DNA from: an uncultured Bacteroidia bacterium
Lineage (GTDB): Bacteria; Bacteroidota; Bacteroidia; Bacteroidales; UBA932
Length of the DNA: 64,000 nt
Reading direction: 5' to 3'
Assembly (NCBI GenBank): GCA_902785825.1
Contig: CACZZZ010000009.1
Coordinates: 1 to 64,000, forward strand
The notes under the pieces were generated by a model. The model ran no database searches. It had not been told where the DNA came from and worked only from the letters and a program-made list of their open reading frames with translations. Shown one piece after another: positions 1-64,000 of this stretch (position 1 is the stretch's first letter; each line of letters begins with the position of its first letter). The position numbers and the translations under genes are program-made.

Positions 1-289
1 CCCGATAGTAAACCTGATTTCCCAATCCCATCATCGTGCCAACTGCCTCAATGTTGGGGCTGGACAACCTGATTCTTTCAATCATCGGCCGGCAGAAATT
101 GGAAGAGAACAGTCCGTCATCCATCCAGTTGTTCTCCATCCGGAACACCTGCCCGTGGCCCTCAAAATTGGCATCATAGGTGGCATCCCACCGCACCTGT
201 ACCATCAGGATCATCGCCGCGGCAAAGGCCACGCTCATCCCGAGGATATTGATTAGCGTTGAAACGCCTGTTTTTCTGAAAATCTTCAT
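1..289 (-). CDS. FtsX/MacB-type ABC permease, N-terminal part (cut by window edge)
   Basis: Only the first 96 codons are present. The ATG is at 289 and the frame stays open to base 1. The protein begins MKIFRKTGVSTLINILGMSV, followed by one hydrophobic segment (about residues 8-30) and the WDATYDANF stretch. This matches the first membrane helix and the start of the periplasmic MacB_PCD domain of the neighbouring permeases, most closely the one at 15784-18096. It starts 6 bases after the stop of the upstream permease, so the two are probably co-transcribed from the promoter near 2730. The family couples to a LolD/MacB-type ATPase and uses ATP to drive envelope mechanics or export. The substrate is unknown. 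Confidence 0.85.
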   Translation of the reverse strand, partial: MKIFRKTGVSTLINILGMSVAFAAAMILMVQVRWDATYDANFEGHGQVFRMENNWMDDGLFSSNFCRPMIERIRLSSPNIEAVGTMMGLGNQVYYR

Positions 290-295
290 ATTCTA

Positions 296-2653
296 CTATT
301 CATTCTTCAATGATTCCACCGGGTTGGCGCTGGCGATGCGGAGGCAGTTGAGGACGACTACGCCCAACACGATCAACAACACCAGTACGGCCCCGCAGAT
401 AAAATACAGCGGATTCAGCGGAACCTTCTCGGCAAACTGTTCCAGCCACCTGCGGGCCACGAAGAAGGCTCCGACGCAGGCGATGACAGCCATCACGGCG
501 GAGAGTTTCATAATGTCCATAGCGAATATGCCCAGAATGTCTTGAGTCGTGGCGCCATTGATCTTGCGGACAGCCATCTCCTTACTGCGGCGCAGCGATT
601 CGTCCTTGATGAAGCCAATGAGACCCAGCAGCGCGATCAGCAGCGAGAACACTGACCCGAGAGCCATAGTATCGCGCATCTTCTTGCTGTCGTCGTATAA
701 CGCCCGCATCTGCTCCTCGTAAGAGAATATATTGATTTCACGGCCTTCCAGGGCTGATTCAAGGGCTTCCTTTGCCATCCCGAGCGAAGTCGAGGAATCT
801 CTTAATTTGAACAGCACATGCGGCATCCAGGAAGACATGCTCCCTATCTCACCATAGAATAAGGCACTGGGACGCTGGTCCACGCCAGTCAGGTTGCCGA
901 TAATATAACTCTTATATACACCTGAAATAGTGAAATAACGCCGCTGAGAATCACGTGAACGGTCGTGACCGGTGATGAATACCTGCTTGCCGACCGCGCC
1001 ATCGCTCCAGTCCGCAAACTCGGCCATCTTCTTCACAAACTTCTCATCCACAACAATTTCCGAGGAATCACGTGGAGCACGGCCTTCCAGGAAATCAATG
1101 CCCATCAAGTCGTAGAAACCGTCGGAGCATTCGTACTGGTCGGCGATATTGAACAGTTCGCGGTCATCGTCAGGAAGATAGACATTGTCGCCATTGGAGC
1201 CCTGGAAAGGAAGGTTATAGGCAGTCGCGACACCGCTCACTTCCGGCAGGCTCTCCAGAGTGCGGACGGCACGGGTGATGGCCTGCCTGTCGCCATCGAA
1301 AATGCTGATATAGTATAAGTTATCGTAATCGTATCCAGTGTCGGCATGAGAAATCTTTTGGTACTGACGCCCGATGATAAGCATCATCACCACCAGGAAC
1401 ACGTTGATAAGCACCTGTACGCCCAGCAGGCCGAGCTTCCAGTTGCGGGAGTTTTCCGTATAGTTCTTCAGTGCCGCATAGACCGGAATCCGCTGGTATA
1501 GCTCCGCCGGGACGACGATAGAGATGATGAGGACGAATACAAGTACCGCAGTTATGGCAAGGATGCTCTGCGGCACCAGCAGCGTTGTAAACGGTACTCC
1601 CAACAAGTTTTCCACGATGCTTCGGCCGGCGAAAATGATGATGGCGGCAAGGGCCAGCGATAGGAAGATATGAAGAGATGCTTCCTTCGTCAGCATTCCG
1701 TAAATATGCTTGCCCTCAGCTCCATAGCACTTGCGGACACCCACTTCCTTGGAGCGCTTGACCATTGAAGAAATCACAATCAGGATATAGTTGAGCAAGC
1801 TGATCAATATGAGCAGTGCCGCCACAATCGAAAGCAGAACCACCTGCGACTTCACCTCGGGATCGGAAGTGTGCATCTTGCTGAAGGGCTTCAGGAAATA
1901 TCTCAGGCTGGTACCCTGGGCCTCTATCTGCTCCAGAGGCTGGTGCGCCTCCTGCATCTTCCGGATAGCATCGGTCAGCGTGGCTGGATCAACGCCGGGC
2001 ATCAGTTTCACATAACCCTTGTACCGGTCGTTGCCCAACCAGTTATCAGTGCTCTGCTTGCCGTAGGTGTCCATTGAGAGGAGGATGTCGTAGTCCAATG
2101 TGCCATTCTTCGGAAAGTCCTCAAACACGCCTTCGATGGTCAGTTTCAGGTCAGGCATGTCCTCGTTGTAAATTTGCTTGCCGATAACGGTGGAAATGTC
2201 ATCCTGAGCGGAGCGAAGGATCTTTTCCGCGAAGCTCCGGCTCACCATCACGCTGCCCCACTTGCCCAGCGCCTTCACCGGATCACCGGCCAGGATCGGC
2301 CTGTCGAAGACCTGGAAGAAACAGGTATCGGCACAGACGAGCGTGCCTTTCAACTTGTTTCCATCTTCGTCCATATAGGTGTCACCGTTAAAAACGAAAG
2401 TGGTGCGGGTACCGGCCTCGACTCCCGGAACCTCTTCCATAAAGCCCACCGCCACGGCGCCGCTCACCTGGCCAAAATCCTTTTCGTCCCCTAGCCTGGA
2501 TATCCAGGTATTGATGGTATATACCCGGTCGATGTCCTTGTAAAAGCTGTCGTAACTCAGCTCAAAGAATACCTTGGCAATGAGCACAATCCCCACTGCC
2601 AGCCCCATGCCCAGGGACAGTATTTTGATCAAAATGTCGCTTTGTCTTCTCAT
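296..2653 (-). CDS. FtsX/MacB-type ABC transporter permease, 785 aa
   Basis: Inner-membrane permease with the doubled plan of the large Bacteroidota FtsX permeases: helix 1 (about residues 8-30), a periplasmic MacB_PCD-like domain, a three-helix FtsX block (about 265-390), a second periplasmic domain and a final FtsX block ending in NPVESLKNE. The frame is open to 2716 but only with a GTG start. The first in-frame ATG is at 2653 (MRRQSDILIKILSL), and the sigma-54-like element at 2726-2741 would place the transcript start near 2715, so 2653 is chosen. Its N-terminus differs from both other permease types here, so I treat it as a third subtype. Residues 147-152 (RSAQDD) come from a dispersed repeat at 2198-2223. 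It heads a separate leftward unit and has no ATPase of its own in view. Confidence 0.88.
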   Translation of the reverse strand: MRRQSDILIKILSLGMGLAVGIVLIAKVFFELSYDSFYKDIDRVYTINTWISRLGDEKDFGQVSGAVAVGFMEEVPGVEAGTRTTFVFNGDTYMDEDGNKLKGTLVCADTCFFQVFDRPILAGDPVKALGKWGSVMVSRSFAEKILRSAQDDISTVIGKQIYNEDMPDLKLTIEGVFEDFPKNGTLDYDILLSMDTYGKQSTDNWLGNDRYKGYVKLMPGVDPATLTDAIRKMQEAHQPLEQIEAQGTSLRYFLKPFSKMHTSDPEVKSQVVLLSIVAALLILISLLNYILIVISSMVKRSKEVGVRKCYGAEGKHIYGMLTKEASLHIFLSLALAAIIIFAGRSIVENLLGVPFTTLLVPQSILAITAVLVFVLIISIVVPAELYQRIPVYAALKNYTENSRNWKLGLLGVQVLINVFLVVMMLIIGRQYQKISHADTGYDYDNLYYISIFDGDRQAITRAVRTLESLPEVSGVATAYNLPFQGSNGDNVYLPDDDRELFNIADQYECSDGFYDLMGIDFLEGRAPRDSSEIVVDEKFVKKMAEFADWSDGAVGKQVFITGHDRSRDSQRRYFTISGVYKSYIIGNLTGVDQRPSALFYGEIGSMSSWMPHVLFKLRDSSTSLGMAKEALESALEGREINIFSYEEQMRALYDDSKKMRDTMALGSVFSLLIALLGLIGFIKDESLRRSKEMAVRKINGATTQDILGIFAMDIMKLSAVMAVIACVGAFFVARRWLEQFAEKVPLNPLYFICGAVLVLLIVLGVVVLNCLRIASANPVESLKNE
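2198..2223. repeat. Dispersed repeat with core CTGAGCGGAGCGAAGGAT
   Basis: A 26-base copy of a short repeat that recurs at 19973-19999 and 45756-45781, with a partial copy at 49574-49590. Here it lies in frame inside the permease gene and encodes LRSAQDD. Similar sequences (translated as RSAQDD or ILSGAKDL) are familiar as genome-wide repeats in several bacterial groups. The neighbouring permeases have no equivalent insertion. Confidence 0.6.
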
Positions 2654-2725
2654 TTCCTTTACACAATCATATTTCCCCTTATCCGCAACATCCGCTGTGC
2701 CATAATACTTAAACACCTAATTCAC

Positions 2726-2741
2726 AACAACTTCCGCACAA
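2726..2741 (-). promoter_or_regulatory. Candidate sigma-54 (-24/-12) promoter for the 2653 permease
   Basis: The minus strand reads TTGTGCGGAAGTTGTT, an imperfect match to TGGCACG-N4-TTGCW with correct spacing. It shares ten of sixteen positions with the stronger element at 20760-20775. It lies just downstream of the TGTAAAG inverted repeats, as expected for a promoter driven by an NtrC-type activator. The -24 GG is only half conserved, so this is a candidate. Confidence 0.4.
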
Positions 2742-2748
2742 TCCAAAA

Positions 2749-2796
2749 GTGTAAAGGAACTGTAAAGCTTTACACTTTTTGTAAAGTTCTTTACAG
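2749..2796. promoter_or_regulatory. Putative activator binding sites (TGTAAAG inverted repeats)
   Basis: Contains a perfect palindrome TGTAAAGCTTTACA (2761-2774), a perfect inverted repeat TGTAAAG-TT-CTTTACA (2780-2795), and an extra half-site GTGTAAAG just before them. The same motif occurs twice upstream of the TolC operon (20831-20869). No similar cluster was found elsewhere in the window. The likely ligand is the NtrC-type regulator at 21532-22911. Confidence 0.6.
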
Positions 2797-2848
2797 TTTC
2801 GATTAAAGATTTTCAAGTGGTTCCGCATTGTTGTAATGGAATAATCGT

Positions 2849-2856
2849 TATCTTTA
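2849..2856 (+). promoter_or_regulatory. Possible -7 box of the ORF6N gene
   Basis: TATCTTTA, one base off the Bacteroidota TAnnTTTG -7 consensus, lies 29 bases before the ATG at 2885. A TTG-rich stretch at 2828-2833 is in roughly the right place for the -33 element. Confidence 0.3.
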
Positions 2857-2884
2857 TGGAGTATTGTATCTAAATGTTTAAACT

Positions 2885-3432
2885 ATGTCAAACGAAATGA
2901 TTCTTATTCAAGACCTGATCCACGAAATCCGTGGAAAGAAGGTGATGCTGGACTTCGATCTGGCAAGGTTCTTCGATCTGGCAAGGTTATACCAAGTGGA
3001 GACAAAGGCCTTAAAGCAGGCCGTTCGAAGAAATCTGGACCGATTCCCTGATGACTTCATGTTCACATTGTCCCAAGAGGAGTATAACGCATTGAAACTC
3101 AATATAAGGTCACAATTTGTGACCTTAAACGAATCCTCAATAGGTAAGTATCCAAAATATCCTCCTTTTGCTTTTACAGAACAAGGGGTAGCCATGCTGT
3201 CTTCTGTTTTACGCAGCGAAACAGCCATACAGGCCAACATCGCAATTATGCGAGCCTTCGTCCAAGTACGGGAATATCTTCTGACCGCATCATCGGTTTC
3301 TTCTGAATTAAAGGAATTGCGAGCCAAAGTGGACCTGTTGGCGAGTCGGGAAGACGAAGACAGAGGGAATATCGACACATTGTCCTGGAAGAGCGGAAGA
3401 AAGAGCCAAGGCCCCGTATTGGTTTCAAATAA
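2885..3432 (+). pseudogene. ORF6N-domain protein gene with a C-terminal frameshift
   Basis: The first ~165 codons encode an ORF6N (KilA-N related) DNA-binding domain, seen in phage and mobile-element proteins: IRGKKVMLDFDLA, QAVRRNLDRFPDDFMF and FAFTEQGVAMLSSVL are typical. Two lesions are visible. An 18-base tandem duplication (2953-2988) adds six residues inside the conserved LDFDLA-LYQVETKALK stretch. Near 3383 the frame is shifted: the ATG frame runs on to 3559 with an unrelated tail, whereas the +2 frame from 3385 encodes LEERKKEPRPRIGFK and stops at 3430-3432, which is the usual family ending. The 3559 version would overlap the convergent permease by over 120 bases; the repaired version ends 6 bases before it. 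A sequencing error is possible for the shift, less so for the duplication. Confidence 0.7.
2953..2988. repeat. Perfect 18-bp tandem duplication in the ORF6N gene
   Basis: CTTCGATCTGGCAAGGTT occurs twice head to tail (2953-2970, 2971-2988). It keeps the frame and inserts six residues (DLARFF) into the most conserved part of the ORF6N domain. Confidence 0.9.
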
Positions 3433-3438
3433 AACATA

Positions 3439-5724
3439 TTATTCCTTCTTCAGTTCCGTGGCGGGGTTGGTGCGGGCGGCGCGGAGGGTCTGCCAGAGGA
3501 CGGAGAGCAGGGAGATAACCAGCGTGATAAGAACAGCGACCACAAAGATCCACCAGTAGCCCTCCAGCCTGTAAATGAAATCCTTAAGATATTCCTGGAC
3601 GGCATAGACAGCGATCGGTATGCCGATGAGACAAGCTATGCCGACAAGGATCATATATTCCCGAATACTTCGCCAAGCTTCCGTGTCCACAGTGCCGCCG
3701 AAGACCTTCCGCACCGCTATGTCCCTTGACTTCACACCCGCATAATAAGTGCTCATGGCCAGCAGGCCCAAAAGGGATATGATGATGGAAAGCAACATGA
3801 AGATTTCCATCAGGCGCATGTTGTTGAAGGCTGGTTTCCAGGCTTCGGCGATGGTTTCGTCAATCCAGGAAGGGTAATTCAAATACACCTCACGGTCCTT
3901 GGCGTACGCCTCATAGGTCTCCATGATTTTTGAATATGCCTCCTTCCTATCACCCGTGGTCTCTATCAGATAACTTCCTATCCAAATGTCTTCAGGCCGG
4001 ACAACACAGACAATGGCATGTTCCTCTTCTCCCATATTGGCATTGTTCGTCGGGAAAGCCTTGAATACGCCAGCGAGATTCTCGCACCCGCTCGCGCGCT
4101 GGCTCAGCACACTGATGTCATGATAGTCCTCGTCAAAACCGGTAGCGGCAAAGCTCTCGTCAGAGAACCACACACTGTTGAATATAGGGGCGTTATAATC
4201 CTTAAGTATTTTGAAATCAAACATCTGGAACGCCGTACTGTCCATCCGGTAAAGGCGGTACATTATGTCTTGTCCGTCCCTTGTCTTGCTGTATTGCCCA
4301 CCGGTGCCAATACCCGGCACTCCAGAGCACCGGCCAACACGCTTGACAAAAGGAAGGCGCTCCAGGGCATCTTTCAGTGGAGCCTGGTCTTCCCGGGTGA
4401 TAAAAGAAAGGCTGAACTTGTCTTTCACATCGATATTCATCGGGCGGGTCTTCGTCTTGCGCATCTGGGCCTCCATCGTAATGGCGAGGGCGATCAGGAT
4501 GACAGCCAGCGCATTCTGCAGAACGATGAATACCTTGCTGAAAACCATCTTGCTCTTTCGCCGGTAGTCTCCCTTCATCACTTCCAGTGAATTGTATCTT
4601 CCGGCCATGACCGCCGGGATAATACCGCATATTATTCCTACTACAAGGACGATCCCAACATAGGCACAGATGTAACCCGGCTTCCAGGCCACCTGAATGG
4701 GGACGTCAGGATTGCTAAGCAGCCGGTTCATCAAAGGGCAGAAAGCCTCGGCAATCAGCAGGCCGGCACCGAAACAGGCCGCCGTGAATACGATGGATTC
4801 CGTGATATATTTGCCGACAACCTGGCCTTTAGATGCTCCAGACAACTGCCTCACGGCCATTTCCTTGGCTCTTTTCCCGGTAAGCGCCACGGTGAGGTTG
4901 ACATAATTGAAAATGGCGGAAAGAAGCAGTAGGAGTCCTACCAAAAGAAGGGTCCTGATTGTCTTGAGGTCACCATGTAGGAACAGGTTACCTGTCTCTT
5001 TGAAAAACAGCTCGTCATAACGGGTCAGTTCCAGATGGTCGAAAAATGATTGCCCGTAAATATCTGGATAAACCTTCTTGCAGACCTCCTCCAATTTATC
5101 ATAAAGCGCCTGTCTGTCCGCACCGGGACGAGTTTTGATAAAGCAGATGGTACTGCCGAAATTGTCAAAGGGTTGCCATGCGCCTTTGTAGTTTTCGACG
5201 GGCAGGAAAGCCTCTACGACCTTCATGACCGTTCCCCGGGAATCTTCAAAAATGGCTCCGACAGTATATTCCTTGTCACTCAGTTCCAATCTGTCTCCAA
5301 GAGTCAGATTCAACCTTCTGGCAAACGATTCCGAGACAATGATATTGGACAGGGAAGACAACGCGTCGGCGCTCCCTTCCACGAAACGGTAATTTGGCAA
5401 CAAATCGAAAAACTGGCGGTCAACGGCCGCACCCCACAGGACCTCGTTCTTCCCATAAGTGGGAGCCACCTCACAAAACCTGGAAACAGTCTCTATTTCA
5501 GGAATTTCCGTAATGACATCAGGGAATGCGTACGTAAGCCCCGGACAGCCAGGCATCCCTGGGAGGTAAATATTCTCCCTGTTGGGGTTTTCCCGTGTGA
5601 CGGCGAATTGTTGCCACACGTATGACCCGATGATTATAACGAACGCGAGGCTCACAGCCAGTCCTACGAACTCGATGGCCGTGTACAACTTATTGCGGGA
5701 TAAGAATTTCAGGTAACTATTCAT
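3439..5724 (-). CDS. FtsX/MacB-type ABC transporter permease, 761 aa
   Basis: Last gene of the long leftward operon. The N-terminus MNSYLKFLSRNKLYTAIE and the ending ARTNPATELKKE mark it as the common subtype of this array, shared with 5728, 10443 and 12755. Layout: helix 1 (about 15-37), first periplasmic MacB_PCD-like domain, FtsX helices (about 258-380), second periplasmic domain (about 420-610), final FtsX helices. The KRAKEMAVRQLSG and SRDIAVRKVFGGT stretches are the conserved cytoplasmic loops expected to contact the ATPase. It starts 3 bases after the upstream permease stop. No clear terminator hairpin follows. It presumably uses the LolD-like ATPase encoded at 15124. Confidence 0.88.
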   Translation of the reverse strand: MNSYLKFLSRNKLYTAIEFVGLAVSLAFVIIIGSYVWQQFAVTRENPNRENIYLPGMPGCPGLTYAFPDVITEIPEIETVSRFCEVAPTYGKNEVLWGAAVDRQFFDLLPNYRFVEGSADALSSLSNIIVSESFARRLNLTLGDRLELSDKEYTVGAIFEDSRGTVMKVVEAFLPVENYKGAWQPFDNFGSTICFIKTRPGADRQALYDKLEEVCKKVYPDIYGQSFFDHLELTRYDELFFKETGNLFLHGDLKTIRTLLLVGLLLLLSAIFNYVNLTVALTGKRAKEMAVRQLSGASKGQVVGKYITESIVFTAACFGAGLLIAEAFCPLMNRLLSNPDVPIQVAWKPGYICAYVGIVLVVGIICGIIPAVMAGRYNSLEVMKGDYRRKSKMVFSKVFIVLQNALAVILIALAITMEAQMRKTKTRPMNIDVKDKFSLSFITREDQAPLKDALERLPFVKRVGRCSGVPGIGTGGQYSKTRDGQDIMYRLYRMDSTAFQMFDFKILKDYNAPIFNSVWFSDESFAATGFDEDYHDISVLSQRASGCENLAGVFKAFPTNNANMGEEEHAIVCVVRPEDIWIGSYLIETTGDRKEAYSKIMETYEAYAKDREVYLNYPSWIDETIAEAWKPAFNNMRLMEIFMLLSIIISLLGLLAMSTYYAGVKSRDIAVRKVFGGTVDTEAWRSIREYMILVGIACLIGIPIAVYAVQEYLKDFIYRLEGYWWIFVVAVLITLVISLLSVLWQTLRAARTNPATELKKE

Positions 5725-5727
5725 ATT

Positions 5728-8037
5728 CTACTCTTTTTTGAGTTCCGTGGCGGGGTTGGTGCGGGCGGCCTTGAGGGTCTGCCAGAGGACGGAGAGCAAG
5801 GCTACGGCAGCGGCAAGGATAACGGCAACAGCGAAGACCCAGCCATAGCCGGAAATCCTGTAGGAATATTGCTCCAGAAGCTTGCCCGAGAGCCATACCG
5901 CAAGGGGCACCGCCACGACGGCCGCGATGGCCATCAAGGTAAGATATTCAAGGACAGTCTTTTTGACCTCTCCCTCAACAGTACTTCCGAAGACCTTGCG
6001 GACTGCGATGTCACGAGAGTTCTCGCCGGCATAGTAACCGCTCATGGCGACGAGACCAAGGGCAGAGAGCAATAAGCTCAGAAGCATGAACAGTCTGACA
6101 AGCGACAGCCTGTCCTTCACCTCCGCCAGCGTCTCCGAAATTATCTCGGGAATATACCCGAACATGTAGGGCTTGTCCTCGATCCCGTTCCGCTCGACGC
6201 AAAGATCCCTGTATAAACCATAAAGACTCTTCCGGGCTTCCTTCTTATCCCCCATCGTCTCGATCAGCAGGCCATATTGCTCCTCGGAACGACCTATTCT
6301 CACATAACTACCGGTTCCGGAGTCGTACCTCAGCACATCGTTCGGGGCGAAATCCCCGATGATTCCTCCGATAGAGCGGCCCATGATGTGATGCTGCACG
6401 AGATTCTCCGTGTTCCTGTCCACCCCGAAACGGGTCATCTCCTTCTCCGAGATCCACACCGTACTCACAGCAGGCTCCTCAAACTTCTCCTTGATGTCAA
6501 ACCCGAACATGTCAAATGCCGTGGCGTCGCAATTGAGAACCGCCAAGGTCAGTAGTTTGCCTTCACTGTCCTCGGTGACCATTTCCTCGACCAACCCGGG
6601 GAAATAGGTGCTGTGTCCGATTCTGCTGACGCAGGGCAGGGAGGCCGCCTTTTCCTTGAAAGCCGCCGCAAGTCCCGGATCAGTCAACTGGACATAGAAA
6701 TCATTCTCCACATCGGCGCCAAGCGGACGGTTAACCATGTGTGAGACTTGAAGACTCATTATGATTGCCAGCGCCAGGAGTATTACCGAGAACACATGCT
6801 GCAGGACAATGAAAACCTTGCTGAACACATGCTTATTCTTTGCCCGGAACTCTCCTTTAACAACGGAAATCGCTGGAAATCTGGCGCTTATCCAAGCTGG
6901 AAGGCTTCCCTGAATGAACGAGACGAGAATTATGAATATGGCATATACCGCCAGCCATCCCGGCGAGTACCTGACCCGGACCGGCACGCTGGCACCGATA
7001 ATCCTGTTGAACCACGGCGAAAGCGCCTCTGCGAGAAGGACAGCGAGCAGGAAGCAGATGGTCGTGAACAGGACCGATTCAAGGATCCTGTTGCCGAACA
7101 GGCTCTCTTTTGAAGCTCCCAGCACCCTTCTGGTCGCCATCTCCCTGGCCCGTTTACCGGTCATGGACACGCAAAGATTGATGTAATTGAATATCGCGGA
7201 GACAAGCAGGATGATTGTAATCAGCAGGATAATCCTCGTGTAGAAACGGCTTCCGCTTTTAAGGCTCTGGTTGTTGGCCGGTGAGTACCAGACCTCATCG
7301 TACCTGACTAATCCGCTGTCTTCCAAGAAGTTCCTGGCTCCAAAAGCGTCGAAGGCCTTTGCTGCCAGGGAATCCGCCTTAACCTCGAGCTCCGCCCTGT
7401 CGGTCCCTTTCCTGACTTTCACAAACGGAATCACATCCAGCATGTGCGGCCTGTTTTTCCTGTTGGTAAGGTTCTCGATACTGACTATCACGTCCGGCTC
7501 TCCGAATATCGGATTGGGAGTGTCTTTGATGATAGCGCCAATGGTGTATTTCCCGTCGATAACCTTGCCGATGGCCTCCGACTCGCCTCCGAGCAAGTTG
7601 GCGAAAGACCTGGAAATTATGGCGTTAGAGGCATCGTTCAGGGTTGTCGCGTTCCCCGCCTCGAACTCAGCCGGGAATATATCGAAAAAGTCTCCACCGA
7701 CCATGCACTCCTCGACATGGTATTTAGTTCCGTCAATGTCGATGGTGCTCTCTTCTTCTGTCATCGCTTTCCAGAACATGGCCGCCTTCTCCACTTCAGG
7801 AATATCCTCCTTCGCCTGAAGGGCGGTTCCCCAGGAGAACCCGATGCCGGAACTGCCTCGCATCGACCGGTAGAAGGTATATACATCCTTATAGTCCGGG
7901 ACGTTCCTGGTCATCTGCCTTTGCTGCCACACGAAGTGCCCTGTCAGCAACACAAACGCCAGGCTCACCACAAGACCCACCGCCTCAATGGCCGTGTACA
8001 ACTTGTTCCGGGATAGGAATTTCAGGTAACTTTTCAT
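5728..8037 (-). CDS. FtsX/MacB-type ABC transporter permease, 769 aa
   Basis: Tandem paralogue of the flanking permeases. It begins MKSYLKFLSRNKLYTAIE, has helix 1 at about 15-37, two periplasmic MacB_PCD-like domains, two FtsX membrane blocks (starting near residues 265 and 650), conserved cytoplasmic loops GKRAREMATRRVLGAS and SRDIAVRKVFGS, and ends ARTNPATELKKE. The periplasmic domains differ strongly from those of its neighbours while the ends and loops are conserved. This suggests shared mechanics and ATPase but different periplasmic partners or substrates. It sits 3 bases after the upstream gene and 3 bases before the next, a tight operon. Confidence 0.88.
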   Translation of the reverse strand: MKSYLKFLSRNKLYTAIEAVGLVVSLAFVLLTGHFVWQQRQMTRNVPDYKDVYTFYRSMRGSSGIGFSWGTALQAKEDIPEVEKAAMFWKAMTEEESTIDIDGTKYHVEECMVGGDFFDIFPAEFEAGNATTLNDASNAIISRSFANLLGGESEAIGKVIDGKYTIGAIIKDTPNPIFGEPDVIVSIENLTNRKNRPHMLDVIPFVKVRKGTDRAELEVKADSLAAKAFDAFGARNFLEDSGLVRYDEVWYSPANNQSLKSGSRFYTRIILLITIILLVSAIFNYINLCVSMTGKRAREMATRRVLGASKESLFGNRILESVLFTTICFLLAVLLAEALSPWFNRIIGASVPVRVRYSPGWLAVYAIFIILVSFIQGSLPAWISARFPAISVVKGEFRAKNKHVFSKVFIVLQHVFSVILLALAIIMSLQVSHMVNRPLGADVENDFYVQLTDPGLAAAFKEKAASLPCVSRIGHSTYFPGLVEEMVTEDSEGKLLTLAVLNCDATAFDMFGFDIKEKFEEPAVSTVWISEKEMTRFGVDRNTENLVQHHIMGRSIGGIIGDFAPNDVLRYDSGTGSYVRIGRSEEQYGLLIETMGDKKEARKSLYGLYRDLCVERNGIEDKPYMFGYIPEIISETLAEVKDRLSLVRLFMLLSLLLSALGLVAMSGYYAGENSRDIAVRKVFGSTVEGEVKKTVLEYLTLMAIAAVVAVPLAVWLSGKLLEQYSYRISGYGWVFAVAVILAAAVALLSVLWQTLKAARTNPATELKKE

Positions 8038-8040
8038 ATT

Positions 8041-10425
8041 CTATTCCTTCTTGAGTTCCGTGGCGGGGTTGGTCTGTGAGACTACCAGGGCCATGGACGA
8101 GATGACGGCAACGGTGGTTCCGATGACGATGAGCCAGGCGAGGAAGAATATCCAGGCCGGGACGGGCGCCTTCTCGGAGAACTGCTCCATCCAGCGGCTG
8201 ATTATCCATATTCCCAGAGGAACGGAGACGGCGAACACAACAGTCCCGAAAACAATATACTTCCGAGCCATCATCCAAATCAGGTCTTTGGTGGATGCTC
8301 CCATGACTTTCCGGATCGCGACTTCCTTGCGGATGGTCTGAGCCTCAAGATAAACGAGTCCGAATATTCCCAGAAGCGCGAGCAGCAACGAGAAGATGGA
8401 GGATGTCTTTACCAAGGCGCTCTCCGCGGCGTTCCCGCTATAGAGTTTCCTTGCGGACGAAATGAGAAGGGACACCCTGGCATCCTTTGTCCCTCCTATT
8501 TTGTGCAGGATTCCAGCCAACCTTCCGGCCACTTCTCCTGATTTCCCTTCAACGGTTTTCACTTCAGCCCGGAAATATCTTGGTGTCAGGTCTCCTTTTT
8601 GACTCGGCTCGCCGGAACAATAGAATGCGAAAGGTTCTATCGGGTGTGTCAGGTCTTGATAATTGAAGTCTTTTACGACTCCGACAATCTCCGCATCCGT
8701 ATCAGGACAAGCGACCCTGATTCCTTTCATGTGAGATCCTACCTTGATCTCCGGATAAGCTCTCATGAAAGCCTCATTCACCACATACACCCCTGTTGAG
8801 GCCTCTCCATCTTCTTCAGTGAAGCCTCTCCCTTCCACAATATCGAAACTAAAGAAATCCAGATAGTTAGGACTGACATCAATCCCTGCGAAACGGGCGG
8901 TGACCCCATTGGATTCCCTGGTGTTCAATCTAGGGGATTCCATCAGAATAGACTGGTTGGCAAAAGCGATATCGACAATATCCTTGTCTTTCAGCAATTC
9001 TTCCCTGACCGTCTCTTTTTTGGCCGCGGTTTCAAAACCAAGCCAGCAGTGTGCTATGTCCTTTATCTGGAATCCAAGATCGAAATTCGAGACATAATTG
9101 TTCTGTATTCCTATCATCAGGCCGACTTCGATGAAAAGGAATGAGAGCAGGAATTGAAGGGCCAAGGTTCCTGTCCTGAACTCCTTGCCCTTCCCTGACA
9201 GGCTGATCCTTCCTTTCAGTACAGAGGAAGGGGAGAAGGAGTTGCCATAGCGGGATGGCAGGTACGTGACAAGAAGCGATCCGGCCAATGCCACCAGGAG
9301 GCAACAAATGAGTACCGGACGAAGCGTTCCGATCCTAAGGGGAACAGTGAGGAATGATGCCAGAGGTGAGTTGGACACGAATATGGTGATGATAAGCGCT
9401 ACTCCAAAAGACAGCAGGCAGAGGATGGCGGCTTTCATCAGGTCTTTTCCCAGAATCTGGGAGTTGTCAGCCCCGAAGATCTTCCGGACGCTGTTGCCCT
9501 GTATGCGGAACGGGAGCTCGGCATTAGTAAGATTAAGGACGTTAAGCAGGCCGACAAGAAGGAATATAAGTGCGATGGCTGTCAGTATGAAGTCCCGGCT
9601 ACGGCTTCCAGCACCGTTTAAGAATGGGTCGTAATGCACTGAATGCAAGGTGACAAGCCTTGAATCATTCAGGACTCGTTCCCTTATGTCCGAAGGAGTG
9701 TCCTGGTCTTCCCACAGGACCCAGTTCCTTTCGAATGCCTTTGCCAGGACGGGGGCAATCTTCTTAGGATCCGCTCCTTTGCGGAGCTTGACAAAAGCCT
9801 CGAAAGACTCATAGTTCGGGTCATTGTTCCCGGCATACAGGTCGCCAAGCTGCCCGAATGCTCCGATTCCCGCAATGAGCGAGTTGACCGGGAAATCCTT
9901 GAACACACCTATGACGGTAACTTCCTGGATCCCGCCCCTTTCCAATTTCAGATGCTTTCCTATAGCCTGGCCACTTCCTCCGAATAAGGTCTTGGCCGAG
10001 GTTTCTGACAGCAAAAGGGATTCAGGGTTGTCAAAACCGTTTACCGTTCCCGCCACCATGCGGAAAGGGAAAACATTCACGAAATCATTATCAACCAATG
10101 CCGCCACAGGGAACTCCATCGGGGTGTCATTGTTGGGATCGACCAGCATAGATTCGCTCATAGTCCCTACTGCCTCCACTTCCGGAGAAGCATCCCTGAT
10201 CGCCTGGATCTGGGGCCTGTTCATGAGAATCTGGTAAGGCGCCTGATCCCTTGTACGGCTCTGAGGCCTTTCGAAAAAATAAATCCGCCCGCTTCCAGGG
10301 TATGATCTGTCGAATGTGACATCGTACCACACCTGACTCATCAGCACGATGAACACAGTGAAAGAAATGACCAGACCTACCGCCTCGACCAATGTGTTCA
10401 GTTTGTTCCGTGATAATAATTTCAT
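8041..10425 (-). CDS. FtsX/MacB-type ABC transporter permease, 794 aa, mosaic of two subtypes
   Basis: The first ~21 residues (LLSRNKLNTLVEAVGLVIS) resemble the LSRNKLYTAIEAVGL start of the common subtype. The following IVLMSQVWYDVTFDRSY matches the other subtype (15784-18096 has ILMSQVWWDYRYDRF). The body keeps that second type, with loops RIQGNSVRKIFGAD and RKEVAIRKVMGAS. The last residues, QTNPATELKKE, and about 22 bases of DNA at 8053-8074 return to the common subtype. So both ends look as if copied from neighbouring genes. Otherwise it has the usual two periplasmic domains and two FtsX blocks. It is co-transcribed, 17 bases after the upstream gene stop and 3 bases before the next gene. 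Confidence 0.87.
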   Translation of the reverse strand: MKLLSRNKLNTLVEAVGLVISFTVFIVLMSQVWYDVTFDRSYPGSGRIYFFERPQSRTRDQAPYQILMNRPQIQAIRDASPEVEAVGTMSESMLVDPNNDTPMEFPVAALVDNDFVNVFPFRMVAGTVNGFDNPESLLLSETSAKTLFGGSGQAIGKHLKLERGGIQEVTVIGVFKDFPVNSLIAGIGAFGQLGDLYAGNNDPNYESFEAFVKLRKGADPKKIAPVLAKAFERNWVLWEDQDTPSDIRERVLNDSRLVTLHSVHYDPFLNGAGSRSRDFILTAIALIFLLVGLLNVLNLTNAELPFRIQGNSVRKIFGADNSQILGKDLMKAAILCLLSFGVALIITIFVSNSPLASFLTVPLRIGTLRPVLICCLLVALAGSLLVTYLPSRYGNSFSPSSVLKGRISLSGKGKEFRTGTLALQFLLSFLFIEVGLMIGIQNNYVSNFDLGFQIKDIAHCWLGFETAAKKETVREELLKDKDIVDIAFANQSILMESPRLNTRESNGVTARFAGIDVSPNYLDFFSFDIVEGRGFTEEDGEASTGVYVVNEAFMRAYPEIKVGSHMKGIRVACPDTDAEIVGVVKDFNYQDLTHPIEPFAFYCSGEPSQKGDLTPRYFRAEVKTVEGKSGEVAGRLAGILHKIGGTKDARVSLLISSARKLYSGNAAESALVKTSSIFSLLLALLGIFGLVYLEAQTIRKEVAIRKVMGASTKDLIWMMARKYIVFGTVVFAVSVPLGIWIISRWMEQFSEKAPVPAWIFFLAWLIVIGTTVAVISSMALVVSQTNPATELKKE

Positions 10426-10442
10426 AATTCGTTAGTTTAAAA

Positions 10443-12752
10443 TTACTCCTTCTTCAGTTCCGTGGCGGGGTTGGTGCGGGCGGCCCGGAGGGTCTGCCAG
10501 AGGACGGCGAGGAACGAGATCACCAGGGCGATCACGGCACCGACCACGAACACCCAGCCGTAGCCATCAATCCTGTAGTAGAACTGCCTTAAGTAACGCT
10601 CGGAGAGGAATATCGCGACCGGGACCCCGATAAGGATAGCCACTCCGACAAGGATCAGGTATTCAGAGACTGACCTGCGGGTCTCGGAGGCGATCGTTCC
10701 GCCAAAGACCTTGCGCACGGCGATGTCCTTTGTCTGCATCCCGGCATAGTAGGCGCTCATGGCCACCAGTCCGAGGAGCGAGATCAGAGCCGCGAGCAGC
10801 ATGAATAACTCTATCATGCTGATGAAGTTCCGCGTCTTCTCCAAGGTCTTTTCGATGAGTTCAGGAATATATCCGTAAACCTTCTCGCCAATATCCTCAT
10901 CTCCTTCGATCCTAAGGCCCTCCTGGCGAGCGATCTCCCTTAGTTCTGCCCTGATGTCCCGATCGAGCCGGTTAAGCTCAAGCACAACATCAGTCCCATT
11001 TATCCTCTCACTGACATAGACCATACCCACCTGGTTACCAGCGATTTCCGAAGGGCCTTTAAGGGCAAAATCCTTGATTATTCCGGCGATTTCCATCTCA
11101 CCCCAGATCACGTTGACAAAGTCGGGCGCAACAGGGTTATCCTCGTCAAAAGAGAACACATTCGCCGCGGTTTCGGTAAGCCATAAACCATTCTTTTGAG
11201 GAAGGTTGAAGTCCTTCAAAACCTCAAACCCGAACATCTCGAAAGCGGCCTCGTCACAACGAAGCAGTCTGACATCCACTTTCTTCCCCTCAAGGGTTGT
11301 GCTAACGCTCACATTACCGTTACCTGGGTATCCTTGGGTCCGGCCAATCCTGTCCACGTAAGGTTTGGCAGCCAAAGCGTCCATTCCCACGGTACCGCTG
11401 GACAGGTAATATAGATTATCCACGTTAGCCCCTATAGGCATATTCACAAGATGGGTGTATTGCAACTCCATCACGAGAGCCATGGAGATTAACGCCACCG
11501 TTATGACATTCTGGATGACTATGAATATTTTCGAGAACACCGATTTTGTCTGGCGCCTTTGCTCTCCCTTTATGATGGAGACCGGATCGTGCTTCAGTGT
11601 CATCCATGCCGGAATAAGTCCGGAGATCAGTCCGATCAGAACAGCCAGCAAGGAGTAAACGGCAAGATACCAAGGCGAGAACGCCACTTTGAGCCCGATG
11701 TCTCCGGCCAAGTACTTGTTGAATGTGGGTTCCATGGCTTTGGCCAGAATCATGGCGAGGGCGAGACAAACGGCCACGAACAGGATAGCTTCGGAAACAA
11801 ATCTCCATAAAATACTCCTTTTGGACTCTCCGAGGGTCGAGCGGATGGCCATCTCCTTAGCCCTTTTTCCAGCGAGGGCAACACTTAGGTTGATGTAGTT
11901 GAACAGGGCCGAGGCCAGAAGGAGGATCCCGACGGCGATCAGCACATAGACAAGCGTCGGATTGCCTTTTTTCAGCGAATCGCCAATGCGTTTCGAGAAA
12001 TACAACTCCTTAAAAGGAACTGCCAAACTGTGCTCAGGTTTATTGATACTGTAATAGGATTCAGCGAATTCCTTATGGAACATAGTGTCTATAACAGGCC
12101 CGAGTGTTTGTAAATCAGAACCTTCCCTAAAACGGACAAGAATAAGGTCATACGGAGTGACAAACGGGGAAGTGCTGGGGGCGTCTTTTTCTTCGAAGCC
12201 TCGATAGACGTCCCTTTCCTTTAAGATTGAGTTCTCAGAGATTTTGACGATACCTCCTATCACGCAGGTATCTTTAAGTAGTATGATGGTCTTACCGACC
12301 GGATCCATGTCCGGAGACAGTTTCCGCGCGAAATTTTCCCCAAGAATGACTTGGCTCCTGTCTTTCAGAACCTCTACCGATCCCGAAATGAACTCCTGGG
12401 GCAGGAACTCGAAGATCTCCGGATCCACATTAGAGATGTCCAGAAAGCCCGGGATCTTCTTCCCATTATAAGTGACATAAGTGCCATAGTTACTTATCCT
12501 ACCTCCCTTCTCAAACTCTGGAATCCTGTCATGGACCATCGACAGCTGCCCGGGATAAGCGGAAAGGTACTCATCTCCCGCCCCTGTCAGCGCGCAAATC
12601 CTCTCATAGTCAGGAGCTTCCTTCGTGATCGCGAATTGCTGCCATGTGTAGCAGGCGATAATAACCACGAAGGCGAGGCTCACTATGAGCCCCACCGCTT
12701 CGATGGCCGTGTACAACTTGTTCCGTGACAAGAATTTCAGGTAACTTCTCAT
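10443..12752 (-). CDS. FtsX/MacB-type ABC transporter permease, 769 aa
   Basis: Common-subtype permease of the array, beginning MRSYLKFLSRNKLYTAIE and ending ARTNPATELKKE. Helix 1 spans about 15-37. The first periplasmic domain runs to about 265 and is followed by three FtsX helices with the loop GKRAKEMAIRSTLGESK. A second periplasmic domain lies at about 430-640, and the closing FtsX block contains TKDIAVRKVFGGT. It starts 2 bases after the upstream permease stop. The gene's 5' and 3' DNA is nearly identical to that of 3439, 5728 and 12755, so the array probably grew by duplication. Confidence 0.88.
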   Translation of the reverse strand: MRSYLKFLSRNKLYTAIEAVGLIVSLAFVVIIACYTWQQFAITKEAPDYERICALTGAGDEYLSAYPGQLSMVHDRIPEFEKGGRISNYGTYVTYNGKKIPGFLDISNVDPEIFEFLPQEFISGSVEVLKDRSQVILGENFARKLSPDMDPVGKTIILLKDTCVIGGIVKISENSILKERDVYRGFEEKDAPSTSPFVTPYDLILVRFREGSDLQTLGPVIDTMFHKEFAESYYSINKPEHSLAVPFKELYFSKRIGDSLKKGNPTLVYVLIAVGILLLASALFNYINLSVALAGKRAKEMAIRSTLGESKRSILWRFVSEAILFVAVCLALAMILAKAMEPTFNKYLAGDIGLKVAFSPWYLAVYSLLAVLIGLISGLIPAWMTLKHDPVSIIKGEQRRQTKSVFSKIFIVIQNVITVALISMALVMELQYTHLVNMPIGANVDNLYYLSSGTVGMDALAAKPYVDRIGRTQGYPGNGNVSVSTTLEGKKVDVRLLRCDEAAFEMFGFEVLKDFNLPQKNGLWLTETAANVFSFDEDNPVAPDFVNVIWGEMEIAGIIKDFALKGPSEIAGNQVGMVYVSERINGTDVVLELNRLDRDIRAELREIARQEGLRIEGDEDIGEKVYGYIPELIEKTLEKTRNFISMIELFMLLAALISLLGLVAMSAYYAGMQTKDIAVRKVFGGTIASETRRSVSEYLILVGVAILIGVPVAIFLSERYLRQFYYRIDGYGWVFVVGAVIALVISFLAVLWQTLRAARTNPATELKKE

Positions 12753-12754
12753 AT

Positions 12755-15124
12755 TTATTCTTTTTTCAGTTCCGTGGCCGGGTTGGTCCGGGCGGCTTTG
12801 AGGGTCTGCCAGAGGACGGTCGCGAACGCGATGGCCAGCGAGATGATACCGGCAACTATGAACACCCAGCCGTAACCCTCAATCCGGTAGGCGAACCGCT
12901 CCAGATAAAGCCTTGAGGCCCAGATGGCCAGTGGAATGCCGATAATGCAAGCCACTCCCACCAGCACCATGTAGCTTCGGACCGTCCGCCAGGTCTCGTT
13001 GGAGACATTGCTGCCAAAGACCTTCCGCACCGCGATCTGCTTTGTGTTCTCATCCGCGAAGTAGGTGCTCATGGCCAGCAGGCCAAGCAGGGAGATCAAT
13101 ACCGCCAGCACGGCAAAGAGTTCCACAAGGCGCAAGGTCCTCCGTACAGGGATCAGCTGCTTACGATTGATGTCTTTGATGAAGCCGTACCGCCAGGCAG
13201 ACTGTTCCACACCCAAAGTCTCCAAACGGAATTCCTTGTAGGCCTGAAGGATTTGGTCTTCATAAGATTTGTCCTCCCCAGTGGTCCCTATTAGAAGACA
13301 ATTGGAATATTGTAGTTCTTCCACACGGGTCACGATGACACCACCATTGGGATTGATCTCACCTTCTGAGGCGGGGCGGGTGGGAAAGTCCGTCACTACT
13401 CCTCCGATGAACTCCGGCTGGGCACCGTTCATGTTGATCTTCCGGGGGAATACAGTTGAGGTGTCGGAGACTCCGGCCCCGTTGAAGGCTGAACGGCTCA
13501 TCCACAGCGAATGCGTCAGAGGGTGACCGAAATCCTCCTCCACTTCCAACCCCAGCAGTTTGAAGTAGGTGGAGTCGCACAGGATGACGGGCATACTAAC
13601 TCTATGCTCCTCGTCAACCTTGACACCCACCGTCATATTGATCATTCCTGGTATTCCTCTTCCTACTCCAGCTTTGGTCACAAAGGGCAGCCTCTCCACC
13701 TTGTCCTTGAAAAGCTTCATCTGATCGTAGTTCTGGGCGGAATATTCGATGTAGTAGAGGTTCTCCGTGGCGGAGTGCATAGGCCGCGAAAGCATGTGAC
13801 TCATCTGCGTTTCCATCACCAGGGCCAGCGCGATCAGAAATACTGAAAGCACGTTCTGCACCACGATGAATACTTTACTCAGTACCATCTTGTTCCGACG
13901 CCGGAGAGTGCCCCTGATCACGTCTATGGGCTGGTAACGTGAGGCCGCGAAAGCGGGAAGCAGGCCGTTGATGACACCCAGGACCAGGATTCCTGCCAGA
14001 TATGCCAGGATATACCCCGGCGTGAGCATGAATGAAAGCCGCACGCTGGTGTCGGTTCCCATCAACATGTCGTCCGGATCACGGGTGGAGACCAGACTGT
14101 TCACCATTGGTTCAAACAGATCCGCAAGGAGCATGGCTGCGGCGAAACAGATGGCTGTGAAGACCACGGATTCACTGATGTATTTCCAGAGAATACCGGA
14201 TTTGTCCGCTCCTAAAAGCCGCCTGGTGGCCATTTCCTTGGCCCTTTTGCCTGTGAGAGCCAGGCTGAGGTTGACATAGTTGAATATGGCGGAGAGCAGG
14301 AGCAACAACACCACGACGGTCAGCAACCGCAGCATCTGGGCGTTTCCCGAGCGGATGAGTCCGTCGCTGGCGCCAGGGAAGAAAAAGGCTTCGTCCATGC
14401 GGTAAGCTTTCCACTTATCCACCTTTTCGGCCTGCCAGATGGAGTCATAGTTCTTATGCAGGAGGGCCTTCACCTTGGACCGCATGGCATCAAGGTCCGC
14501 ATCCTTTCTCACAAGGAACCATGTGGCGTAATTGCCGATGCTGTTAAATGCCTTTGACTGCTCAGCCGCCCATGTGGCGGAGATATTCGTGATGATGTCC
14601 ATGGGCATGAAGAAGGTCTCGTCAAAGTCGGCGAAGATGCCTTTGATCATGCGATCAGCGTCATCGATCTTTAGAGTTTGGCCGACTTGCTTGCCAATCT
14701 TCCTGGACAGAGACTCACTGATGAGAATATCATCCTTCCCAACAAAGTCCTCCAGGCTTCCTTCCACAAGATGATATTCCGGGAACACCTTGAAGAAGTC
14801 GGCGTCGGCCTCCATGCCGGAGGCGTGAATCGCCTCTTCCCCATTATAGATGGCCGGCTCCCACAAAAACGCGATGTGCGTCGCCGCCTCCACTTCCGGA
14901 ATATTCATCTGCAGTTCTTCCTTGTCCCAATAGGTCAGGCCCAGGAACTCGTCATTTCCCAGCACGAAAGTGCGTTTCCACTCGGGAGACTCATGCGCCA
15001 CTTTGTAGTGCTGCACCACGTAGGAGCCGATCAAGATCACGAACGCCAGGCTGACGGCCAGCCCCACCGCCTCCACAGCGGTGTATAACTTATTGCGACT
15101 TAGGAATTTCAGGAAACTTTTCAT
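12755..15124 (-). CDS. FtsX/MacB-type ABC transporter permease, 789 aa
   Basis: First permease after the ATPase gene. Its ATG overlaps the ATPase stop by one base (TAATG on the coding strand), which implies translational coupling. Start MKSFLKFLSRNKLYTAVE, helix 1 about 15-37, two periplasmic MacB_PCD-like domains, FtsX blocks starting near 265 and 665, loops GKRAKEMATRRLLGAD and TKQIAVRKVFGSN, ending ARTNPATELKKE. The coupling makes this the permease most likely to be matched in amount with the ATPase. Confidence 0.88.
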   Translation of the reverse strand: MKSFLKFLSRNKLYTAVEAVGLAVSLAFVILIGSYVVQHYKVAHESPEWKRTFVLGNDEFLGLTYWDKEELQMNIPEVEAATHIAFLWEPAIYNGEEAIHASGMEADADFFKVFPEYHLVEGSLEDFVGKDDILISESLSRKIGKQVGQTLKIDDADRMIKGIFADFDETFFMPMDIITNISATWAAEQSKAFNSIGNYATWFLVRKDADLDAMRSKVKALLHKNYDSIWQAEKVDKWKAYRMDEAFFFPGASDGLIRSGNAQMLRLLTVVVLLLLLSAIFNYVNLSLALTGKRAKEMATRRLLGADKSGILWKYISESVVFTAICFAAAMLLADLFEPMVNSLVSTRDPDDMLMGTDTSVRLSFMLTPGYILAYLAGILVLGVINGLLPAFAASRYQPIDVIRGTLRRRNKMVLSKVFIVVQNVLSVFLIALALVMETQMSHMLSRPMHSATENLYYIEYSAQNYDQMKLFKDKVERLPFVTKAGVGRGIPGMINMTVGVKVDEEHRVSMPVILCDSTYFKLLGLEVEEDFGHPLTHSLWMSRSAFNGAGVSDTSTVFPRKINMNGAQPEFIGGVVTDFPTRPASEGEINPNGGVIVTRVEELQYSNCLLIGTTGEDKSYEDQILQAYKEFRLETLGVEQSAWRYGFIKDINRKQLIPVRRTLRLVELFAVLAVLISLLGLLAMSTYFADENTKQIAVRKVFGSNVSNETWRTVRSYMVLVGVACIIGIPLAIWASRLYLERFAYRIEGYGWVFIVAGIISLAIAFATVLWQTLKAARTNPATELKKE

Positions 15125-15759
15125 TACAGCTCGTTCTTAACGTCGGAGACGATCTGGCCGTCGAAGAGGTCGATGGTCCTCTGCGCGCGGGCAGCGTCTT
15201 TCTGGGAGTGGGTCACCATCACGATGGTGGTGCCTTCCTGGTTGAGTTCAGATAGAAGGTCCATCACCTCCTTGCCGTTCTTGGAATCCAAGTTTCCGGT
15301 AGGCTCATCAGCAAGGATCAGCTTCGGACCGGCCACGACAGCACGGGCGATAGCCACCCTCTGCTGCTGACCTCCGGAGAGCTGCTGCGGGAAGTGCTGG
15401 GCGCGGTGGCTGATGGCCATGCGCTTCATGATCTCCGTGACTTTGGCCTTGCGCTCTGAAGCGGAGATGTTCTCGATCAGGTTGAAGCTCTGGAACACGA
15501 AACCGATGTTGCCTTTGCGGAACTTGGTGCGCTCTTTCTCCTTGAGTCCGCCCACCTCTGTGCCGAGAAGCTCATAACTTCCCGAAGTGGGGTTGTCCAG
15601 AAGACCGAGGATGTTCAGCAGGGTTGACTTACCGCAACCGGAAGGACCCATGATGGCGACGAACTCGCCGTCCTTGATTTCGAAAGTGACGCCGTTAAGG
15701 GCTGTGGTCTCGATCTCCTCAGTGCGGAAGATCTTGGAAAGGTTGGTAACTTTAATCAT
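15124..15759 (-). CDS. LolD/MacB-type ABC transporter ATP-binding protein, 211 aa, with an apparent internal deletion
   Basis: The only ATPase in the locus, so the likely motor for all the permeases. Walker A GPSGCGKST (about 38-46), Q-loop Gln90 (FVFQSFNLI), signature LSGGQ (127-131), Walker B LILADE (147-152) and H-loop His184 are all present. After the Q-loop the protein reads SFNLIENISASERKAK. Family members from memory have about 15 more residues here (a segment like TVYENVELPLIY) before the ERK helix, and are about 225 residues rather than 211. The missing part lies near 15460-15475 and belongs to the region that faces the permease coupling helix. The catalytic motifs are intact, so ATP binding should be preserved, but coupling could be altered. 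Called LolD-like by sequence; lipoprotein release is not implied. Confidence 0.9.
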   Translation of the reverse strand: MIKVTNLSKIFRTEEIETTALNGVTFEIKDGEFVAIMGPSGCGKSTLLNILGLLDNPTSGSYELLGTEVGGLKEKERTKFRKGNIGFVFQSFNLIENISASERKAKVTEIMKRMAISHRAQHFPQQLSGGQQQRVAIARAVVAGPKLILADEPTGNLDSKNGKEVMDLLSELNQEGTTIVMVTHSQKDAARAQRTIDLFDGQIVSDVKNEL

Positions 15760-15783
15760 AATGTTTTGTATTTAAAAATTTAA

Positions 15784-18096
15784 CTATTCATTCTTCAAAC
15801 TATCAACCGGGTTGGCGTTGGCCGTATTCCAGCTTTGGAGAGTGACCACGGCAAGCGTGATCAGCAGCACGACCACGAAAGCGACCGCGAACAGCCATGC
15901 GGGAATATTGGTTCTGAAAGCGAACTGGCTCATCCACCGCTGGGCTATGGCGTAAGCGAGAGGAGTGGCAATCACAAAACTTACCCCGGCGATCAGGATA
16001 TATTTAAGATTGATCTTCGTGAGGATATCCTTTGATGAGGCTCCGTTTACTTTCCTGATAGCCACCTCTTTCCGCATGTACCGGGTGTCGAACCACACCA
16101 GTCCGAGAATCCCGATCAGGGCTATTAGCAGAGATAAAAGGGAAGACATTTTAATGAGTCTGGTCTGCCGGATCTCCTGCTCGTAGAGTTTCTCGATGTC
16201 CTTGTTCAGGAAACCGGTCTCAATGTCACTCTCGTCAAGATTCCTTATGCTGCGGTAAATCTCCGAGGACTTGGCCAGAATGCCGTTCACGTCAGCATCT
16301 TTCTGGACCCTGATCATGAAGGAGTTGTAATTCGAATTGTCTTCAACGAAAAGGGCCAGCGGAGAATAGGTGTGCTGGAATGTCCTGGCGTGGAAGTCCT
16401 TAAGCACCCCGATGATTGTCGCCTCACCGTTATAATTGTTTATGGTCTTGCCTACTCCGTATGACGGCAATGCCTCCACGAAAGACTCATTGACAAGGGC
16501 GACTCCGTTCTCCCCTGGCAGCGGCATTCTCCCTTCGACGAGTTCGAGATGGAAAAACTCAGGATATTCAGGAGAAACATTCCTGATGCTGAACTGCACC
16601 ACATTGTCGTTGTCCTCGTTCCTGATCTCCGACCTGGAAGACGGGTTGTCTTGAATAGGAGACTCTCCCCTGGTCACGTCAACCACTCCGGGGATCTTCC
16701 TTATCTCGTCCGCCACTTCCTTGACCGGGCTGAACAGCTTGCTATCCATCTTCAGCACAAGATCGTAGTCAAAGCCCAGGTCGTTGTTCTTGGCCATGAA
16801 ATTGGTCTGCCGTTGAAGGACAAGCGCTGAGATTATGAATATGAATGACAGGACATATTGAAGGATCAGCGTGACAGTCCTGAGTCCGCCGCCTTTCGCG
16901 GTCATCGAAAACGCACCCTTCAAGACCAGAGCGGGCTGGAAGGACGTGCTGTAATATGCCGGAACAAGACCTGAAACCAACGCCACTGCCACAGCTACAG
17001 CTCCGCCAATCAATATTACCGGAATATTCTTCCCTGGAGCCATACTTCCGGAAAGGAATGTGGCCCAAGAGGTTCCGCTAAGAGTCCTCATCGTGAGGAC
17101 ACCGAACAGGAAGGCTACTCCGACTATTCCGAAAGCCAGGAGAAGTTGCCTTAGGATAAGGGACCGCCGGGTGGCTCCATACACTTTTCTTGTGTTTATA
17201 TCCTTAATACGGAACGGGATGGAAGCCATCGCGAAATTGATGTAGTTGAAGGCAGCGATCGCGAGGAAGAGGATGGCGATCGCGAGCAGGATATAGCACA
17301 TCAGCTTGTTTCCACCGGTCTTGTTGCCGAAAATATCGCTGTCCCACATGAACCAATGGGAGTGCAGTTTGGTGATACGGTATTCCGTGTCCTCACTAAA
17401 GACCTTGACCTTCCGCACGGCATCACTGACGGAACGGACGTCGGCTCCGTGAGCGAGTTTCACATAACACATGTGAGGATTGTAGTTTGGAAACTCCAGG
17501 TCAGTATCACCTTCATGGATCAGGATTCCATTTACCATGGTCTCGTTCTCTTTCCTGTCTTTGTAGATGCCTACGACCCTGCACTCGGACCTGCCGAATT
17601 TATTGTAAAAGATCTCACCTATAGGATTCCTGCCGGGGAAGTAGAGCTCCGCAGCCGACTCAGAGACAAGAGCGTCACCAGCGGCCGCGAAATCTTCCTT
17701 TCGTCCGACCAGCAAGGTTATGTTGAAAACATCAATGACGGAAGTCTCTGTTATTCCGTAATTGATGCCTTTGACCCGCTCATATTCTCCGCTCTTTCCT
17801 TTAATCTGGATTATTCCGAGCTGGTCGCCTTTCCTCCCGAAAAAGTCACAGGCGGCTACTATGTCCGGGGAACAGTCCTTTATCTTCTGCACCGCGGGAC
17901 GCATGACCATGGGAGAGAAATTACCATCAAAAGATGATAAGTTTTCAACTATATAGACATCTTTCCCGCCTTTGAACCGGTCATATCGGTAGTCCCACCA
18001 GACCTGACTCATCAGGATCAGGAACACCGCGAACGCTATTCCCAACCCGATGATGTTCATCAGCGCCGAAATCCAAGTTGTCTTGAATATTCTCAT
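15784..18096 (-). CDS. FtsX/MacB-type ABC transporter permease, 770 aa
   Basis: Lies between the adaptor gene and the ATPase gene, the only permease upstream of the ATPase in the operon. It begins MRIFKTTWISALMNIIGLGI, with helix 1 about 9-30 and then LMSQVWWDYRYDRF, and ends NANPVDSLKNE. It belongs to the same subtype as the partial gene at 1-289 and the body of 8041-10425. Two periplasmic domains and two FtsX blocks (about 270-400 and 650-770) with loops RIKDINTRKVYGAT and RKEVAIRKVNGAS. It starts 9 bases after the adaptor stop. Together with TolC, adaptor and ATPase it would complete a MacAB-TolC-like tripartite pump. Confidence 0.88.
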   Translation of the reverse strand: MRIFKTTWISALMNIIGLGIAFAVFLILMSQVWWDYRYDRFKGGKDVYIVENLSSFDGNFSPMVMRPAVQKIKDCSPDIVAACDFFGRKGDQLGIIQIKGKSGEYERVKGINYGITETSVIDVFNITLLVGRKEDFAAAGDALVSESAAELYFPGRNPIGEIFYNKFGRSECRVVGIYKDRKENETMVNGILIHEGDTDLEFPNYNPHMCYVKLAHGADVRSVSDAVRKVKVFSEDTEYRITKLHSHWFMWDSDIFGNKTGGNKLMCYILLAIAILFLAIAAFNYINFAMASIPFRIKDINTRKVYGATRRSLILRQLLLAFGIVGVAFLFGVLTMRTLSGTSWATFLSGSMAPGKNIPVILIGGAVAVAVALVSGLVPAYYSTSFQPALVLKGAFSMTAKGGGLRTVTLILQYVLSFIFIISALVLQRQTNFMAKNNDLGFDYDLVLKMDSKLFSPVKEVADEIRKIPGVVDVTRGESPIQDNPSSRSEIRNEDNDNVVQFSIRNVSPEYPEFFHLELVEGRMPLPGENGVALVNESFVEALPSYGVGKTINNYNGEATIIGVLKDFHARTFQHTYSPLALFVEDNSNYNSFMIRVQKDADVNGILAKSSEIYRSIRNLDESDIETGFLNKDIEKLYEQEIRQTRLIKMSSLLSLLIALIGILGLVWFDTRYMRKEVAIRKVNGASSKDILTKINLKYILIAGVSFVIATPLAYAIAQRWMSQFAFRTNIPAWLFAVAFVVVLLITLAVVTLQSWNTANANPVDSLKNE

Positions 18097-18105
18097 ATCT
18101 TTGAA

Positions 18106-19362
18106 TTAAAACACCAGCACATCAGAGTCGCCATAAGTGTCATAGCCCGAAGTGATGACCTTCTCGCCAGGCTCCAAACCCTCCAGAACCTCGTAATACT
18201 GAGGGTTTTGCCTCCCGATGCGAATCTCCCTCTTGACGGCCTTGTTGCCATCCTTGCTGACCACATAGATCCATTTTCCTCCGGTCTTCTGGTAGAAGGT
18301 GCCGCGCGGGATGATGACCGCTTCCTCAGGCTGGCCAAGCTGGAGGTTGAGGTAATATGTCTGGCCGGCGCGGATGTTGTCCGGCTGCTCGCCGTCAAAC
18401 TTGAAATCCGCCTTGAACTTGCCGTCACGCACCTCAGGATAGACCTTGCGGATGACCGTAGAGAAGGTCTCGCCCTGACGCTCGAAAGTGGCTTCAAGGC
18501 CGGATACGACCCTGTCGATGTAATGCTCATCTATCTGTGCCTCAACCTTATAAGTCCCGACAGAATTGATCTGGCCGATCTTCGTGCCGCTGGCGATGCT
18601 CTGTCCGAGGACCACGTCCAGCAGTCCAAGCTCTCCGTCGATCGGGGCCTTCACGATGAGGTTGTCCTTGCGCTTGCGGATCATGTGCATGTTCAAGAGC
18701 ATGTTCTCAAGGCTCTCCTCCATCCTGTCAACCTGGGTCCCGCGATAGAGGCTATCCTGACGGGAGCGCTCGCGGATGAGGTCATATTTCTTGATCGCGA
18801 GCTCATAATCCTCCTTGGCCTTAAGGTACTCCTCTTTGGCGATCAGCTTGTCATCGTAGAGAGCCTTCTGCTGCTCGTAAGCCCTGTGGAGTTTCTCGAC
18901 ATTAGTCCCGTACTCCAGCTCGTTCTGACGCACGTCCAGTTTCTGCTGCTCCATCTGGATCTGAGTGTTTCGCAGAATGTTCTCTTTCTCAGCGAGTTCC
19001 GCCTCGGCATTCAGAATCTGAAGGTCAAGGTTGTCGTTGCTCAGCACAAGAATCGGATCCCCAGCCCTGACCTTGGAACCTTCTTCGATCAAGATAGACT
19101 GGACTATTCCACCCTCTTGAGGGGAGAGCTGGATAGTCGTCATTGGCTGTACCCGGCCGCTGACCCGGATGTAGTCGTTGAACTCTCCCCTGGTGGCCGC
19201 GCTGACGGTCAAAGTGTCCTTGTCCACCCGCAGGGTCTTGTTGTTGGGACGTGCGATGAGATAGATTATGAATATTCCCAAAAGCGCTCCAAGCCACCAC
19301 GGCACTGCCTTCTTTGTGAACGCCACTCTCCAACCTGTTTTCTTCTCGATGATCTTATCCAT
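18106..19362 (-). CDS. HlyD/MacA-type periplasmic adaptor subunit, 418 aa
   Basis: Membrane-fusion protein bridging the inner-membrane permease and the TolC-type channel. One N-terminal membrane anchor (about 22-40), a lipoyl/barrel-sandwich half (VQPMTTIQLSPQEGGIVQS), a long coiled-coil hairpin rich in Glu, Gln and Leu (about 115-235), the second lipoyl half (LIVKAPIDGELG), then beta-barrel and membrane-proximal domains. The frame is open to an ATG at 19410, but that would overlap the TolC gene by 47 bases and add an unlikely leader. The ATG at 19362, one base after the TolC stop, gives MDKIIEKKTGW directly before the anchor and is preferred. Confidence 0.9.
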   Translation of the reverse strand: MDKIIEKKTGWRVAFTKKAVPWWLGALLGIFIIYLIARPNNKTLRVDKDTLTVSAATRGEFNDYIRVSGRVQPMTTIQLSPQEGGIVQSILIEEGSKVRAGDPILVLSNDNLDLQILNAEAELAEKENILRNTQIQMEQQKLDVRQNELEYGTNVEKLHRAYEQQKALYDDKLIAKEEYLKAKEDYELAIKKYDLIRERSRQDSLYRGTQVDRMEESLENMLLNMHMIRKRKDNLIVKAPIDGELGLLDVVLGQSIASGTKIGQINSVGTYKVEAQIDEHYIDRVVSGLEATFERQGETFSTVIRKVYPEVRDGKFKADFKFDGEQPDNIRAGQTYYLNLQLGQPEEAVIIPRGTFYQKTGGKWIYVVSKDGNKAVKREIRIGRQNPQYYEVLEGLEPGEKVITSGYDTYGDSDVLVF

Positions 19363-19363
19363 A

Positions 19364-20722
19364 TTATTGGTTGATATATTCAATTCCACTATAGTACTTG
19401 ACGACGGCATCCTTGATGAGATACTTGAACTGGCTGTTCATCTCGTCCGCCTTTGATTTCAGGTAATTGTTCGTCGCTGTCTGAAGCTCGAGAGGCGAGA
19501 TCAGTCCCTGCTCCATCTTCTTGAGGTTGAGGTTATAAGCCTCCTCTTGGATCTCGGACTTGTAACGCGCCTGCTCGTAGGCCGCCTCGCTGCCGTCACG
19601 GTCCTGGACTGCCCTTCTGACCTCGCTCTCCACATCCCTGCGCTTCTGGTCGTACTCAGCAGTGGCCTTAGCCAGGGCATTACGCTGCTTGGCTATTCTC
19701 GACTGTTTCTGCATCCTGCCCCAAATCGGGATCGACATCGACATCTGGACATATTGTCCGCCATTATTCTTTAGCTGGTCCCTGAAAGAAGCTGTCTGGG
19801 ATCCGGCATAAGTGTAATAGGTTGTGCTCCAGCCGCCGTACACGCTCAAGGAAGGGATCAACTGCCATTTGGTCGTGTTGAGCTCACGCTTCGCATTGAG
19901 CATCGTGCCTTCGGCAATCAGGAGCTGCGGGTTGTTTTCCAGGGCGTAGGAGACGATAGATTCTTCTATTGTGTCATCCTGAGCGGGAGCGAAGGATCTG
20001 ACATCCGTGTCAATCACAAGCTCCTCCTCCACCGGCCAGAACATCAAGTCCCCCAGCGTCATCAGCTGATCCTTATATGAATTCCTCATGTTGGTGAGGT
20101 CATATTGCCTGTCGGCCAGCTCGGAGCGCATCTGCACCACATCCGCATGGCCTTTTTGCCCAAGTTCCTCCTGCTTCTCGGCTTTGCGGAGAGCCATCTC
20201 CGCGGTTCCGATCTGCTCCTCGTAGATGCCTACCAAACGCTTGTAGTACACGACATTGTAATATGCCTCCATCACCGCCAGGCAGATGTCAGCCTCGACT
20301 TGCCTCTCCTGCGACTCGCTGATCGCGAGGCCAGTCTTGGATATTTTCAGATTGTTGACAGCTGAGAATCCGTCGAAAAGATCAATTCCCGCACTGAGGC
20401 TGTAGCCATTGTGGAAAGAGGTCTGGGTGAAATAAGTGTTGGTCTGCGGGTCGATCGAACGTCCGAAGTTGTAATAAGCGTTCGTCCCGGTGCTGAGACT
20501 CGGAGTAAAAGCCTGAAGGATGGCGTCCCGGCGGGCGATCCTCGCGTCGCTGGAAGATGCCTGCTGGATCCTCATCTTCGTGGAGTTCGAGATGGCGTAC
20601 TCCATACACTCTTTCAGAGTCATCGGCTTTGAAGACTCCTGGGCCCGGGAAGCTACCTGGAACCCAAGAGTCATCACTAAATACACACAAATAAAAGCTA
20701 TAAAAAGGGTTTTTCTCGTCAT
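19364..20722 (-). CDS. TolC-type outer membrane efflux protein, 452 aa
   Basis: First gene of the long operon. A signal peptide (about 1-27, hydrophobic core FIAFICVYLVMTLGFQ, ending SRAQ) is followed by two OEP repeats of long amphipathic helices. MTLKECMEYAISNSTKMRIQQ is typical of the first helix of Bacteroidota TolC homologues. It forms the outer-membrane channel and periplasmic tunnel of a tripartite exporter with the adaptor encoded next. Residues near 240 (RSFAPAQDD) come from a dispersed repeat at 19973-19999. The gene sits about 38 bases after a sigma-54-like promoter element and paired inverted repeats. Confidence 0.9.
   Translation of the reverse strand: MTRKTLFIAFICVYLVMTLGFQVASRAQESSKPMTLKECMEYAISNSTKMRIQQASSSDARIARRDAILQAFTPSLSTGTNAYYNFGRSIDPQTNTYFTQTSFHNGYSLSAGIDLFDGFSAVNNLKISKTGLAISESQERQVEADICLAVMEAYYNVVYYKRLVGIYEEQIGTAEMALRKAEKQEELGQKGHADVVQMRSELADRQYDLTNMRNSYKDQLMTLGDLMFWPVEEELVIDTDVRSFAPAQDDTIEESIVSYALENNPQLLIAEGTMLNAKRELNTTKWQLIPSLSVYGGWSTTYYTYAGSQTASFRDQLKNNGGQYVQMSMSIPIWGRMQKQSRIAKQRNALAKATAEYDQKRRDVESEVRRAVQDRDGSEAAYEQARYKSEIQEEAYNLNLKKMEQGLISPLELQTATNNYLKSKADEMNSQFKYLIKDAVVKYYSGIEYINQ
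19973..19999. repeat. Dispersed repeat copy inside the TolC gene
   Basis: A second copy of the repeat at 2198-2223, with one additional G (CTGAGCGGGAGCGAAGGAT). It is in frame and encodes RSFAPAQDD in a part of the protein where an insertion is probably tolerated. Confidence 0.6.
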
Positions 20723-20759
20723 ATCCTAATTTTACATTTACACTTTCGCTCCAAAAGAA

Positions 20760-20775
20760 GACATTTTCCGTGCCA
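20760..20775 (-). promoter_or_regulatory. Candidate sigma-54 (-24/-12) promoter of the TolC operon
   Basis: The minus strand reads TGGCACGGAAAATGTC. The -24 half TGGCACG is an exact consensus match. The -12 half ATGTC keeps the TG of TTGCW at the correct spacing. The predicted transcript start is near 20749, about 27 bases before the ATG. Inverted repeats lie 57-95 bases upstream, typical for an enhancer-binding activator. Confidence 0.6.
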
Positions 20776-20821
20776 TTGAAGCTAAAATGTTGTTTATCAA
20801 TAATTTCCGGAAATATGACGA

Positions 20822-20870
20822 GTGTAAAAAGTGTAAAGGACTTTACACTTTTCTGTAAAGTCCTTTACAC
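20822..20870. promoter_or_regulatory. Putative upstream activator sites of the TolC operon
   Basis: Two perfect inverted repeats, GTGTAAAGGACTTTACAC (20831-20848) and TGTAAAG-TC-CTTTACA (20854-20869), plus an extra half-site at 20822-20828. Site centres are about 22 bases apart, close to two helical turns, suiting cooperative binding of a dimeric activator. The motif matches the cluster at 2749-2796. Confidence 0.65.
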
Positions 20871-20897
20871 TTTTAGGGTATGAGCCAGAATCCTGGC

Positions 20898-21464
20898 TTA
20901 CTTCTCTTTCGGATGCAGCTTCTTGTAAAGCTTAAGCGAGCTCAGCAAACTTCCGAAATCATTCTTGCCGATATGTGTTGCACGGACGAGTGGCTGAGTG
21001 CCTTCGGTGGGCAGGCTGAACTCCAAGACCTTGGTCACAAACTGCCTTCTGGTGACCTTGACAGGTATGATCTCGTTGTTCGGATATGCCACGGCGAAGC
21101 AACCGTTGAGTTCCATGGTTGACTTCCTGGGAGCTTTATAGAAATTCTTGATTTCCTGCATCTTAGCTATCGCCTCATCAAGAGTGCCACCAAGGGGGAT
21201 AAACAACTCGAAGACAGGATCAAACTGGACCTGGATTATGTCAGTACCAACCCCGAGATGTCCGAGTGAGAGGTAGTACATGCGGGGATTCTCATCATTC
21301 ATGTAGAAAACTTCCAACTCTGTAGTAAAGGCCTCATCGATTTCGGTCTCCACTTCCACAAGCTCAATTCTGGGACGGATGATTGACTGTTTCTGACCGA
21401 AGGCCAGGAGCGCCACACAAGCAAGGGCGACGGTAGTGATGATTCTTTTCATAATGTTCTGCAT
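20898..21464 (-). CDS. Secreted protein of unknown function, 188 aa
   Basis: Not recognised. It has an N-terminal signal peptide (MKRIITTVALACVALLAFGQ from the second Met at 21452; the first ATG is at 21464). No cysteine sits at a lipobox, so it is probably periplasmic. The mature part is mixed alpha/beta with no repeats and no motif I can name. It is transcribed leftward, divergent from the response regulator with only 67 bases between the starts, and its 3' end faces the activator sites of the TolC operon. A role linked to the efflux or stress system is suggested only by position. Confidence 0.75.
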   Translation of the reverse strand: MQNIMKRIITTVALACVALLAFGQKQSIIRPRIELVEVETEIDEAFTTELEVFYMNDENPRMYYLSLGHLGVGTDIIQVQFDPVFELFIPLGGTLDEAIAKMQEIKNFYKAPRKSTMELNGCFAVAYPNNEIIPVKVTRRQFVTKVLEFSLPTEGTQPLVRATHIGKNDFGSLLSSLKLYKKLHPKEK

Positions 21465-21480
21465 TTTACGACTAAGTTTT

Positions 21481-21488
21481 CAAATATA
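21481..21488 (-). promoter_or_regulatory. -7 box of the secreted-protein gene
   Basis: The minus strand reads TATATTTG, an exact match to the Bacteroidota TAnnTTTG -7 consensus, 17 bases before the ATG at 21464. No convincing TTTG -33 element was found. Confidence 0.4.
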
Positions 21489-21501
21489 ATCATTTTATAT
21501 T

Positions 21502-21509
21502 TAACTTTG
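21502..21509 (+). promoter_or_regulatory. -7 box of the response regulator gene
   Basis: TAACTTTG, an exact match to TAnnTTTG, lies 23 bases before the ATG at 21532. It lies back to back with the minus-strand box at 21481. The regulator thus seems to use a housekeeping promoter, not the sigma-54 type it is predicted to activate. Confidence 0.4.
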
Positions 21510-21531
21510 ACGGGTTCAGCCTTGTTTTCTT

Positions 21532-22911
21532 ATGATGAAAAAGAGCGGTAAAATACTTGTCGTGGACGACAACCTGGGGATCAGACAGGCACTTAAAATA
21601 TTGCTGCCCATGTGTTTCGATGCGGTGGAGACAATAGCTTCGCCAGCGACCCTGGTCTCAACCTTGGAGAGTTTCAGGCCGGATGTGGTGCTTCTTGACA
21701 TGAATTTCAACACCAGCATAAACACCGGCAATGAGGGGCTTTACTGGGCAGGAGAGATAAAGAAAATGGCCCCGGATGTGGAGGTTGTGCTGTTCACCGC
21801 CTACGCCGACATCCAGCTGGCAGTCGAGGGAATGAAACGGGGCGCTTTCGACTTCATCGTCAAGCCCTGGGACAACGACAAGTTGGTGGCGACTTTGACA
21901 GCTGCCCGGGATAAGGCCCGGAAGGCTATGGGGAGGGATGCCCGATCGGGGTCGGGCATGACGGAAGGCTCGACCGGGAACGTCATTGCCGGCTCGACCG
22001 GCAATCCCATGTTCTGGGGTACAAGCCCCGCCATGAAGGCCATCCGCAAGACCCTGGACAAGATCGCTCCCACCGACGCCACGGTCCTGATCACCGGAGA
22101 GAACGGCACAGGAAAAGACGTTCTGGCAAGGGAGATCCACGCCCACAGCCTCCGTAGCGATAGACAGATGGTTGCGGTGGACGCAGGCGCCATCACAGAG
22201 ACTCTCTTCGAGAGCGAGCTGTTCGGCCACGTGAAAGGCGCTTTCACGGACGCCCACACTGATCATGTCGGCAAATTCGAGCAGGCAGATGGCGGTACGC
22301 TCTTCCTTGACGAGATCGGGAATATTCCTTTACACCTTCAAGCGAAACTCCTGAGGGTGATCCAAAACCGCAGCGTCATCCGTGTGGGTGGCTCTGAGGC
22401 AAGGCCTGTGAATATCCGTCTGATCTGCGCCACGAACATGGACCTGGAGGCGTTGGTGCGGGAAGGCAGGTTCCGGGAGGACCTGTATTACCGGATCAAC
22501 ACTGTCCATATTGCCCTCCCTCCCCTGAGGGAACGCCCGGAAGACATCATCCCCTTGGCGGAAAGGTTCATCAGCGAGTTCGCCAAGAAATATCACCGCC
22601 AGCTTACCGGACTGGACAGCGGCGCCGCCGAGATTCTTAAGGCCCAGCGATGGAGCGGGAATATCCGGGAGCTCCAGAACGTGATCGAGAAGGCTGTCAT
22701 CCTGAGTGAGGCGAGGACTCTGACGGCCAATGACATACAGATAGATGGGGCAAGTCATTCCAGCCTTGGTCGGGAATTCCTTGCCGAAGATGAGGAACGC
22801 TTGGTCCGGCAGGCCATGGATCGTACAGGAGGCAACATCTCCGCCGCCGCCAAAATGCTTGGTGTGAGCCGGCCTACCTTTTACGCGAAACTGAAGAAAT
22901 ACGGCCTCTGA
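21532..22911 (+). CDS. NtrC-type sigma-54-dependent response regulator, 459 aa
   Basis: Receiver domain (about 7-125) with the acidic pair D12-D13, phospho-acceptor Asp56 (VVLLDMN), Thr89 and Lys111 (DFIVKPW). The AAA+ domain (about 160-400) has Walker A GENGTGKD (189-196) and Walker B GGTLFLDE. In the sigma-54 contact loop, GAFTGA is GAFTDA (236-241), a form I recall as common in Bacteroidota. A Fis-type helix-turn-helix closes the protein (about 424-459, GGNISAAAKMLGVSRPTFYAKL). Residues about 136-158, between receiver and AAA+ domain, are encoded by two palindromic repeats (21938-22005) and look like an in-frame insertion. Start: the first of two adjacent ATGs. The kinase gene overlaps its stop by one base (TGATG). 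The paired inverted repeats upstream of both permease units are its likely targets. Confidence 0.93.
   Translation: MMKKSGKILVVDDNLGIRQALKILLPMCFDAVETIASPATLVSTLESFRPDVVLLDMNFNTSINTGNEGLYWAGEIKKMAPDVEVVLFTAYADIQLAVEGMKRGAFDFIVKPWDNDKLVATLTAARDKARKAMGRDARSGSGMTEGSTGNVIAGSTGNPMFWGTSPAMKAIRKTLDKIAPTDATVLITGENGTGKDVLAREIHAHSLRSDRQMVAVDAGAITETLFESELFGHVKGAFTDAHTDHVGKFEQADGGTLFLDEIGNIPLHLQAKLLRVIQNRSVIRVGGSEARPVNIRLICATNMDLEALVREGRFREDLYYRINTVHIALPPLRERPEDIIPLAERFISEFAKKYHRQLTGLDSGAAEILKAQRWSGNIRELQNVIEKAVILSEARTLTANDIQIDGASHSSLGREFLAEDEERLVRQAMDRTGGNISAAAKMLGVSRPTFYAKLKKYGL
21938..22005. repeat. Two palindromic repeat units inside the regulator gene
   Basis: ATGCCCGA-6nt-TCGGGCAT (21938-21959) and ATTGCCGG-CTCGA-CCGGCAAT (21985-22005) are perfect inverted repeats, with the related string CTCGACCGGGAA between them. 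They are in frame and encode a Gly/Ser-rich linker including two GSTGN units. They resemble REP-like mobile palindromes more than normal coding sequence. Confidence 0.65.
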
Positions 22912-23786
22912 TGTCCACTTGGCAAATCATAATCCTCTGCGTCATCGTCGCCACTGTAGCAGCGGTGATAGCGATAATACGAACCCGCCAGAGGACGATC
23001 CGGAAAGTGGCGTACATGATGGACGCGCTGGAGGACGGCGAACTGAACTTCCGGTTCAAGGATTCCAATAAGCTCAACCGTACCCTAAACCGAATAAGGA
23101 CTATTTTCGAGCGCCAGCGTCAGCAGCACGAGCAGGATTCCTGGACAAAACTCATCAGGGTCCTCACGCATGAGATCATGAACACGGTTTCCCCTATCTC
23201 CTCGTTGAGTGATGCCCTGGCCAAGTCAGTTGACGAGAACGGCCACAGCGACCTTGACATCAAGGCGGGACTGGAGACGATCTCGGATTCCTCCAAGAAC
23301 CTTATCGGTTTTGTGCAGACCTACCGGGAACTCTCCGGAGTGGCAAAGCCAATCAGGAAGGCGTTGGATCTCAGGGAGTTAATTGAGAGTGTCATCAGTC
23401 TGAACAGTGAATATACAGCCTCCCTCGGAGCCGTTTGCCAGTACAAGCTGGAAGAGGAGGATCTGATGATTTACGCTGACGAGGGTCAGATCTCCCAAAT
23501 ATTGATCAATCTCATAAAGAACGCCCTGCAAGCCGGTGCGAAGCATATCGACATCTCCGCCAGGATGGGCGATGAGGACGATGTGATCATCGATGTGGCC
23601 AACGACGGAGATCCTATCCCTGTCAGCGGGCAGGAGCAGATATTCATACCGTTCTACACCACAAAGAAAGAAGGTTCGGGAATAGGCCTGAGCATCTCCC
23701 GCCAGATCATGCGCAACCATAACGGCACTATCGAGCTGACTCGCAGCGATGACAGTCAAACCGTCTTCGAGTTGCGGTTCTGCTAG
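22911..23786 (+). CDS. Short membrane-bound sensor histidine kinase, 291 aa
   Basis: One N-terminal membrane helix (about 4-23), a short juxtamembrane segment (RKVAYMMDALEDGELNFRF), an H-box with His87 (LTHEIMNTVSPI), an N-box (INLIKNAL, about 199-206) and a G2 box (GSGIGL, 255-260). The G1 box reads NDGDP. There is no periplasmic sensor loop. The usual PAS-like domain between the NRTLNRIR segment and the SWTKLIRVLTHE segment, as I recall it from related Bacteroides kinases of about 430 residues, is absent. It is translationally coupled to the regulator. With so little sensor left, it may read membrane state or a partner protein such as the permeases. Confidence 0.9.
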   Translation: MSTWQIIILCVIVATVAAVIAIIRTRQRTIRKVAYMMDALEDGELNFRFKDSNKLNRTLNRIRTIFERQRQQHEQDSWTKLIRVLTHEIMNTVSPISSLSDALAKSVDENGHSDLDIKAGLETISDSSKNLIGFVQTYRELSGVAKPIRKALDLRELIESVISLNSEYTASLGAVCQYKLEEEDLMIYADEGQISQILINLIKNALQAGAKHIDISARMGDEDDVIIDVANDGDPIPVSGQEQIFIPFYTTKKEGSGIGLSISRQIMRNHNGTIELTRSDDSQTVFELRFC

Positions 23787-23789
23787 TTA

Positions 23790-24410
23790 TCAGGAGATTT
23801 CCACCCTAAGGTCTTTGGCGAGGGTGAGTATTTTCTTTGAGGTCTCAGTGCTTTTCAGAAGCTTTGTACGGACTTGAAGGATGGCTTTCTCGTCGGCCAC
23901 GATGAAAGAATCGATCTCTATCTTCTTGGCCTTGGCGGAATCCATGAACTCCAACAGCCTCTCAGAAGAGACCGGGGACAGGGAGACGGTGATTATCCGC
24001 TCGCTGTATTTGCTGGTTATGAAATGCATGGCTTCAAGGCATATTACCGTAAGGAGCATGGCCGCTATGGCGATGGGGTACATTCCGGCGCCACAGGCGA
24101 GGCCTATGGCAGCGGCGACCCACAGACCGGCAGCGGTGGTGATGCCCCTTACCACGTTTTTCTGGAATATGATCACTCCTGCCCCGATGAAACCGATTCC
24201 GGAGACGACCTGAGCGGCGACCCTGGAATGGTCATATTGCCCCGAGAAGGCATATTGGGAAATAATCATGAACAACGCGCTGCCGAGAGCGACTATGAAA
24301 TGGGTGCGGACCCCGGCTTCCTTGGCCCTGAACTCCCGCTCGAAACCTATCGCCCCGCCCAGGAGACCTGCAACCAGCAGCCTCAGTATAAAATTCCAAT
24401 CTATTGTCAT
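23790..24410 (-). CDS. MgtC/SapB family membrane protein, 206 aa
   Basis: Four to five membrane helices in the first ~145 residues with the family hallmark GFEREFRAKEAGVRTH, then a cytoplasmic ACT-like C-terminal domain (about 148-206). MgtC proteins are linked to growth at low magnesium, control of ATP synthase and phosphate uptake in other bacteria. It is the last gene of the leftward phosphate-themed array, 12 bases after the DASS transporter. Its stop lies 3 bases from the convergent kinase stop, with no hairpin between them. Confidence 0.9.
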   Translation of the reverse strand: MTIDWNFILRLLVAGLLGGAIGFEREFRAKEAGVRTHFIVALGSALFMIISQYAFSGQYDHSRVAAQVVSGIGFIGAGVIIFQKNVVRGITTAAGLWVAAAIGLACGAGMYPIAIAAMLLTVICLEAMHFITSKYSERIITVSLSPVSSERLLEFMDSAKAKKIEIDSFIVADEKAILQVRTKLLKSTETSKKILTLAKDLRVEIS

Positions 24411-24422
24411 ATCATTGTCAGT

Positions 24423-26033
24423 TTAGAATAATCCAGGAGTGATGTGCAGCCACTTGAGGAGCGTCTGCCCAAAGAGCAGGATGAGGAACCAGGAAAAAGT
24501 CATCATCGTGATTCCGAACTTGAACGCGTCCGTCTGGCTATATTGGTTTGTATTATATAGAAGCGCCGCAGGCTTGCTGTTGAAGGGCAGCACATAGCAA
24601 TGCTCGATTAGCATCGAGACGGGAAGGGCCAGGCTCATGGGCATGAACCCGAAACGCTGCTCAACACCAAGGGCTATCGGCACGAAAACCATCGTGCGGA
24701 TGGTCTTGCTCTGGAACACCAGCCCCGAATACATCATCAGGAAAGTGAGTATCACGTACAGCACCCAGAACGGCGTGTCCGAGGTTATCCCCATCGAGTC
24801 GAATGCGGCGTTGACCATGGTGTTGGGAAGGTCAGTGGCGTTCAGGCCGCTTCCGAGGACATACGCTCCCGCGGAGAAGAGCATCAGGTGCCAGGGGATG
24901 TCAACGTCGTTCCACTTCACGACCCCTATTCCTGGAAGCAGGGCGAGAACCGCTCCGATCAGGGCGACGATGGTCTCGTCAATATTGTGGAAAGTGCCTT
25001 TCGTGACCCATAGGAAGAGGACTACCAGGAATATGCTGACCGCCCTCCATTCCTGGGCGCTCATCTTTCCCATCGCGTCCAGCTCGACTTTAAGTCTCTC
25101 GATTCCGCCCTCGATCTGGGGTTTTTGCTCTTCCTTCCTCATCGGAAAGAACACGTACATTCCCATCAGGAGTCCCACGACCAGGATGATCACGCTCATC
25201 GGGCCGACAGCTATGAGCCAGTCTGAGTAACCGAAGTCGCAAGATCCAAGGAAGCCGGCGATAAGGGATATCGCGAGAAGGTGGGCCCCGGACCCGGTGT
25301 AGAAGGCGTTCGCTCCGATATTGACCTGGAACAAGTTCTGGATCACCAAGTTACGCCCAAAGTTATTCCTATGCCCGTCAGAGGCTCCGTAAATCGCGCA
25401 GATCACCATGAAGATAGGCAGCATGATGGTAGCCTTGACTGTGGTGGCCGAGATGAAGGCCGACAGGACGAGGTTGATCAATAGGAAACTCCACAGCACC
25501 CCCTTCGCGCTACGGCCGAACTTAATCACGAAAGCCAGGGCGAACCGCTTGGCGAACTGTGTCTTGACAAGCATGGAGGCCAGCACGAAACTGAGGATAT
25601 TCAGCCACATCACTGGGTGACCGAGTTGTGCGAGAGCCTCTTTCTGGGTGGTCACGTTGAACAAGACGACTCCCAGGATCAGGATCAGAGAGGTCAGATA
25701 GTTTGGAAGGGCCTCCGTCATCCATAGGATAAGGCTGGCTACGAATATCGCCAGCATGGCGTAATTGGCCCGGATGAACCCGTCCAGGCCGAGGACCCCA
25801 AGCCTTTTCTGGGCTGTCGCCGCAAGAGATGTGGTGTCCAGGTTGTCGATGAAGCCGATATGGCAGAACCAGCATATCCAGACAAAGGCGACGATAGCCA
25901 GGGGCCCGCCAAGACGGGCCATCCAAACCTCGAATTTGGATTTCCGCATCTTGGGCAGCTTCTCGATCTTGTAATTGTTCATGTCCAGCGGATCGAACGC
26001 GGTCGCCGCCTTTGTCCCGATATCTGTCGCCAT
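24423..26033 (-). CDS. DASS/SLC13-type anion transporter, 536 aa
   Basis: Integral membrane protein with about 11-13 helices, aligning by eye with the divalent anion:Na+ symporter (DASS) family. The two SNT-type substrate and sodium motifs are altered. The first hairpin reads ISATTVKATIML where SNTAT is common, and the second reads FNSKPAAL. Substrate cannot be inferred from these. A soluble N-terminal ~35 residues (DPLDMNNYKIEKLPKMRKSK) precedes helix 1. It starts 2 bases after the CYTH gene. Relatives carry dicarboxylates, sulfate or, in yeast Pho91, phosphate; the phosphate-themed neighbours favour phosphate or a related anion. Confidence 0.85.
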   Translation of the reverse strand: MATDIGTKAATAFDPLDMNNYKIEKLPKMRKSKFEVWMARLGGPLAIVAFVWICWFCHIGFIDNLDTTSLAATAQKRLGVLGLDGFIRANYAMLAIFVASLILWMTEALPNYLTSLILILGVVLFNVTTQKEALAQLGHPVMWLNILSFVLASMLVKTQFAKRFALAFVIKFGRSAKGVLWSFLLINLVLSAFISATTVKATIMLPIFMVICAIYGASDGHRNNFGRNLVIQNLFQVNIGANAFYTGSGAHLLAISLIAGFLGSCDFGYSDWLIAVGPMSVIILVVGLLMGMYVFFPMRKEEQKPQIEGGIERLKVELDAMGKMSAQEWRAVSIFLVVLFLWVTKGTFHNIDETIVALIGAVLALLPGIGVVKWNDVDIPWHLMLFSAGAYVLGSGLNATDLPNTMVNAAFDSMGITSDTPFWVLYVILTFLMMYSGLVFQSKTIRTMVFVPIALGVEQRFGFMPMSLALPVSMLIEHCYVLPFNSKPAALLYNTNQYSQTDAFKFGITMMTFSWFLILLFGQTLLKWLHITPGLF

Positions 26034-26035
26034 GG

Positions 26036-26512
26036 TTACTTCCAGTTCTTGTAAGGGTTCTTCATCAACATGGAGTTATAGTACTTGGGATCGCCGGTGA
26101 CCTCCTCGCCAAGCCAGGCGGGCTTGTCGAAAGTGTCATTCTCGTCGGCGAGCTCGACCTCGGCGACCGTCAGGCCGTCGTTGTCGCCATAGAACTCATC
26201 GACTTCCCAAGTGTGCTTGCCGTCAGTGTTCTTGACGAGATAGCGCGTCTTGTCGATGACACCGGGCTCGGCGAGATCCAGCAGAGCCTTGACTTCGTCA
26301 ACAGGGATCTCCTTCTCCCACTCGAAGCGTGAGGCTCCGGAGGCGTTGCCGATGCCCTTTACGGTGATGAATCCCTTGTCGCCCTTTACCCTGACGCGGA
26401 CAGTCCTCTCGGGGACGCTGCAGAGGTAACCCTGGGTGATACGCGTGGCCTTGAAGGCCTCATCCTTGAAGTCTCCCTTGACCAAGAATTTCTTCTCTAT
26501 TTCCTGACCCAT
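26036..26512 (-). CDS. CYTH-domain triphosphate tunnel protein, 158 aa
   Basis: Carries the CYTH signature ExExK near the N-terminus (QEIEKKFLV), followed by alternating charged beta strands (TVRVRVKGDKGFITVKG, FEWEKEIPV, WEVDEFYG) expected to line an eight-stranded tunnel. Single-domain bacterial members of this size commonly hydrolyse inorganic triphosphate, but class-IV adenylate cyclases and thiamine triphosphatases share the fold. It sits 4 bases after the CYTH-like gene and 2 bases before the DASS transporter. With DUF47, PiT-like and porin genes alongside, tripolyphosphate or polyphosphate metabolism is the best guess. Confidence 0.88.
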   Translation of the reverse strand: MGQEIEKKFLVKGDFKDEAFKATRITQGYLCSVPERTVRVRVKGDKGFITVKGIGNASGASRFEWEKEIPVDEVKALLDLAEPGVIDKTRYLVKNTDGKHTWEVDEFYGDNDGLTVAEVELADENDTFDKPAWLGEEVTGDPKYYNSMLMKNPYKNWK

Positions 26513-26516
26513 AATA

Positions 26517-27155
26517 TTACTCGTTTGCTAAAGGTTTATCTATCATGCCGATGACCCTCTTGATGGCCTGGAGGTAATTGATGTTCTCAACACCCTCGAG
26601 ACCGCAATCGGCTATGGTCTTCTTGATGTCCTCGATCTCCGTGGACTCGGAATTGATCGTGACCACTTTTGCTCCGTTGATGAGCACGTTGCCCACCTCG
26701 CAGATGGTGTCGTTGACCATGTAGCCGAAGCGCTGCTTGTGGACCCTGACGGCGGCCAGGTCGGGGCAAGCCTTGACCATGGCGATGAATTCATCATAGG
26801 TGTAGGTGTCTTTTGTCAAAGCGGGCATCTCTACCATGAAAGCAGGGAAAACCTCTTTTTCAAGAACCTCCCTTGAAATAGGGAACTCCCCTTTCATCAG
26901 CGGGTTCCACTGCTCGAGGCCATCTACTGTCTGGACATAGGTCTTGATGTCCATCTTGCCATTGCGGATCTTGGTGTTGTTGATGTCGTTCTTGGCGGAG
27001 ATGATGTATATCTCGTCGCTTGTACGCTCCCAGACCTTCTCCGGCACGGGGACGGAAAGACGCGCCATTCTCTTGTGGGCCTCACAAAAGTTCTGCCCGA
27101 AACTACGGAATTCAAAGCGAGGCTTGCTCTGCTCGCCGATTTTAAGTTCTGCCAT
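26517..27155 (-). CDS. Divergent CYTH-like protein, 212 aa
   Basis: Not confidently assigned to a family. Several stretches have the order of CYTH strands: FEFRSFG near the start in place of ExExK, KIRNGKMDIKTYVQ like the variable-arginine and lysine strands, AAVRVHKQRFGYMV, ICEVGNVLINGAKVVTINSE, and a closing helix VENINYLQAIKRVIG like the asparagine-containing end of CYTH domains. The ExExK motif itself is missing. There is no signal peptide. It lies directly before the CYTH gene (4-base gap), so the two may act as a pair. A VTC-like or regulatory tunnel domain is possible. Confidence 0.7.
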   Translation of the reverse strand: MAELKIGEQSKPRFEFRSFGQNFCEAHKRMARLSVPVPEKVWERTSDEIYIISAKNDINNTKIRNGKMDIKTYVQTVDGLEQWNPLMKGEFPISREVLEKEVFPAFMVEMPALTKDTYTYDEFIAMVKACPDLAAVRVHKQRFGYMVNDTICEVGNVLINGAKVVTINSESTEIEDIKKTIADCGLEGVENINYLQAIKRVIGMIDKPLANE

Positions 27156-27179
27156 ATTATTGATATTTAAGTTAAACGT

Positions 27180-28001
27180 CTATTGCTTCACATCCGGGTC
27201 ATCGGTGCCGCTTGTGCTGTTCGCCTCGCCGGGAGTGAACTTCTCGGTCTGCATCCACTTGCCGCTGCCGTCAGGGATACGGCTCCAGGAGCCCTTGTTG
27301 TTGGACAGGGAGGCTCCCCACTCACCGGTATCCATCTTCTCGCCCCTCTGGAAGAAGTCGATCTTGTTGCCCTTCGTGTCGAAAAGCTCGATAAGCACGC
27401 TCTTCTTGGCGGAGAAACCGCTCTTGAATCCCCTGGGGGTAGTTCCCTTGCCGCCGACAATGGCGAAGTAGCCCTTTGCCGGGACGACCTCGCCGTCTAT
27501 TCCGGTCCAAGTCAACTCCTCATCCTTGTTGATCGTGACCCCCGTGAGCTTGATCGGGAAGTCCCCGGCATTGTACAGCTCGAAGAATTTCTCCTCATCT
27601 GCTCCTGCGCCATAGACCTCGTTGAGCCTCAACTTGGTCCAGTCGGTGGCCGGATCGCCGACCTTGTAGGAGAACTTGTCTGAAGTGGTCGCGAAACCGG
27701 CCTCATTGTTGACAGTTATCGTGAAATTGACCTCGGTGCCGTCAGCCATCGCCGGGATCGTGGCGGTGAACTGGGTTCCGGAACCGGTCATCTGGACGTT
27801 ATTCCCGTTGTAGTTGAGCGTGGCCGATGTCACAGCCTGCAGTCCTGAAACCGTCGCGGTCACATTGACAGGAGCGATTGAGGTCGGTGCCTCTGGAGTG
27901 AACGCCACCTTGTCGATGCTTGACGGGCCTTCGAACATCTTGTCTTCAACGCATCCGAAAAGAGCGATGAGAGCCGCCGATAATAAAAGTATCTTTTTCA
28001 T
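27180..28001 (-). CDS. Lamin-tail-domain lipoprotein, 273 aa
   Basis: Exported lipoprotein: MKKILLLSAALIALFGC is a signal peptide with a lipobox Cys at residue 17. Residues ~30-120 form an immunoglobulin-like domain (VNVTATVSG, FTITVNNEAG). Residues ~130-260 carry a lamin-tail (LTD) domain (LRLNEVYGAGADEEKFFELYNAG ...). The frame extends two codons further to a TTG at 28007, but the ATG at 28001 is used. LTD domains in bacteria are found on secreted nucleases and surface proteins. It lies between the porin and the CYTH-like gene, so it may be a surface partner of the porin. Confidence 0.85.
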   Translation of the reverse strand: MKKILLLSAALIALFGCVEDKMFEGPSSIDKVAFTPEAPTSIAPVNVTATVSGLQAVTSATLNYNGNNVQMTGSGTQFTATIPAMADGTEVNFTITVNNEAGFATTSDKFSYKVGDPATDWTKLRLNEVYGAGADEEKFFELYNAGDFPIKLTGVTINKDEELTWTGIDGEVVPAKGYFAIVGGKGTTPRGFKSGFSAKKSVLIELFDTKGNKIDFFQRGEKMDTGEWGASLSNNKGSWSRIPDGSGKWMQTEKFTPGEANSTSGTDDPDVKQ

Positions 28002-28028
28002 AATCAATTATTTCTTAATGTGGTTTTA

Positions 28029-29396
28029 CTAGAAGTCGATCTCGAAGCGAAGAGCCAGCATGTGGTAATCAACTCCCGCCTTTCCGGTAGGGGTAGCAAC
28101 CTTGGTGTAGTCTTTGGTAGGCTGTCCTGCCGAATCTTTGCCGACATTGAGCTTGCCCTTACCGTTAGCGTAACGGTCGTTGTTGTTGAACTGGTAGTTC
28201 AGCTGCATCTTGACATTCTCGTTCACCCAGTAGTTGAGACCAAGGGTGTAAGCCTCAGCCGCTCCACCATAGACATTGCCGAAATTGAGGTTGCAAGTCT
28301 CGTAACGGGCGCAGAGCTCGATGTCGCCCCAGTCGTGGGCGCGCTCCACCTTGGTGTACTTGCCACCCATTGAGTCATAGCGCTGCTTTCCGCCGAAGAG
28401 CAGATAGCCCGCCTGGGCGTACCATCCACCGAAGTTCTTGGTCTCGGGATCAGCGGCTTCCGGCTTGAAATGGACGTTGTCGCCAATATAAGCGGCCTCA
28501 TAGCGCAGTCCGCCCCAGTGACCGGCCAGCTCGACAGTCCAGAGATTGTTGTGGTCGAAGCCGGGAAGGTTATTGGTGTCGATGTACTTCTTGCGGTTGA
28601 TGCTCGTGGAGTTACGCGCGCTTGCCCTGTATGTGCCCCACTCGCCGGTGGCAAGGTCGGTGGTCGTTGTCCTGTAGGAATATGCCGCACCGATGTGGAG
28701 GCTGGCGTTGTCAAGCTTGTACAGGGGACGAAAGACCAGCTTGGTGGTAAGGGAATAACCTGAGCTGCGGCCGAAATCCTTGTTGTTGTCTGCCACATTG
28801 GTCCATTCCTCCTGTCCGGCGATCACCTGAGAGAACGCTCCGGCGGAGAACCAGATCCAATCCTTGGCGTACTTGGCGTTGAATCCAAGATGACGGGACG
28901 GTGACAGGGCCGAGCAGACCATAGGGCGCTCCATGAACTGGAGGTAACGGGAGGTCGTGTTCCTCTGGATAGAGAAGTTCTCCTTGAAGTTTCCTACCTG
29001 GAGATCCAGGTTGGGGACACCTGTATAACGGACGATGGCATCCTTCAGCTCGGCAAGGCCGTTGGCGAGATCCATATCGAACTCTCCGTACCAATTCTCA
29101 TCGATCTGGCCTTTGACCGCGAAACGGGCCCTGCGGATCTGGACACCGTTGCCGATCTTGTCGGCATAGTCGGGAGCGCCGAAAAACACTGCCCCGTCAG
29201 CTTGCGCGCGGATATCAAACCACAGCTTGTAACCACTTGCCGGAGACTCCAGGACAAGGATTCCGTCCTGAGCCTCAACGTCAAGCCTGTCGGATTTTAC
29301 CTGTACACCGTACTGGTTGTACTTGACTCTTTGTTGCGCGGTGGCCGCCGGAACTACCAGCAGCAGCGTCGCGACTATTAAAATTATCTTACGCAT
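28029..29396 (-). CDS. Phosphate-selective porin O/P family outer membrane protein, 455 aa
   Basis: Signal peptide MRKIILIVATLLLVVPAATAQ, then a beta-barrel of alternating strands ending in the aromatic-terminated strand MLALRFEIDF, as expected for outer membrane insertion. The order IQIRRARFAVKGQ-like strand, GEFDMDLANGLAELKDAIVRY and VGNFKENFS matches the porin O/P family. Family members in Pseudomonas form anion channels for phosphate or pyrophosphate. In Bacteroidota the family is wider, so phosphate selectivity is a suggestion. It starts 27 bases after the PiT-LuxR gene stop and fits the phosphate theme of the array. Confidence 0.87.
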   Translation of the reverse strand: MRKIILIVATLLLVVPAATAQQRVKYNQYGVQVKSDRLDVEAQDGILVLESPASGYKLWFDIRAQADGAVFFGAPDYADKIGNGVQIRRARFAVKGQIDENWYGEFDMDLANGLAELKDAIVRYTGVPNLDLQVGNFKENFSIQRNTTSRYLQFMERPMVCSALSPSRHLGFNAKYAKDWIWFSAGAFSQVIAGQEEWTNVADNNKDFGRSSGYSLTTKLVFRPLYKLDNASLHIGAAYSYRTTTTDLATGEWGTYRASARNSTSINRKKYIDTNNLPGFDHNNLWTVELAGHWGGLRYEAAYIGDNVHFKPEAADPETKNFGGWYAQAGYLLFGGKQRYDSMGGKYTKVERAHDWGDIELCARYETCNLNFGNVYGGAAEAYTLGLNYWVNENVKMQLNYQFNNNDRYANGKGKLNVGKDSAGQPTKDYTKVATPTGKAGVDYHMLALRFEIDF

Positions 29397-29423
29397 AATT
29401 GGTTAGGATAAATGTTATTGTAG

Positions 29424-31040
29424 TTAAATCGCTCTTATGAATTTGATAAGGTTGTCACTTCTTTGGAGACCCAGCTTGCAGCGCAGGCGGTAACGGTTGA
29501 TCTCCACGCTTTTGGGGGCTATATTCATCAGCGAGGCTATGTACTTGGAGGAGAATCCCTGGCGGAGAAGATTCGCGAGTTTCCTCTCGTTTTCGGTGAG
29601 GTTGGGATATGCCTCCGAGAGGCGCAGGTTGAAATCCCTGTGAAGTACCTCGCTACGGGCATAGAAGTCGTTCATCTCGCTCGTGAAATACATCCTTTCC
29701 CTCATAGAGGACAGCAAAGAGTCTGTCCGGGCGTCTTTCTCCTGCCCGTCAGGCAGGGCCCGAACCTCTTTGAGATCCTCATAGAAGCTCTCCATGAACC
29801 GTTTCTGGTCCCCGATGCCCACGGCGAAATCCACGAGTTCCTTCCTCTTTATGTCCAGTTTGTTAAGAAGGTCTTTCTCAGTCATTTCCGCTTTTACCTC
29901 AAGGGCTGACAACGACCGCCTGGTACTGTAAAGCTGGCTCTCTCTCGCCCTGAGAATCCGCTTCTGGATGTCCCTGCCGCCCTGCCAGCGGAAAAACAAC
30001 GTCATGCAAAAGCCAATAGCGGTGAGCGTGAGGGCGATAAAGGAACCGATGGCGGTCCCGTCAACGACCTTGGCAAGGCAATATGAGAGCATGAAGGCCA
30101 GGACCGGAGCCAGAGCGGCCGAGACAAAGGTCCCCGCTATGACTTTGGTTTCCGTGAGCGCCCGCTGGCGGATCACGCTTATTCCTATAAGGGCGGACAC
30201 GAACAGGATCCCGACCGGTAGCGGGGTCGCCGCCATTCCGATCTTTCCCGGCAAGGGACTTGAGAACAGGGCAAGGACAACCGCCATCGAAAGGATCACT
30301 GAAGATATCGACTGGGAATTGATATCTAGCTCATAATCAGAAATATTCCATGTGTCGATGGAAACCTCTTTCCGCATCAGAAGGTATAGGAGGACCACAC
30401 ATCCGCATGAAGTCAGGATCCTGACCCAGGCAGGGGCAGGAGTCGCCTGAGTGAGATATGAGAACAACAAGGAATAATTGACGGCAAAGGCCGCGAGAAG
30501 GAGGAATGAGGCTATCATCGATATTCCAAGAAGACGGGCGTCCAGTACCGCGAGATGGGTCTTCTTGTTTCTCAAGGCCAAAGTGTAAACCCGGTATATA
30601 CCAGCCGCTAGCAACGCGCACAAAACAGGTGCCGCCACCCACGAAAACAGGTAGGAACCGGCCACGATGAAGTTCAAGTTACCTGTGTTCGCTAGCGAGA
30701 CACCGGCAAGTGAGGCAATGAAAGCGAAAGGTACGGCAAAATAACGGCCAAAACGCCCCGCCACTATTACCGATATCGCAGTGGCCAAGCCGACGGGAAG
30801 AATGTCAGTGGTCGAGGATGGGCTGAGTATATTGATCGCGGCATCCGAAATAGGGTCGCCGGCCACCAGACATGGGGCGGCGAGACCTGCCAACAGGACA
30901 AATGGCCAGAAAAACCTTGTCGAAAGCCTTTCTCCAGCCCCTGAAGCCAGGACGGCCCCGTTGACGACCGGCAGATCCCTCAGAACAGCCAGGGAACCAG
31001 CCAGCAAGGTGGAGAATATGACGTAAACAAGGATATCCAT
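29424..31040 (-). CDS. PiT-like membrane domain fused to a LuxR-type DNA-binding domain, 538 aa
   Basis: Residues 1-350 contain about nine to ten membrane helices whose order resembles PiT/PHO4 phosphate transporters. VNGAVLASGAGERLSTRF corresponds to the first N-D-x-x-N/TRALSP region. GRFGRYFAVPFAFIASLAGV corresponds to the FGLPTSTTVSLVFGLLG repeat. YLFSWVAAPVLCALLAAGIY follows as in PiT. ATPLPVGILFVSALIGISVI resembles the second such repeat. The key transport Asp/Asn and Ser/Thr residues are mostly lost. Residues ~355-425 are a charged coiled coil, and 480-535 a LuxR-type helix-turn-helix (LTENERKLANLLRQGFSSKYIASLMNIAPKSVE). It starts 6 bases after the DUF47 stop, the usual partner of a PiT transporter. 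The likely role is a membrane-bound transcription factor sensing phosphate or a transporter state. The fold match is by eye. Confidence 0.75.
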   Translation of the reverse strand: MDILVYVIFSTLLAGSLAVLRDLPVVNGAVLASGAGERLSTRFFWPFVLLAGLAAPCLVAGDPISDAAINILSPSSTTDILPVGLATAISVIVAGRFGRYFAVPFAFIASLAGVSLANTGNLNFIVAGSYLFSWVAAPVLCALLAAGIYRVYTLALRNKKTHLAVLDARLLGISMIASFLLLAAFAVNYSLLFSYLTQATPAPAWVRILTSCGCVVLLYLLMRKEVSIDTWNISDYELDINSQSISSVILSMAVVLALFSSPLPGKIGMAATPLPVGILFVSALIGISVIRQRALTETKVIAGTFVSAALAPVLAFMLSYCLAKVVDGTAIGSFIALTLTAIGFCMTLFFRWQGGRDIQKRILRARESQLYSTRRSLSALEVKAEMTEKDLLNKLDIKRKELVDFAVGIGDQKRFMESFYEDLKEVRALPDGQEKDARTDSLLSSMRERMYFTSEMNDFYARSEVLHRDFNLRLSEAYPNLTENERKLANLLRQGFSSKYIASLMNIAPKSVEINRYRLRCKLGLQRSDNLIKFIRAI

Positions 31041-31046
31041 GATTTG

Positions 31047-31712
31047 TCACAGGGCTCTTTTGATCGCCATCACCGAGAGCTGCTCAGCGACCTTGACTGC
31101 CGCTTTGGCAAGATCCTCGATGTGCAGGGCGAAATACCTCAGATGGAATTTCTCACTCAGCTTAAGCTCATCGACCATGTCATGAAAAACCGTGCGCTTG
31201 ATGGACTGGGAGAGCTTCACGGCCTCTTTCTCGTAGAAGTAAACCCGCTCGGTGGTCTCGGCCACATCCTCGGGCTGGGTGAAGTAAGCCTTCGATCCCG
31301 GAATGGTGCTCTCGACCGCCATTGAGGCAAGCTCACTGAGCTTGAGGAACTCCTTCCTCAGCTCCGCCGGAATCTTGGGATTCTCGATCTCGAACTGGAC
31401 CAAGTCCACACTTATAATAGATATAATATGGTCAAATCTCTCGAGTAGCCTCATGATGTCTCCCCTGGAACGGATGAGATACCCCCGGGAATACAGGGTG
31501 CTCTCAATCTCCCTGATCCTGGCCCCGGCCTCAGCCTCCAGCGAAGCCATGGACGAAAGGTTGTCCACAAAGGACGACTCGTCATTGTAGAGGTAATTCT
31601 TGACACCATCCCTGAAGACAAGGAGCGACTGGTCAACAATGCCCAGAAGCTTGTCCATGCTTCCCACAAGGCCATCGGCTTTCTTTTTGGAGAATATATC
31701 GAAAAGTCCCAT
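31047..31712 (-). CDS. DUF47/PhoU-like protein (PiT accessory type), 221 aa
   Basis: All-helical cytoplasmic protein with two PhoU-like halves. The first has EAEAGARIREIESTLYSRGYLIRS..DIMRLLERFDHIISII, and the second EKEAVKLSQSIKRTVF..LKLSEKFHLRYFALHIEDLAKAAVKVAEQLS. These hold the Glu/Asp pattern expected to bind metal clusters. In many bacteria DUF47 genes sit beside a PiT low-affinity phosphate transporter and regulate it. Here the adjacent gene is the PiT-LuxR fusion instead. It is the first gene of the eight-gene leftward array. The A/T-rich stretch 31713-31778 must hold the promoter, but no clear TAnnTTTG box is visible. Confidence 0.85.
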   Translation of the reverse strand: MGLFDIFSKKKADGLVGSMDKLLGIVDQSLLVFRDGVKNYLYNDESSFVDNLSSMASLEAEAGARIREIESTLYSRGYLIRSRGDIMRLLERFDHIISIISVDLVQFEIENPKIPAELRKEFLKLSELASMAVESTIPGSKAYFTQPEDVAETTERVYFYEKEAVKLSQSIKRTVFHDMVDELKLSEKFHLRYFALHIEDLAKAAVKVAEQLSVMAIKRAL

Positions 31713-31778
31713 ACCCGTACTGATCTTTTGTAATTATAGTGTTTTTCGCCATAAAAACAAAACTATGTAGAGAAACAA

Positions 31779-31807
31779 AAGGGCCTGTACATGCCGTACA
31801 GGCCCTT
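31779..31807 (-). terminator. Intrinsic terminator downstream of the lipoprotein gene
   Basis: Perfect 12-bp stem AAGGGCCTGTAC / GTACAGGCCCTT with loop ATGCC. On the minus strand it is followed by TTTTGTTT. It separates the lipoprotein unit (ending 31892) from the DUF47 promoter region. Confidence 0.8.
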
Positions 31808-31891
31808 CAAATAGGGATGATATAGAGTAATTGTAGAGTTTTTAAAAAGGACTATACAACCACTTGTAGAGTTTCAGATTGCCTTGAAACC

Positions 31892-32632
31892 TTACTTGGC
31901 CGCATCTTTCAGAGCCTTCTCAAGCTGCTTCTGGACCTCAGGATCCTCAAGGGCTTTCTCGGCTTCTTTCATTGTCTCGTCGAAGCTCTTCTGGAGTCCT
32001 TTGTACATTTTCACGGAATAGCCAAGCTTCGTGTCGTTCTTCTCCAGGAGGCTGACTTCGCAGCGGTGAAGGACTCCGTCCCTTAGGAACGACCAGCCAT
32101 AATCGCCGATGTAGATCTCGATGCCGAGAATCTTGGAGCCGGCATTATCCTTTATCATTTGCTCCAGATCCTTCTCGGAATAGGCCTCGTCCTTGTCGGA
32201 CTTGTCCTCGAAACCATAGACATTGATCCCGTTGTCAGCGACTTTTTTCGTCACGGCATAGATCCGACGCACATTGTTCTCGTGCTGTTCCTTGGTGTAA
32301 GTGTCACCGTCCTGGATCTTGAAGTTCGCGAGCACATCGTGATCATCACCATAATAAGTGTACTTGCTGGTCTCATTGAGCTTGTACTCTGGAACCAGGT
32401 CCGAGAACTTGATGCCCTCGTTCTTCTTGAAATAGTACTCGGCGGCCTCCTTGGAGTATTTGTCCCCCTCGAAGGCTTCCTTGATCATCTTCTCGGCGAC
32501 CTTCTCAAGGTCCACCTTACCGTCCTCTGTGACGGCACTACTGGCCTTCTTGCCGCCCTTTCCCCCGCAGGAGACCAGGGCCAGAGCGCAAGCCAAACTC
32601 ATAATCAAAACAAGTAAACGTCTCATTGCCAT
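31892..32632 (-). CDS. Lipoprotein of unknown function, 246 aa
   Basis: Signal peptide with lipobox LVSC (Cys22), followed by a Gly/Lys/Ser-rich linker (GGKGGKKASS). The mature part has many charged residues, helices such as VDLEKVAEKMIKEAFEG and a C-terminal amphipathic helix (FDETMKEAEKALEDPEVQKQLEKALKDAAK). No family recognised. Start: MAM at 32632 or the second ATG at 32626. It follows the small LuxR gene by 31 bases on the same strand, so it is probably co-transcribed and may be its regulated output or signal partner. Confidence 0.8.
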   Translation of the reverse strand: MAMRRLLVLIMSLACALALVSCGGKGGKKASSAVTEDGKVDLEKVAEKMIKEAFEGDKYSKEAAEYYFKKNEGIKFSDLVPEYKLNETSKYTYYGDDHDVLANFKIQDGDTYTKEQHENNVRRIYAVTKKVADNGINVYGFEDKSDKDEAYSEKDLEQMIKDNAGSKILGIEIYIGDYGWSFLRDGVLHRCEVSLLEKNDTKLGYSVKMYKGLQKSFDETMKEAEKALEDPEVQKQLEKALKDAAK

Positions 32633-32663
32633 CTATTTTAAAGGATTAGTCATTAATATGAAT

Positions 32664-32918
32664 TCAGATTATTCCGGCCTTGATGGCCTTGCTTACCATC
32701 TCGACGGTGGTCTCAGCCTCAAACTTCTCCTTCAGCCTTTTCCGGTACCATTTGATGGTCGGAAGGCTCAAGATCATGATCTCAGCAATCTGTGGACTTG
32801 TCTTTCCTTCAGCGATAAGGGAAAGGATCCTTGTCTCCTTTTTGTTCAAAATGATTCTTTTCGGATCTGTCGGTCGCATGTTCATTGACATCTTATTATC
32901 GCGAATTTCGTCAATCAT
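32664..32918 (-). CDS. Small LuxR-type DNA-binding protein, about 84 aa
   Basis: Essentially a lone LuxR/GerE helix-turn-helix (LNKKETRILSLIAEGKTSPQIAEIMILSLPTIKWYRKRL). The open frame reaches 32996 only with a TTG start, so the ATG at 32918 is preferred; 32891 (MSMNM) is also possible. There is no receiver or sensor domain. The domain is very like the C-terminus of the divergent TPR regulator (LTARESEILPLIAEGLTSQQIADKVFLSLATIKWHRKKL), sharing the unusual TIKW-x-RK-x-L helix. It could compete for the same sites or form a mixed dimer. It is transcribed with the lipoprotein gene downstream. Confidence 0.8.
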   Translation of the reverse strand: MIDEIRDNKMSMNMRPTDPKRIILNKKETRILSLIAEGKTSPQIAEIMILSLPTIKWYRKRLKEKFEAETTVEMVSKAIKAGII

Positions 32919-32940
32919 ATTCTCGAAAACACTACCCGAA

Positions 32941-32969
32941 AGGATAGAATAAACTATCCTAAAGGATAG
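32941..32969. promoter_or_regulatory. Candidate operator: alternating AGGATAG/CTATCCT half-sites
   Basis: AGGATAG (32941-32947), CTATCCT (32954-32960) and AGGATAG (32963-32969) alternate in orientation, so each neighbouring pair is an inverted repeat with spacing 6 and 2. The cluster lies in the short gap between the divergent LuxR-type genes when the small gene starts at 32918. It suits a dimeric LuxR-type regulator controlling both. Confidence 0.45.
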
Positions 32970-33019
32970 ATTTTTAAGTTGTTGAGTATTGATCAAGGGT
33001 TTTTTGCTATCTTTCAGAC

Positions 33020-34258
33020 ATGAATATCCGACCTGTCCTGACCATAGCCATTTTCCTCTCTATCACATCCGCTAATCTTCGGGCGGAGTACACCGACCAC
33101 CGCCGGAAGAACCTCGACTCCCTGGAGAACGTAGTGGTGAAATACACTCCCGACAAGATTGGGAACGCCACTGAGCAGGAACTGGAAGGGTTGATCAACG
33201 CCTATGACAACCTTATGAACGGCTACCTCCAGATCAACCGGGAGCGAAGCATGCTTTTCGCCCGGAAACAGATCGCCCTCGCTTCGAGAAAAGGATGGTA
33301 TGTGAAGAAATCGGACGCGGAGAAGACTCTCGGAAAGCACTTCTGGGCGATGGAGCAATACGACAGCGCCATGTTCTATTACATGACGGCCTTGCGCGAT
33401 GTTGACAAGATCGCCAAGATCGCGGCCGACCCTGACAATCCCAACGGTTACAGCCAGACCACCGCTGACAACAGTTATTCAAGCCTTTACGGAGCCATCG
33501 GGAACCTTTACAACATGATGGACTCGATCCCCCAGGCGATGGAATATTACCGGATGGCAGGAGAGATATTCGACCGTTACGGCTGGAACGAGAGCAACTC
33601 GATCCTTTACCACAATATCGGAGAGACCTATCTTGACCTGAAGGACTACCCGCAAGCCCTGGAAAACTACGAGAAATCCATCCATTACGCCCTCGCGTCA
33701 GGGGACACTCTACAGATATCCAGTGCCTACACCGGCCTGGGAGCCCTGTATCTTGAGCTTGGACGCACCAGGAAAGCCCTGAAATATCTGAAAGAGGCCG
33801 ACAACTATTACTCTCTCCACGAGGATCAGGAGTTCAGGTCCAGGATTGAGACTTTGGACTTGATGGGACAGGTGCTTTCGCTGCAGAAGAAACAATTGAG
33901 AACCATCACTTTAACAGCTATACTTCTGGCTCTGCTGACCATAATTCTCGCGGCCGCGCTGAGAAAGGCTTGGATATTCCGCAGGCAAAGGGACGCGGCG
34001 GACGAGGCGATCGATGAAGCCCTGGGAGAAGAAGACGATATAGCCGTTTCTTACAAAGATAGTGAATCAGTCCTGACAGCAAGGGAATCCGAGATCCTGC
34101 CTCTGATCGCCGAGGGCTTGACAAGCCAGCAAATTGCCGACAAGGTGTTTTTGTCTTTGGCCACCATCAAATGGCACCGCAAGAAACTCCTTGAGAAATT
34201 TGAGGCCGCCAACACCGCTGAACTTATCTCAAAAGCGAAAGAGAAGGGTTTCATTTAA
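33020..34258 (+). CDS. TPR-containing membrane regulator with LuxR-type HTH, 412 aa
   Basis: Signal sequence (about 1-22), a periplasmic region of about five TPR-like helical hairpins (FWAMEQYDSAMFYYMTALR, PQAMEYYRMAGEIFDRYG, PQALENYEKSIHYALASG, RKALKYLKEADNYYSLHE), one membrane helix (about 297-318) and a cytoplasmic LuxR-type helix-turn-helix at about 350-410. This is a known Bacteroidota design in which a TPR sensor in the periplasm controls a DNA-binding domain across the membrane. It is divergent from the small LuxR gene, with which it shares a nearly identical DNA-binding domain. Confidence 0.88.
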   Translation: MNIRPVLTIAIFLSITSANLRAEYTDHRRKNLDSLENVVVKYTPDKIGNATEQELEGLINAYDNLMNGYLQINRERSMLFARKQIALASRKGWYVKKSDAEKTLGKHFWAMEQYDSAMFYYMTALRDVDKIAKIAADPDNPNGYSQTTADNSYSSLYGAIGNLYNMMDSIPQAMEYYRMAGEIFDRYGWNESNSILYHNIGETYLDLKDYPQALENYEKSIHYALASGDTLQISSAYTGLGALYLELGRTRKALKYLKEADNYYSLHEDQEFRSRIETLDLMGQVLSLQKKQLRTITLTAILLALLTIILAAALRKAWIFRRQRDAADEAIDEALGEEDDIAVSYKDSESVLTARESEILPLIAEGLTSQQIADKVFLSLATIKWHRKKLLEKFEAANTAELISKAKEKGFI

Positions 34259-34283
34259 TACAAATTAGCGCTATATTAGCGTC

Positions 34284-34733
34284 ATGGCAAAGATCTATGT
34301 GGCGTCAAGCTGGCGCAATCCCTACCAGCCTGAAGTCGTGAGACGACTCCTGGAGGCTGGACATGAAGTGTACGACTTCCGTAATCCTGTCGCCAACCCT
34401 GGTGGCTTCCACTGGGCGGACATCGCCGAGAACTGGCTGGAATGGAGTGTCGATGAATATATCGGCAACCTCACACACCCCATAGCTGAGAAAGGCTTCA
34501 AGGCCGACTTTGACGCCATGCTTTGGGCAGACACCTGCGTTCTGGTCCTCCCATGCGGCCGCTCGGCCCACACAGAGGCCGGCTGGTTCGCTGGAAAGGG
34601 CTTGAAGACAATCGTTTATATTCCCGAAAAACAGGAGCCGGAGCTGATGTACAAGATCTTCGACAAGGTGGTTGGCTCGATCGACGACCTGCTACTCAAC
34701 CTCAATGATGTCGTAAATCTCGAGGGAAGGTAG
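34284..34733 (+). CDS. Nucleoside 2-deoxyribosyltransferase-like protein, 149 aa
   Basis: Flavodoxin-like small protein with KIYVASSWRN at the first strand, HEVYDFRNP, and VLVLPCGRSAHTEAGWFAGKG, the segment that carries the catalytic Glu in nucleoside 2-deoxyribosyltransferases and TIR-like relatives. The family cleaves or exchanges the glycosidic bond of (deoxy)nucleosides in the cytoplasm. It starts 25 bases after the TPR regulator and may be co-transcribed. Its last 42 bases overlap the convergent glycoside-hydrolase-like gene. Confidence 0.75.
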   Translation: MAKIYVASSWRNPYQPEVVRRLLEAGHEVYDFRNPVANPGGFHWADIAENWLEWSVDEYIGNLTHPIAEKGFKADFDAMLWADTCVLVLPCGRSAHTEAGWFAGKGLKTIVYIPEKQEPELMYKIFDKVVGSIDDLLLNLNDVVNLEGR

Positions 34734-36530
34734 CTTGAAGGTCACCTTGCCGTTCTTGTACTTGAATTTCAGGTCTTTACCTTCCGGCTGGCAAACTATC
34801 CGGGAAGGTTTCTCGGGAAGTCTTATGGCAACCTCGATGTCTTTGACCGGTTCGACAGAATCGAAGATAGGGGTGTTTCTGTGGTCTCCGGAGGTGTTCA
34901 CCAAGTGAACCTGCAGCTTTCCGTTCAAGGTCCTCAGGGAAACGTCCACATAAGGAGAGGATGCGACCTCTACCATAGGCTCCGGAAACAGCTCATTCAC
35001 AAGGATATTAACCTTTGCCCTGATTCCGTCCGAGCCCTTTCCGGACTCGTAATCTCCAGCGATCTGAGTGGGGATGAATCCGATTTTGCCAGAACCCAAA
35101 GCGGCGCTGAACCATTCTGATTCTTTAAGTCCGATCCCGGAGGCTTTGGAGAAGAATTCGCACATGCTCTCTCCGGCCACAAGGAGCGATCCGCCCGCTT
35201 TTACATATTCCAGAAGATCATCCCTGAAGACTTCCGAAAGGGTCACGCACTCCGGCACAACGATCAGCGGGAAACGGCTCATGTCTGGCTGAAGGGTGGC
35301 CTCTCCGACAAGATCCACGCTGTACTGGGCCTCCAGAAGGCATTCGAGAATCCCGGCTGCCCCGCCTGTGGTGTTGGGGAACAGGGCATCGTTCCGGTGC
35401 TGGTAATCATAAGTAGAAACGAGGACCGCTACCTGCGGAACAGAGACGGAGTGATGGCAATAAGGCTGCCTTGCCCTTGCGAAAACGGCCACATCAGCCA
35501 TTGGCTTCAAATTATCGACATTGAGCGAACCGTCCCTGTTTTGGGTGTAATATGCCTGGAAACCACCGCCTTGGGAGAGCGTCACCGCCGCCTCTCTCAT
35601 AAGCTGGGCGGATGGTTTATAATATCTGACTTTGTCCACGTCAGCAAAACCCCAGGCCATCAGGTCCCACGGCACTCCCTGCCAGGCAAGGTATCTCGCG
35701 GCCACCCTAGCGGAGTTGACGCTGTTTCTCGCGGAATAATCCCCTGAAAGAAAATCCACTGGAGCCGAGACAGGCTCGGACATGTGGTGGGTATATGCCC
35801 AGTTGCTGCATATCTGGAATTCCGGGTACTCGCTCTTGACGGCAGCGATATAGTGACGAAGGTATCTCCTGTACGCCTCCCTGCAGAACTGCTTCCACTC
35901 GAACCAATGAGGTTCCTCCGGGGAGGTCGGGGCATCGAAACCGGTTTCTTCCTTGAAGAGCCTGACAGCTTTCTCCCCATAATCAAGGGTGGTCGCCCAG
36001 CATTCTCCGTCAACCCACATTCCGTCAACACCGTACTTCCCGGCGAGTTCCTTCAGCTGGGGGACGAGCAATTTGTCAACATAGGGGCCGAATACGGAAG
36101 TGATTCTGTCACTGGGGTTTCCGGATGGATCCTTCACTGCCCAGTCCGGATGGAGTTCGACAGCTCTCGCATCCCAGACACCGGAATAGTGCATGTAAAG
36201 TCCGACTCCCCGGTCAGCCGTAACCTTTCTCCAGACAGCCAGCGGATCAGTCACAAGACCAGGGGCTGGATTCCCCACCTCTGTCGGATAGCTTGAATAA
36301 CCGGGGTGACCTTTGCAGTCAACCTGGATGTAATCCGGATGAACCATGTCCAGGATGGTTCCGACCATCTGGGGAGTAGTGTTAGCACCGATGTTCTTGT
36401 CCGCGGCACCGGCATGGAAATCAAAGTGGACGCCAAGGAAACTCTGGTCCCTGCGAAGACGCTCTTGGCCACTGGCGGAAAGGCAGCTCAAGATTACAAA
36501 AATGAAGAGGATTGGTTGTTTAGCTTTCAT
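34692..36530 (-). CDS. Secreted glycoside-hydrolase-like protein, 612 aa
   Basis: Signal peptide MKAKQPILFIFVILSCLSASGQ. Residues ~30-380 look like a TIM barrel: HPDYIQVDCKGHPGY, GVGLYMHYSGVWD, YGVDGMWVDGECW, FQICSNWAYTHH, VPWDLMAWGFAD. Residues ~390-510 look like a beta-galactosidase trimerisation (class-I glutamine amidotransferase-like) domain (PQVAVLVSTYDYQH, FPLIVVPECVTLSE, YVKAGGSLLVAGES). A beta-sandwich closes the protein. This plan recalls GH42-related or GHL families and alpha-L-fucosidase-like proteins. The acidic residues in MWVDGE may be catalytic. Substrate is unknown. It is divergent from enolase and convergent with the deoxyribosyltransferase gene. Confidence 0.75.
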   Translation of the reverse strand: MKAKQPILFIFVILSCLSASGQERLRRDQSFLGVHFDFHAGAADKNIGANTTPQMVGTILDMVHPDYIQVDCKGHPGYSSYPTEVGNPAPGLVTDPLAVWRKVTADRGVGLYMHYSGVWDARAVELHPDWAVKDPSGNPSDRITSVFGPYVDKLLVPQLKELAGKYGVDGMWVDGECWATTLDYGEKAVRLFKEETGFDAPTSPEEPHWFEWKQFCREAYRRYLRHYIAAVKSEYPEFQICSNWAYTHHMSEPVSAPVDFLSGDYSARNSVNSARVAARYLAWQGVPWDLMAWGFADVDKVRYYKPSAQLMREAAVTLSQGGGFQAYYTQNRDGSLNVDNLKPMADVAVFARARQPYCHHSVSVPQVAVLVSTYDYQHRNDALFPNTTGGAAGILECLLEAQYSVDLVGEATLQPDMSRFPLIVVPECVTLSEVFRDDLLEYVKAGGSLLVAGESMCEFFSKASGIGLKESEWFSAALGSGKIGFIPTQIAGDYESGKGSDGIRAKVNILVNELFPEPMVEVASSPYVDVSLRTLNGKLQVHLVNTSGDHRNTPIFDSVEPVKDIEVAIRLPEKPSRIVCQPEGKDLKFKYKNGKVTFKLPSLEIYDIIEVE

Positions 36531-36537
36531 GACAAAA

Positions 36538-36575
36538 CAAAGATAACGATTATTGAGGAATAATGATTATCTTTG
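36538..36575. promoter_or_regulatory. Symmetric divergent promoter between the hydrolase and enolase genes
   Basis: A 38-base near-perfect inverted repeat (17-base arms around GAGG, two mismatched positions per arm) ends on each side in an exact -7 box TATCTTTG: 36538-36545 on the minus strand and 36568-36575 on the plus strand. The plus box lies 47 bases before the enolase ATG. The minus box lies 7 bases before the hydrolase ATG, an unusually short leader. Confidence 0.45.
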
Positions 36576-36619
36576 TCTTCTGGTTTGAAATGAGATATTT
36601 ATAATCCAATATTCATTAA

Positions 36620-37930
<1,311 letters not shown>

Positions 37931-37951
37931 GACATCTTCCGGTAATATAAG

Positions 37952-37983
37952 AGAAGCGGTGGCCAGCTAAGGTCACCGCTTCT
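37952..37983. terminator. Bidirectional intrinsic terminator between eno and aspA
   Basis: Stem AGAAGCGGTG / CACCGCTTCT (10 bp, extendable with GCC/GGT), followed by TTTTATATT on the plus strand and by CTTATATT on the minus strand. It serves enolase and the convergent aspartase gene. Confidence 0.8.
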
Positions 37984-38002
37984 TTTATATTCATTCACTT
38001 GA

Positions 38003-39394
38003 TTATCCGATCATATTCTCAGGATCGAGAGCCTTGTCAAGAGCCTCCTTGGTCATGACGCCCTGCTCGAGGACGATGTCATAGACGGAACGGTTGGTCT
38101 CCAGAGCCTCCTTGGCGATCTTGGTGCTGGCCTTGTAGCCGATGATCGGGTTAAGGGCGGTGACGATGCCGATGCTGTTCTTGACCATGTCGTAGCAACG
38201 CTCCTTGTTGACGGTGATGCCCTCGACACACTCTTTACGGAGAGTGTTCATGGCATTCGTCAGCCAAGTGATGCTTTCCATAATCGACTCAGCGATAACA
38301 GGTTCCATCACATTAAGCTGAAGCTGTCCGGCCTCGGCGGCGAAGGAGACAGTCGTGTCATTGCCTATAACCTTGAAGCAGACCTGGTTCGTGACCTCGG
38401 GGATAACCGGGTTGACCTTTCCTGGCATGATTGAAGATCCTGGAGCCTTGGGAGGCAGGTTGATCTCATGCAGACCGCAACGCGGACCGGAAGCCATAAG
38501 ACGAAGGTCATTGCATATCTTCGAAAGTTTGACAGCCAGCCTCTTGAGAGCGCCGGAGTAGCTCACATACGCACCTGTGTCAGGGGTAGCCTCTACAAGG
38601 TCGGGGGCCGCGATGAACTTCTCTCCTGTGAGTTCTGTCAAGTTGGCCGCGCAAAGGGTAGCGAAACCGGGCTTTGCGTTAAGGCCTGTACCGATAGCGG
38701 TCCCACCCATATTAATCTCATAAAGAAGATTCACATTCCTCTCAAGGTTAGCGACTTCCTCCTCAAGATTGGTGGCGTAAGCGTGGAATTCCTGACCGGA
38801 GGTCATAGGAACGGCGTCCTGAAGCTGGGTACGGCCCATCTTGATTACATCCTTGAATTCCTCGCCTTTGGCCTTGAACGCGCCGATCAGATCCTTGAGG
38901 CTCTTCTCAAGCTTGCGGTTCATCCTTATGAAAGCGTAGCGGAAAGCTGAAGGATAAGCGTCGTTGGTGGACTGGGCACAGTTGACATGGTCATTAGGAG
39001 AGCAGTATTTGTACTCACCTTTCTCATGTCCCATGATCTCAAGAGCCCTGTTGGCGATAACCTCATTGGCGTTCATGTTAACCGAGGTTCCAGCGCCGCC
39101 CTGCATCATATCGACAGGGAACTGATCGTGGAACTTGCCGTCAATGATTTCCTTGCTGGCCTCCATGATAGCGTCAGCTATGACAGGATCAAGAGCGCCG
39201 AGCTCCTTGTTAGTCTTCGCGGCGGCGTATTTGATGCAAGCCATCGCGATGACATAATCAGGATAATGGCACATCCTGGTCGTCGATATCTTGTAATTGT
39301 TCAATGCCCGCTGTGTCTGAACTCCGTAATAAGCGTTCACCGGAACCTGAAGCTCACCGAGCAAATCAGACTCAATCCTGAATTTCTCACTCAT
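38003..39394 (-). CDS. aspA: Aspartate ammonia-lyase, 463 aa
   Basis: Fumarase/aspartase superfamily enzyme with the signature GSSIMPGKVNPVIPEV. RIESDLLGELQVPVNAYYGVQT, DMMQGGAGTSVNMNANEVIANRALE and KPGFATLCAANLTELTG fit aspartase better than class II fumarase. It deaminates aspartate to fumarate, feeding the fumarate reduction typical of anaerobic Bacteroidales. Single gene with its own -7 box at 39431-39438 and a shared terminator at 37952-37983. Class II fumarase remains the alternative. Confidence 0.88.
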   Translation of the reverse strand: MSEKFRIESDLLGELQVPVNAYYGVQTQRALNNYKISTTRMCHYPDYVIAMACIKYAAAKTNKELGALDPVIADAIMEASKEIIDGKFHDQFPVDMMQGGAGTSVNMNANEVIANRALEIMGHEKGEYKYCSPNDHVNCAQSTNDAYPSAFRYAFIRMNRKLEKSLKDLIGAFKAKGEEFKDVIKMGRTQLQDAVPMTSGQEFHAYATNLEEEVANLERNVNLLYEINMGGTAIGTGLNAKPGFATLCAANLTELTGEKFIAAPDLVEATPDTGAYVSYSGALKRLAVKLSKICNDLRLMASGPRCGLHEINLPPKAPGSSIMPGKVNPVIPEVTNQVCFKVIGNDTTVSFAAEAGQLQLNVMEPVIAESIMESITWLTNAMNTLRKECVEGITVNKERCYDMVKNSIGIVTALNPIIGYKASTKIAKEALETNRSVYDIVLEQGVMTKEALDKALDPENMIG

Positions 39395-39430
39395 ATTTCA
39401 ATCTTTAATTTAAAAACGTATTATGTCGTA

Positions 39431-39438
39431 CAAATATA
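39431..39438 (-). promoter_or_regulatory. -7 box of aspA
   Basis: The minus strand reads TATATTTG, an exact TAnnTTTG match, 37 bases before the ATG at 39394, in a very A/T-rich stretch. Confidence 0.45.
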
Positions 39439-39450
39439 TATAATAAATAT

Positions 39451-39481
39451 AAAAAAAGCGCCAACCACCTGGCTGGCGCTT
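39451..39481 (-). terminator. Intrinsic terminator of secDF
   Basis: On the minus strand an 8-bp stem AAGCGCCA / TGGCGCTT (inner CCA/TGG pairing also possible) is followed by a run of seven T. It lies 18 bases after the secDF stop at 39500. Confidence 0.85.
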
Positions 39482-39499
39482 CAATATTCTTAATAATTC

Positions 39500-42400
39500 T
39501 TACTTCTTGGAAGACTTCTTCGCAGGCTCAGCCGCGGCAATCTTCTTCTGACGGGCGACGGTAGCGTCGTACATCACAGGGGTACCGATGAAGATGGAAG
39601 CGTAAGTTCCGATCAGGATACCGAGGATGAGGGCGACCGCAAGACCCCTGATGGACTCACCGCCCCAGATCGCGATAGCGAGCATGGTCACGAGAGTGGA
39701 GACAGAGGTGTTGACCGTACGGGTGAGGGTCGCGTTCAAAGCCAGGTTCGTGTTGGTCTTGATGTCCGTATTCGGATGCAGGGTCCTGTACTCACGGATA
39801 CGGTCGAAGATAACCACGTTATCATTGATAGCGTATCCGATGATCGTCAGGATAGCCGCGATGAACGTCTGGTCAACGTCGAGGTTGAACGGCAGGATGC
39901 CGGAGAACAACGAGAAGAAACCGATGACGATGATGGCGGTGTGGGCCAGGGAGACAACTCCACCAAGACCCCATGTCCATCCCTTGAACCTGAAGGCGAT
40001 GTAAGCGAAGATAACGATCAGGGCGAGGATAACAGCGATCACAGCGTCCCTCTTGATGTCGTTAGCGATGGTAGGACCAACCTTGTCAGATGAGATGATA
40101 CCGTTGGCGTTCCCGAGAGTTGACTTGAATTCATCAATCGTCAACTTCTCAGCGAAGAACGGAGCGAGAGCGTTGAAGAGCTTGCCCTCGACCTCAGCGT
40201 CAACCTCAGAGGATTCCTCATCATTCTTATACTGGGTCGTGATCTTCATCTGGCTCTCACCACCGAACTGCTTGACCTCGACAGCTCCGTCGAACTCCGC
40301 GATAGCGGCCTGACGGATCTCCTCAGCTGTGACCGGCTTGTCGAAGCGGACCACATAGGTACGACCTCCAGTGAAATCAACACCATAGGTGAAGCCCTTG
40401 GTGAAGATGGACACGAGGGAGATGAGGATCAAAACGCCGGAGACAATGTAAGAGACCTTGCGGGCGCTGATGAAATCGAAGTGGGTGTTCTTGAGGAAGT
40501 TCCTCGTGAGGCTGTTCTCGAACGTGATGTTCTTGCCCTTCTTGATACGGTCGTCAAAGATAAGACGGGTGATGAAGATAGAGGTGAGAACAGAGGTGAT
40601 GATACCGATGATGAGCGTGGTGGCGAAGCCCTGGACAGGACCGGAACCGAAGATGAAGAGAACGATACCGGTAAGGAGGGTAGTGACCTGACCGTCGATG
40701 ATGGCGGAGTAAGCGTTCTTGTAACCGTCAGCCACAGCCTTGCTCAGGCCCTTGCCGGCGGCAAGCTCCTCCTTGATACGTTCATATATAATAACGTTGG
40801 CGTCAACAGCCATACCCATCGTCAAGACGAGACCAGCGATACCTGGCAGGGTCAGGACAGCTCCGAACGACACGAGAACTCCGAAGAGCAGCAGGACATT
40901 GCACAGAAGGGCGATGTCAGCGGCGAGACCGGCTCCCTGATAGAAGAATATCATATAAAGGAGAACCAGCAAGAAAGCGATCAGGAAGGAGATCATACCA
41001 GCCCTGATCGACTTGGCACCGAGGGAAGGTCCGACGACCTGCTCCTGGATGATGGTGGCGGGAGCGGGAAGCTTACCGGACTTGAGGACGTTCACAAGGT
41101 CGGTGGCCTCCTCAGGGGTGAAGTTACCAGTGATGGAGGACTGACCGCCGGTGATGGCGCCGTTGACGTTAGGATAGGAATACACCATACCGTCGAGGAC
41201 GATGGCGATCTGCCTTCCCACGTTGTCACCGGTCATACGAGCCCAGATATTGGCACCCTCAGCGTTCATGCTCATCGAGACTGAAGGCTCACCATTGGTT
41301 CCATGGTCATAGACCACGCGGGCGTCGGTGACGACACCACCGTCAAGCTTGGCCTTTCCGTTACGGGAAGTGGACTTGATGGCGACGAGCTCGAAGATAT
41401 TGTCGGAGTCGAACATCTCTGAAGGCTTGACTGACCACATGGGGATGAACTCGGCCGGGAAGATCTCGGCGATCTGAGGCATCGAGAGGTACCTGTTGAC
41501 CTTCGCGGTGTCGATTCCGGAGGCGAAACCTATGCAGGCGTTGCCGGTGTACTGTGAAGGAGTAAGGACAGCGTACAGAGGGTTCTGCTTCTTGTAGGCC
41601 TCAAGATCAGCGTCGGCAGCCTGGTTCTGGGCGATCTCCGCGTCAAGCACGGATTCAGGTTTGGCCTCTTCTGTCTTGACAGAATCGGAAGCCTCGTTGC
41701 CAGAGAGGATCTCAGCGAGCTTGGCGTTGGCCTCAGCGAGGTAGCCGGAGATCTCCTGATTGGTGAAAGTCTCCCAGAACTCGAGGGAAGCCGTGCCCTG
41801 GAGGAGTTTCCTCACACGCTCAGGCTCCTTGACACCAGGAAGCTCGACAAGGATACGTCCGCTGTTTCCAAGCTTCTGGATGGAAGGCTGGGTCACACCG
41901 AAACGGTCGATACGGTTCCTCAGAACGTTGAAGGAGTTAGCGACCGCGCTCTCGGCCTCACCACGGATAACTGTCAGAACCTCAGCGTCGGTAGATTCGG
42001 GCTTTACCTTGTCCTTCATCTCGTAGGTTCCGAAAATCTGGGCAAGCCTCTGTCCGCCGGCGACCTCTTTCCAAGCGTTGCCGAAGAGGGTTATGAAATC
42101 ATCCCTCGAATTGACGCTACGCTCTTTGGCAAGAGAGAGAGCCTTCTGGAACGCCGGGTTGGGGTTGTCACCCGAAAGAGCCCTGACAAGATCCTGCAAC
42201 TGGACCTGGAGCATGACGTTCATACCTCCCTTGAGGTCCAGACCAAGGTTGATCTCCTTAGCCTTGCAGTCCTTGTAGGTGTTCCAGAGATAAACTTTCT
42301 TTGAGGAAACCGAATCAATGTAGACCCTGTTCTGGTCTTTTCTGATGGAGTCCAGATAATAAGCCTGGTTCTCCGGGGAAACATTGGCGAACGAGGCGGC

Positions 42401-42544
42401 GTTCATGGCTGCTTGGGCAGCCTTCTCCGCGAACTTGTCCGCTTTCCTTTCCTGGATGGTCGTCACCGCCGTGAAAGAAAGCTGCCAAATCGAAGCGATG
42501 GCGAGCAATATGGCGACGAGCCTTATCCAACCTTTACTTTGCAT
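39500..42544 (-). CDS. secDF: Fused protein-export subunit SecDF, 1014 aa
   Basis: SecD and SecF joined in one chain, the normal arrangement in Bacteroidota. Helix 1 (about 8-27), a large periplasmic SecD domain with LGLDLKGGMNVMLQV, six helices with the SecD motif GMAVDANVIIYERIKEE, then the SecF half with VDFTGGRTYVVRF and the helix pair IGYAINDNVVIFDRIRE. It uses the proton gradient to pull secreted proteins through SecYEG. The C-terminus is Lys-rich (AKKSSKK). Stand-alone unit with its own -7 box (42600-42607) and terminator. Confidence 0.97.
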   Translation of the reverse strand: MQSKGWIRLVAILLAIASIWQLSFTAVTTIQERKADKFAEKAAQAAMNAASFANVSPENQAYYLDSIRKDQNRVYIDSVSSKKVYLWNTYKDCKAKEINLGLDLKGGMNVMLQVQLQDLVRALSGDNPNPAFQKALSLAKERSVNSRDDFITLFGNAWKEVAGGQRLAQIFGTYEMKDKVKPESTDAEVLTVIRGEAESAVANSFNVLRNRIDRFGVTQPSIQKLGNSGRILVELPGVKEPERVRKLLQGTASLEFWETFTNQEISGYLAEANAKLAEILSGNEASDSVKTEEAKPESVLDAEIAQNQAADADLEAYKKQNPLYAVLTPSQYTGNACIGFASGIDTAKVNRYLSMPQIAEIFPAEFIPMWSVKPSEMFDSDNIFELVAIKSTSRNGKAKLDGGVVTDARVVYDHGTNGEPSVSMSMNAEGANIWARMTGDNVGRQIAIVLDGMVYSYPNVNGAITGGQSSITGNFTPEEATDLVNVLKSGKLPAPATIIQEQVVGPSLGAKSIRAGMISFLIAFLLVLLYMIFFYQGAGLAADIALLCNVLLLFGVLVSFGAVLTLPGIAGLVLTMGMAVDANVIIYERIKEELAAGKGLSKAVADGYKNAYSAIIDGQVTTLLTGIVLFIFGSGPVQGFATTLIIGIITSVLTSIFITRLIFDDRIKKGKNITFENSLTRNFLKNTHFDFISARKVSYIVSGVLILISLVSIFTKGFTYGVDFTGGRTYVVRFDKPVTAEEIRQAAIAEFDGAVEVKQFGGESQMKITTQYKNDEESSEVDAEVEGKLFNALAPFFAEKLTIDEFKSTLGNANGIISSDKVGPTIANDIKRDAVIAVILALIVIFAYIAFRFKGWTWGLGGVVSLAHTAIIVIGFFSLFSGILPFNLDVDQTFIAAILTIIGYAINDNVVIFDRIREYRTLHPNTDIKTNTNLALNATLTRTVNTSVSTLVTMLAIAIWGGESIRGLAVALILGILIGTYASIFIGTPVMYDATVARQKKIAAAEPAKKSSKK

Positions 42545-42599
42545 AATGTTTTAGTTTATATTTTTATTGTTTTCGCTTTCGGGCATAAAAATAAGGGTA

Positions 42600-42607
42600 C
42601 AAATTTA
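42600..42607 (-). promoter_or_regulatory. -7 box of secDF
   Basis: The minus strand reads TAAATTTG, an exact TAnnTTTG match, 56 bases before the ATG at 42544. It is divergent from the plus-strand box at 42649. Confidence 0.45.
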
Positions 42608-42648
42608 GCATTTTTTTCTAAGAAAGAAATTATCTGCCAAGTATTTCT

Positions 42649-42656
42649 TATTTTTG
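42649..42656 (+). promoter_or_regulatory. -7 box of the PD40/SPOR gene
   Basis: TATTTTTG, an exact TAnnTTTG match, 27 bases before the ATG at 42683. It supports that start over the long upstream extension of the frame. Confidence 0.4.
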
Positions 42657-42682
42657 CAGACGCATTGACTCCGATTTTCGGA

Positions 42683-44521
42683 ATGAAAAAGATAACTCTC
42701 GGTTTTTTCCTCATAATTTCCACCCTGCTGATGTCCGGGCTGAAAGCAGGGTCCCAGACGATCGTCGATCGGATCATCGCCCAGGCAGACTCGGCGAGAC
42801 TCTCTTATGATTTTCCTAAGGCGGTAGAGCTTTGCCAAAAGGCAGCCGAGCTCGACTCCACTGCGGCCGTAAGGGTTGAGGATCTTCGGATCATCAGCGA
42901 TAACGGATTGTCCATGATGGACTTCTGCAGCCGTCCTGTGGTGGTTGCCAGGCAGGCGTTTCCTTTAAAGGACTTCCTCCTCTACTATCCTCTGGCGAAC
43001 CATGGCTGGAGAAAATCTCCCAACCAGCTGGACTCACTCGGAGGCGATGGATTCTCCCAGGCGGTATATTTCCCGGAAGGTTCCAGGGACCTTTACTACT
43101 CAGCGGCGGACGAAAACGGCATCAGAAATATCTACAGGACCGTTTTTGAAGACTCCCTGTGGACGGCTCCGACACTGATCAACGAGCAGCTGACCAGCTC
43201 ATCAGACGAGATATACCCGATGCTTTCCCCCGACGGGGAATCCCTGTTCTTCGCTTCAAAAGGGCTGTACGGGATGGGCGGCTACGACCTGTACGTCTCG
43301 CATTGGAACTCCGAGACCGGAGATTGGGACATTCCCGTCAACATGGGTTTCCCATATTCCTCGCCCTACGACGATTTCCTTTTCATGAACACCGAGGACG
43401 GGAAGTATTCGATATTCGCCTCGAACCGCGGCTGCGGAAAGGACAGCGTGCTTATCTATGTTCTTGAATATGACAGCATGCCGGTAAGAGAGGCTGTCAG
43501 CGACATAGCTGCCTTGAGGAATCTCTCTGACTTGACTCCGGCACGTGATCCCTCAAGGATGGATAACGGATCGGCGGTCGAAGACAACGACGCTTCCGGA
43601 GAGGAGGCGAGGAGATATATGGACAAGATGAGGGAAGTCCGTTCCCTGCGCGACTCCGTATCACGGTTCAATAAGGGTCTCGAGAGCCTAAGAGCCGAGT
43701 TCTCCGCCGCTTCCGATGAAAGAAAGGCATCTCTCTCAGAGGTAATTCTCCAGAAAGAGCTCCAGCTCCCGGCCCTTAACGATTCGCTGCAAAAGGCCGT
43801 CAAGGGTTTGCAGGCCCTGGAGATGGAGTTTTTGGCCAACGGAATAGTCTTGGATATCAGTAAATTACAGGCAAGGGCAGACAAAGACGTCGTCGGAGCC
43901 GCCTCGGGTTACACTTTCACCCGCAACAGCTACGGTCCTTCCCCGAAGCTTGCCATGAGGGAGCCTGAAAGGAAATTTGACTATTCATTCATGATTCTGC
44001 CGGAAGGCCGTTTCGCCGAGGATAACACTCTGCCGGAAGGCATTGTGTACCAAATACAAATGTTCACCCAGTCCCGTAAAGCGACTGTCGCTGACCTCAA
44101 AGGCTTGAGTCCGGTCTTCGAGAAGAAGTCAGGTAGCAGGTACATCTGCTCTGTCGGGTTGTTCAGGACCTATGCCGACGCCCTCTCGAACCTCAACAAA
44201 GTCAAGAGGCAGGGCTTCCGCACCGCCGAGATCAGGGCATATAAAGATGGCGAGACAATAAGCGTGACTTCCGCCAGAAAGCTTGAGGATGAACGCCTGT
44301 ACACCGTTGTCTTCTATCCGGAGAACGGCCAATCCCTGCCTGACGGGGCGATGGACGCTATCCGCAAGACAGGGATGGATGTGGCCAAGAGTGTTTTGAA
44401 TGGATCCGTGGTCTTCACGGTAGGTCCGTTCCACGACAAGACCGAGGCTGAGGAACTCGTGAGCGCCTTGAAGTCCCTCGAGGCAGGGGACTGCTCGCTA
44501 ACGCTTTCTGGGAGCGAATGA
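42683..44521 (+). CDS. PD40 beta-propeller protein with C-terminal SPOR-like repeats, 612 aa
   Basis: Signal peptide MKKITLGFFLIISTLLMSG, a short TPR-like helical start (PKAVELCQKAAELDS), PD40/WD40-like blades (YPMLSPDGESLFFASKGLYGMGGYDLY; KYSIFASNRGCGKDSVLIY), a coiled-coil segment (about 325-410), and at the C-terminus a SPOR-like domain (GIVYQIQMFTQSRK ... GSRYICSVGLFRTYADALSNLNKVK), with a second, weaker one in the last 80 residues. SPOR domains bind denuded peptidoglycan, so an envelope or division role is likely. The frame is open from 42413, but this ATG begins the signal peptide. Its last 24 bases overlap the convergent metallophosphoesterase gene. Confidence 0.83.
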   Translation: MKKITLGFFLIISTLLMSGLKAGSQTIVDRIIAQADSARLSYDFPKAVELCQKAAELDSTAAVRVEDLRIISDNGLSMMDFCSRPVVVARQAFPLKDFLLYYPLANHGWRKSPNQLDSLGGDGFSQAVYFPEGSRDLYYSAADENGIRNIYRTVFEDSLWTAPTLINEQLTSSSDEIYPMLSPDGESLFFASKGLYGMGGYDLYVSHWNSETGDWDIPVNMGFPYSSPYDDFLFMNTEDGKYSIFASNRGCGKDSVLIYVLEYDSMPVREAVSDIAALRNLSDLTPARDPSRMDNGSAVEDNDASGEEARRYMDKMREVRSLRDSVSRFNKGLESLRAEFSAASDERKASLSEVILQKELQLPALNDSLQKAVKGLQALEMEFLANGIVLDISKLQARADKDVVGAASGYTFTRNSYGPSPKLAMREPERKFDYSFMILPEGRFAEDNTLPEGIVYQIQMFTQSRKATVADLKGLSPVFEKKSGSRYICSVGLFRTYADALSNLNKVKRQGFRTAEIRAYKDGETISVTSARKLEDERLYTVVFYPENGQSLPDGAMDAIRKTGMDVAKSVLNGSVVFTVGPFHDKTEAEELVSALKSLEAGDCSLTLSGSE

Positions 44522-45862
44522 GACCTGGTCCTCGACCTGACCGGTCAGGACGTTGTGGACTGTGACATTAAGCTTGCCTCCCTCCACCTTACCTTCTATC
44601 ACCGTGGGGAAATGCTTCTCATCCAATTTCGGACCTCCTCCGACAAGTTGGGTCCAACTCCTTCCCGGAGTGGGGTCGTCTCGGCGGTAAGTATGCTCAT
44701 GGGCGGTTATAATCAATTGGCAATGAGCTTTTTCCAATAGCGGAGTCCAAAGCTCCGCACAGGTGCGCTGCCAGATGGCGAAATCATGGGTGTACTTCGG
44801 ATCCTTGTCGTCCGGAGCCACATCACCGGGATTGGACTCGGGTCTGGAGTCGAATAGCGGAATATGACAGAAAGCCACAAGGTAAGGAGCCTTGGCGATG
44901 TCCTTCCTTTTGAGGGCGTCACGAAGCCAATCCACCTGCGCGAGGCGATAGGCGGCACTGTTGAACAATCCCGCGAAAATCGGGTTGGTGTCCATCTTGT
45001 CCTCAGCGGTATCCAGTCCGATAAGGGCGACATCACCCATTCTCACTGCGAAATTCCTGCCCAGGTCCCAATCCCTTGAAGACCTTTCCTCAGGCTGGCG
45101 ATACATCCAAACCCTTTCCAGATGACGATTTGCCATGCCCCTTGAATCGTGATTGCCAGGACTGAGAAGGTAAGGAATCTGCGAGGCGTAATCCTTGGCG
45201 GAAATCTTTGGATCCAGGAATATTTCTATCTGACTTTCAATTGTTTCCTGAGTATTAGAAGCGTCGCCGTTCCAAATCACGCAGGAAGGAGCCAGGGAGT
45301 TGACCTTAGATATCGTCTTCTCGATGCCGGGCCAATGTACATGGGTGTCGTTTATGACGCAGAAATGTCCCTCCGAGGCCTTCCCGGCGGTGGTGAAACT
45401 GTAGGTTCGCGGATCCTCCTCAGTGCCGAGAATCTTCATGTCATAGCCGCCACCATAATGGATCCTGTCGGCGCCGATCTTATAGAAATATTTGGTGGAA
45501 GGCTTCAGGCCGGTTACCCTGATCTGGCTTACCTTGTCGCTGATCTCAGTCAGGCGGTAGCCGCCGCACTTGATTTTCCTCGCGTCACTAAGGTCCGGTT
45601 TCTCCCCGATAAGAACATATCCGTTGGCAAGAGCCCCGACAGCGAAAGCCACTCCGATAGAATCTTCCGCATAATTCTGCAGCATAGGGGCCGAAGTGAT
45701 CAGTTTCCCGTCCCCGTCGGTAGCATTACCGTCATGACCGGTCATCCCGTCCTCTGTCATCCTGATCGGAGCGAAGGATCTCTCCGCCGCTTTAAGCGCG
45801 TTCCCAGCACCGGCGGCCGCTACCAGAATCGCCGAATCCTTGATGAAATCTCTTCTTTTCAT
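44498..45862 (-). CDS. Exported metallophosphoesterase with purple-acid-phosphatase-like N-domain, 454 aa
   Basis: Begins MKRRDFIKDSAILVAAAG, a Tat-like twin-arginine leader. Residues ~60-165 resemble the fibronectin-like domain of purple acid phosphatases (VTGLKPSTKYFYKIG). The calcineurin-like domain has the metal motifs INDTHVH, WNGDASN, LSPGNHDSRG, FCHIPLF and TAHEHTYRRD. It hydrolyses a phosphoester outside the cytoplasm; the substrate is unknown. Residues ~28-45 (RSFAPIRMTEDGMTG) come from a dispersed repeat (45731-45781). It is the last gene of the leftward SGNH/MBOAT operon. Confidence 0.87.
   Translation of the reverse strand: MKRRDFIKDSAILVAAAGAGNALKAAERSFAPIRMTEDGMTGHDGNATDGDGKLITSAPMLQNYAEDSIGVAFAVGALANGYVLIGEKPDLSDARKIKCGGYRLTEISDKVSQIRVTGLKPSTKYFYKIGADRIHYGGGYDMKILGTEEDPRTYSFTTAGKASEGHFCVINDTHVHWPGIEKTISKVNSLAPSCVIWNGDASNTQETIESQIEIFLDPKISAKDYASQIPYLLSPGNHDSRGMANRHLERVWMYRQPEERSSRDWDLGRNFAVRMGDVALIGLDTAEDKMDTNPIFAGLFNSAAYRLAQVDWLRDALKRKDIAKAPYLVAFCHIPLFDSRPESNPGDVAPDDKDPKYTHDFAIWQRTCAELWTPLLEKAHCQLIITAHEHTYRRDDPTPGRSWTQLVGGGPKLDEKHFPTVIEGKVEGGKLNVTVHNVLTGQVEDQVSFAPRKR
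45731..45781. repeat. Composite dispersed repeat at the start of the phosphoesterase gene
   Basis: A copy of the CTGATCGGAGCGAAGGAT repeat (45756-45781) is joined to the small palindrome ATGACCGGTCAT (45734-45745). It is in frame just behind the signal peptide, where insertion would do little harm. Confidence 0.55.
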
Positions 45863-45890
45863 ATTGCCGTGTTTTATAATTAATTAGTAT

Positions 45891-46385
45891 TCAGAAATCA
45901 CGCATATAAGAACGGACTTTATTCCAAAGATCGTCGCCGCGAAGATCCCGCTCAAGGATCGTCCCGTCGGGTCCGATGAGAATAATATACGGAATGTAAT
46001 TGAAGCCATAAGCCTCGGGAACCGTTTCAGGCACGTTCAGGATCTGCTTCCAAGGCACCTCGAACTCAGCGACCGCCTCCTGGGTGTTTTCCACCTTGTC
46101 AAAGACCGGCACTCCGACAATGTCAAACGGTTTGTCTTTGTACTGGTAATAGATATCCTTAAGACGCGGGATCTCCTCCCGGCACGGACCGCACCAGGAC
46201 GCCCAGAAATCCACAAGCACGTATTTCCCCTTGCCGACGAAATCCGACAGTTTGACGGACTTGCCATCAGGCTGCGAGGCCGTAAAACCAATAAACTTAC
46301 CTGCTTTGCCCCCGGTATTCTGTCCCGCCGCGGTAATGAAGCAAAAGGCCGCGATCAATGCGGTCAATATGTATCTTCCTTTCAT
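45891..46385 (-). CDS. TlpA/ResA-like thioredoxin-fold protein, 164 aa
   Basis: Signal peptide (MKGRYILTALIAAFCFITAAGQ) then a thioredoxin fold with the active site WASWCGPC and the cis-Pro region NYIPYIILIGPDG. The frame opens at an ATG at 46403, but the ATG at 46385 gives a better signal peptide. Such proteins reduce disulfides in the periplasm. It lies between the MBOAT and the phosphoesterase genes (33 and 28 base gaps), so it may keep cysteines of the operon's products reduced. Confidence 0.87.
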   Translation of the reverse strand: MKGRYILTALIAAFCFITAAGQNTGGKAGKFIGFTASQPDGKSVKLSDFVGKGKYVLVDFWASWCGPCREEIPRLKDIYYQYKDKPFDIVGVPVFDKVENTQEAVAEFEVPWKQILNVPETVPEAYGFNYIPYIILIGPDGTILERDLRGDDLWNKVRSYMRDF

Positions 46386-46418
46386 ATATTTCGCAATATA
46401 CAAAAAACAATCGAAGAT

Positions 46419-48308
46419 CTAGAACTGGAAGTATATGAAACTCTGTAGATCAGCGGTGATGAACTGGCAGATGATGAAGACGGCGACCATGCAGGCGAGT
46501 ACCATCAGCGCGAGAGGCATCTTGGCGAACCAGATGCGGTACCGTCTCTTGAAATTCTCCGGGAGCCAATGAATCAGCATTCCCACGATGAACACCAGGA
46601 TAATGCTCCGGTGCTGCCAGGCCATCTGTGGCACCAGAGACCAATCCCACTGCCCACCGATCTGGTTGACCATGTTCTTGGCCGTGCTCCAAGCCTTCTC
46701 GTTGGCCTCGGCGGGATCAAGGTTGGATCCGCTGCGGAAGAAAAGACGGGTGAAAGTGATGAATATGAATGTCATCAGCACCGCCCAGGCGTCACTGATC
46801 CATCTGACGGCCTTTCCTTTCTTGACTTTATGGAAAAGCATCCCGACGAAAGCGCCCAGGAGAATTATCACGGTCCACCAGAAGAACATATTGAACACAG
46901 GCGCTCCGAAATAATATTTCAAAGCCCCGAAAGCGGCCACAATGAGCCCGATAACGAGAACCTTGAAATAGGCGTTGCAGCTGGCCCAGAAGCGGTAGAT
47001 AAGCATACCAAGGCCGTTAAGACCTCCCCAGATCATGAAATTCCAGCTGGCTCCATGCCAGAGGCCTCCAAGGAGCATGGTGTCCATCCTGTTGATGTCC
47101 GAGATGAGTTCCTTCCGCCAATTTTTCTTGAGGGCGATGAGAAGGGCGATTATCACCGTCAGGACCAGCACGCTGCCGAACACCCACCAGCTGCCGGCCA
47201 GGGCAGAGGCCAGGAAGGCTATTCCGAGGATGATGGCATAAGATCCGAATGTGCCGTTGCGGTTACCTCCAAGGGGTATATACAGGTAATCCTGCAACCA
47301 CTTGGAAAGGGAAATGTGCCACCTTTTCCAGAACTCCCCGGCGTTCCTCGCCTTATAAGGAGAGTTGAAGTTCTTCGGAAGATAGAAGCCCATCAGCATA
47401 GCCACTCCGGTAGCGATGTCGGTGTAGCCTGAGAAGTCCGCATAAACTTGCAAAGAATATCCGAACAGTGCGGTGAGGTTCTCAAATCCGGTGTAAAGAA
47501 GCGGGTTCTCGAAGACTCGGTCGCAGAAATTCACCGCAAGGTAATCGCTGAGAATCAGTTTCTTGGCCAGTCCGTTAAGGATCCAGAAGATGGCGAAGCC
47601 AAACTGGGTACGCCCGAGGAAGAAAGGCTTGTGGAACTGGGGAATGAATTCCTTTGCCCTGACGATCGGGCCAGCTACAAGCTGAGGGAAGAAGCTCAGG
47701 TAGAAGCCGAAATCCAGGAAATTCCGCACCGGCTCGATGCCGCCCTTGTGTTTGGATGTGGATCCACCTCGGGAGACATCCACGACATAGCTGATAGCCT
47801 GGAAGATAAAGAAGGAGATGCCGACAGGGAGGAAGATCGAATCAACGCTGAAAACTCCGGAACCGACCACCGAATTGCCCCAGGAAGCTATCCAGTCTTT
47901 CACGACGAACGAAGTGCCGAACAGATTGTTCAACACATCAGTTATGAAATAGGCGTATTTATAATAACAGAGCAGCGAAAGGTCCACCACGACGCTCGTC
48001 ACCACGACAAAAGTCCTCCAGAACTTTCGCTTGCAATATGGCAACAGCAAGCCTGCCAGATAGTTATAGACTATCACGAAGACCAGGAGCATCAGGAACA
48101 GCCCGCTGGTCTTGTAATAGAAGAACAGGCTCACGAAGAAAAGGAAGGCGTTCCGCAGGAGAGTCTTGTTCTTGAACAGGCAAAGGAAAGCCAGGACTAA
48201 GGCGAAGAACGCCCAGAAGTAGAACTGGGTGAACAGCAACGGATGGGCCTGATCAAAAGCGAACAGGTCCCTAAGAAACCGCAGCGACACTTCTCTCAAA
48301 CCGGCCAT
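46419..48308 (-). CDS. MBOAT-family membrane O-acyltransferase (AlgI/DltB-like), 629 aa
   Basis: About twelve to fourteen membrane helices. Family motifs: PQLVAGPIVRAKEFIPQ, SGYTDIATGVAMLMGF, WHISLSKWLQDYLYIPLGGNRNG and the catalytic-His segment LGGLWHGASWNFMIWG. It moves an acyl group, usually acetyl, across the membrane to a polymer or lipid, working with an SGNH-type partner as in AlgI/AlgJ or PatA/PatB. The two SGNH genes just upstream fit this. Its start overlaps the stop of the preceding SGNH gene by 13 bases, so they are probably translationally coupled. It is longer than typical AlgI (~520), with the extra residues spread over the C-terminal half. Confidence 0.93.
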   Translation of the reverse strand: MAGLREVSLRFLRDLFAFDQAHPLLFTQFYFWAFFALVLAFLCLFKNKTLLRNAFLFFVSLFFYYKTSGLFLMLLVFVIVYNYLAGLLLPYCKRKFWRTFVVVTSVVVDLSLLCYYKYAYFITDVLNNLFGTSFVVKDWIASWGNSVVGSGVFSVDSIFLPVGISFFIFQAISYVVDVSRGGSTSKHKGGIEPVRNFLDFGFYLSFFPQLVAGPIVRAKEFIPQFHKPFFLGRTQFGFAIFWILNGLAKKLILSDYLAVNFCDRVFENPLLYTGFENLTALFGYSLQVYADFSGYTDIATGVAMLMGFYLPKNFNSPYKARNAGEFWKRWHISLSKWLQDYLYIPLGGNRNGTFGSYAIILGIAFLASALAGSWWVFGSVLVLTVIIALLIALKKNWRKELISDINRMDTMLLGGLWHGASWNFMIWGGLNGLGMLIYRFWASCNAYFKVLVIGLIVAAFGALKYYFGAPVFNMFFWWTVIILLGAFVGMLFHKVKKGKAVRWISDAWAVLMTFIFITFTRLFFRSGSNLDPAEANEKAWSTAKNMVNQIGGQWDWSLVPQMAWQHRSIILVFIVGMLIHWLPENFKRRYRIWFAKMPLALMVLACMVAVFIICQFITADLQSFIYFQF

Positions 48309-49561
48309 GTCCTTCTCCTTAAATGTTCTATATATTTAGCCATGAAGGCATTGAACAACAAGTCCCCTATAATCGTGTAGCCTTCGTCCGTGAAGTGGAT
48401 CTTGTCCCGGCGGGCGAGCCCGGCCTCTTCCCATTTCTTCATAGACTCCAGTCCTCCCATTATCCCGAAAAGGTCCCAATAGCCCCCGCCGCAATCCTGG
48501 CAAAGGCGGAAAAACGCCTCCTGGACCTCAAGACCGTTGCGGTTGACTGCGTACACCCGGCGACGCACCCTTTTGTAACTGTCGTTGTTGGTCACAAAGA
48601 GCAGGGCGCAGTCTGGATTGACCGAACGCACCCGGGCTACCAAGGTTTTGTATTTGGCGATAAAATCCTCTTGGGTAAAATCCTTTCCAGTAGCGTCATT
48701 GATACCGATAGCGAATATCACCAAGTCCGGATTCACCATCCGAAGATCCCTTTCCAAATCCTCACAGCGGAGGTACGACGGCACGGCCGCGCCGTTGACG
48801 CCGATTCCGGTCACGGATATTCCCGGAGATGGATTGTCAAGATATATTCCCGTCAAGGTCAATTCTCCTCCCTTCCCGGCCACCGCCACTTTGACAGAGT
48901 CCATCGGCTCAGGCAACAGGTAGGACCAGCAAGACCGCTCCTCGACCCGAGTCCCGCGAAGGGTGTCACCCGTCTCCAAAACCACGACCGGAAACCGCTC
49001 ACCTCCAGAGGCATAACCAAGAATATCCATGCGGTCGAACCAGAAGTCAGGATCCGCTGAAGTGGCGTTTCTGGCCTTAAGGACTATCTTCACCGATGCT
49101 GTGGAATCAGAAGTCGTGACGGCCATCCCTGTGAGACCGAGTCTCCGAGGCAGATCCCTCTTGATATTTTTTGTGGCCTCCCACTCCCCTTCATAACGGG
49201 AGCGGTAACTGCTTGGAGTGTTGGTTTTGGCCGCTGTGAAAGGGAAGACCATTCCCCTTCCACCATCTATCCCGTCCCCAAGGGCAAGGAGATTATTGCG
49301 GAAACGTCGCGTCAGGGTGCCCCCCTGGACATGCGAGCCGCCAATATGCATGATCCTGAAGTTCCCGGAACCGGAAAGCAATGCCGCGTCCATCTTCGAG
49401 AACGCTTTCTCGAAAGCTGAACTGTCGCCAAGGAAAATGATTTTATTGAGGTCGAAACGGGCAAACTCCAATTCAGGAAGCTCCTTGCGCACCGTCTGCC
49501 CAGAAAGGACAAACGGAAACGCCAACAAAGCCAGAATCAGTATTCTCCCAATCTTCATCAT
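48296..49561 (-). CDS. SGNH-hydrolase-type protein, 421 aa
   Basis: Signal peptide (MKIGRILILALLAFPFVLSGQ), then SGNH blocks: IGGSHVQGG (nucleophile Ser, with His next to it), FAIGINDATG (Gly/Asn block) and DKIHFTDEG (Asp-x-x-His). A beta-sandwich insert occupies about 130-250. Probably the periplasmic acyl-transfer partner of the MBOAT protein encoded next, or an esterase trimming the same polymer. It starts 13 bases after the upstream SGNH gene. Confidence 0.85.
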   Translation of the reverse strand: MMKIGRILILALLAFPFVLSGQTVRKELPELEFARFDLNKIIFLGDSSAFEKAFSKMDAALLSGSGNFRIMHIGGSHVQGGTLTRRFRNNLLALGDGIDGGRGMVFPFTAAKTNTPSSYRSRYEGEWEATKNIKRDLPRRLGLTGMAVTTSDSTASVKIVLKARNATSADPDFWFDRMDILGYASGGERFPVVVLETGDTLRGTRVEERSCWSYLLPEPMDSVKVAVAGKGGELTLTGIYLDNPSPGISVTGIGVNGAAVPSYLRCEDLERDLRMVNPDLVIFAIGINDATGKDFTQEDFIAKYKTLVARVRSVNPDCALLFVTNNDSYKRVRRRVYAVNRNGLEVQEAFFRLCQDCGGGYWDLFGIMGGLESMKKWEEAGLARRDKIHFTDEGYTIIGDLLFNAFMAKYIEHLRRRTWPV

Positions 49562-49573
49562 TATCCATTCCTT

Positions 49574-49590
49574 GTCATTCTGAGCGAAGA
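49574..49590. repeat. Partial dispersed repeat at the 3' end of the SGNH gene
   Basis: GTCATTCTGAGCGAAGA resembles the left half of the repeat at 2198-2223. It spans the stop codon of the gene ending at 49575 and supplies the terminal LRSE residues. Confidence 0.45.
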
Positions 49591-51029
49591 TAATCCCTGA
49601 CCGCCTGCTCAGAAAGCGTAGCCCGAAGTCTCCGGAAGTCGTCGTACAAAAGCAGGGACTTCGCGAGGGCGCTTCCGACCTCGGCCGCTCCCTTGGTAGT
49701 GAAATGAATATAATCCGGTCCGGCCAGCTGTGGGCTGTGGTTCACCCATTCCTTCATTGAACCGACCCCTCCCATCATGTTGAAGGTGTCCCAATAAGCG
49801 ATGCCGTTGTTGAGGCAATGGACCTTTAGCGAGTCGTTCAGGTCGGGGAGCAGCGGCCATGTCACAAGGCTTCCGTTAACGCTCTTGCTCATGTCGGCCG
49901 GACCAACAAAGAGCAGCTTGGCCCAAGGAGCCACACCTTTAAAATATTCAAACTGCTTCTCCAACTTGTTCATATAAATGGATATAGCCTTCCTCGATCC
50001 GATTCCCGGCATGGCGTTGCCGCCGAACTGGAGGATGATCAACCTGGTGTCCGTGTTCTCGTAGGCGGCTCTGAGCGATGTGGAATCTATTCCCGAAAGA
50101 ATGGTTCCGGAGCAGCCTCGCATAGCCACATTGTCAACAGTCACACCAGGACCGCCGTCAAGCATGATCCCGTAGATCTCCGCCGTTCCGCTCAAGGTCA
50201 AGGAACCCTGTTTCACACTTTTGGGAAGGTCCCATGAGACGACCGACACCCCATTGACAGCGGAATCAACCGAGGCAGTCATCAGGGAAAGGGTGTCACA
50301 CTTCAGACTCATCTTCAACCCGGGACCGCTATGCCCGAACAAGACTCCGATCCTGTTTATGGATTTGACCCTCTCCTGCGCGTAACGGTTCTCGGCCCTC
50401 CTGAAATTGAAGCGGGCCTCGCCGGAAAGTACGGCATAGCGAGTCAATGGACCATAACGATGTGTAGAGGACCATCTGGAAAGGGTGTCCGAGACCAATG
50501 AATATCTTGTCAGGCTCCCGGTAGTGTTTTGTGAAACGGAAACCGAGGACATGGGTTTCAGGATAGGCACCATCCCTGGTCCTGAGCCTCCGAACCTGTC
50601 CTGGAGCATCTGACGGAGCATCGAGGAGATGCGATCCATCTCCAGCTGGGAGTCGCCATAATGGACAATCCTGGCAAGCTGCCCTGAGGAAGCGGCGGTG
50701 TCCAGCCCTTCGAAAAAGGAGTCAAAAAAGGTGTAATCGTCGCCTGGAAGATGGATCTTGTTCGGGTTGGATGTGATATATTCCTTATAAAAAGCGAGCG
50801 TGTCTCCCTGCTCCCGAACCATCTCATAGCTCTTCTGGACAGCCAGCAAGACGGAGTCAACATCAACCGCTGAATCCCCGTTCCGAAGATCCTCAAGCGC
50901 TTTCTCGTAAGAAGGAAACCTCAGCTTCACCCCGCCCACATCAACTCCTTCCGCCGGAAAGAAGTACCAGCAAGCGAACATCAGCGCGAACAGCGCCAGA
51001 AAGAACAGCACTATCTTGTGAGGCTTCAT
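49575..51029 (-). CDS. SGNH-hydrolase-type membrane-anchored protein, 484 aa
   Basis: N-terminal hydrophobic helix (about 6-24, VLFFLALFALMFACWYFF) without a clear cleavage site, so probably anchored in the inner membrane. SGNH blocks: IVHYGDSQLEMDR (Ser nucleophile), LQFGGNAMPG (Asn block) and DYIHFTTKG (Asp-x-x-His). A beta-rich insert lies between them, as in the next gene. First gene of the MBOAT operon. The pair of different SGNH proteins suggests one transferase and one esterase, or two acceptors. Its promoter is the minus-strand box at 51050-51057. Confidence 0.85.
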   Translation of the reverse strand: MKPHKIVLFFLALFALMFACWYFFPAEGVDVGGVKLRFPSYEKALEDLRNGDSAVDVDSVLLAVQKSYEMVREQGDTLAFYKEYITSNPNKIHLPGDDYTFFDSFFEGLDTAASSGQLARIVHYGDSQLEMDRISSMLRQMLQDRFGGSGPGMVPILKPMSSVSVSQNTTGSLTRYSLVSDTLSRWSSTHRYGPLTRYAVLSGEARFNFRRAENRYAQERVKSINRIGVLFGHSGPGLKMSLKCDTLSLMTASVDSAVNGVSVVSWDLPKSVKQGSLTLSGTAEIYGIMLDGGPGVTVDNVAMRGCSGTILSGIDSTSLRAAYENTDTRLIILQFGGNAMPGIGSRKAISIYMNKLEKQFEYFKGVAPWAKLLFVGPADMSKSVNGSLVTWPLLPDLNDSLKVHCLNNGIAYWDTFNMMGGVGSMKEWVNHSPQLAGPDYIHFTTKGAAEVGSALAKSLLLYDDFRRLRATLSEQAVRDYLRSE

Positions 51030-51049
51030 TTGTCGTCAAAAAACGGCGT

Positions 51050-51057
51050 CAAAGTTA
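51050..51057 (-). promoter_or_regulatory. -7 box of the SGNH/MBOAT operon
   Basis: The minus strand reads TAACTTTG, an exact TAnnTTTG match, 21 bases before the ATG at 51029. Confidence 0.42.
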
Positions 51058-51066
51058 CAAATTTAT

Positions 51067-51074
51067 TATATTTG
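51067..51074 (+). promoter_or_regulatory. -7 box of the transglutaminase-like gene
   Basis: TATATTTG, an exact TAnnTTTG match, 22 bases before the ATG at 51096. It is back to back with the minus-strand box at 51050. Confidence 0.45.
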
Positions 51075-51095
51075 TAGGATTGTAACTGTTGCAAT

Positions 51096-53633
51096 ATGAG
51101 AAAATATATCCTTATCCTGCTCTCGCTCACACTCTTGTGCTCCTGCGAAGTTCATCATTTGATAAACGATCCCAACTACCGTCGCCAGATGGAAAAAGAC
51201 CTCCAGGCCAGGATCGACGGCAAGGGGAACCTCGGACAATTCTACGATGTGGAGGATCTCATCATCACCACCGAGGAGAAAGAGGCCTTGCAGTTTCTCT
51301 ATGCCTACATGCCTCTGGCTGACTTGACTGATTACACGACAGAGTATTACCTGTCCAACGTCAGGTCTTCCCTGGACACCAGAGACGAGATGGGATGGAA
51401 CGTGCCTGAACGGGAGTTCAGGCATTTTGTCCTGCCGATAAGGGTTAACAATGAGGATCTGGACTCCTCGAGGGTCGTGTTCGCGAGGGAGATCAAGCCC
51501 AGGATAAAGGGTATGCCGATGAAGGACGCCATCCTTGAGGTGAACCACTGGTGCCACGAGAAACTCACCTACAAACCTTCCGACGCTAGGACTCTGTCCC
51601 CCTTGTCAAGCATGAGAAGCTCCCTGGGACGTTGCGGTGAGGAATCCACTTTCACAGTGGCCGCCCTCCGCTCAGTCGGCATCCCCGCCAGGCAGGTTTA
51701 CACTCCCCGCTGGGCCCACTCCGACGACAATCACGCCTGGGTGGAGGCTTGGGCTGACGGCACATGGTACTTCCTCGGAGCCTGCGAGCCTGAGGCTGTG
51801 CTTAACCTCGGATGGTTCAACACCCCCGCGAGCCGTGGCCTGCTGATGCACACAAGGGTTTTCGGATGCTACGATGGGCCGGAAGAGAAGGTCATGGAAG
51901 GTCCCAACTACACTGAGATCAACCTGATAGACAATTATGCCAAGACAGCGAAAGTGGATTTCATAGTGAAGGATGACTCTGGCAATCCTGTTGACAGCGC
52001 CCTCGTGGACTTCGACATCTACAACTACGCCGAGTTCTATCCCGCTCTCGCGAAATACACCGACAAGGAAGGCAAGACCTTCCTCACCGCCGGCATGGGA
52101 GACATGCTTGCGTGGGCCTCTAAAGACGGGAAATATGGCCATTCGAAAGTCTCTTTCGGAAAGGATTCCCTCGTCACCATCGTGATAACGGCCAACCATC
52201 CCGACGAGTCTGAGAGCATGATGATAGTCCCTCCCGTCGGCGGAGCGAATATTCCAGAAGTAACTGAGGAACAGAGGAAAGCCAACGGCGAGCGTACCGC
52301 TCATGAAGACCAGGTCCGCAAGGCCTATATGGCCACCTTCGCCAAGGATGACGGCACTCCTAAGGGACAGTTCCTCGTCAAGGCCGCCGGCAACCACGGT
52401 GTGATAGAGGGCTTCCTGGCCGCCCATCCGGACCAGAGGGCGCTTGACCTGCTCGCTTCCCTTTCCGACAAGGACATGGTGGATGTGACCAGGGAAATCC
52501 TGGAGGACAGCTACCAGGCCACCGACGCGATCCTCTGCCCCAGAGTGGCAAACGAGTTCCTCTCCCCTTACAAGGGATTCTTCAAGAGCGCGCTGACCGC
52601 TGAAGAGCAAAAAGAGCTTTCCAATCCCGCGAACCTTATCAAGTGGGTTAAGGACAACATAACCCTTGTTAACGACACTAAGGCATGGAGGATCACCATG
52701 TCCCCGATCGGAGTGTTCAAGTCGAAGCTTGCCGATCCCAAGTCAAGGGAGATATTCTTCGTGGCCTTGGCCAGGACCCTCGGCATCGACGCCAGGAAGG
52801 ATCCCGTGACCGGTAAGGTCCAGTACGCTATGGCCAGCTCAGAGCCCGAGAAGAATTGGATAGACGTGGACTTCGAGTCCGCCAAGGAGGAAGTGACCCC
52901 TAAGGGAACCGTGGTCCTCAAATATGTCCCTACCCAGAAGCTCGCCAACCCTGGCTACTACAGCAACTTCACCATAAGTAAGATCCAAGACGGCCGGACC
53001 AACCTGCTCGCCTTCGACGAGGGTCAGGTCGATATGGACGGCGGAGTCAGCTGGGAGAATGTCTTCAAGAAAGGAACGACCCTTGACACCGGAGATTACA
53101 TCCTTGTAAGCGGTAACCGCCTCTCGGACGGCAGCGTTCCTGTGACTTTGAAGAAGTTCACCGTCAAGGAAGGTGAGACTGTGACTGTCGATCTCGTGAT
53201 CGAGATTCCCGACAACAAGCTCAGCGTGATCGGCGAGTTCGACTCTGAGACAAGATACAAGAAATCAGCCAATTCCGAGCCCGTGTCGGTTCTCTCCACC
53301 ACTGGCCGCGGAGTGTTTGTCATCGGATTCCTCACCCCTCGCCACGAGCCCTCGGTCCATGCGGTCAACGACCTGATCGCGGCCAAGGACGGTCTCGAGA
53401 AATGGGGACGCCCGATCCTGCTCCTGACGAGCGAGGATGGGCTTGAGTGGGTAAAGGAATATGCCTCGCGCATGCCCGCCAACGTCCAGTACGGCATCGC
53501 CCCCAAGGAGATGCTCGATGGCACGATGCCTCGGGTCATGATCGCCGACACATTCAACCGGGTGTTCTTCAAGACCGAAGGTTATACGATCGGTCTCGGC
53601 GACCAACTGCTCGGAGCCATCGCCAAATTGTAA
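51096..53633 (+). CDS. Transglutaminase-like lipoprotein, 845 aa
   Basis: Lipoprotein signal with Cys at about residue 17 (LTLLCSC). The transglutaminase-like core spans about 140-240, with catalytic Cys180 (SLGRCGEEST), His213 (DDNHAWVEAW) and the acidic segment GACEPE. The rest (240-845) holds beta-sandwich modules (VDFIVKDDSGNPVDSALVDFDIYNY), a helical middle and a thioredoxin-like end (RPILLLTSEDGLEW). Bacterial members are usually peptidases or amidases rather than cross-linkers. It is co-transcribed with the GDPD gene 13 bases downstream. The role is unknown; export to the outer membrane or surface is likely. Confidence 0.85.
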   Translation: MRKYILILLSLTLLCSCEVHHLINDPNYRRQMEKDLQARIDGKGNLGQFYDVEDLIITTEEKEALQFLYAYMPLADLTDYTTEYYLSNVRSSLDTRDEMGWNVPEREFRHFVLPIRVNNEDLDSSRVVFAREIKPRIKGMPMKDAILEVNHWCHEKLTYKPSDARTLSPLSSMRSSLGRCGEESTFTVAALRSVGIPARQVYTPRWAHSDDNHAWVEAWADGTWYFLGACEPEAVLNLGWFNTPASRGLLMHTRVFGCYDGPEEKVMEGPNYTEINLIDNYAKTAKVDFIVKDDSGNPVDSALVDFDIYNYAEFYPALAKYTDKEGKTFLTAGMGDMLAWASKDGKYGHSKVSFGKDSLVTIVITANHPDESESMMIVPPVGGANIPEVTEEQRKANGERTAHEDQVRKAYMATFAKDDGTPKGQFLVKAAGNHGVIEGFLAAHPDQRALDLLASLSDKDMVDVTREILEDSYQATDAILCPRVANEFLSPYKGFFKSALTAEEQKELSNPANLIKWVKDNITLVNDTKAWRITMSPIGVFKSKLADPKSREIFFVALARTLGIDARKDPVTGKVQYAMASSEPEKNWIDVDFESAKEEVTPKGTVVLKYVPTQKLANPGYYSNFTISKIQDGRTNLLAFDEGQVDMDGGVSWENVFKKGTTLDTGDYILVSGNRLSDGSVPVTLKKFTVKEGETVTVDLVIEIPDNKLSVIGEFDSETRYKKSANSEPVSVLSTTGRGVFVIGFLTPRHEPSVHAVNDLIAAKDGLEKWGRPILLLTSEDGLEWVKEYASRMPANVQYGIAPKEMLDGTMPRVMIADTFNRVFFKTEGYTIGLGDQLLGAIAKL

Positions 53634-53646
53634 TCAAGAACTGATT

Positions 53647-54573
53647 ATGAGAAAAATCATTATTATCCTCCTGGCCGCTCTCGGAGCCGGCCAGGTTGCT
53701 TATGCCCAGAGATCCGCGGCTATCGACCTCCTTCGTTCAAAGAAACCTACTGATTATGTGTGGGTATCGGCCCATAGGGCGGATTGCGTTTACGCTCCGG
53801 AGAACTCCCTCGAAGCCCTCGAACACGCCCTGTTTTTCGGCTCGGACATCATCGAGACTGACGCCCGAATCACAAAGGACGGCCATATAGTCATAATGCA
53901 TGACTACACGGTTGACCGGATGACCGACGGCACCGGGACTATCTCGGAAATGACTCTCGACGAGATAAAAAAGCTCCGGCTGAATACCAACTGGGGAGGA
54001 AAGACCTCCCTTGAGGTTCCCACTCTGGAAGAGTTCATCAAGGTCGCCAAGGGCAAGGCCTGCCTTTATCTTGACAAGGCCTCCTACGATCTCCCAGGCA
54101 ACGAGCCCGGCACCTTCGTGAAGGAATTGCTCCAAGTCCTCAGGGAGAACGATGTCCTGGAAGAAGCCATCTTCGTCCTCGACTGGCCTTATGAGAAAGC
54201 CAAAAGAATATTCGGAGACGACCTTGAGAAGGTGATATATTGCCCGGTGATAGACGATAAGATCCCGGATCTGGAAAAGTACGTTGACGAATATCTCAAC
54301 AAGTTGAAACCCATCGCCTTCCAATTCCGAATGGACACAGTTGACTCTGTGACTTACCGGCTTCTTCCCAAGATCCTCGCCTCTGGATCAAGAGCGTTTA
54401 TAGCGGCCACTTGGGATCACCACACCGCCGGCCACAGCGATAACGCATCGATCTTCAAGCGCCCGTCCGAGGGTTGGGGTTGGCTGGTCTCCCAAGGATT
54501 TAACATTCTGGAAACCAATTACCAGAATGACTTGCTCCGCTTCCTCAAAGCGGAACATCTGCGGGATTTATGA
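53647..54573 (+). CDS. Glycerophosphodiester phosphodiesterase, 308 aa
   Basis: Signal peptide MRKIIIILLAALGAGQVAYAQ, then the GDPD fold with SAHRADCVYAPENSLEALEHA (His43), DIIETDARITKDGHIVIMHD (Glu70, Asp72, His85) and the metal and catalytic positions intact. It splits glycerophosphodiesters from phospholipid head groups to glycerol-3-phosphate and an alcohol in the periplasm. It follows the transglutaminase-like gene. An A/T-rich gap and a new promoter separate it from susC. Confidence 0.9.
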   Translation: MRKIIIILLAALGAGQVAYAQRSAAIDLLRSKKPTDYVWVSAHRADCVYAPENSLEALEHALFFGSDIIETDARITKDGHIVIMHDYTVDRMTDGTGTISEMTLDEIKKLRLNTNWGGKTSLEVPTLEEFIKVAKGKACLYLDKASYDLPGNEPGTFVKELLQVLRENDVLEEAIFVLDWPYEKAKRIFGDDLEKVIYCPVIDDKIPDLEKYVDEYLNKLKPIAFQFRMDTVDSVTYRLLPKILASGSRAFIAATWDHHTAGHSDNASIFKRPSEGWGWLVSQGFNILETNYQNDLLRFLKAEHLRDL

Positions 54574-54663
54574 CGTTTGTTTTAAAATTATCTCTTTTTG
54601 CGAAAAAATCATCGCTTCTTTAACTAAAACCAGTCCACGTATTTTATATTTTAAATTTTTACT

Positions 54664-54671
54664 TATCTTTA
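54664..54671 (+). promoter_or_regulatory. Possible -7 box upstream of susC
   Basis: TATCTTTA, one base off TAnnTTTG, 66 bases before the susC ATG. The 164-base gap is very A/T-rich and holds no other obvious element or hairpin. Confidence 0.3.
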
Positions 54672-54737
54672 CATCCTATTTCGATAGCACCACTCATTTT
54701 TGAAAGAGTAAAAACCAAACCATTCAAAACCATTTTT

Positions 54738-57700
54738 ATGTTTAAATCAACACTCAAAACCGGACTGTCGCTGGCCGTGGCCGCGATAGTCGCAGGAGGG
54801 TGGCTGTTCCAGGCGCAAGCCGCCGGAGCCGATTCCCAAGCTATGGTCCAGCAGAACCAGACATGCTCGGGAGTCGTCGTCGATGAGGCTGGAGTGCCGG
54901 TAATCGGAGCGGCCGTCCTTATTAAAGGAACCCTCAAGGGAACGTCCACAGATGTCGATGGACATTTCACGCTTCCCCAAGCCAAGACTGGCGATGTCCT
55001 CGAAGTGTCCTCTGTCGGTTACCTTCCGGCCGAGGTCACTTGGAACGGCAGTCCCCTAAACGTGACCCTTAAGGAAGACAAGCTGTCCATCGAGGAGTCT
55101 GTCGTCGTGGGTTACGGCGTGCAGAAGAAAGTCAACGTCACCGGTGCGGTGAGCATGGTCGATTCCGAAGTGTTCGAGTCCCGTCCTGTACAGACTGTCT
55201 CCCAGGCCCTCCAGGGTCAGATCCCCGGCCTCAACTTCGGTGTCACGACCGGTGGTGGTGAGCTCAACCAGAACATGAGTTTCAACGTGCGTGGTACCGG
55301 TACCATCGGTGACGGTTCCACCGCCTCCCCGCTCGTCCTCATCGACGGCATCGAGGGTGACATGAACACCATCAACCCTAACGACATTGAGACCATCTCC
55401 GTCCTCAAGGACGCCGCCTCCTCCTCCATCTACGGAGCAAGGGCAGCTTTCGGTGTGATCCTCATCACCACCAAGAGCGGAAAGGCTGGCAAGACCCACG
55501 TCTCCTACACTGGTAACGTGCTCTTCAACAGCGGACTCCATCTTCCTGACATGATGAGCTCAGATAAGTTCGTGCGCTACTGGAACCGCGCGAGGGCTAA
55601 CGACGGTACAGCCGCCCAGTTCTCTCCTGAGGTTGTCCAGAGGGTTGATGACTACATCGCCGGAAAGATCACTACAGGTACTGTGGCTCAAGACAACGGC
55701 CGTTGGGGAACCTATGGTGTTGGTAACGCCAACACCGACTGGTTCGAGGAGTTCTACGGCAAGAATGTTCCCTCCCACAACCACAACCTCAGCGTGAGTG
55801 GAGGAAACGACCGTATCAACTACCGTGTCAGCGGATCCTTCATGAACCAGAATGGTCTGCTCCAGTTTGGAAAGGACAAGATGAACCGCTACACGATTGA
55901 TTCCAAGATCAGCGCCAAGCTCACAGACTGGGCCCGCCTGGACTACACCAACAAGTTCGTGCGCGAGGACTACACCCGTCCTACCTACCTGACTTATCAG
56001 GGCCGTCTGTTCATGCACAACATCGCCCGTCGTTGGCCTAACGTTCCTGTTTACGATCCGAACGGCCACCTCATTGGTGGTATGGAGACCGAGACCCTCC
56101 GCGACGGTGGTGAGCAGCTCACCCAGAAGAACTACTACACCAACCAGCTCGCTCTCGTCTTCGAGCCCGTCAAGGATTGGCACATCAACATCGAGGGCAA
56201 CATGAGGACCTACACCAACCGTGACCACCAGGTCTTCCAGCCCGTCCTTTCCTACGACGCCAACAACCAGCCTTACTATGACAGCTGGGACAACGGTGTG
56301 GGTTCCATCTCCCCCGGACAGAGCAGGGTCTATGAGTATCGTTACACTCAGGACTACTTCACGACCAACATCTACTCCGACTACAGCTGGACTCTCGGCG
56401 GGAACCATAACTTCCATGTGCTGGGCGGTTTCAACGCCGAGCTCACCAAGTACGACCAGATGAGCGGCCGTGGTGACTACCTCGTGGATCTGTCCGTGCC
56501 TTACCTGAGCCAGACCACAACCAACCCGATCATCACCGGCGGACGCGAGCACAACTCTGTGGCCGGCTTCTTCGGCAGGTTCAACTACAACTACGCAGAC
56601 AAGTACATGCTCGAGCTGAACGGCCGTTACGACGGTTCTTCCCGCTTCATCAATGACAAGAGATGGGCTTTCTTCCCCTCTGTCTCAGTGGGTTGGAACA
56701 TCGCCAAGGAAGACTTCTTCGGTTCTCTCGCCGATACTTTCAGCACCCTGAAGATCCGCGCTTCCTATGGTCGCCTCGGTAACACCAACACCAACAACTG
56801 GTACCCGTTCTATCAGACCATGCCCGTCAGCACAGCCGCCGGAACATGGATCCTGAACGGAGAGAAGCCCAACATCGCCACGATCCCCGGTATCGTTTCC
56901 GCTCTCATGACCTGGGAGACCATCGAGACCTGGGACGCCGGTCTTGACATCACAGCTTGGAACGGACGTTTCAACGCCACCTTCGACTACTTCATCCGCA
57001 ACACCCTGAACATGGTCGGCCCGGCTCCTGAGCTTCCCGCCGCCCTTGGAACCAGCGTGCCGAAGGTCAACAACGCTGATATGAAATCCCATGGTTGGGA
57101 ACTCGAGATCTCCTGGCGCGACCAGATCGGCAAGGACTTCTCCTACGGAGCCCGCCTCGTCCTGTCCGACGCCATGCAGGAGATTACCCGCTATCCCAAC
57201 AAGACCAATTCCCTCTCGACCTACTATGTGGGCCGCAAGATGGGTGAGATCTGGGGCTACCAGGCCGATAACCTCGCCTCCTCACAGGCTGAGATGGATT
57301 CCTGGCTCCAGAGCAACCGTCCTTCATGGGGCTCCGGCTGGGGCGCCGGTGACTTGATGTACAAGGATCTCAACGGAGACGGAAAAGTCACCAACGGATC
57401 CAACACCCTTGACGACCACGGCGACCTCTCCATCATCGGTAACAACACACCCCGCTACAACTTCGGTATCACCCTTGACGCCGCTTGGAAGGGAATAGAC
57501 TTCCGCGCCTACCTCCAAGGAGTCGGCAAGCGTGACTACTGGTGCTCCGGACCTTACATGTTCGGTACCAGCGGTGGTATGTGGCAGTCCGCCGGTTTCG
57601 AGCAGCACTGGGACTTCTGGCGTCCTGAAGGCGACGAGTACGGTGCCAACCTCGACGCTTACTATCCGAAGCCCTCATTCAACGGAAACTCCAAGAACCA

Positions 57701-57959
57701 GCAGACCTCCACAAGGTACCTGCAGAACGCCGCTTACATCCGCTTGAAGAACATCCAGCTCGGCTACACCCTGCCTAAGAAGTGGACCGAAAAAGCCGGA
57801 ATGTCCTCGGTACGCATCTACACTTCCGGAGAGAACCTCTTCACATTCTCAAAGATGAGCAAGGTCTTCGACCCTGAGACCATCGGTGGAGACTGGGGAG
57901 ACGGAAAGGTCTATCCTCTCATGAAGACTTATTCCTTCGGTGTCAACATCAACTTCTAA
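54738..57959 (+). CDS. SusC/RagA-type TonB-dependent outer membrane transporter, 1073 aa
   Basis: Signal peptide (about 1-31), a carboxypeptidase-like beta domain (about 43-120, CSGVVVDEAGVPVIGAAVLIKG), a TonB-box-like region SVVVGYGVQKKVNVTGAVS, a plug domain (LVLIDGIEG ... VLKDAASSSIYGARAAFGVILITTKSG) and a 22-strand barrel ending in an aromatic strand (TYSFGVNINF). It imports glycans bound by the SusD partner using TonB energy. Codon use is strongly biased as in enolase, suggesting high expression. First gene of a four-gene utilisation locus. Confidence 0.97.
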   Translation: MFKSTLKTGLSLAVAAIVAGGWLFQAQAAGADSQAMVQQNQTCSGVVVDEAGVPVIGAAVLIKGTLKGTSTDVDGHFTLPQAKTGDVLEVSSVGYLPAEVTWNGSPLNVTLKEDKLSIEESVVVGYGVQKKVNVTGAVSMVDSEVFESRPVQTVSQALQGQIPGLNFGVTTGGGELNQNMSFNVRGTGTIGDGSTASPLVLIDGIEGDMNTINPNDIETISVLKDAASSSIYGARAAFGVILITTKSGKAGKTHVSYTGNVLFNSGLHLPDMMSSDKFVRYWNRARANDGTAAQFSPEVVQRVDDYIAGKITTGTVAQDNGRWGTYGVGNANTDWFEEFYGKNVPSHNHNLSVSGGNDRINYRVSGSFMNQNGLLQFGKDKMNRYTIDSKISAKLTDWARLDYTNKFVREDYTRPTYLTYQGRLFMHNIARRWPNVPVYDPNGHLIGGMETETLRDGGEQLTQKNYYTNQLALVFEPVKDWHINIEGNMRTYTNRDHQVFQPVLSYDANNQPYYDSWDNGVGSISPGQSRVYEYRYTQDYFTTNIYSDYSWTLGGNHNFHVLGGFNAELTKYDQMSGRGDYLVDLSVPYLSQTTTNPIITGGREHNSVAGFFGRFNYNYADKYMLELNGRYDGSSRFINDKRWAFFPSVSVGWNIAKEDFFGSLADTFSTLKIRASYGRLGNTNTNNWYPFYQTMPVSTAAGTWILNGEKPNIATIPGIVSALMTWETIETWDAGLDITAWNGRFNATFDYFIRNTLNMVGPAPELPAALGTSVPKVNNADMKSHGWELEISWRDQIGKDFSYGARLVLSDAMQEITRYPNKTNSLSTYYVGRKMGEIWGYQADNLASSQAEMDSWLQSNRPSWGSGWGAGDLMYKDLNGDGKVTNGSNTLDDHGDLSIIGNNTPRYNFGITLDAAWKGIDFRAYLQGVGKRDYWCSGPYMFGTSGGMWQSAGFEQHWDFWRPEGDEYGANLDAYYPKPSFNGNSKNQQTSTRYLQNAAYIRLKNIQLGYTLPKKWTEKAGMSSVRIYTSGENLFTFSKMSKVFDPETIGGDWGDGKVYPLMKTYSFGVNINF

Positions 57960-57971
57960 ACCGGGAAAGAC

Positions 57972-59996
57972 ATGAAAAAGATATTTACAATTATAGTATC
58001 CGCCGCTGCCCTTCTCATCACCACCGGTTGTAACGACTTCCTCGACAGGCAGCCTATCACCAATATCACGCCCGAGAAGTATTTCAAATCGGCTGACGAG
58101 CTTGCGGCTTACACCGTGGCATATTATGAGACTTTCTTCCCCAGCTACCGAGGCAACTACAACGTCGGTGTGATCTGGGAAGACGCCTGCACTGATAACC
58201 TCGTGAGAGGTGGCTCTGACTTCGCCACGGCTCTGCAGTATTTCTCTTCAAGCAACGGAAGGTTCCTTGTCCCTACCGGACAGAACACCTCCACCGCTTT
58301 CAACAGGATCAGGGTCTGCAACTATTTCTTCGAGCAGGCTCTCCCGAAACTTGAGGACGGCACCCTCTCCGGAGCGGACGTCAACCACTATGTCGGTGAG
58401 ATGTACGTGATGAGAGCCCTGGCTTATTTCTACGCCCTCCGCAACTTCGGAGACTTCCCGATCATCGAGACTGTCCTTCCTGACGACAACGACGTCCTGG
58501 TCGAGGCCAGCAAGCGCGCCCCCCGCAACGAGGTTGCCCGCTTCATCCTCGCCGACCTTGACAAGGCTGCCGGCCTGCTGAGCAACGGCGCCAAGAACAG
58601 GATCACCAAGGATCTCGCTCTTCTGATCAAGTCCCGCGTGGCTCTTTACGAGGCTACCTTCGAGAAGTACCACAAGGGTTCAGGCCGAGTCCCCGGCGAC
58701 TCCAACTGGCCCGGCGCTTCCAAGAATTCCGGCAAGTCCTTTGATATTGACGGAGAAGTGAAATTCTTCCTCCAGCAGTGCCTTGACGCCTCCGCACAGG
58801 TGGCTGACGCTCACTCTCTCGTGGCGAACTCCCACGTGATGAACCCCACTGCGGCCAACCCTCATTACGGATGGAACTCTTACTTCGAGATGTTCAACCA
58901 GCCTGATGCCAGCAGCATCGACGAGGTGATCCTTTACCGCGAGTACAGCCGCGATCTGAACGTCGCCGCCGGCCATGGTCCTTACATCCTTGAGGGCGGT
59001 AACTGCGGTCCTACCCGCAGCCATGTGGACGGCTTCCTGATGAGCAACGGTCTCCCGATCTACGCCGCAGGTTCCGAGTACAAGGGTGACGAGACACTGG
59101 ATCTCCAGCAGGAGGGCCGTGACGAGCGTCTCCAGCTCTTTGTGTTCAACAACAGCGACCTTCTCGTGCACGGGGAAACCGGAGATCAGAATTTCGAGGC
59201 TCCCGCTTTCCTTGAGCAGCCTGAGCATAGGGATGTGACCGGATTCCGTATCCGCAAGTCATACACCTACGATGAGGCCCAGACCGCTGGCGCTCATGGT
59301 AACATCATCGGTACCAACGATATGGTCCTCTACCGCGCCGCCGAGGCTTACCTCAACTACATTGAGGCTTACTACGAGCTCAACGGCAACATCGGTGGTA
59401 AGGCTGACACCTATTGGAGGGCCATCCGCACCCGCGCCGGTGTCGATCCCGACTACAACAAGACCATCGCCGCCACCGACCTCTCCAAGGAGGATGACTG
59501 GGGCAAGCGCAGCGGGGAGACCCTCGTGGACGCCACCCTGTTCAACATCCGTAGGGAGCGTCGTTGCGAGTTCATCGGTGAGGGCTTCCGTTGGAACGAC
59601 CTTATCCGCTGGCGTTCGTTCGACCACCTGATGACCGAGAAGTGGATTCCTGAAGGTGTCAACCTCTGGGAGAGCCCTCTGAAGGACAATGAGAAATACC
59701 TGAAGAAGGACGCCGCCGGTAACGTTACCACCGAATCCGCATTCGTGGAGTGCGCCAGCGGCAAGTCCGACGCCAACATCTCCGCCAGGACCGACAGCAA
59801 GTATGTACGCCCGCTCCGCGTCATCTACGACAACAACGAGCTCTACAACGGTTACACCTGGCACAAGGCCTACTACCTGCAGCCTTACGGACTCCAGGAT
59901 CTCACCCTGACCTCAACTGACGGTTCAGTGGAGAATTCCGTGGCCTATCAGAACCCTTACTGGCCGACCCAGGCCTCCGAGGGAGCTATCGAATAA
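57972..59996 (+). CDS. SusD/RagB-type glycan-binding lipoprotein, 674 aa
   Basis: Lipobox TTGC (Cys20), then the start CNDFLDRQPITNITPEKYFK typical of SusD proteins. Helical TPR-like core (MYVMRALAYFYALRNFGDFPIIE), and a C-terminal SusD half (LRRE-type segment NIRRERRCEFIGEGFRWNDLIRWR). It caps the SusC transporter on the cell surface. It starts 12 bases after susC. A strong hairpin follows at 60016-60039. Confidence 0.96.
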   Translation: MKKIFTIIVSAAALLITTGCNDFLDRQPITNITPEKYFKSADELAAYTVAYYETFFPSYRGNYNVGVIWEDACTDNLVRGGSDFATALQYFSSSNGRFLVPTGQNTSTAFNRIRVCNYFFEQALPKLEDGTLSGADVNHYVGEMYVMRALAYFYALRNFGDFPIIETVLPDDNDVLVEASKRAPRNEVARFILADLDKAAGLLSNGAKNRITKDLALLIKSRVALYEATFEKYHKGSGRVPGDSNWPGASKNSGKSFDIDGEVKFFLQQCLDASAQVADAHSLVANSHVMNPTAANPHYGWNSYFEMFNQPDASSIDEVILYREYSRDLNVAAGHGPYILEGGNCGPTRSHVDGFLMSNGLPIYAAGSEYKGDETLDLQQEGRDERLQLFVFNNSDLLVHGETGDQNFEAPAFLEQPEHRDVTGFRIRKSYTYDEAQTAGAHGNIIGTNDMVLYRAAEAYLNYIEAYYELNGNIGGKADTYWRAIRTRAGVDPDYNKTIAATDLSKEDDWGKRSGETLVDATLFNIRRERRCEFIGEGFRWNDLIRWRSFDHLMTEKWIPEGVNLWESPLKDNEKYLKKDAAGNVTTESAFVECASGKSDANISARTDSKYVRPLRVIYDNNELYNGYTWHKAYYLQPYGLQDLTLTSTDGSVENSVAYQNPYWPTQASEGAIE

Positions 59997-60015
59997 TCAA
60001 CATTTCGCATAGATT

Positions 60016-60039
60016 GAGGTTGCCCTGCGGGGCAACCTC
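60016..60039 (+). terminator. Terminator or attenuator between susD and the GH16 gene
   Basis: Perfect 10-bp stem GAGGTTGCCC / GGGCAACCTC with loop TGCG, followed by seven or more T. It probably lets susCD transcripts outnumber the downstream enzyme genes. Confidence 0.85.
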
Positions 60040-60073
60040 TTTTTTTAAAAAAACATCAAATAGACTGCAGATT

Positions 60074-60844
60074 ATGAAACGGTTACTTTTTGTTTTGGCT
60101 ACCCTGGCCATGGTCTCATGCTCCCATCAGGAAGGATGGACCCTGGTATGGACAGAAGACTTCAACGGCCCTAAGATCGACGAGAATGTCTGGACAAGGG
60201 TCGAGAAAGGTGGCAGTGATTGGAACGACATGATGTCCCTGAGGGAGGACCTGGCGTTCATCGAGGATGGACAGCTGGTGCTCCTTGGCAAGGTCAATGA
60301 CGGAAGCTCTTCAGACACAACCGCTTTCGTGACAGGTGGCGTCAGGAGCAAGGGCAAAAAGTCCTTCATGCCCCTCGCCAAATTCGAGATCAAGGCAAAG
60401 TTCAACAGCGTTGACGGATTCTGGCCGGCCCTTTGGCTTATGCCCGACTATGACATGCCAAAAGACGTGTATGCCGAGATCGACATCATGGAGCACCTGA
60501 ACAGCGACACATTCGCTTACCAGACCCTTCACTCAAGGTATTCCCTCGACGTGAGCCGTGAGAATCCGAAGAACTTCGGTACCGGCCCCATAGTCAAGGA
60601 TGATTGGAATATCTACGCCGCTGAGGTGTACCGCGACAGCATTTGCATGTACACCAATGGCCAGAAGACCCTGACCTATCCCAGAGTCGAGGGCAAGGAG
60701 AAACAGTTCCCCTGGCCGGACTATCCTTTTTATTTCATCCTTTCCAACCAGCTCGGCGGAAAATGGGTGGGCGATGTCAAGAATCCCGACCAGCTCCCTT
60801 CAGAGCTCCGGATCGATTGGATAAAGGTATATCAGTGGAAATAA
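60074..60844 (+). CDS. GH16 endo-glycanase lipoprotein, 256 aa
   Basis: Lipobox MVSC (Cys16). A single GH16 jelly-roll domain with the catalytic motif EIDIME (nucleophile Glu135, Asp137, acid/base Glu140) and GFWPALWLMP. The segment MMSLREDLAFIEDGQLVLLG and the motif EIDIMEHLNSDTFAYQTLHS recall the GH16 O-glycanase group of mucin-using Bacteroidales, but beta-glucanase or other subfamilies cannot be excluded. The frame is open to 60014, but the ATG at 60074 begins the lipoprotein signal and clears the terminator. It cuts glycan on the surface for import by SusCD. Confidence 0.9.
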   Translation: MKRLLFVLATLAMVSCSHQEGWTLVWTEDFNGPKIDENVWTRVEKGGSDWNDMMSLREDLAFIEDGQLVLLGKVNDGSSSDTTAFVTGGVRSKGKKSFMPLAKFEIKAKFNSVDGFWPALWLMPDYDMPKDVYAEIDIMEHLNSDTFAYQTLHSRYSLDVSRENPKNFGTGPIVKDDWNIYAAEVYRDSICMYTNGQKTLTYPRVEGKEKQFPWPDYPFYFILSNQLGGKWVGDVKNPDQLPSELRIDWIKVYQWK

Positions 60845-60845
60845 T

Positions 60846-62285
60846 ATGAAAGGGAGACTACTGTGGCTGGCCAGCGGAGCGTTGGCGGCTGCCTCATGCG
60901 CCACGGACAAGGCTGATAGACAAATGCCTAATGTGGTTTTCATCCTCGCCGACGATCTCGGCTGGGGAGACCTCAGTTGCTATGGGCAGGAGCGCTTCGA
61001 GACACCGAACATCGACGCGCTGGCCGCCAATGGCCTCCGTTTCACTCAATGCTATTCCGGGACAACGGTAAGCGCTCCCTCACGCTCCTGTCTGGTCACA
61101 GGAACTCATAGCGGTCACACGGCCGTGAGGGGCAATGTGGAGCTTCCTCCAGAGGGACAGTTTCCGCTTCCAGAGGATTCCCGGACGTTTTTCGATGACC
61201 TGAAATCTGTCGGTTACTCTACCGGGGCCTTCGGCAAATGGGGACTCGGAGGAGTGGGATCCACTGGGGATCCCGGACAACAGGGAATCGACACTTTCTT
61301 CGGCTTCAACTGCCAATTGCTTGCCCATAGCTACTACCCGGACCACTTGTGGGACAATGATTCACGTGTGGAACTGGAAGACAACAGGGACGATATTCCT
61401 TACGGCCAAGGCACATACGCCCCGGACATGATCCACGAAAAGGCCCTGGAGTTTCTGGACAACAGAGCGGCTGACGGGAAGCCGTTCTTCCTGTGGTACC
61501 CGACCACCATCCCCCATGCGGAACTGATAGTCCCGGAGGACAGCATTATCGTCAAATACAGGGGGACCTACCCGGAGAAGCCCTACAAAGGTATCGACGA
61601 CGGGCCATATTTCCGGAAAGGAGGATACGTGTCCCAGGAATATCCCCACGCCACTTTCGCCGCCATGGTCTCCCGGCTCGACACTTATGTAGGACAGATT
61701 GTGGAGAGACTGAAGGAACTTGGCTTGTACGAGAACACGATAATCATGTTCGCGAGCGATAACGGCCCCCACCGGGAAGGAGGCCATGACCCGGATTTCT
61801 TTAACAGCAACGGTCCCTGGAGGGGCTACAAGAGGGATGTCTATGAAGGAGGGATCAGGGTCCCTATGATCGTCTCATGGCCTGGACACATCCGGAAAGG
61901 AGAAACGGACTTCATGTGCTCGTTCTGGGACCTCATGCCGACACTCAGGGACCTGACAGGCTCCGCCCCTTACGAGAATATGGACGGAATCAGCCTCCTT
62001 CGTCTGCTCGAAGGAAAGAAAGGGCAGAAAGAACACGACTTCTTATATTTCGAGTTCCAGGAACTTAATGGCCGTCAGGCCGTAAGAAAGGGACCCTGGA
62101 AACTTGTCCACATGGACATCAGGGGAGAATCCCCGAGATTCGAACTCTATAATCTCGACAGCGACCCTGGCGAGACTGTTGACCTCGCTTCGGATATGCC
62201 TGAAAAAGTGTCCGAGCTGAGGACAATCATGAGAGAATCTCATGTCCCCAGCCCGGACTTTCCACTTCTTCCTGAAGAATATTAG
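60846..62285 (+). CDS. S1-family sulfatase, serine type, 479 aa
   Basis: Lipobox-like AASC at residues 15-18 suggests a lipoprotein. The core has NVVFILADDLGWGDLSCYG (metal-binding Asp pair), the formylglycine motif SAPSR with Ser76 in the modified position, KWGLGG and ASDNGPHREGG. A serine-type sulfatase needs an anaerobic sulfatase-maturing radical-SAM enzyme, which is not in the window. It removes sulfate from the glycan, acting with GH16, whose stop lies one base upstream. Its stop codon shares two bases with the stop codon of the convergent EF-G gene. Confidence 0.93.
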   Translation: MKGRLLWLASGALAAASCATDKADRQMPNVVFILADDLGWGDLSCYGQERFETPNIDALAANGLRFTQCYSGTTVSAPSRSCLVTGTHSGHTAVRGNVELPPEGQFPLPEDSRTFFDDLKSVGYSTGAFGKWGLGGVGSTGDPGQQGIDTFFGFNCQLLAHSYYPDHLWDNDSRVELEDNRDDIPYGQGTYAPDMIHEKALEFLDNRAADGKPFFLWYPTTIPHAELIVPEDSIIVKYRGTYPEKPYKGIDDGPYFRKGGYVSQEYPHATFAAMVSRLDTYVGQIVERLKELGLYENTIIMFASDNGPHREGGHDPDFFNSNGPWRGYKRDVYEGGIRVPMIVSWPGHIRKGETDFMCSFWDLMPTLRDLTGSAPYENMDGISLLRLLEGKKGQKEHDFLYFEFQELNGRQAVRKGPWKLVHMDIRGESPRFELYNLDSDPGETVDLASDMPEKVSELRTIMRESHVPSPDFPLLPEEY

Positions 62286-64000
62286 TCCTCGTCCTGCTCC
62301 TGAGCGGCGTACTCGGCGAGAAGCTTGGTCTGGACATCAGCAGGAACCTGCTGATACTCAGCGAACTTCATCGTGAAGGTAGCGGCACCGCCAGTGAGAG
62401 AGCTCAACGTGGTGGAATACCTGTAGAGCTCGGCAAGAGGAACGCGGGCATGGAGGATTGTGAATCCCTTATCCATGTCCTGATTCATGATCATTCCCCT
62501 ACGGCCGTTGAGGTCGGACATACAAGGACCGACGAACTCGTTCGGGGTCAGGATATCGACGTTGTAGATAGGCTCAAGGATCTTCGGGCCAGCGTTACGG
62601 AAGGCCTCCTTGAAGGCGTTACGACCGGCGATGATGAAGGCGATTTCCTTGGAATCCACCGGGTGCATCTTACCGTCATACACATAGACCCTGATGTCAC
62701 GGGCGTATGATCCGGTCAGAGGGCCCTCGCTCATCTTGTCATTGATACCCTTGAGGATAGCGGGCATGAAACCGAGGTCGATGGCGCCACCGACGACGCA
62801 GTTGATGAACTCGAGCTTGCCACCCCACTCAAGGTCGTAGGTTTCCTGGGACTTGATGTTAAGGATGGTCTCCTTTCCATTGATCATGAACTTGTTGCCA
62901 GCAGGCTCACCCTCGACGTAAGGGCAGACGAGGAGATGAACCTCTCCGAACTGACCGGCGCCGCCGGACTGCTTCTTGTGACGGTACTGGGCCGTAGCGA
63001 CCTTGGTGATGGTCTCGCGGTAAGGCACCTTCGGAGCAAGGAACTCGATATTTAGCTTGAACTCGTTGTTCATCTTCCACTTGACAAGGTTGATGGCCTG
63101 CTCACCCTGACCGCTGAGGATGGTCTGGCGGAGCTCCTTGGAATACTCCACATTGATGGTGGGATCCTGGGCGGCGATCTTGTTCAGAGCCTCGCCGACC
63201 TTGGCCTCGTCGTTCTTATCGACAGCCTTGACAGCGCAGCGATACCTGGCGTCAGGGAATACCATGTGCTCGAAAGCTTCCTGGCCGGGAGCCGCGAGGG
63301 TCACATCGGTCTTTCCACCCTTAAGCTTCATGACGCAGCCGATGTCACCGGCGGAGATGGAAGAGACTTTCTCCTTCTTGTCACCAGCGACGGCGTAGAT
63401 GGCTGAAAGACGCTCTCCGTTGCCGTTCTCAGGGTTGACAAGGTCAGCACCCTCCTTGAGGACACCGCTCATCACCTTGAAGTAAGAGACATCTCCGAGA
63501 TGCTGCTCGACAGCGGTCTTGTAGATGAATATGCTGACAGGACCAGCGGGATCGCAAACGACCTCACCGCCACCGATGGTAGCGTTGGTCTCTCCAGCGG
63601 GAGAAGGAGCGACATTGATGACGAACTCCATGAGCCTGCGGACACCAGCGTCCTTGCGGGCGGAGACGCAGAAGACCGGCATGATCTCCCTCTTGGCCAA
63701 ACCAGCGCGCAGACCGGCCCTAACCTCGTCGATGGAGAGTTCCATGGTCTCGAAATACTTCTCCATGAGGGCGTCGTCACCCTCGGCGGCCTTCTCGACG
63801 AGCTCCTGATGCATCTCCTCAGCCTCATCAGCGTACTGGGCGGGGATGTCAGTCTCCTCGAACTTGCCGTTATCGTCGGTGAAATGATAGAACTTCATCG
63901 TGATGACATCGACGATGCCGTCGAAACCAAGACCGGGATTGACCGGGAACTGGGCGAAGACGATCTTCTTGCCGAAAGCCTCCTTGAGGGTGTCACGGGT
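62282..64000 (-). CDS. EF-G2-like elongation factor G paralogue, C-terminal 572 codons (cut by window edge)
   Basis: The frame is open past the internal ATG at 63898 to the window end (TRDTLKEAFGKKIVFAQFPV...), so the G domain start lies outside. Visible parts: the end of domain I with its EF-G-specific insert (SARKDAGVRRLMEFV), domain II, domain III/IV with KKQSGGAGQFGEVHLLV and GPLTGSYARDIRVYVYDGKMHPVDS, and domain V. It matches, from memory, the second EF-G (EF-G2) of Bacteroides rather than the canonical fusA product. That protein has been described as supporting translation in the gut without normal GTPase activity. The GTPase motifs needed to judge this are not in the window. Confidence 0.88.
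   Translation of the reverse strand, partial: TRDTLKEAFGKKIVFAQFPVNPGLGFDGIVDVITMKFYHFTDDNGKFEETDIPAQYADEAEEMHQELVEKAAEGDDALMEKYFETMELSIDEVRAGLRAGLAKREIMPVFCVSARKDAGVRRLMEFVINVAPSPAGETNATIGGGEVVCDPAGPVSIFIYKTAVEQHLGDVSYFKVMSGVLKEGADLVNPENGNGERLSAIYAVAGDKKEKVSSISAGDIGCVMKLKGGKTDVTLAAPGQEAFEHMVFPDARYRCAVKAVDKNDEAKVGEALNKIAAQDPTINVEYSKELRQTILSGQGEQAINLVKWKMNNEFKLNIEFLAPKVPYRETITKVATAQYRHKKQSGGAGQFGEVHLLVCPYVEGEPAGNKFMINGKETILNIKSQETYDLEWGGKLEFINCVVGGAIDLGFMPAILKGINDKMSEGPLTGSYARDIRVYVYDGKMHPVDSKEIAFIIAGRNAFKEAFRNAGPKILEPIYNVDILTPNEFVGPCMSDLNGRRGMIMNQDMDKGFTILHARVPLAELYRYSTTLSSLTGGAATFTMKFAEYQQVPADVQTKLLAEYAAQEQDED

Follow-up and report, generated by a model that had tools for sequence, protein, structure and literature searches.

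A predicted sigma-54 regulon of FtsX-family permease units with paired TGTAAAG palindromes and an NtrC-type candidate regulator in a rumen-type Bacteroidales genome

Several described systems resemble parts of the locus analysed here. In the orp operons of Desulfovibrio vulgaris, upstream activator sites (UAS), an IHF site and the -24/-12 element occur in the same order as in the present promoters, the IHF sites being predicted at about -42/-43 (PMC3897727). A matrix-based survey from 2025 described an enrichment of sigma-54 promoters before FtsX-like ABC antimicrobial-peptide-type permeases (COG0577) in Bacteroidia (PMC12316311), i.e. the same target gene class in the same phylum, predicted from promoter matrices; in the passages considered here, no activator, binding motif, IHF-like element or regulator autoregulation is named. 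Concerning a sigma-54 activator of efflux genes in Bacteroidetes, this survey was the only directly relevant report found in the open-access literature, and no description of the regulator, the motif, the fixed IHF-like element or the operators at regulator promoters was found there. The TGTAAAG system is a new predicted sigma-54/NtrC-type regulon; a link of sigma-54 to FtsX-family permeases in Bacteroidia had already been reported computationally (PMC12316311). Additionally, the domain order receiver-AAA+-HTH_8 of the regulator is common to AtoC, ZraR and PEP-CTERM PrsR, and the adaptor, ATPase and permeases encoded at the locus give hits to the models of the darobactin exporter DarBCD (NCBIfam NF038007, NF038008, NF038010)/MacAB-TolC.

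In contrast to the orp-type sigma-54/NtrC/IHF promoters, the promoters presented here have a different activator motif, RTGY at the -12 position and an exact 7-bp spacing of the IHF-like element that is kept across species; the candidate activator carries a GAFTDA loop, and one small DNABII protein was found instead of IHF alpha/beta. The same loop and scores below the equivalog cut-offs (best 411.9 vs 502.6) set the regulator apart from AtoC, ZraR and PrsR. An assignment as darobactin-type exporter was rejected, the scores (205.7/450, 239.6/375 and 56.4/700) being far below the curated cut-offs; unlike DarBCD/MacAB-TolC, the system has many permeases per ATPase.

The window, i.e. the whole analysed stretch of 64,000 nucleotides, originates from a rumen-type Bacteroidales genome of 2,692,885 bp that is 98% complete. 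The promoter of the permease gene 296-2653 is referred to as P1 and that of the TolC operon starting at 20722 as P2. The genes concerned are:

296..2653, minus strand: permease with MacB_PCD and FtsX domains (Pfam), 785 aa, driven by P1, far side near the contig end
3439..20722, minus strand: P2 operon as a whole (Pfam, NCBIfam)
19364-20722, minus strand: TolC-like OEP, P2 operon
18106-19410, minus strand: HlyD/DarC-like adaptor, P2 operon
15784-18096, minus strand: permease, P2 operon
15124-15759, minus strand: ABC ATPase, P2 operon
3439-15124, minus strand: five further MacB_PCD/FtsX permeases, P2 operon
21532..22911, plus strand: NtrC-type response regulator with receiver, AAA+ domain with GAFTDA loop, and HTH_8 (Fis) (Pfam)
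22911..23786, plus strand: partner histidine kinase, 291 aa, HATPase_c, one N-terminal hydrophobic segment

According to Pfam, six MacB_PCD/FtsX permeases are thus encoded in the P2 operon and a seventh under P1, and both promoters precede paralogous permease-type units. Between the two units an ORF6N-domain gene (2885-3559, plus strand) is located divergently from P1; its overlap with the 3′ end of the gene for the last P2-operon permease (3439-5724) amounts to about 120 bp. A 188-aa protein without Pfam or NCBIfam match is encoded at 20898-21464 (minus strand), its gene ending some 30 bp short of the P2 activator sites; in L043-L045, the three closest loci, the identity is about 88-92%.

The control elements recognised at the two promoters and upstream of the regulator gene are:

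2687..2702, minus strand: P1 -24/-12 element TGGCACAGCGGATGTT
2710..2722, minus strand: P1 IHF-like element AATTAGGTGTTTA, 8/9 specified positions, 7 bp upstream of the -24 box
2750..2795, minus strand: P1 UAS, two palindromes and an extra half-site, unique in the genome
20760..20775, minus strand: P2 -24/-12 element TGGCACGGAAAATGTC
20783..20795, minus strand: P2 IHF-like element AAACAACATTTTA, 8/9, 7 bp upstream of the -24 box
20832..20869, minus strand: P2 UAS, 20854-20869 and 20832-20847, both N2
21502..21509, plus strand: TAACTTTG, Bacteroidetes -7-type box upstream of the regulator gene

Two perfect TGTAAAG/CTTTACA repeats common to both promoters had been claimed in the first-pass annotation, and this was confirmed: the window contains four perfect palindromes of the form TGTAAAG-N0-2-CTTTACA, two per promoter, at 2761-2774 (N0), 2780-2795 (N2), 20832-20847 (N2) and 20854-20869 (N2), while 0.00 are expected in the window from dinucleotide shuffling. 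Scattering of the motif across the genome, which would have spoken against a small regulon, was not observed, since a scan of all 2,692,885 bp returned these four sites only, all at P1 or P2, and the reversed-pattern control gave 0 matches. At P1 a fifth half-site, CTTTACA, is located at 2750-2756. Relative to the -24 box the half-sites lie at -93/-84/-72/-65/-54 in P1 and, with nearly the same spacing, at -94/-85/-72/-63 in P2, so that at both promoters a -24/-12 element is preceded by paired palindromes at a distance of about 63-94 bp. The sites had been described as lying just upstream of this element; its presence holds for both promoters, but the actual distance is 54-94 bp. Further TGTAAA-type half-sites occur on the minus strand between the -12 box and the start codon (2657-2663 at P1, about 20724-20745 at P2), and such half-sites are present in this region in several relatives as well.

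Both promoters read TGGCAC-N6-TG; the -12 box is non-canonical, with ATGT in place of TTGC. For a wider view, an alignment anchored at the -24 box was made of 44 non-redundant promoters (identity below 80% over 180 bp). These had been picked by a loose TGG[CT][AC][CTA]-N6-7-TG pattern together with nearby half-sites, so that selection contributes in part to the -24 core and the TG, but not to the block between the half-sites and the -24 box. The conserved order is half-sites, W-A-T-C-A-R-N4-T-T-R and TGGCACR-N4-R-TG-Y-T; the column information is high at the UAS, the IHF-like block and the -24/-12 element and near zero between them. The -24 consensus TGGCACR was recovered (TGG in 44/44, C in 42/44, A in 44/44 and C in 40/44), in part as a result of the selection. 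The -12 consensus TTGCW was not, as all 44 promoters have a purine at the first conserved T; the spacing of the TG is normal, and the next-to-last position is C or T in 40 of 44, giving R-TG-Y-T overall. A single copy of the sigma-54 gene rpoN is present in the genome. Canonical sigma-54 boxes TGGCACGATTTTTGC of related genera run directly into long (AG)n or (AC)n dinucleotide repeats, where transcription presumably starts (L174-L179, L181, L217, L218, L220-L222, L230-L233, L235, L240-L243). This layout occurs in many copies per genome and possibly represents slippage-variable sigma-54 promoters.

An IHF-type element WATCARNNNNTTR was found upstream of the -24 box, separated from it by exactly 7 bp; the first-pass annotation contained neither this element nor the RTGY -12 box, the GAFTDA loop or the operators at the regulator promoters of relatives. 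The middle block of the Bacteroidales promoters equals the E. coli IHF consensus WATCARxxxxTTR (PMC3897727), which is written WATCAANNNNTTR in PMC5963220. At this one fixed offset the element is perfect in 28 and matches at least 8/9 positions in 37 of the 44 promoters, neither P1 nor P2 being among the perfect ones (8/9 each). The mean score is 8.43/9 compared with 2-5 at other and neighbouring offsets, and in composition-shuffled spacers a score of 9 is reached in about 0.14 of 44. The combined IHF-sigma-54 pattern gave 51 matches in 300 family genomes and none in the control; those examined were mostly TolC promoters, and among the rest is a second class that lacks TGTAAAG sites. The idea that sigma-54 promoters of the family carry the element in general was rejected: among 29 canonical TGGCACGATTNTTGC promoters, chosen without regard to the upstream sequence, only two have it at this place, and it is thus mainly a property of the TGTAAAG regulon. 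The genome encodes one 93-aa DNABII (HU/IHF-family) protein, a candidate for bending the IHF-like element, and one longer HU-domain protein.

The regulator encoded at 21532-22911 has a receiver domain (PF00072), an AAA+ sigma-54 interaction domain (PF00158, E=9.4e-69) with the Walker A/B motifs GENGTGKD and GTLFLDE, and a Fis-type HTH (PF02954). Its loop reads GAFTDA, not GAFTGA, a G-to-D variant present in about 89/92 family members at a minimum identity of 72%, and the HTH helix SRPTLYAKxKKY is near-invariant among motif-bearing species. The domain search of the kinase 22911-23786 gave no recognised sensor domain, and the signal may, as a speculation, reach it via the transporter or the membrane. 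Of the three strong sigma-54 activator genes in the genome, two encode a DNA-binding domain. An activator without such a domain, with receiver, AAA+ and a GSFTSA loop, is encoded on contig C3 of the same genome (L194, 8622-9779). Because the second DNA-binding activator has a different recognition helix, and because the motif co-occurs with orthologues of the regulator, the best candidate for binding the TGTAAAG palindromes is the protein 21532-22911.

This co-occurrence was assessed in 100 family genomes: the exact motif is present in 13 of 14 genomes with a close regulator orthologue (at least 65% identity) and in 5 of the 86 others (Fisher p=1.6e-11, uncorrected for phylogeny). Genomes with the exact motif and without close orthologue were G045, G053, G055 and G081, the copy in G055 sitting inside a coding gene. 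Moreover, eighty loci with regulators 72-83% identical, from uncultured, mostly rumen, Bacteroidales, were compared. The TolC-adaptor-permease-ATPase genes usually follow or flank the regulator-kinase pair. In most relatives the motif and the sigma-54 box are located ahead of TolC, even where TolC lies kilobases from the kinase with unrelated genes between (L053, L074, L077, L099, L106). Separate permease/ABC units carry the palindromes together with -24/-12 (L132-L134, L185, L263, L281, L244) or without a -24/-12 element detected by the search pattern (L274, L257, L285-L288). Nearly all examined sites in relatives precede TolC operons, permease/ABC units or the regulator gene.

At the regulator gene the arrangement is a different one. 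Among 35 non-redundant regulator upstream regions the exact palindrome is present in 18, every one of the N3 type. Across all fetched loci, 17 of 46 non-redundant N3 palindromes overlap a TAnnTTTG box, which is the -7 consensus of sigma-ABfr (PMC7366714), compared with 0 of 39 palindromes of the N0-N2 type. The placement of N3 operators over the TAnnTTTG box of the regulator suggests autoregulation in relatives; in some of these regulator promoters a sigma-54-like box, TGGAACGGAATTTGAC or AGGCACAGGGGTTGCA, additionally follows downstream. For the window genome autoregulation was rejected, as no TGTAAAG operator is found upstream of 21532 or over TAACTTTG.

From the sequence anatomy of the promoters, their uniqueness in the genome, their conservation and their co-occurrence with the regulator, we infer, with a probability of about 0.86, that P1 and P2 form a regulon of the two-component pair 21532-22911/22911-23786 and are co-activated via the sigma-54 polymerase, in support of the small regulon under the adjacent NtrC-type regulator that had been proposed from the window. 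Since the control region precedes the same genes across many related species, the regulator very probably switches both units on. The most likely mechanism is classical sigma-54 activation, in which the phosphorylated regulator would oligomerise on the paired TGTAAAG-N-CTTTACA sites, which lie 54-94 bp ahead of the -24 box, the DNA would be bent by a DNABII (HU/IHF-family) protein at the WATCARNNNNTTR-like element 7 bp upstream of this box, and the AAA+ domain of the regulator would thereby reach the sigma-54 polymerase at TGGCAC-N6-TGY and open it. The TolC-adaptor-ABC-permease operon and the separate permease 296-2653 would consequently be co-induced, and a toxic or envelope-active compound may be exported.

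Other explanations were weighed against this reading. The repressor-like placement of the N3 palindromes of relatives, overlapping TAnnTTTG before the regulator gene, would fit a regulator that binds its sites as the repressor operator of a sigma-ABfr promoter, with an incidental -24/-12 resemblance; this is highly improbable for P1 and P2, because the sites at permease promoters are located 54-94 bp upstream of a strongly conserved TGGCAC-N6-TG and show no TAnnTTTG overlap, and the regulator has a full sigma-54 AAA+ domain. It is also very unlikely that a DNA-binding protein other than the adjacent regulator recognises the palindromes. Such a protein would account for the four genomes with the exact motif and without close orthologue, but the strong co-occurrence of motif and regulator, the operators at the regulator's own promoter in relatives and the near-invariant HTH helix in motif-bearing species argue for the regulator itself. 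Finally, recent duplication alone, without regulatory meaning, as the origin of the likeness of P1 and P2 is barely credible: both indeed precede paralogous units, yet they differ in most bases between the elements with the element positions kept, and the conservation of the same elements across diverged species with unconserved spacers contradicts it.

Co-activation by the sigma-54 regulator may be part of a matched variant system, an extension that is put forward tentatively and with the odds against it. Near-invariant GAFTDA activators would here be paired with RTGY -12 promoters that depend on IHF-type bending at a fixed distance of 7 bp, and in relatives the same regulator would also shut off its own TAnnTTTG housekeeping promoter while activating the sigma-54 one.

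The results provide evidence for an IHF-type element in sigma-54 promoters of Bacteroidales and a natural promoter set in which the -12 box and the variant of the GAFTGA loop can be studied jointly. The activator sites, bend site, promoter and regulator gene constitute a predicted regulatory code for an uncharacterised efflux module that is widespread among uncultured Bacteroidales of the gut and rumen. With this code, regulons can be predicted from the sequence, and the compound that induces the genes can be sought in reporter assays.
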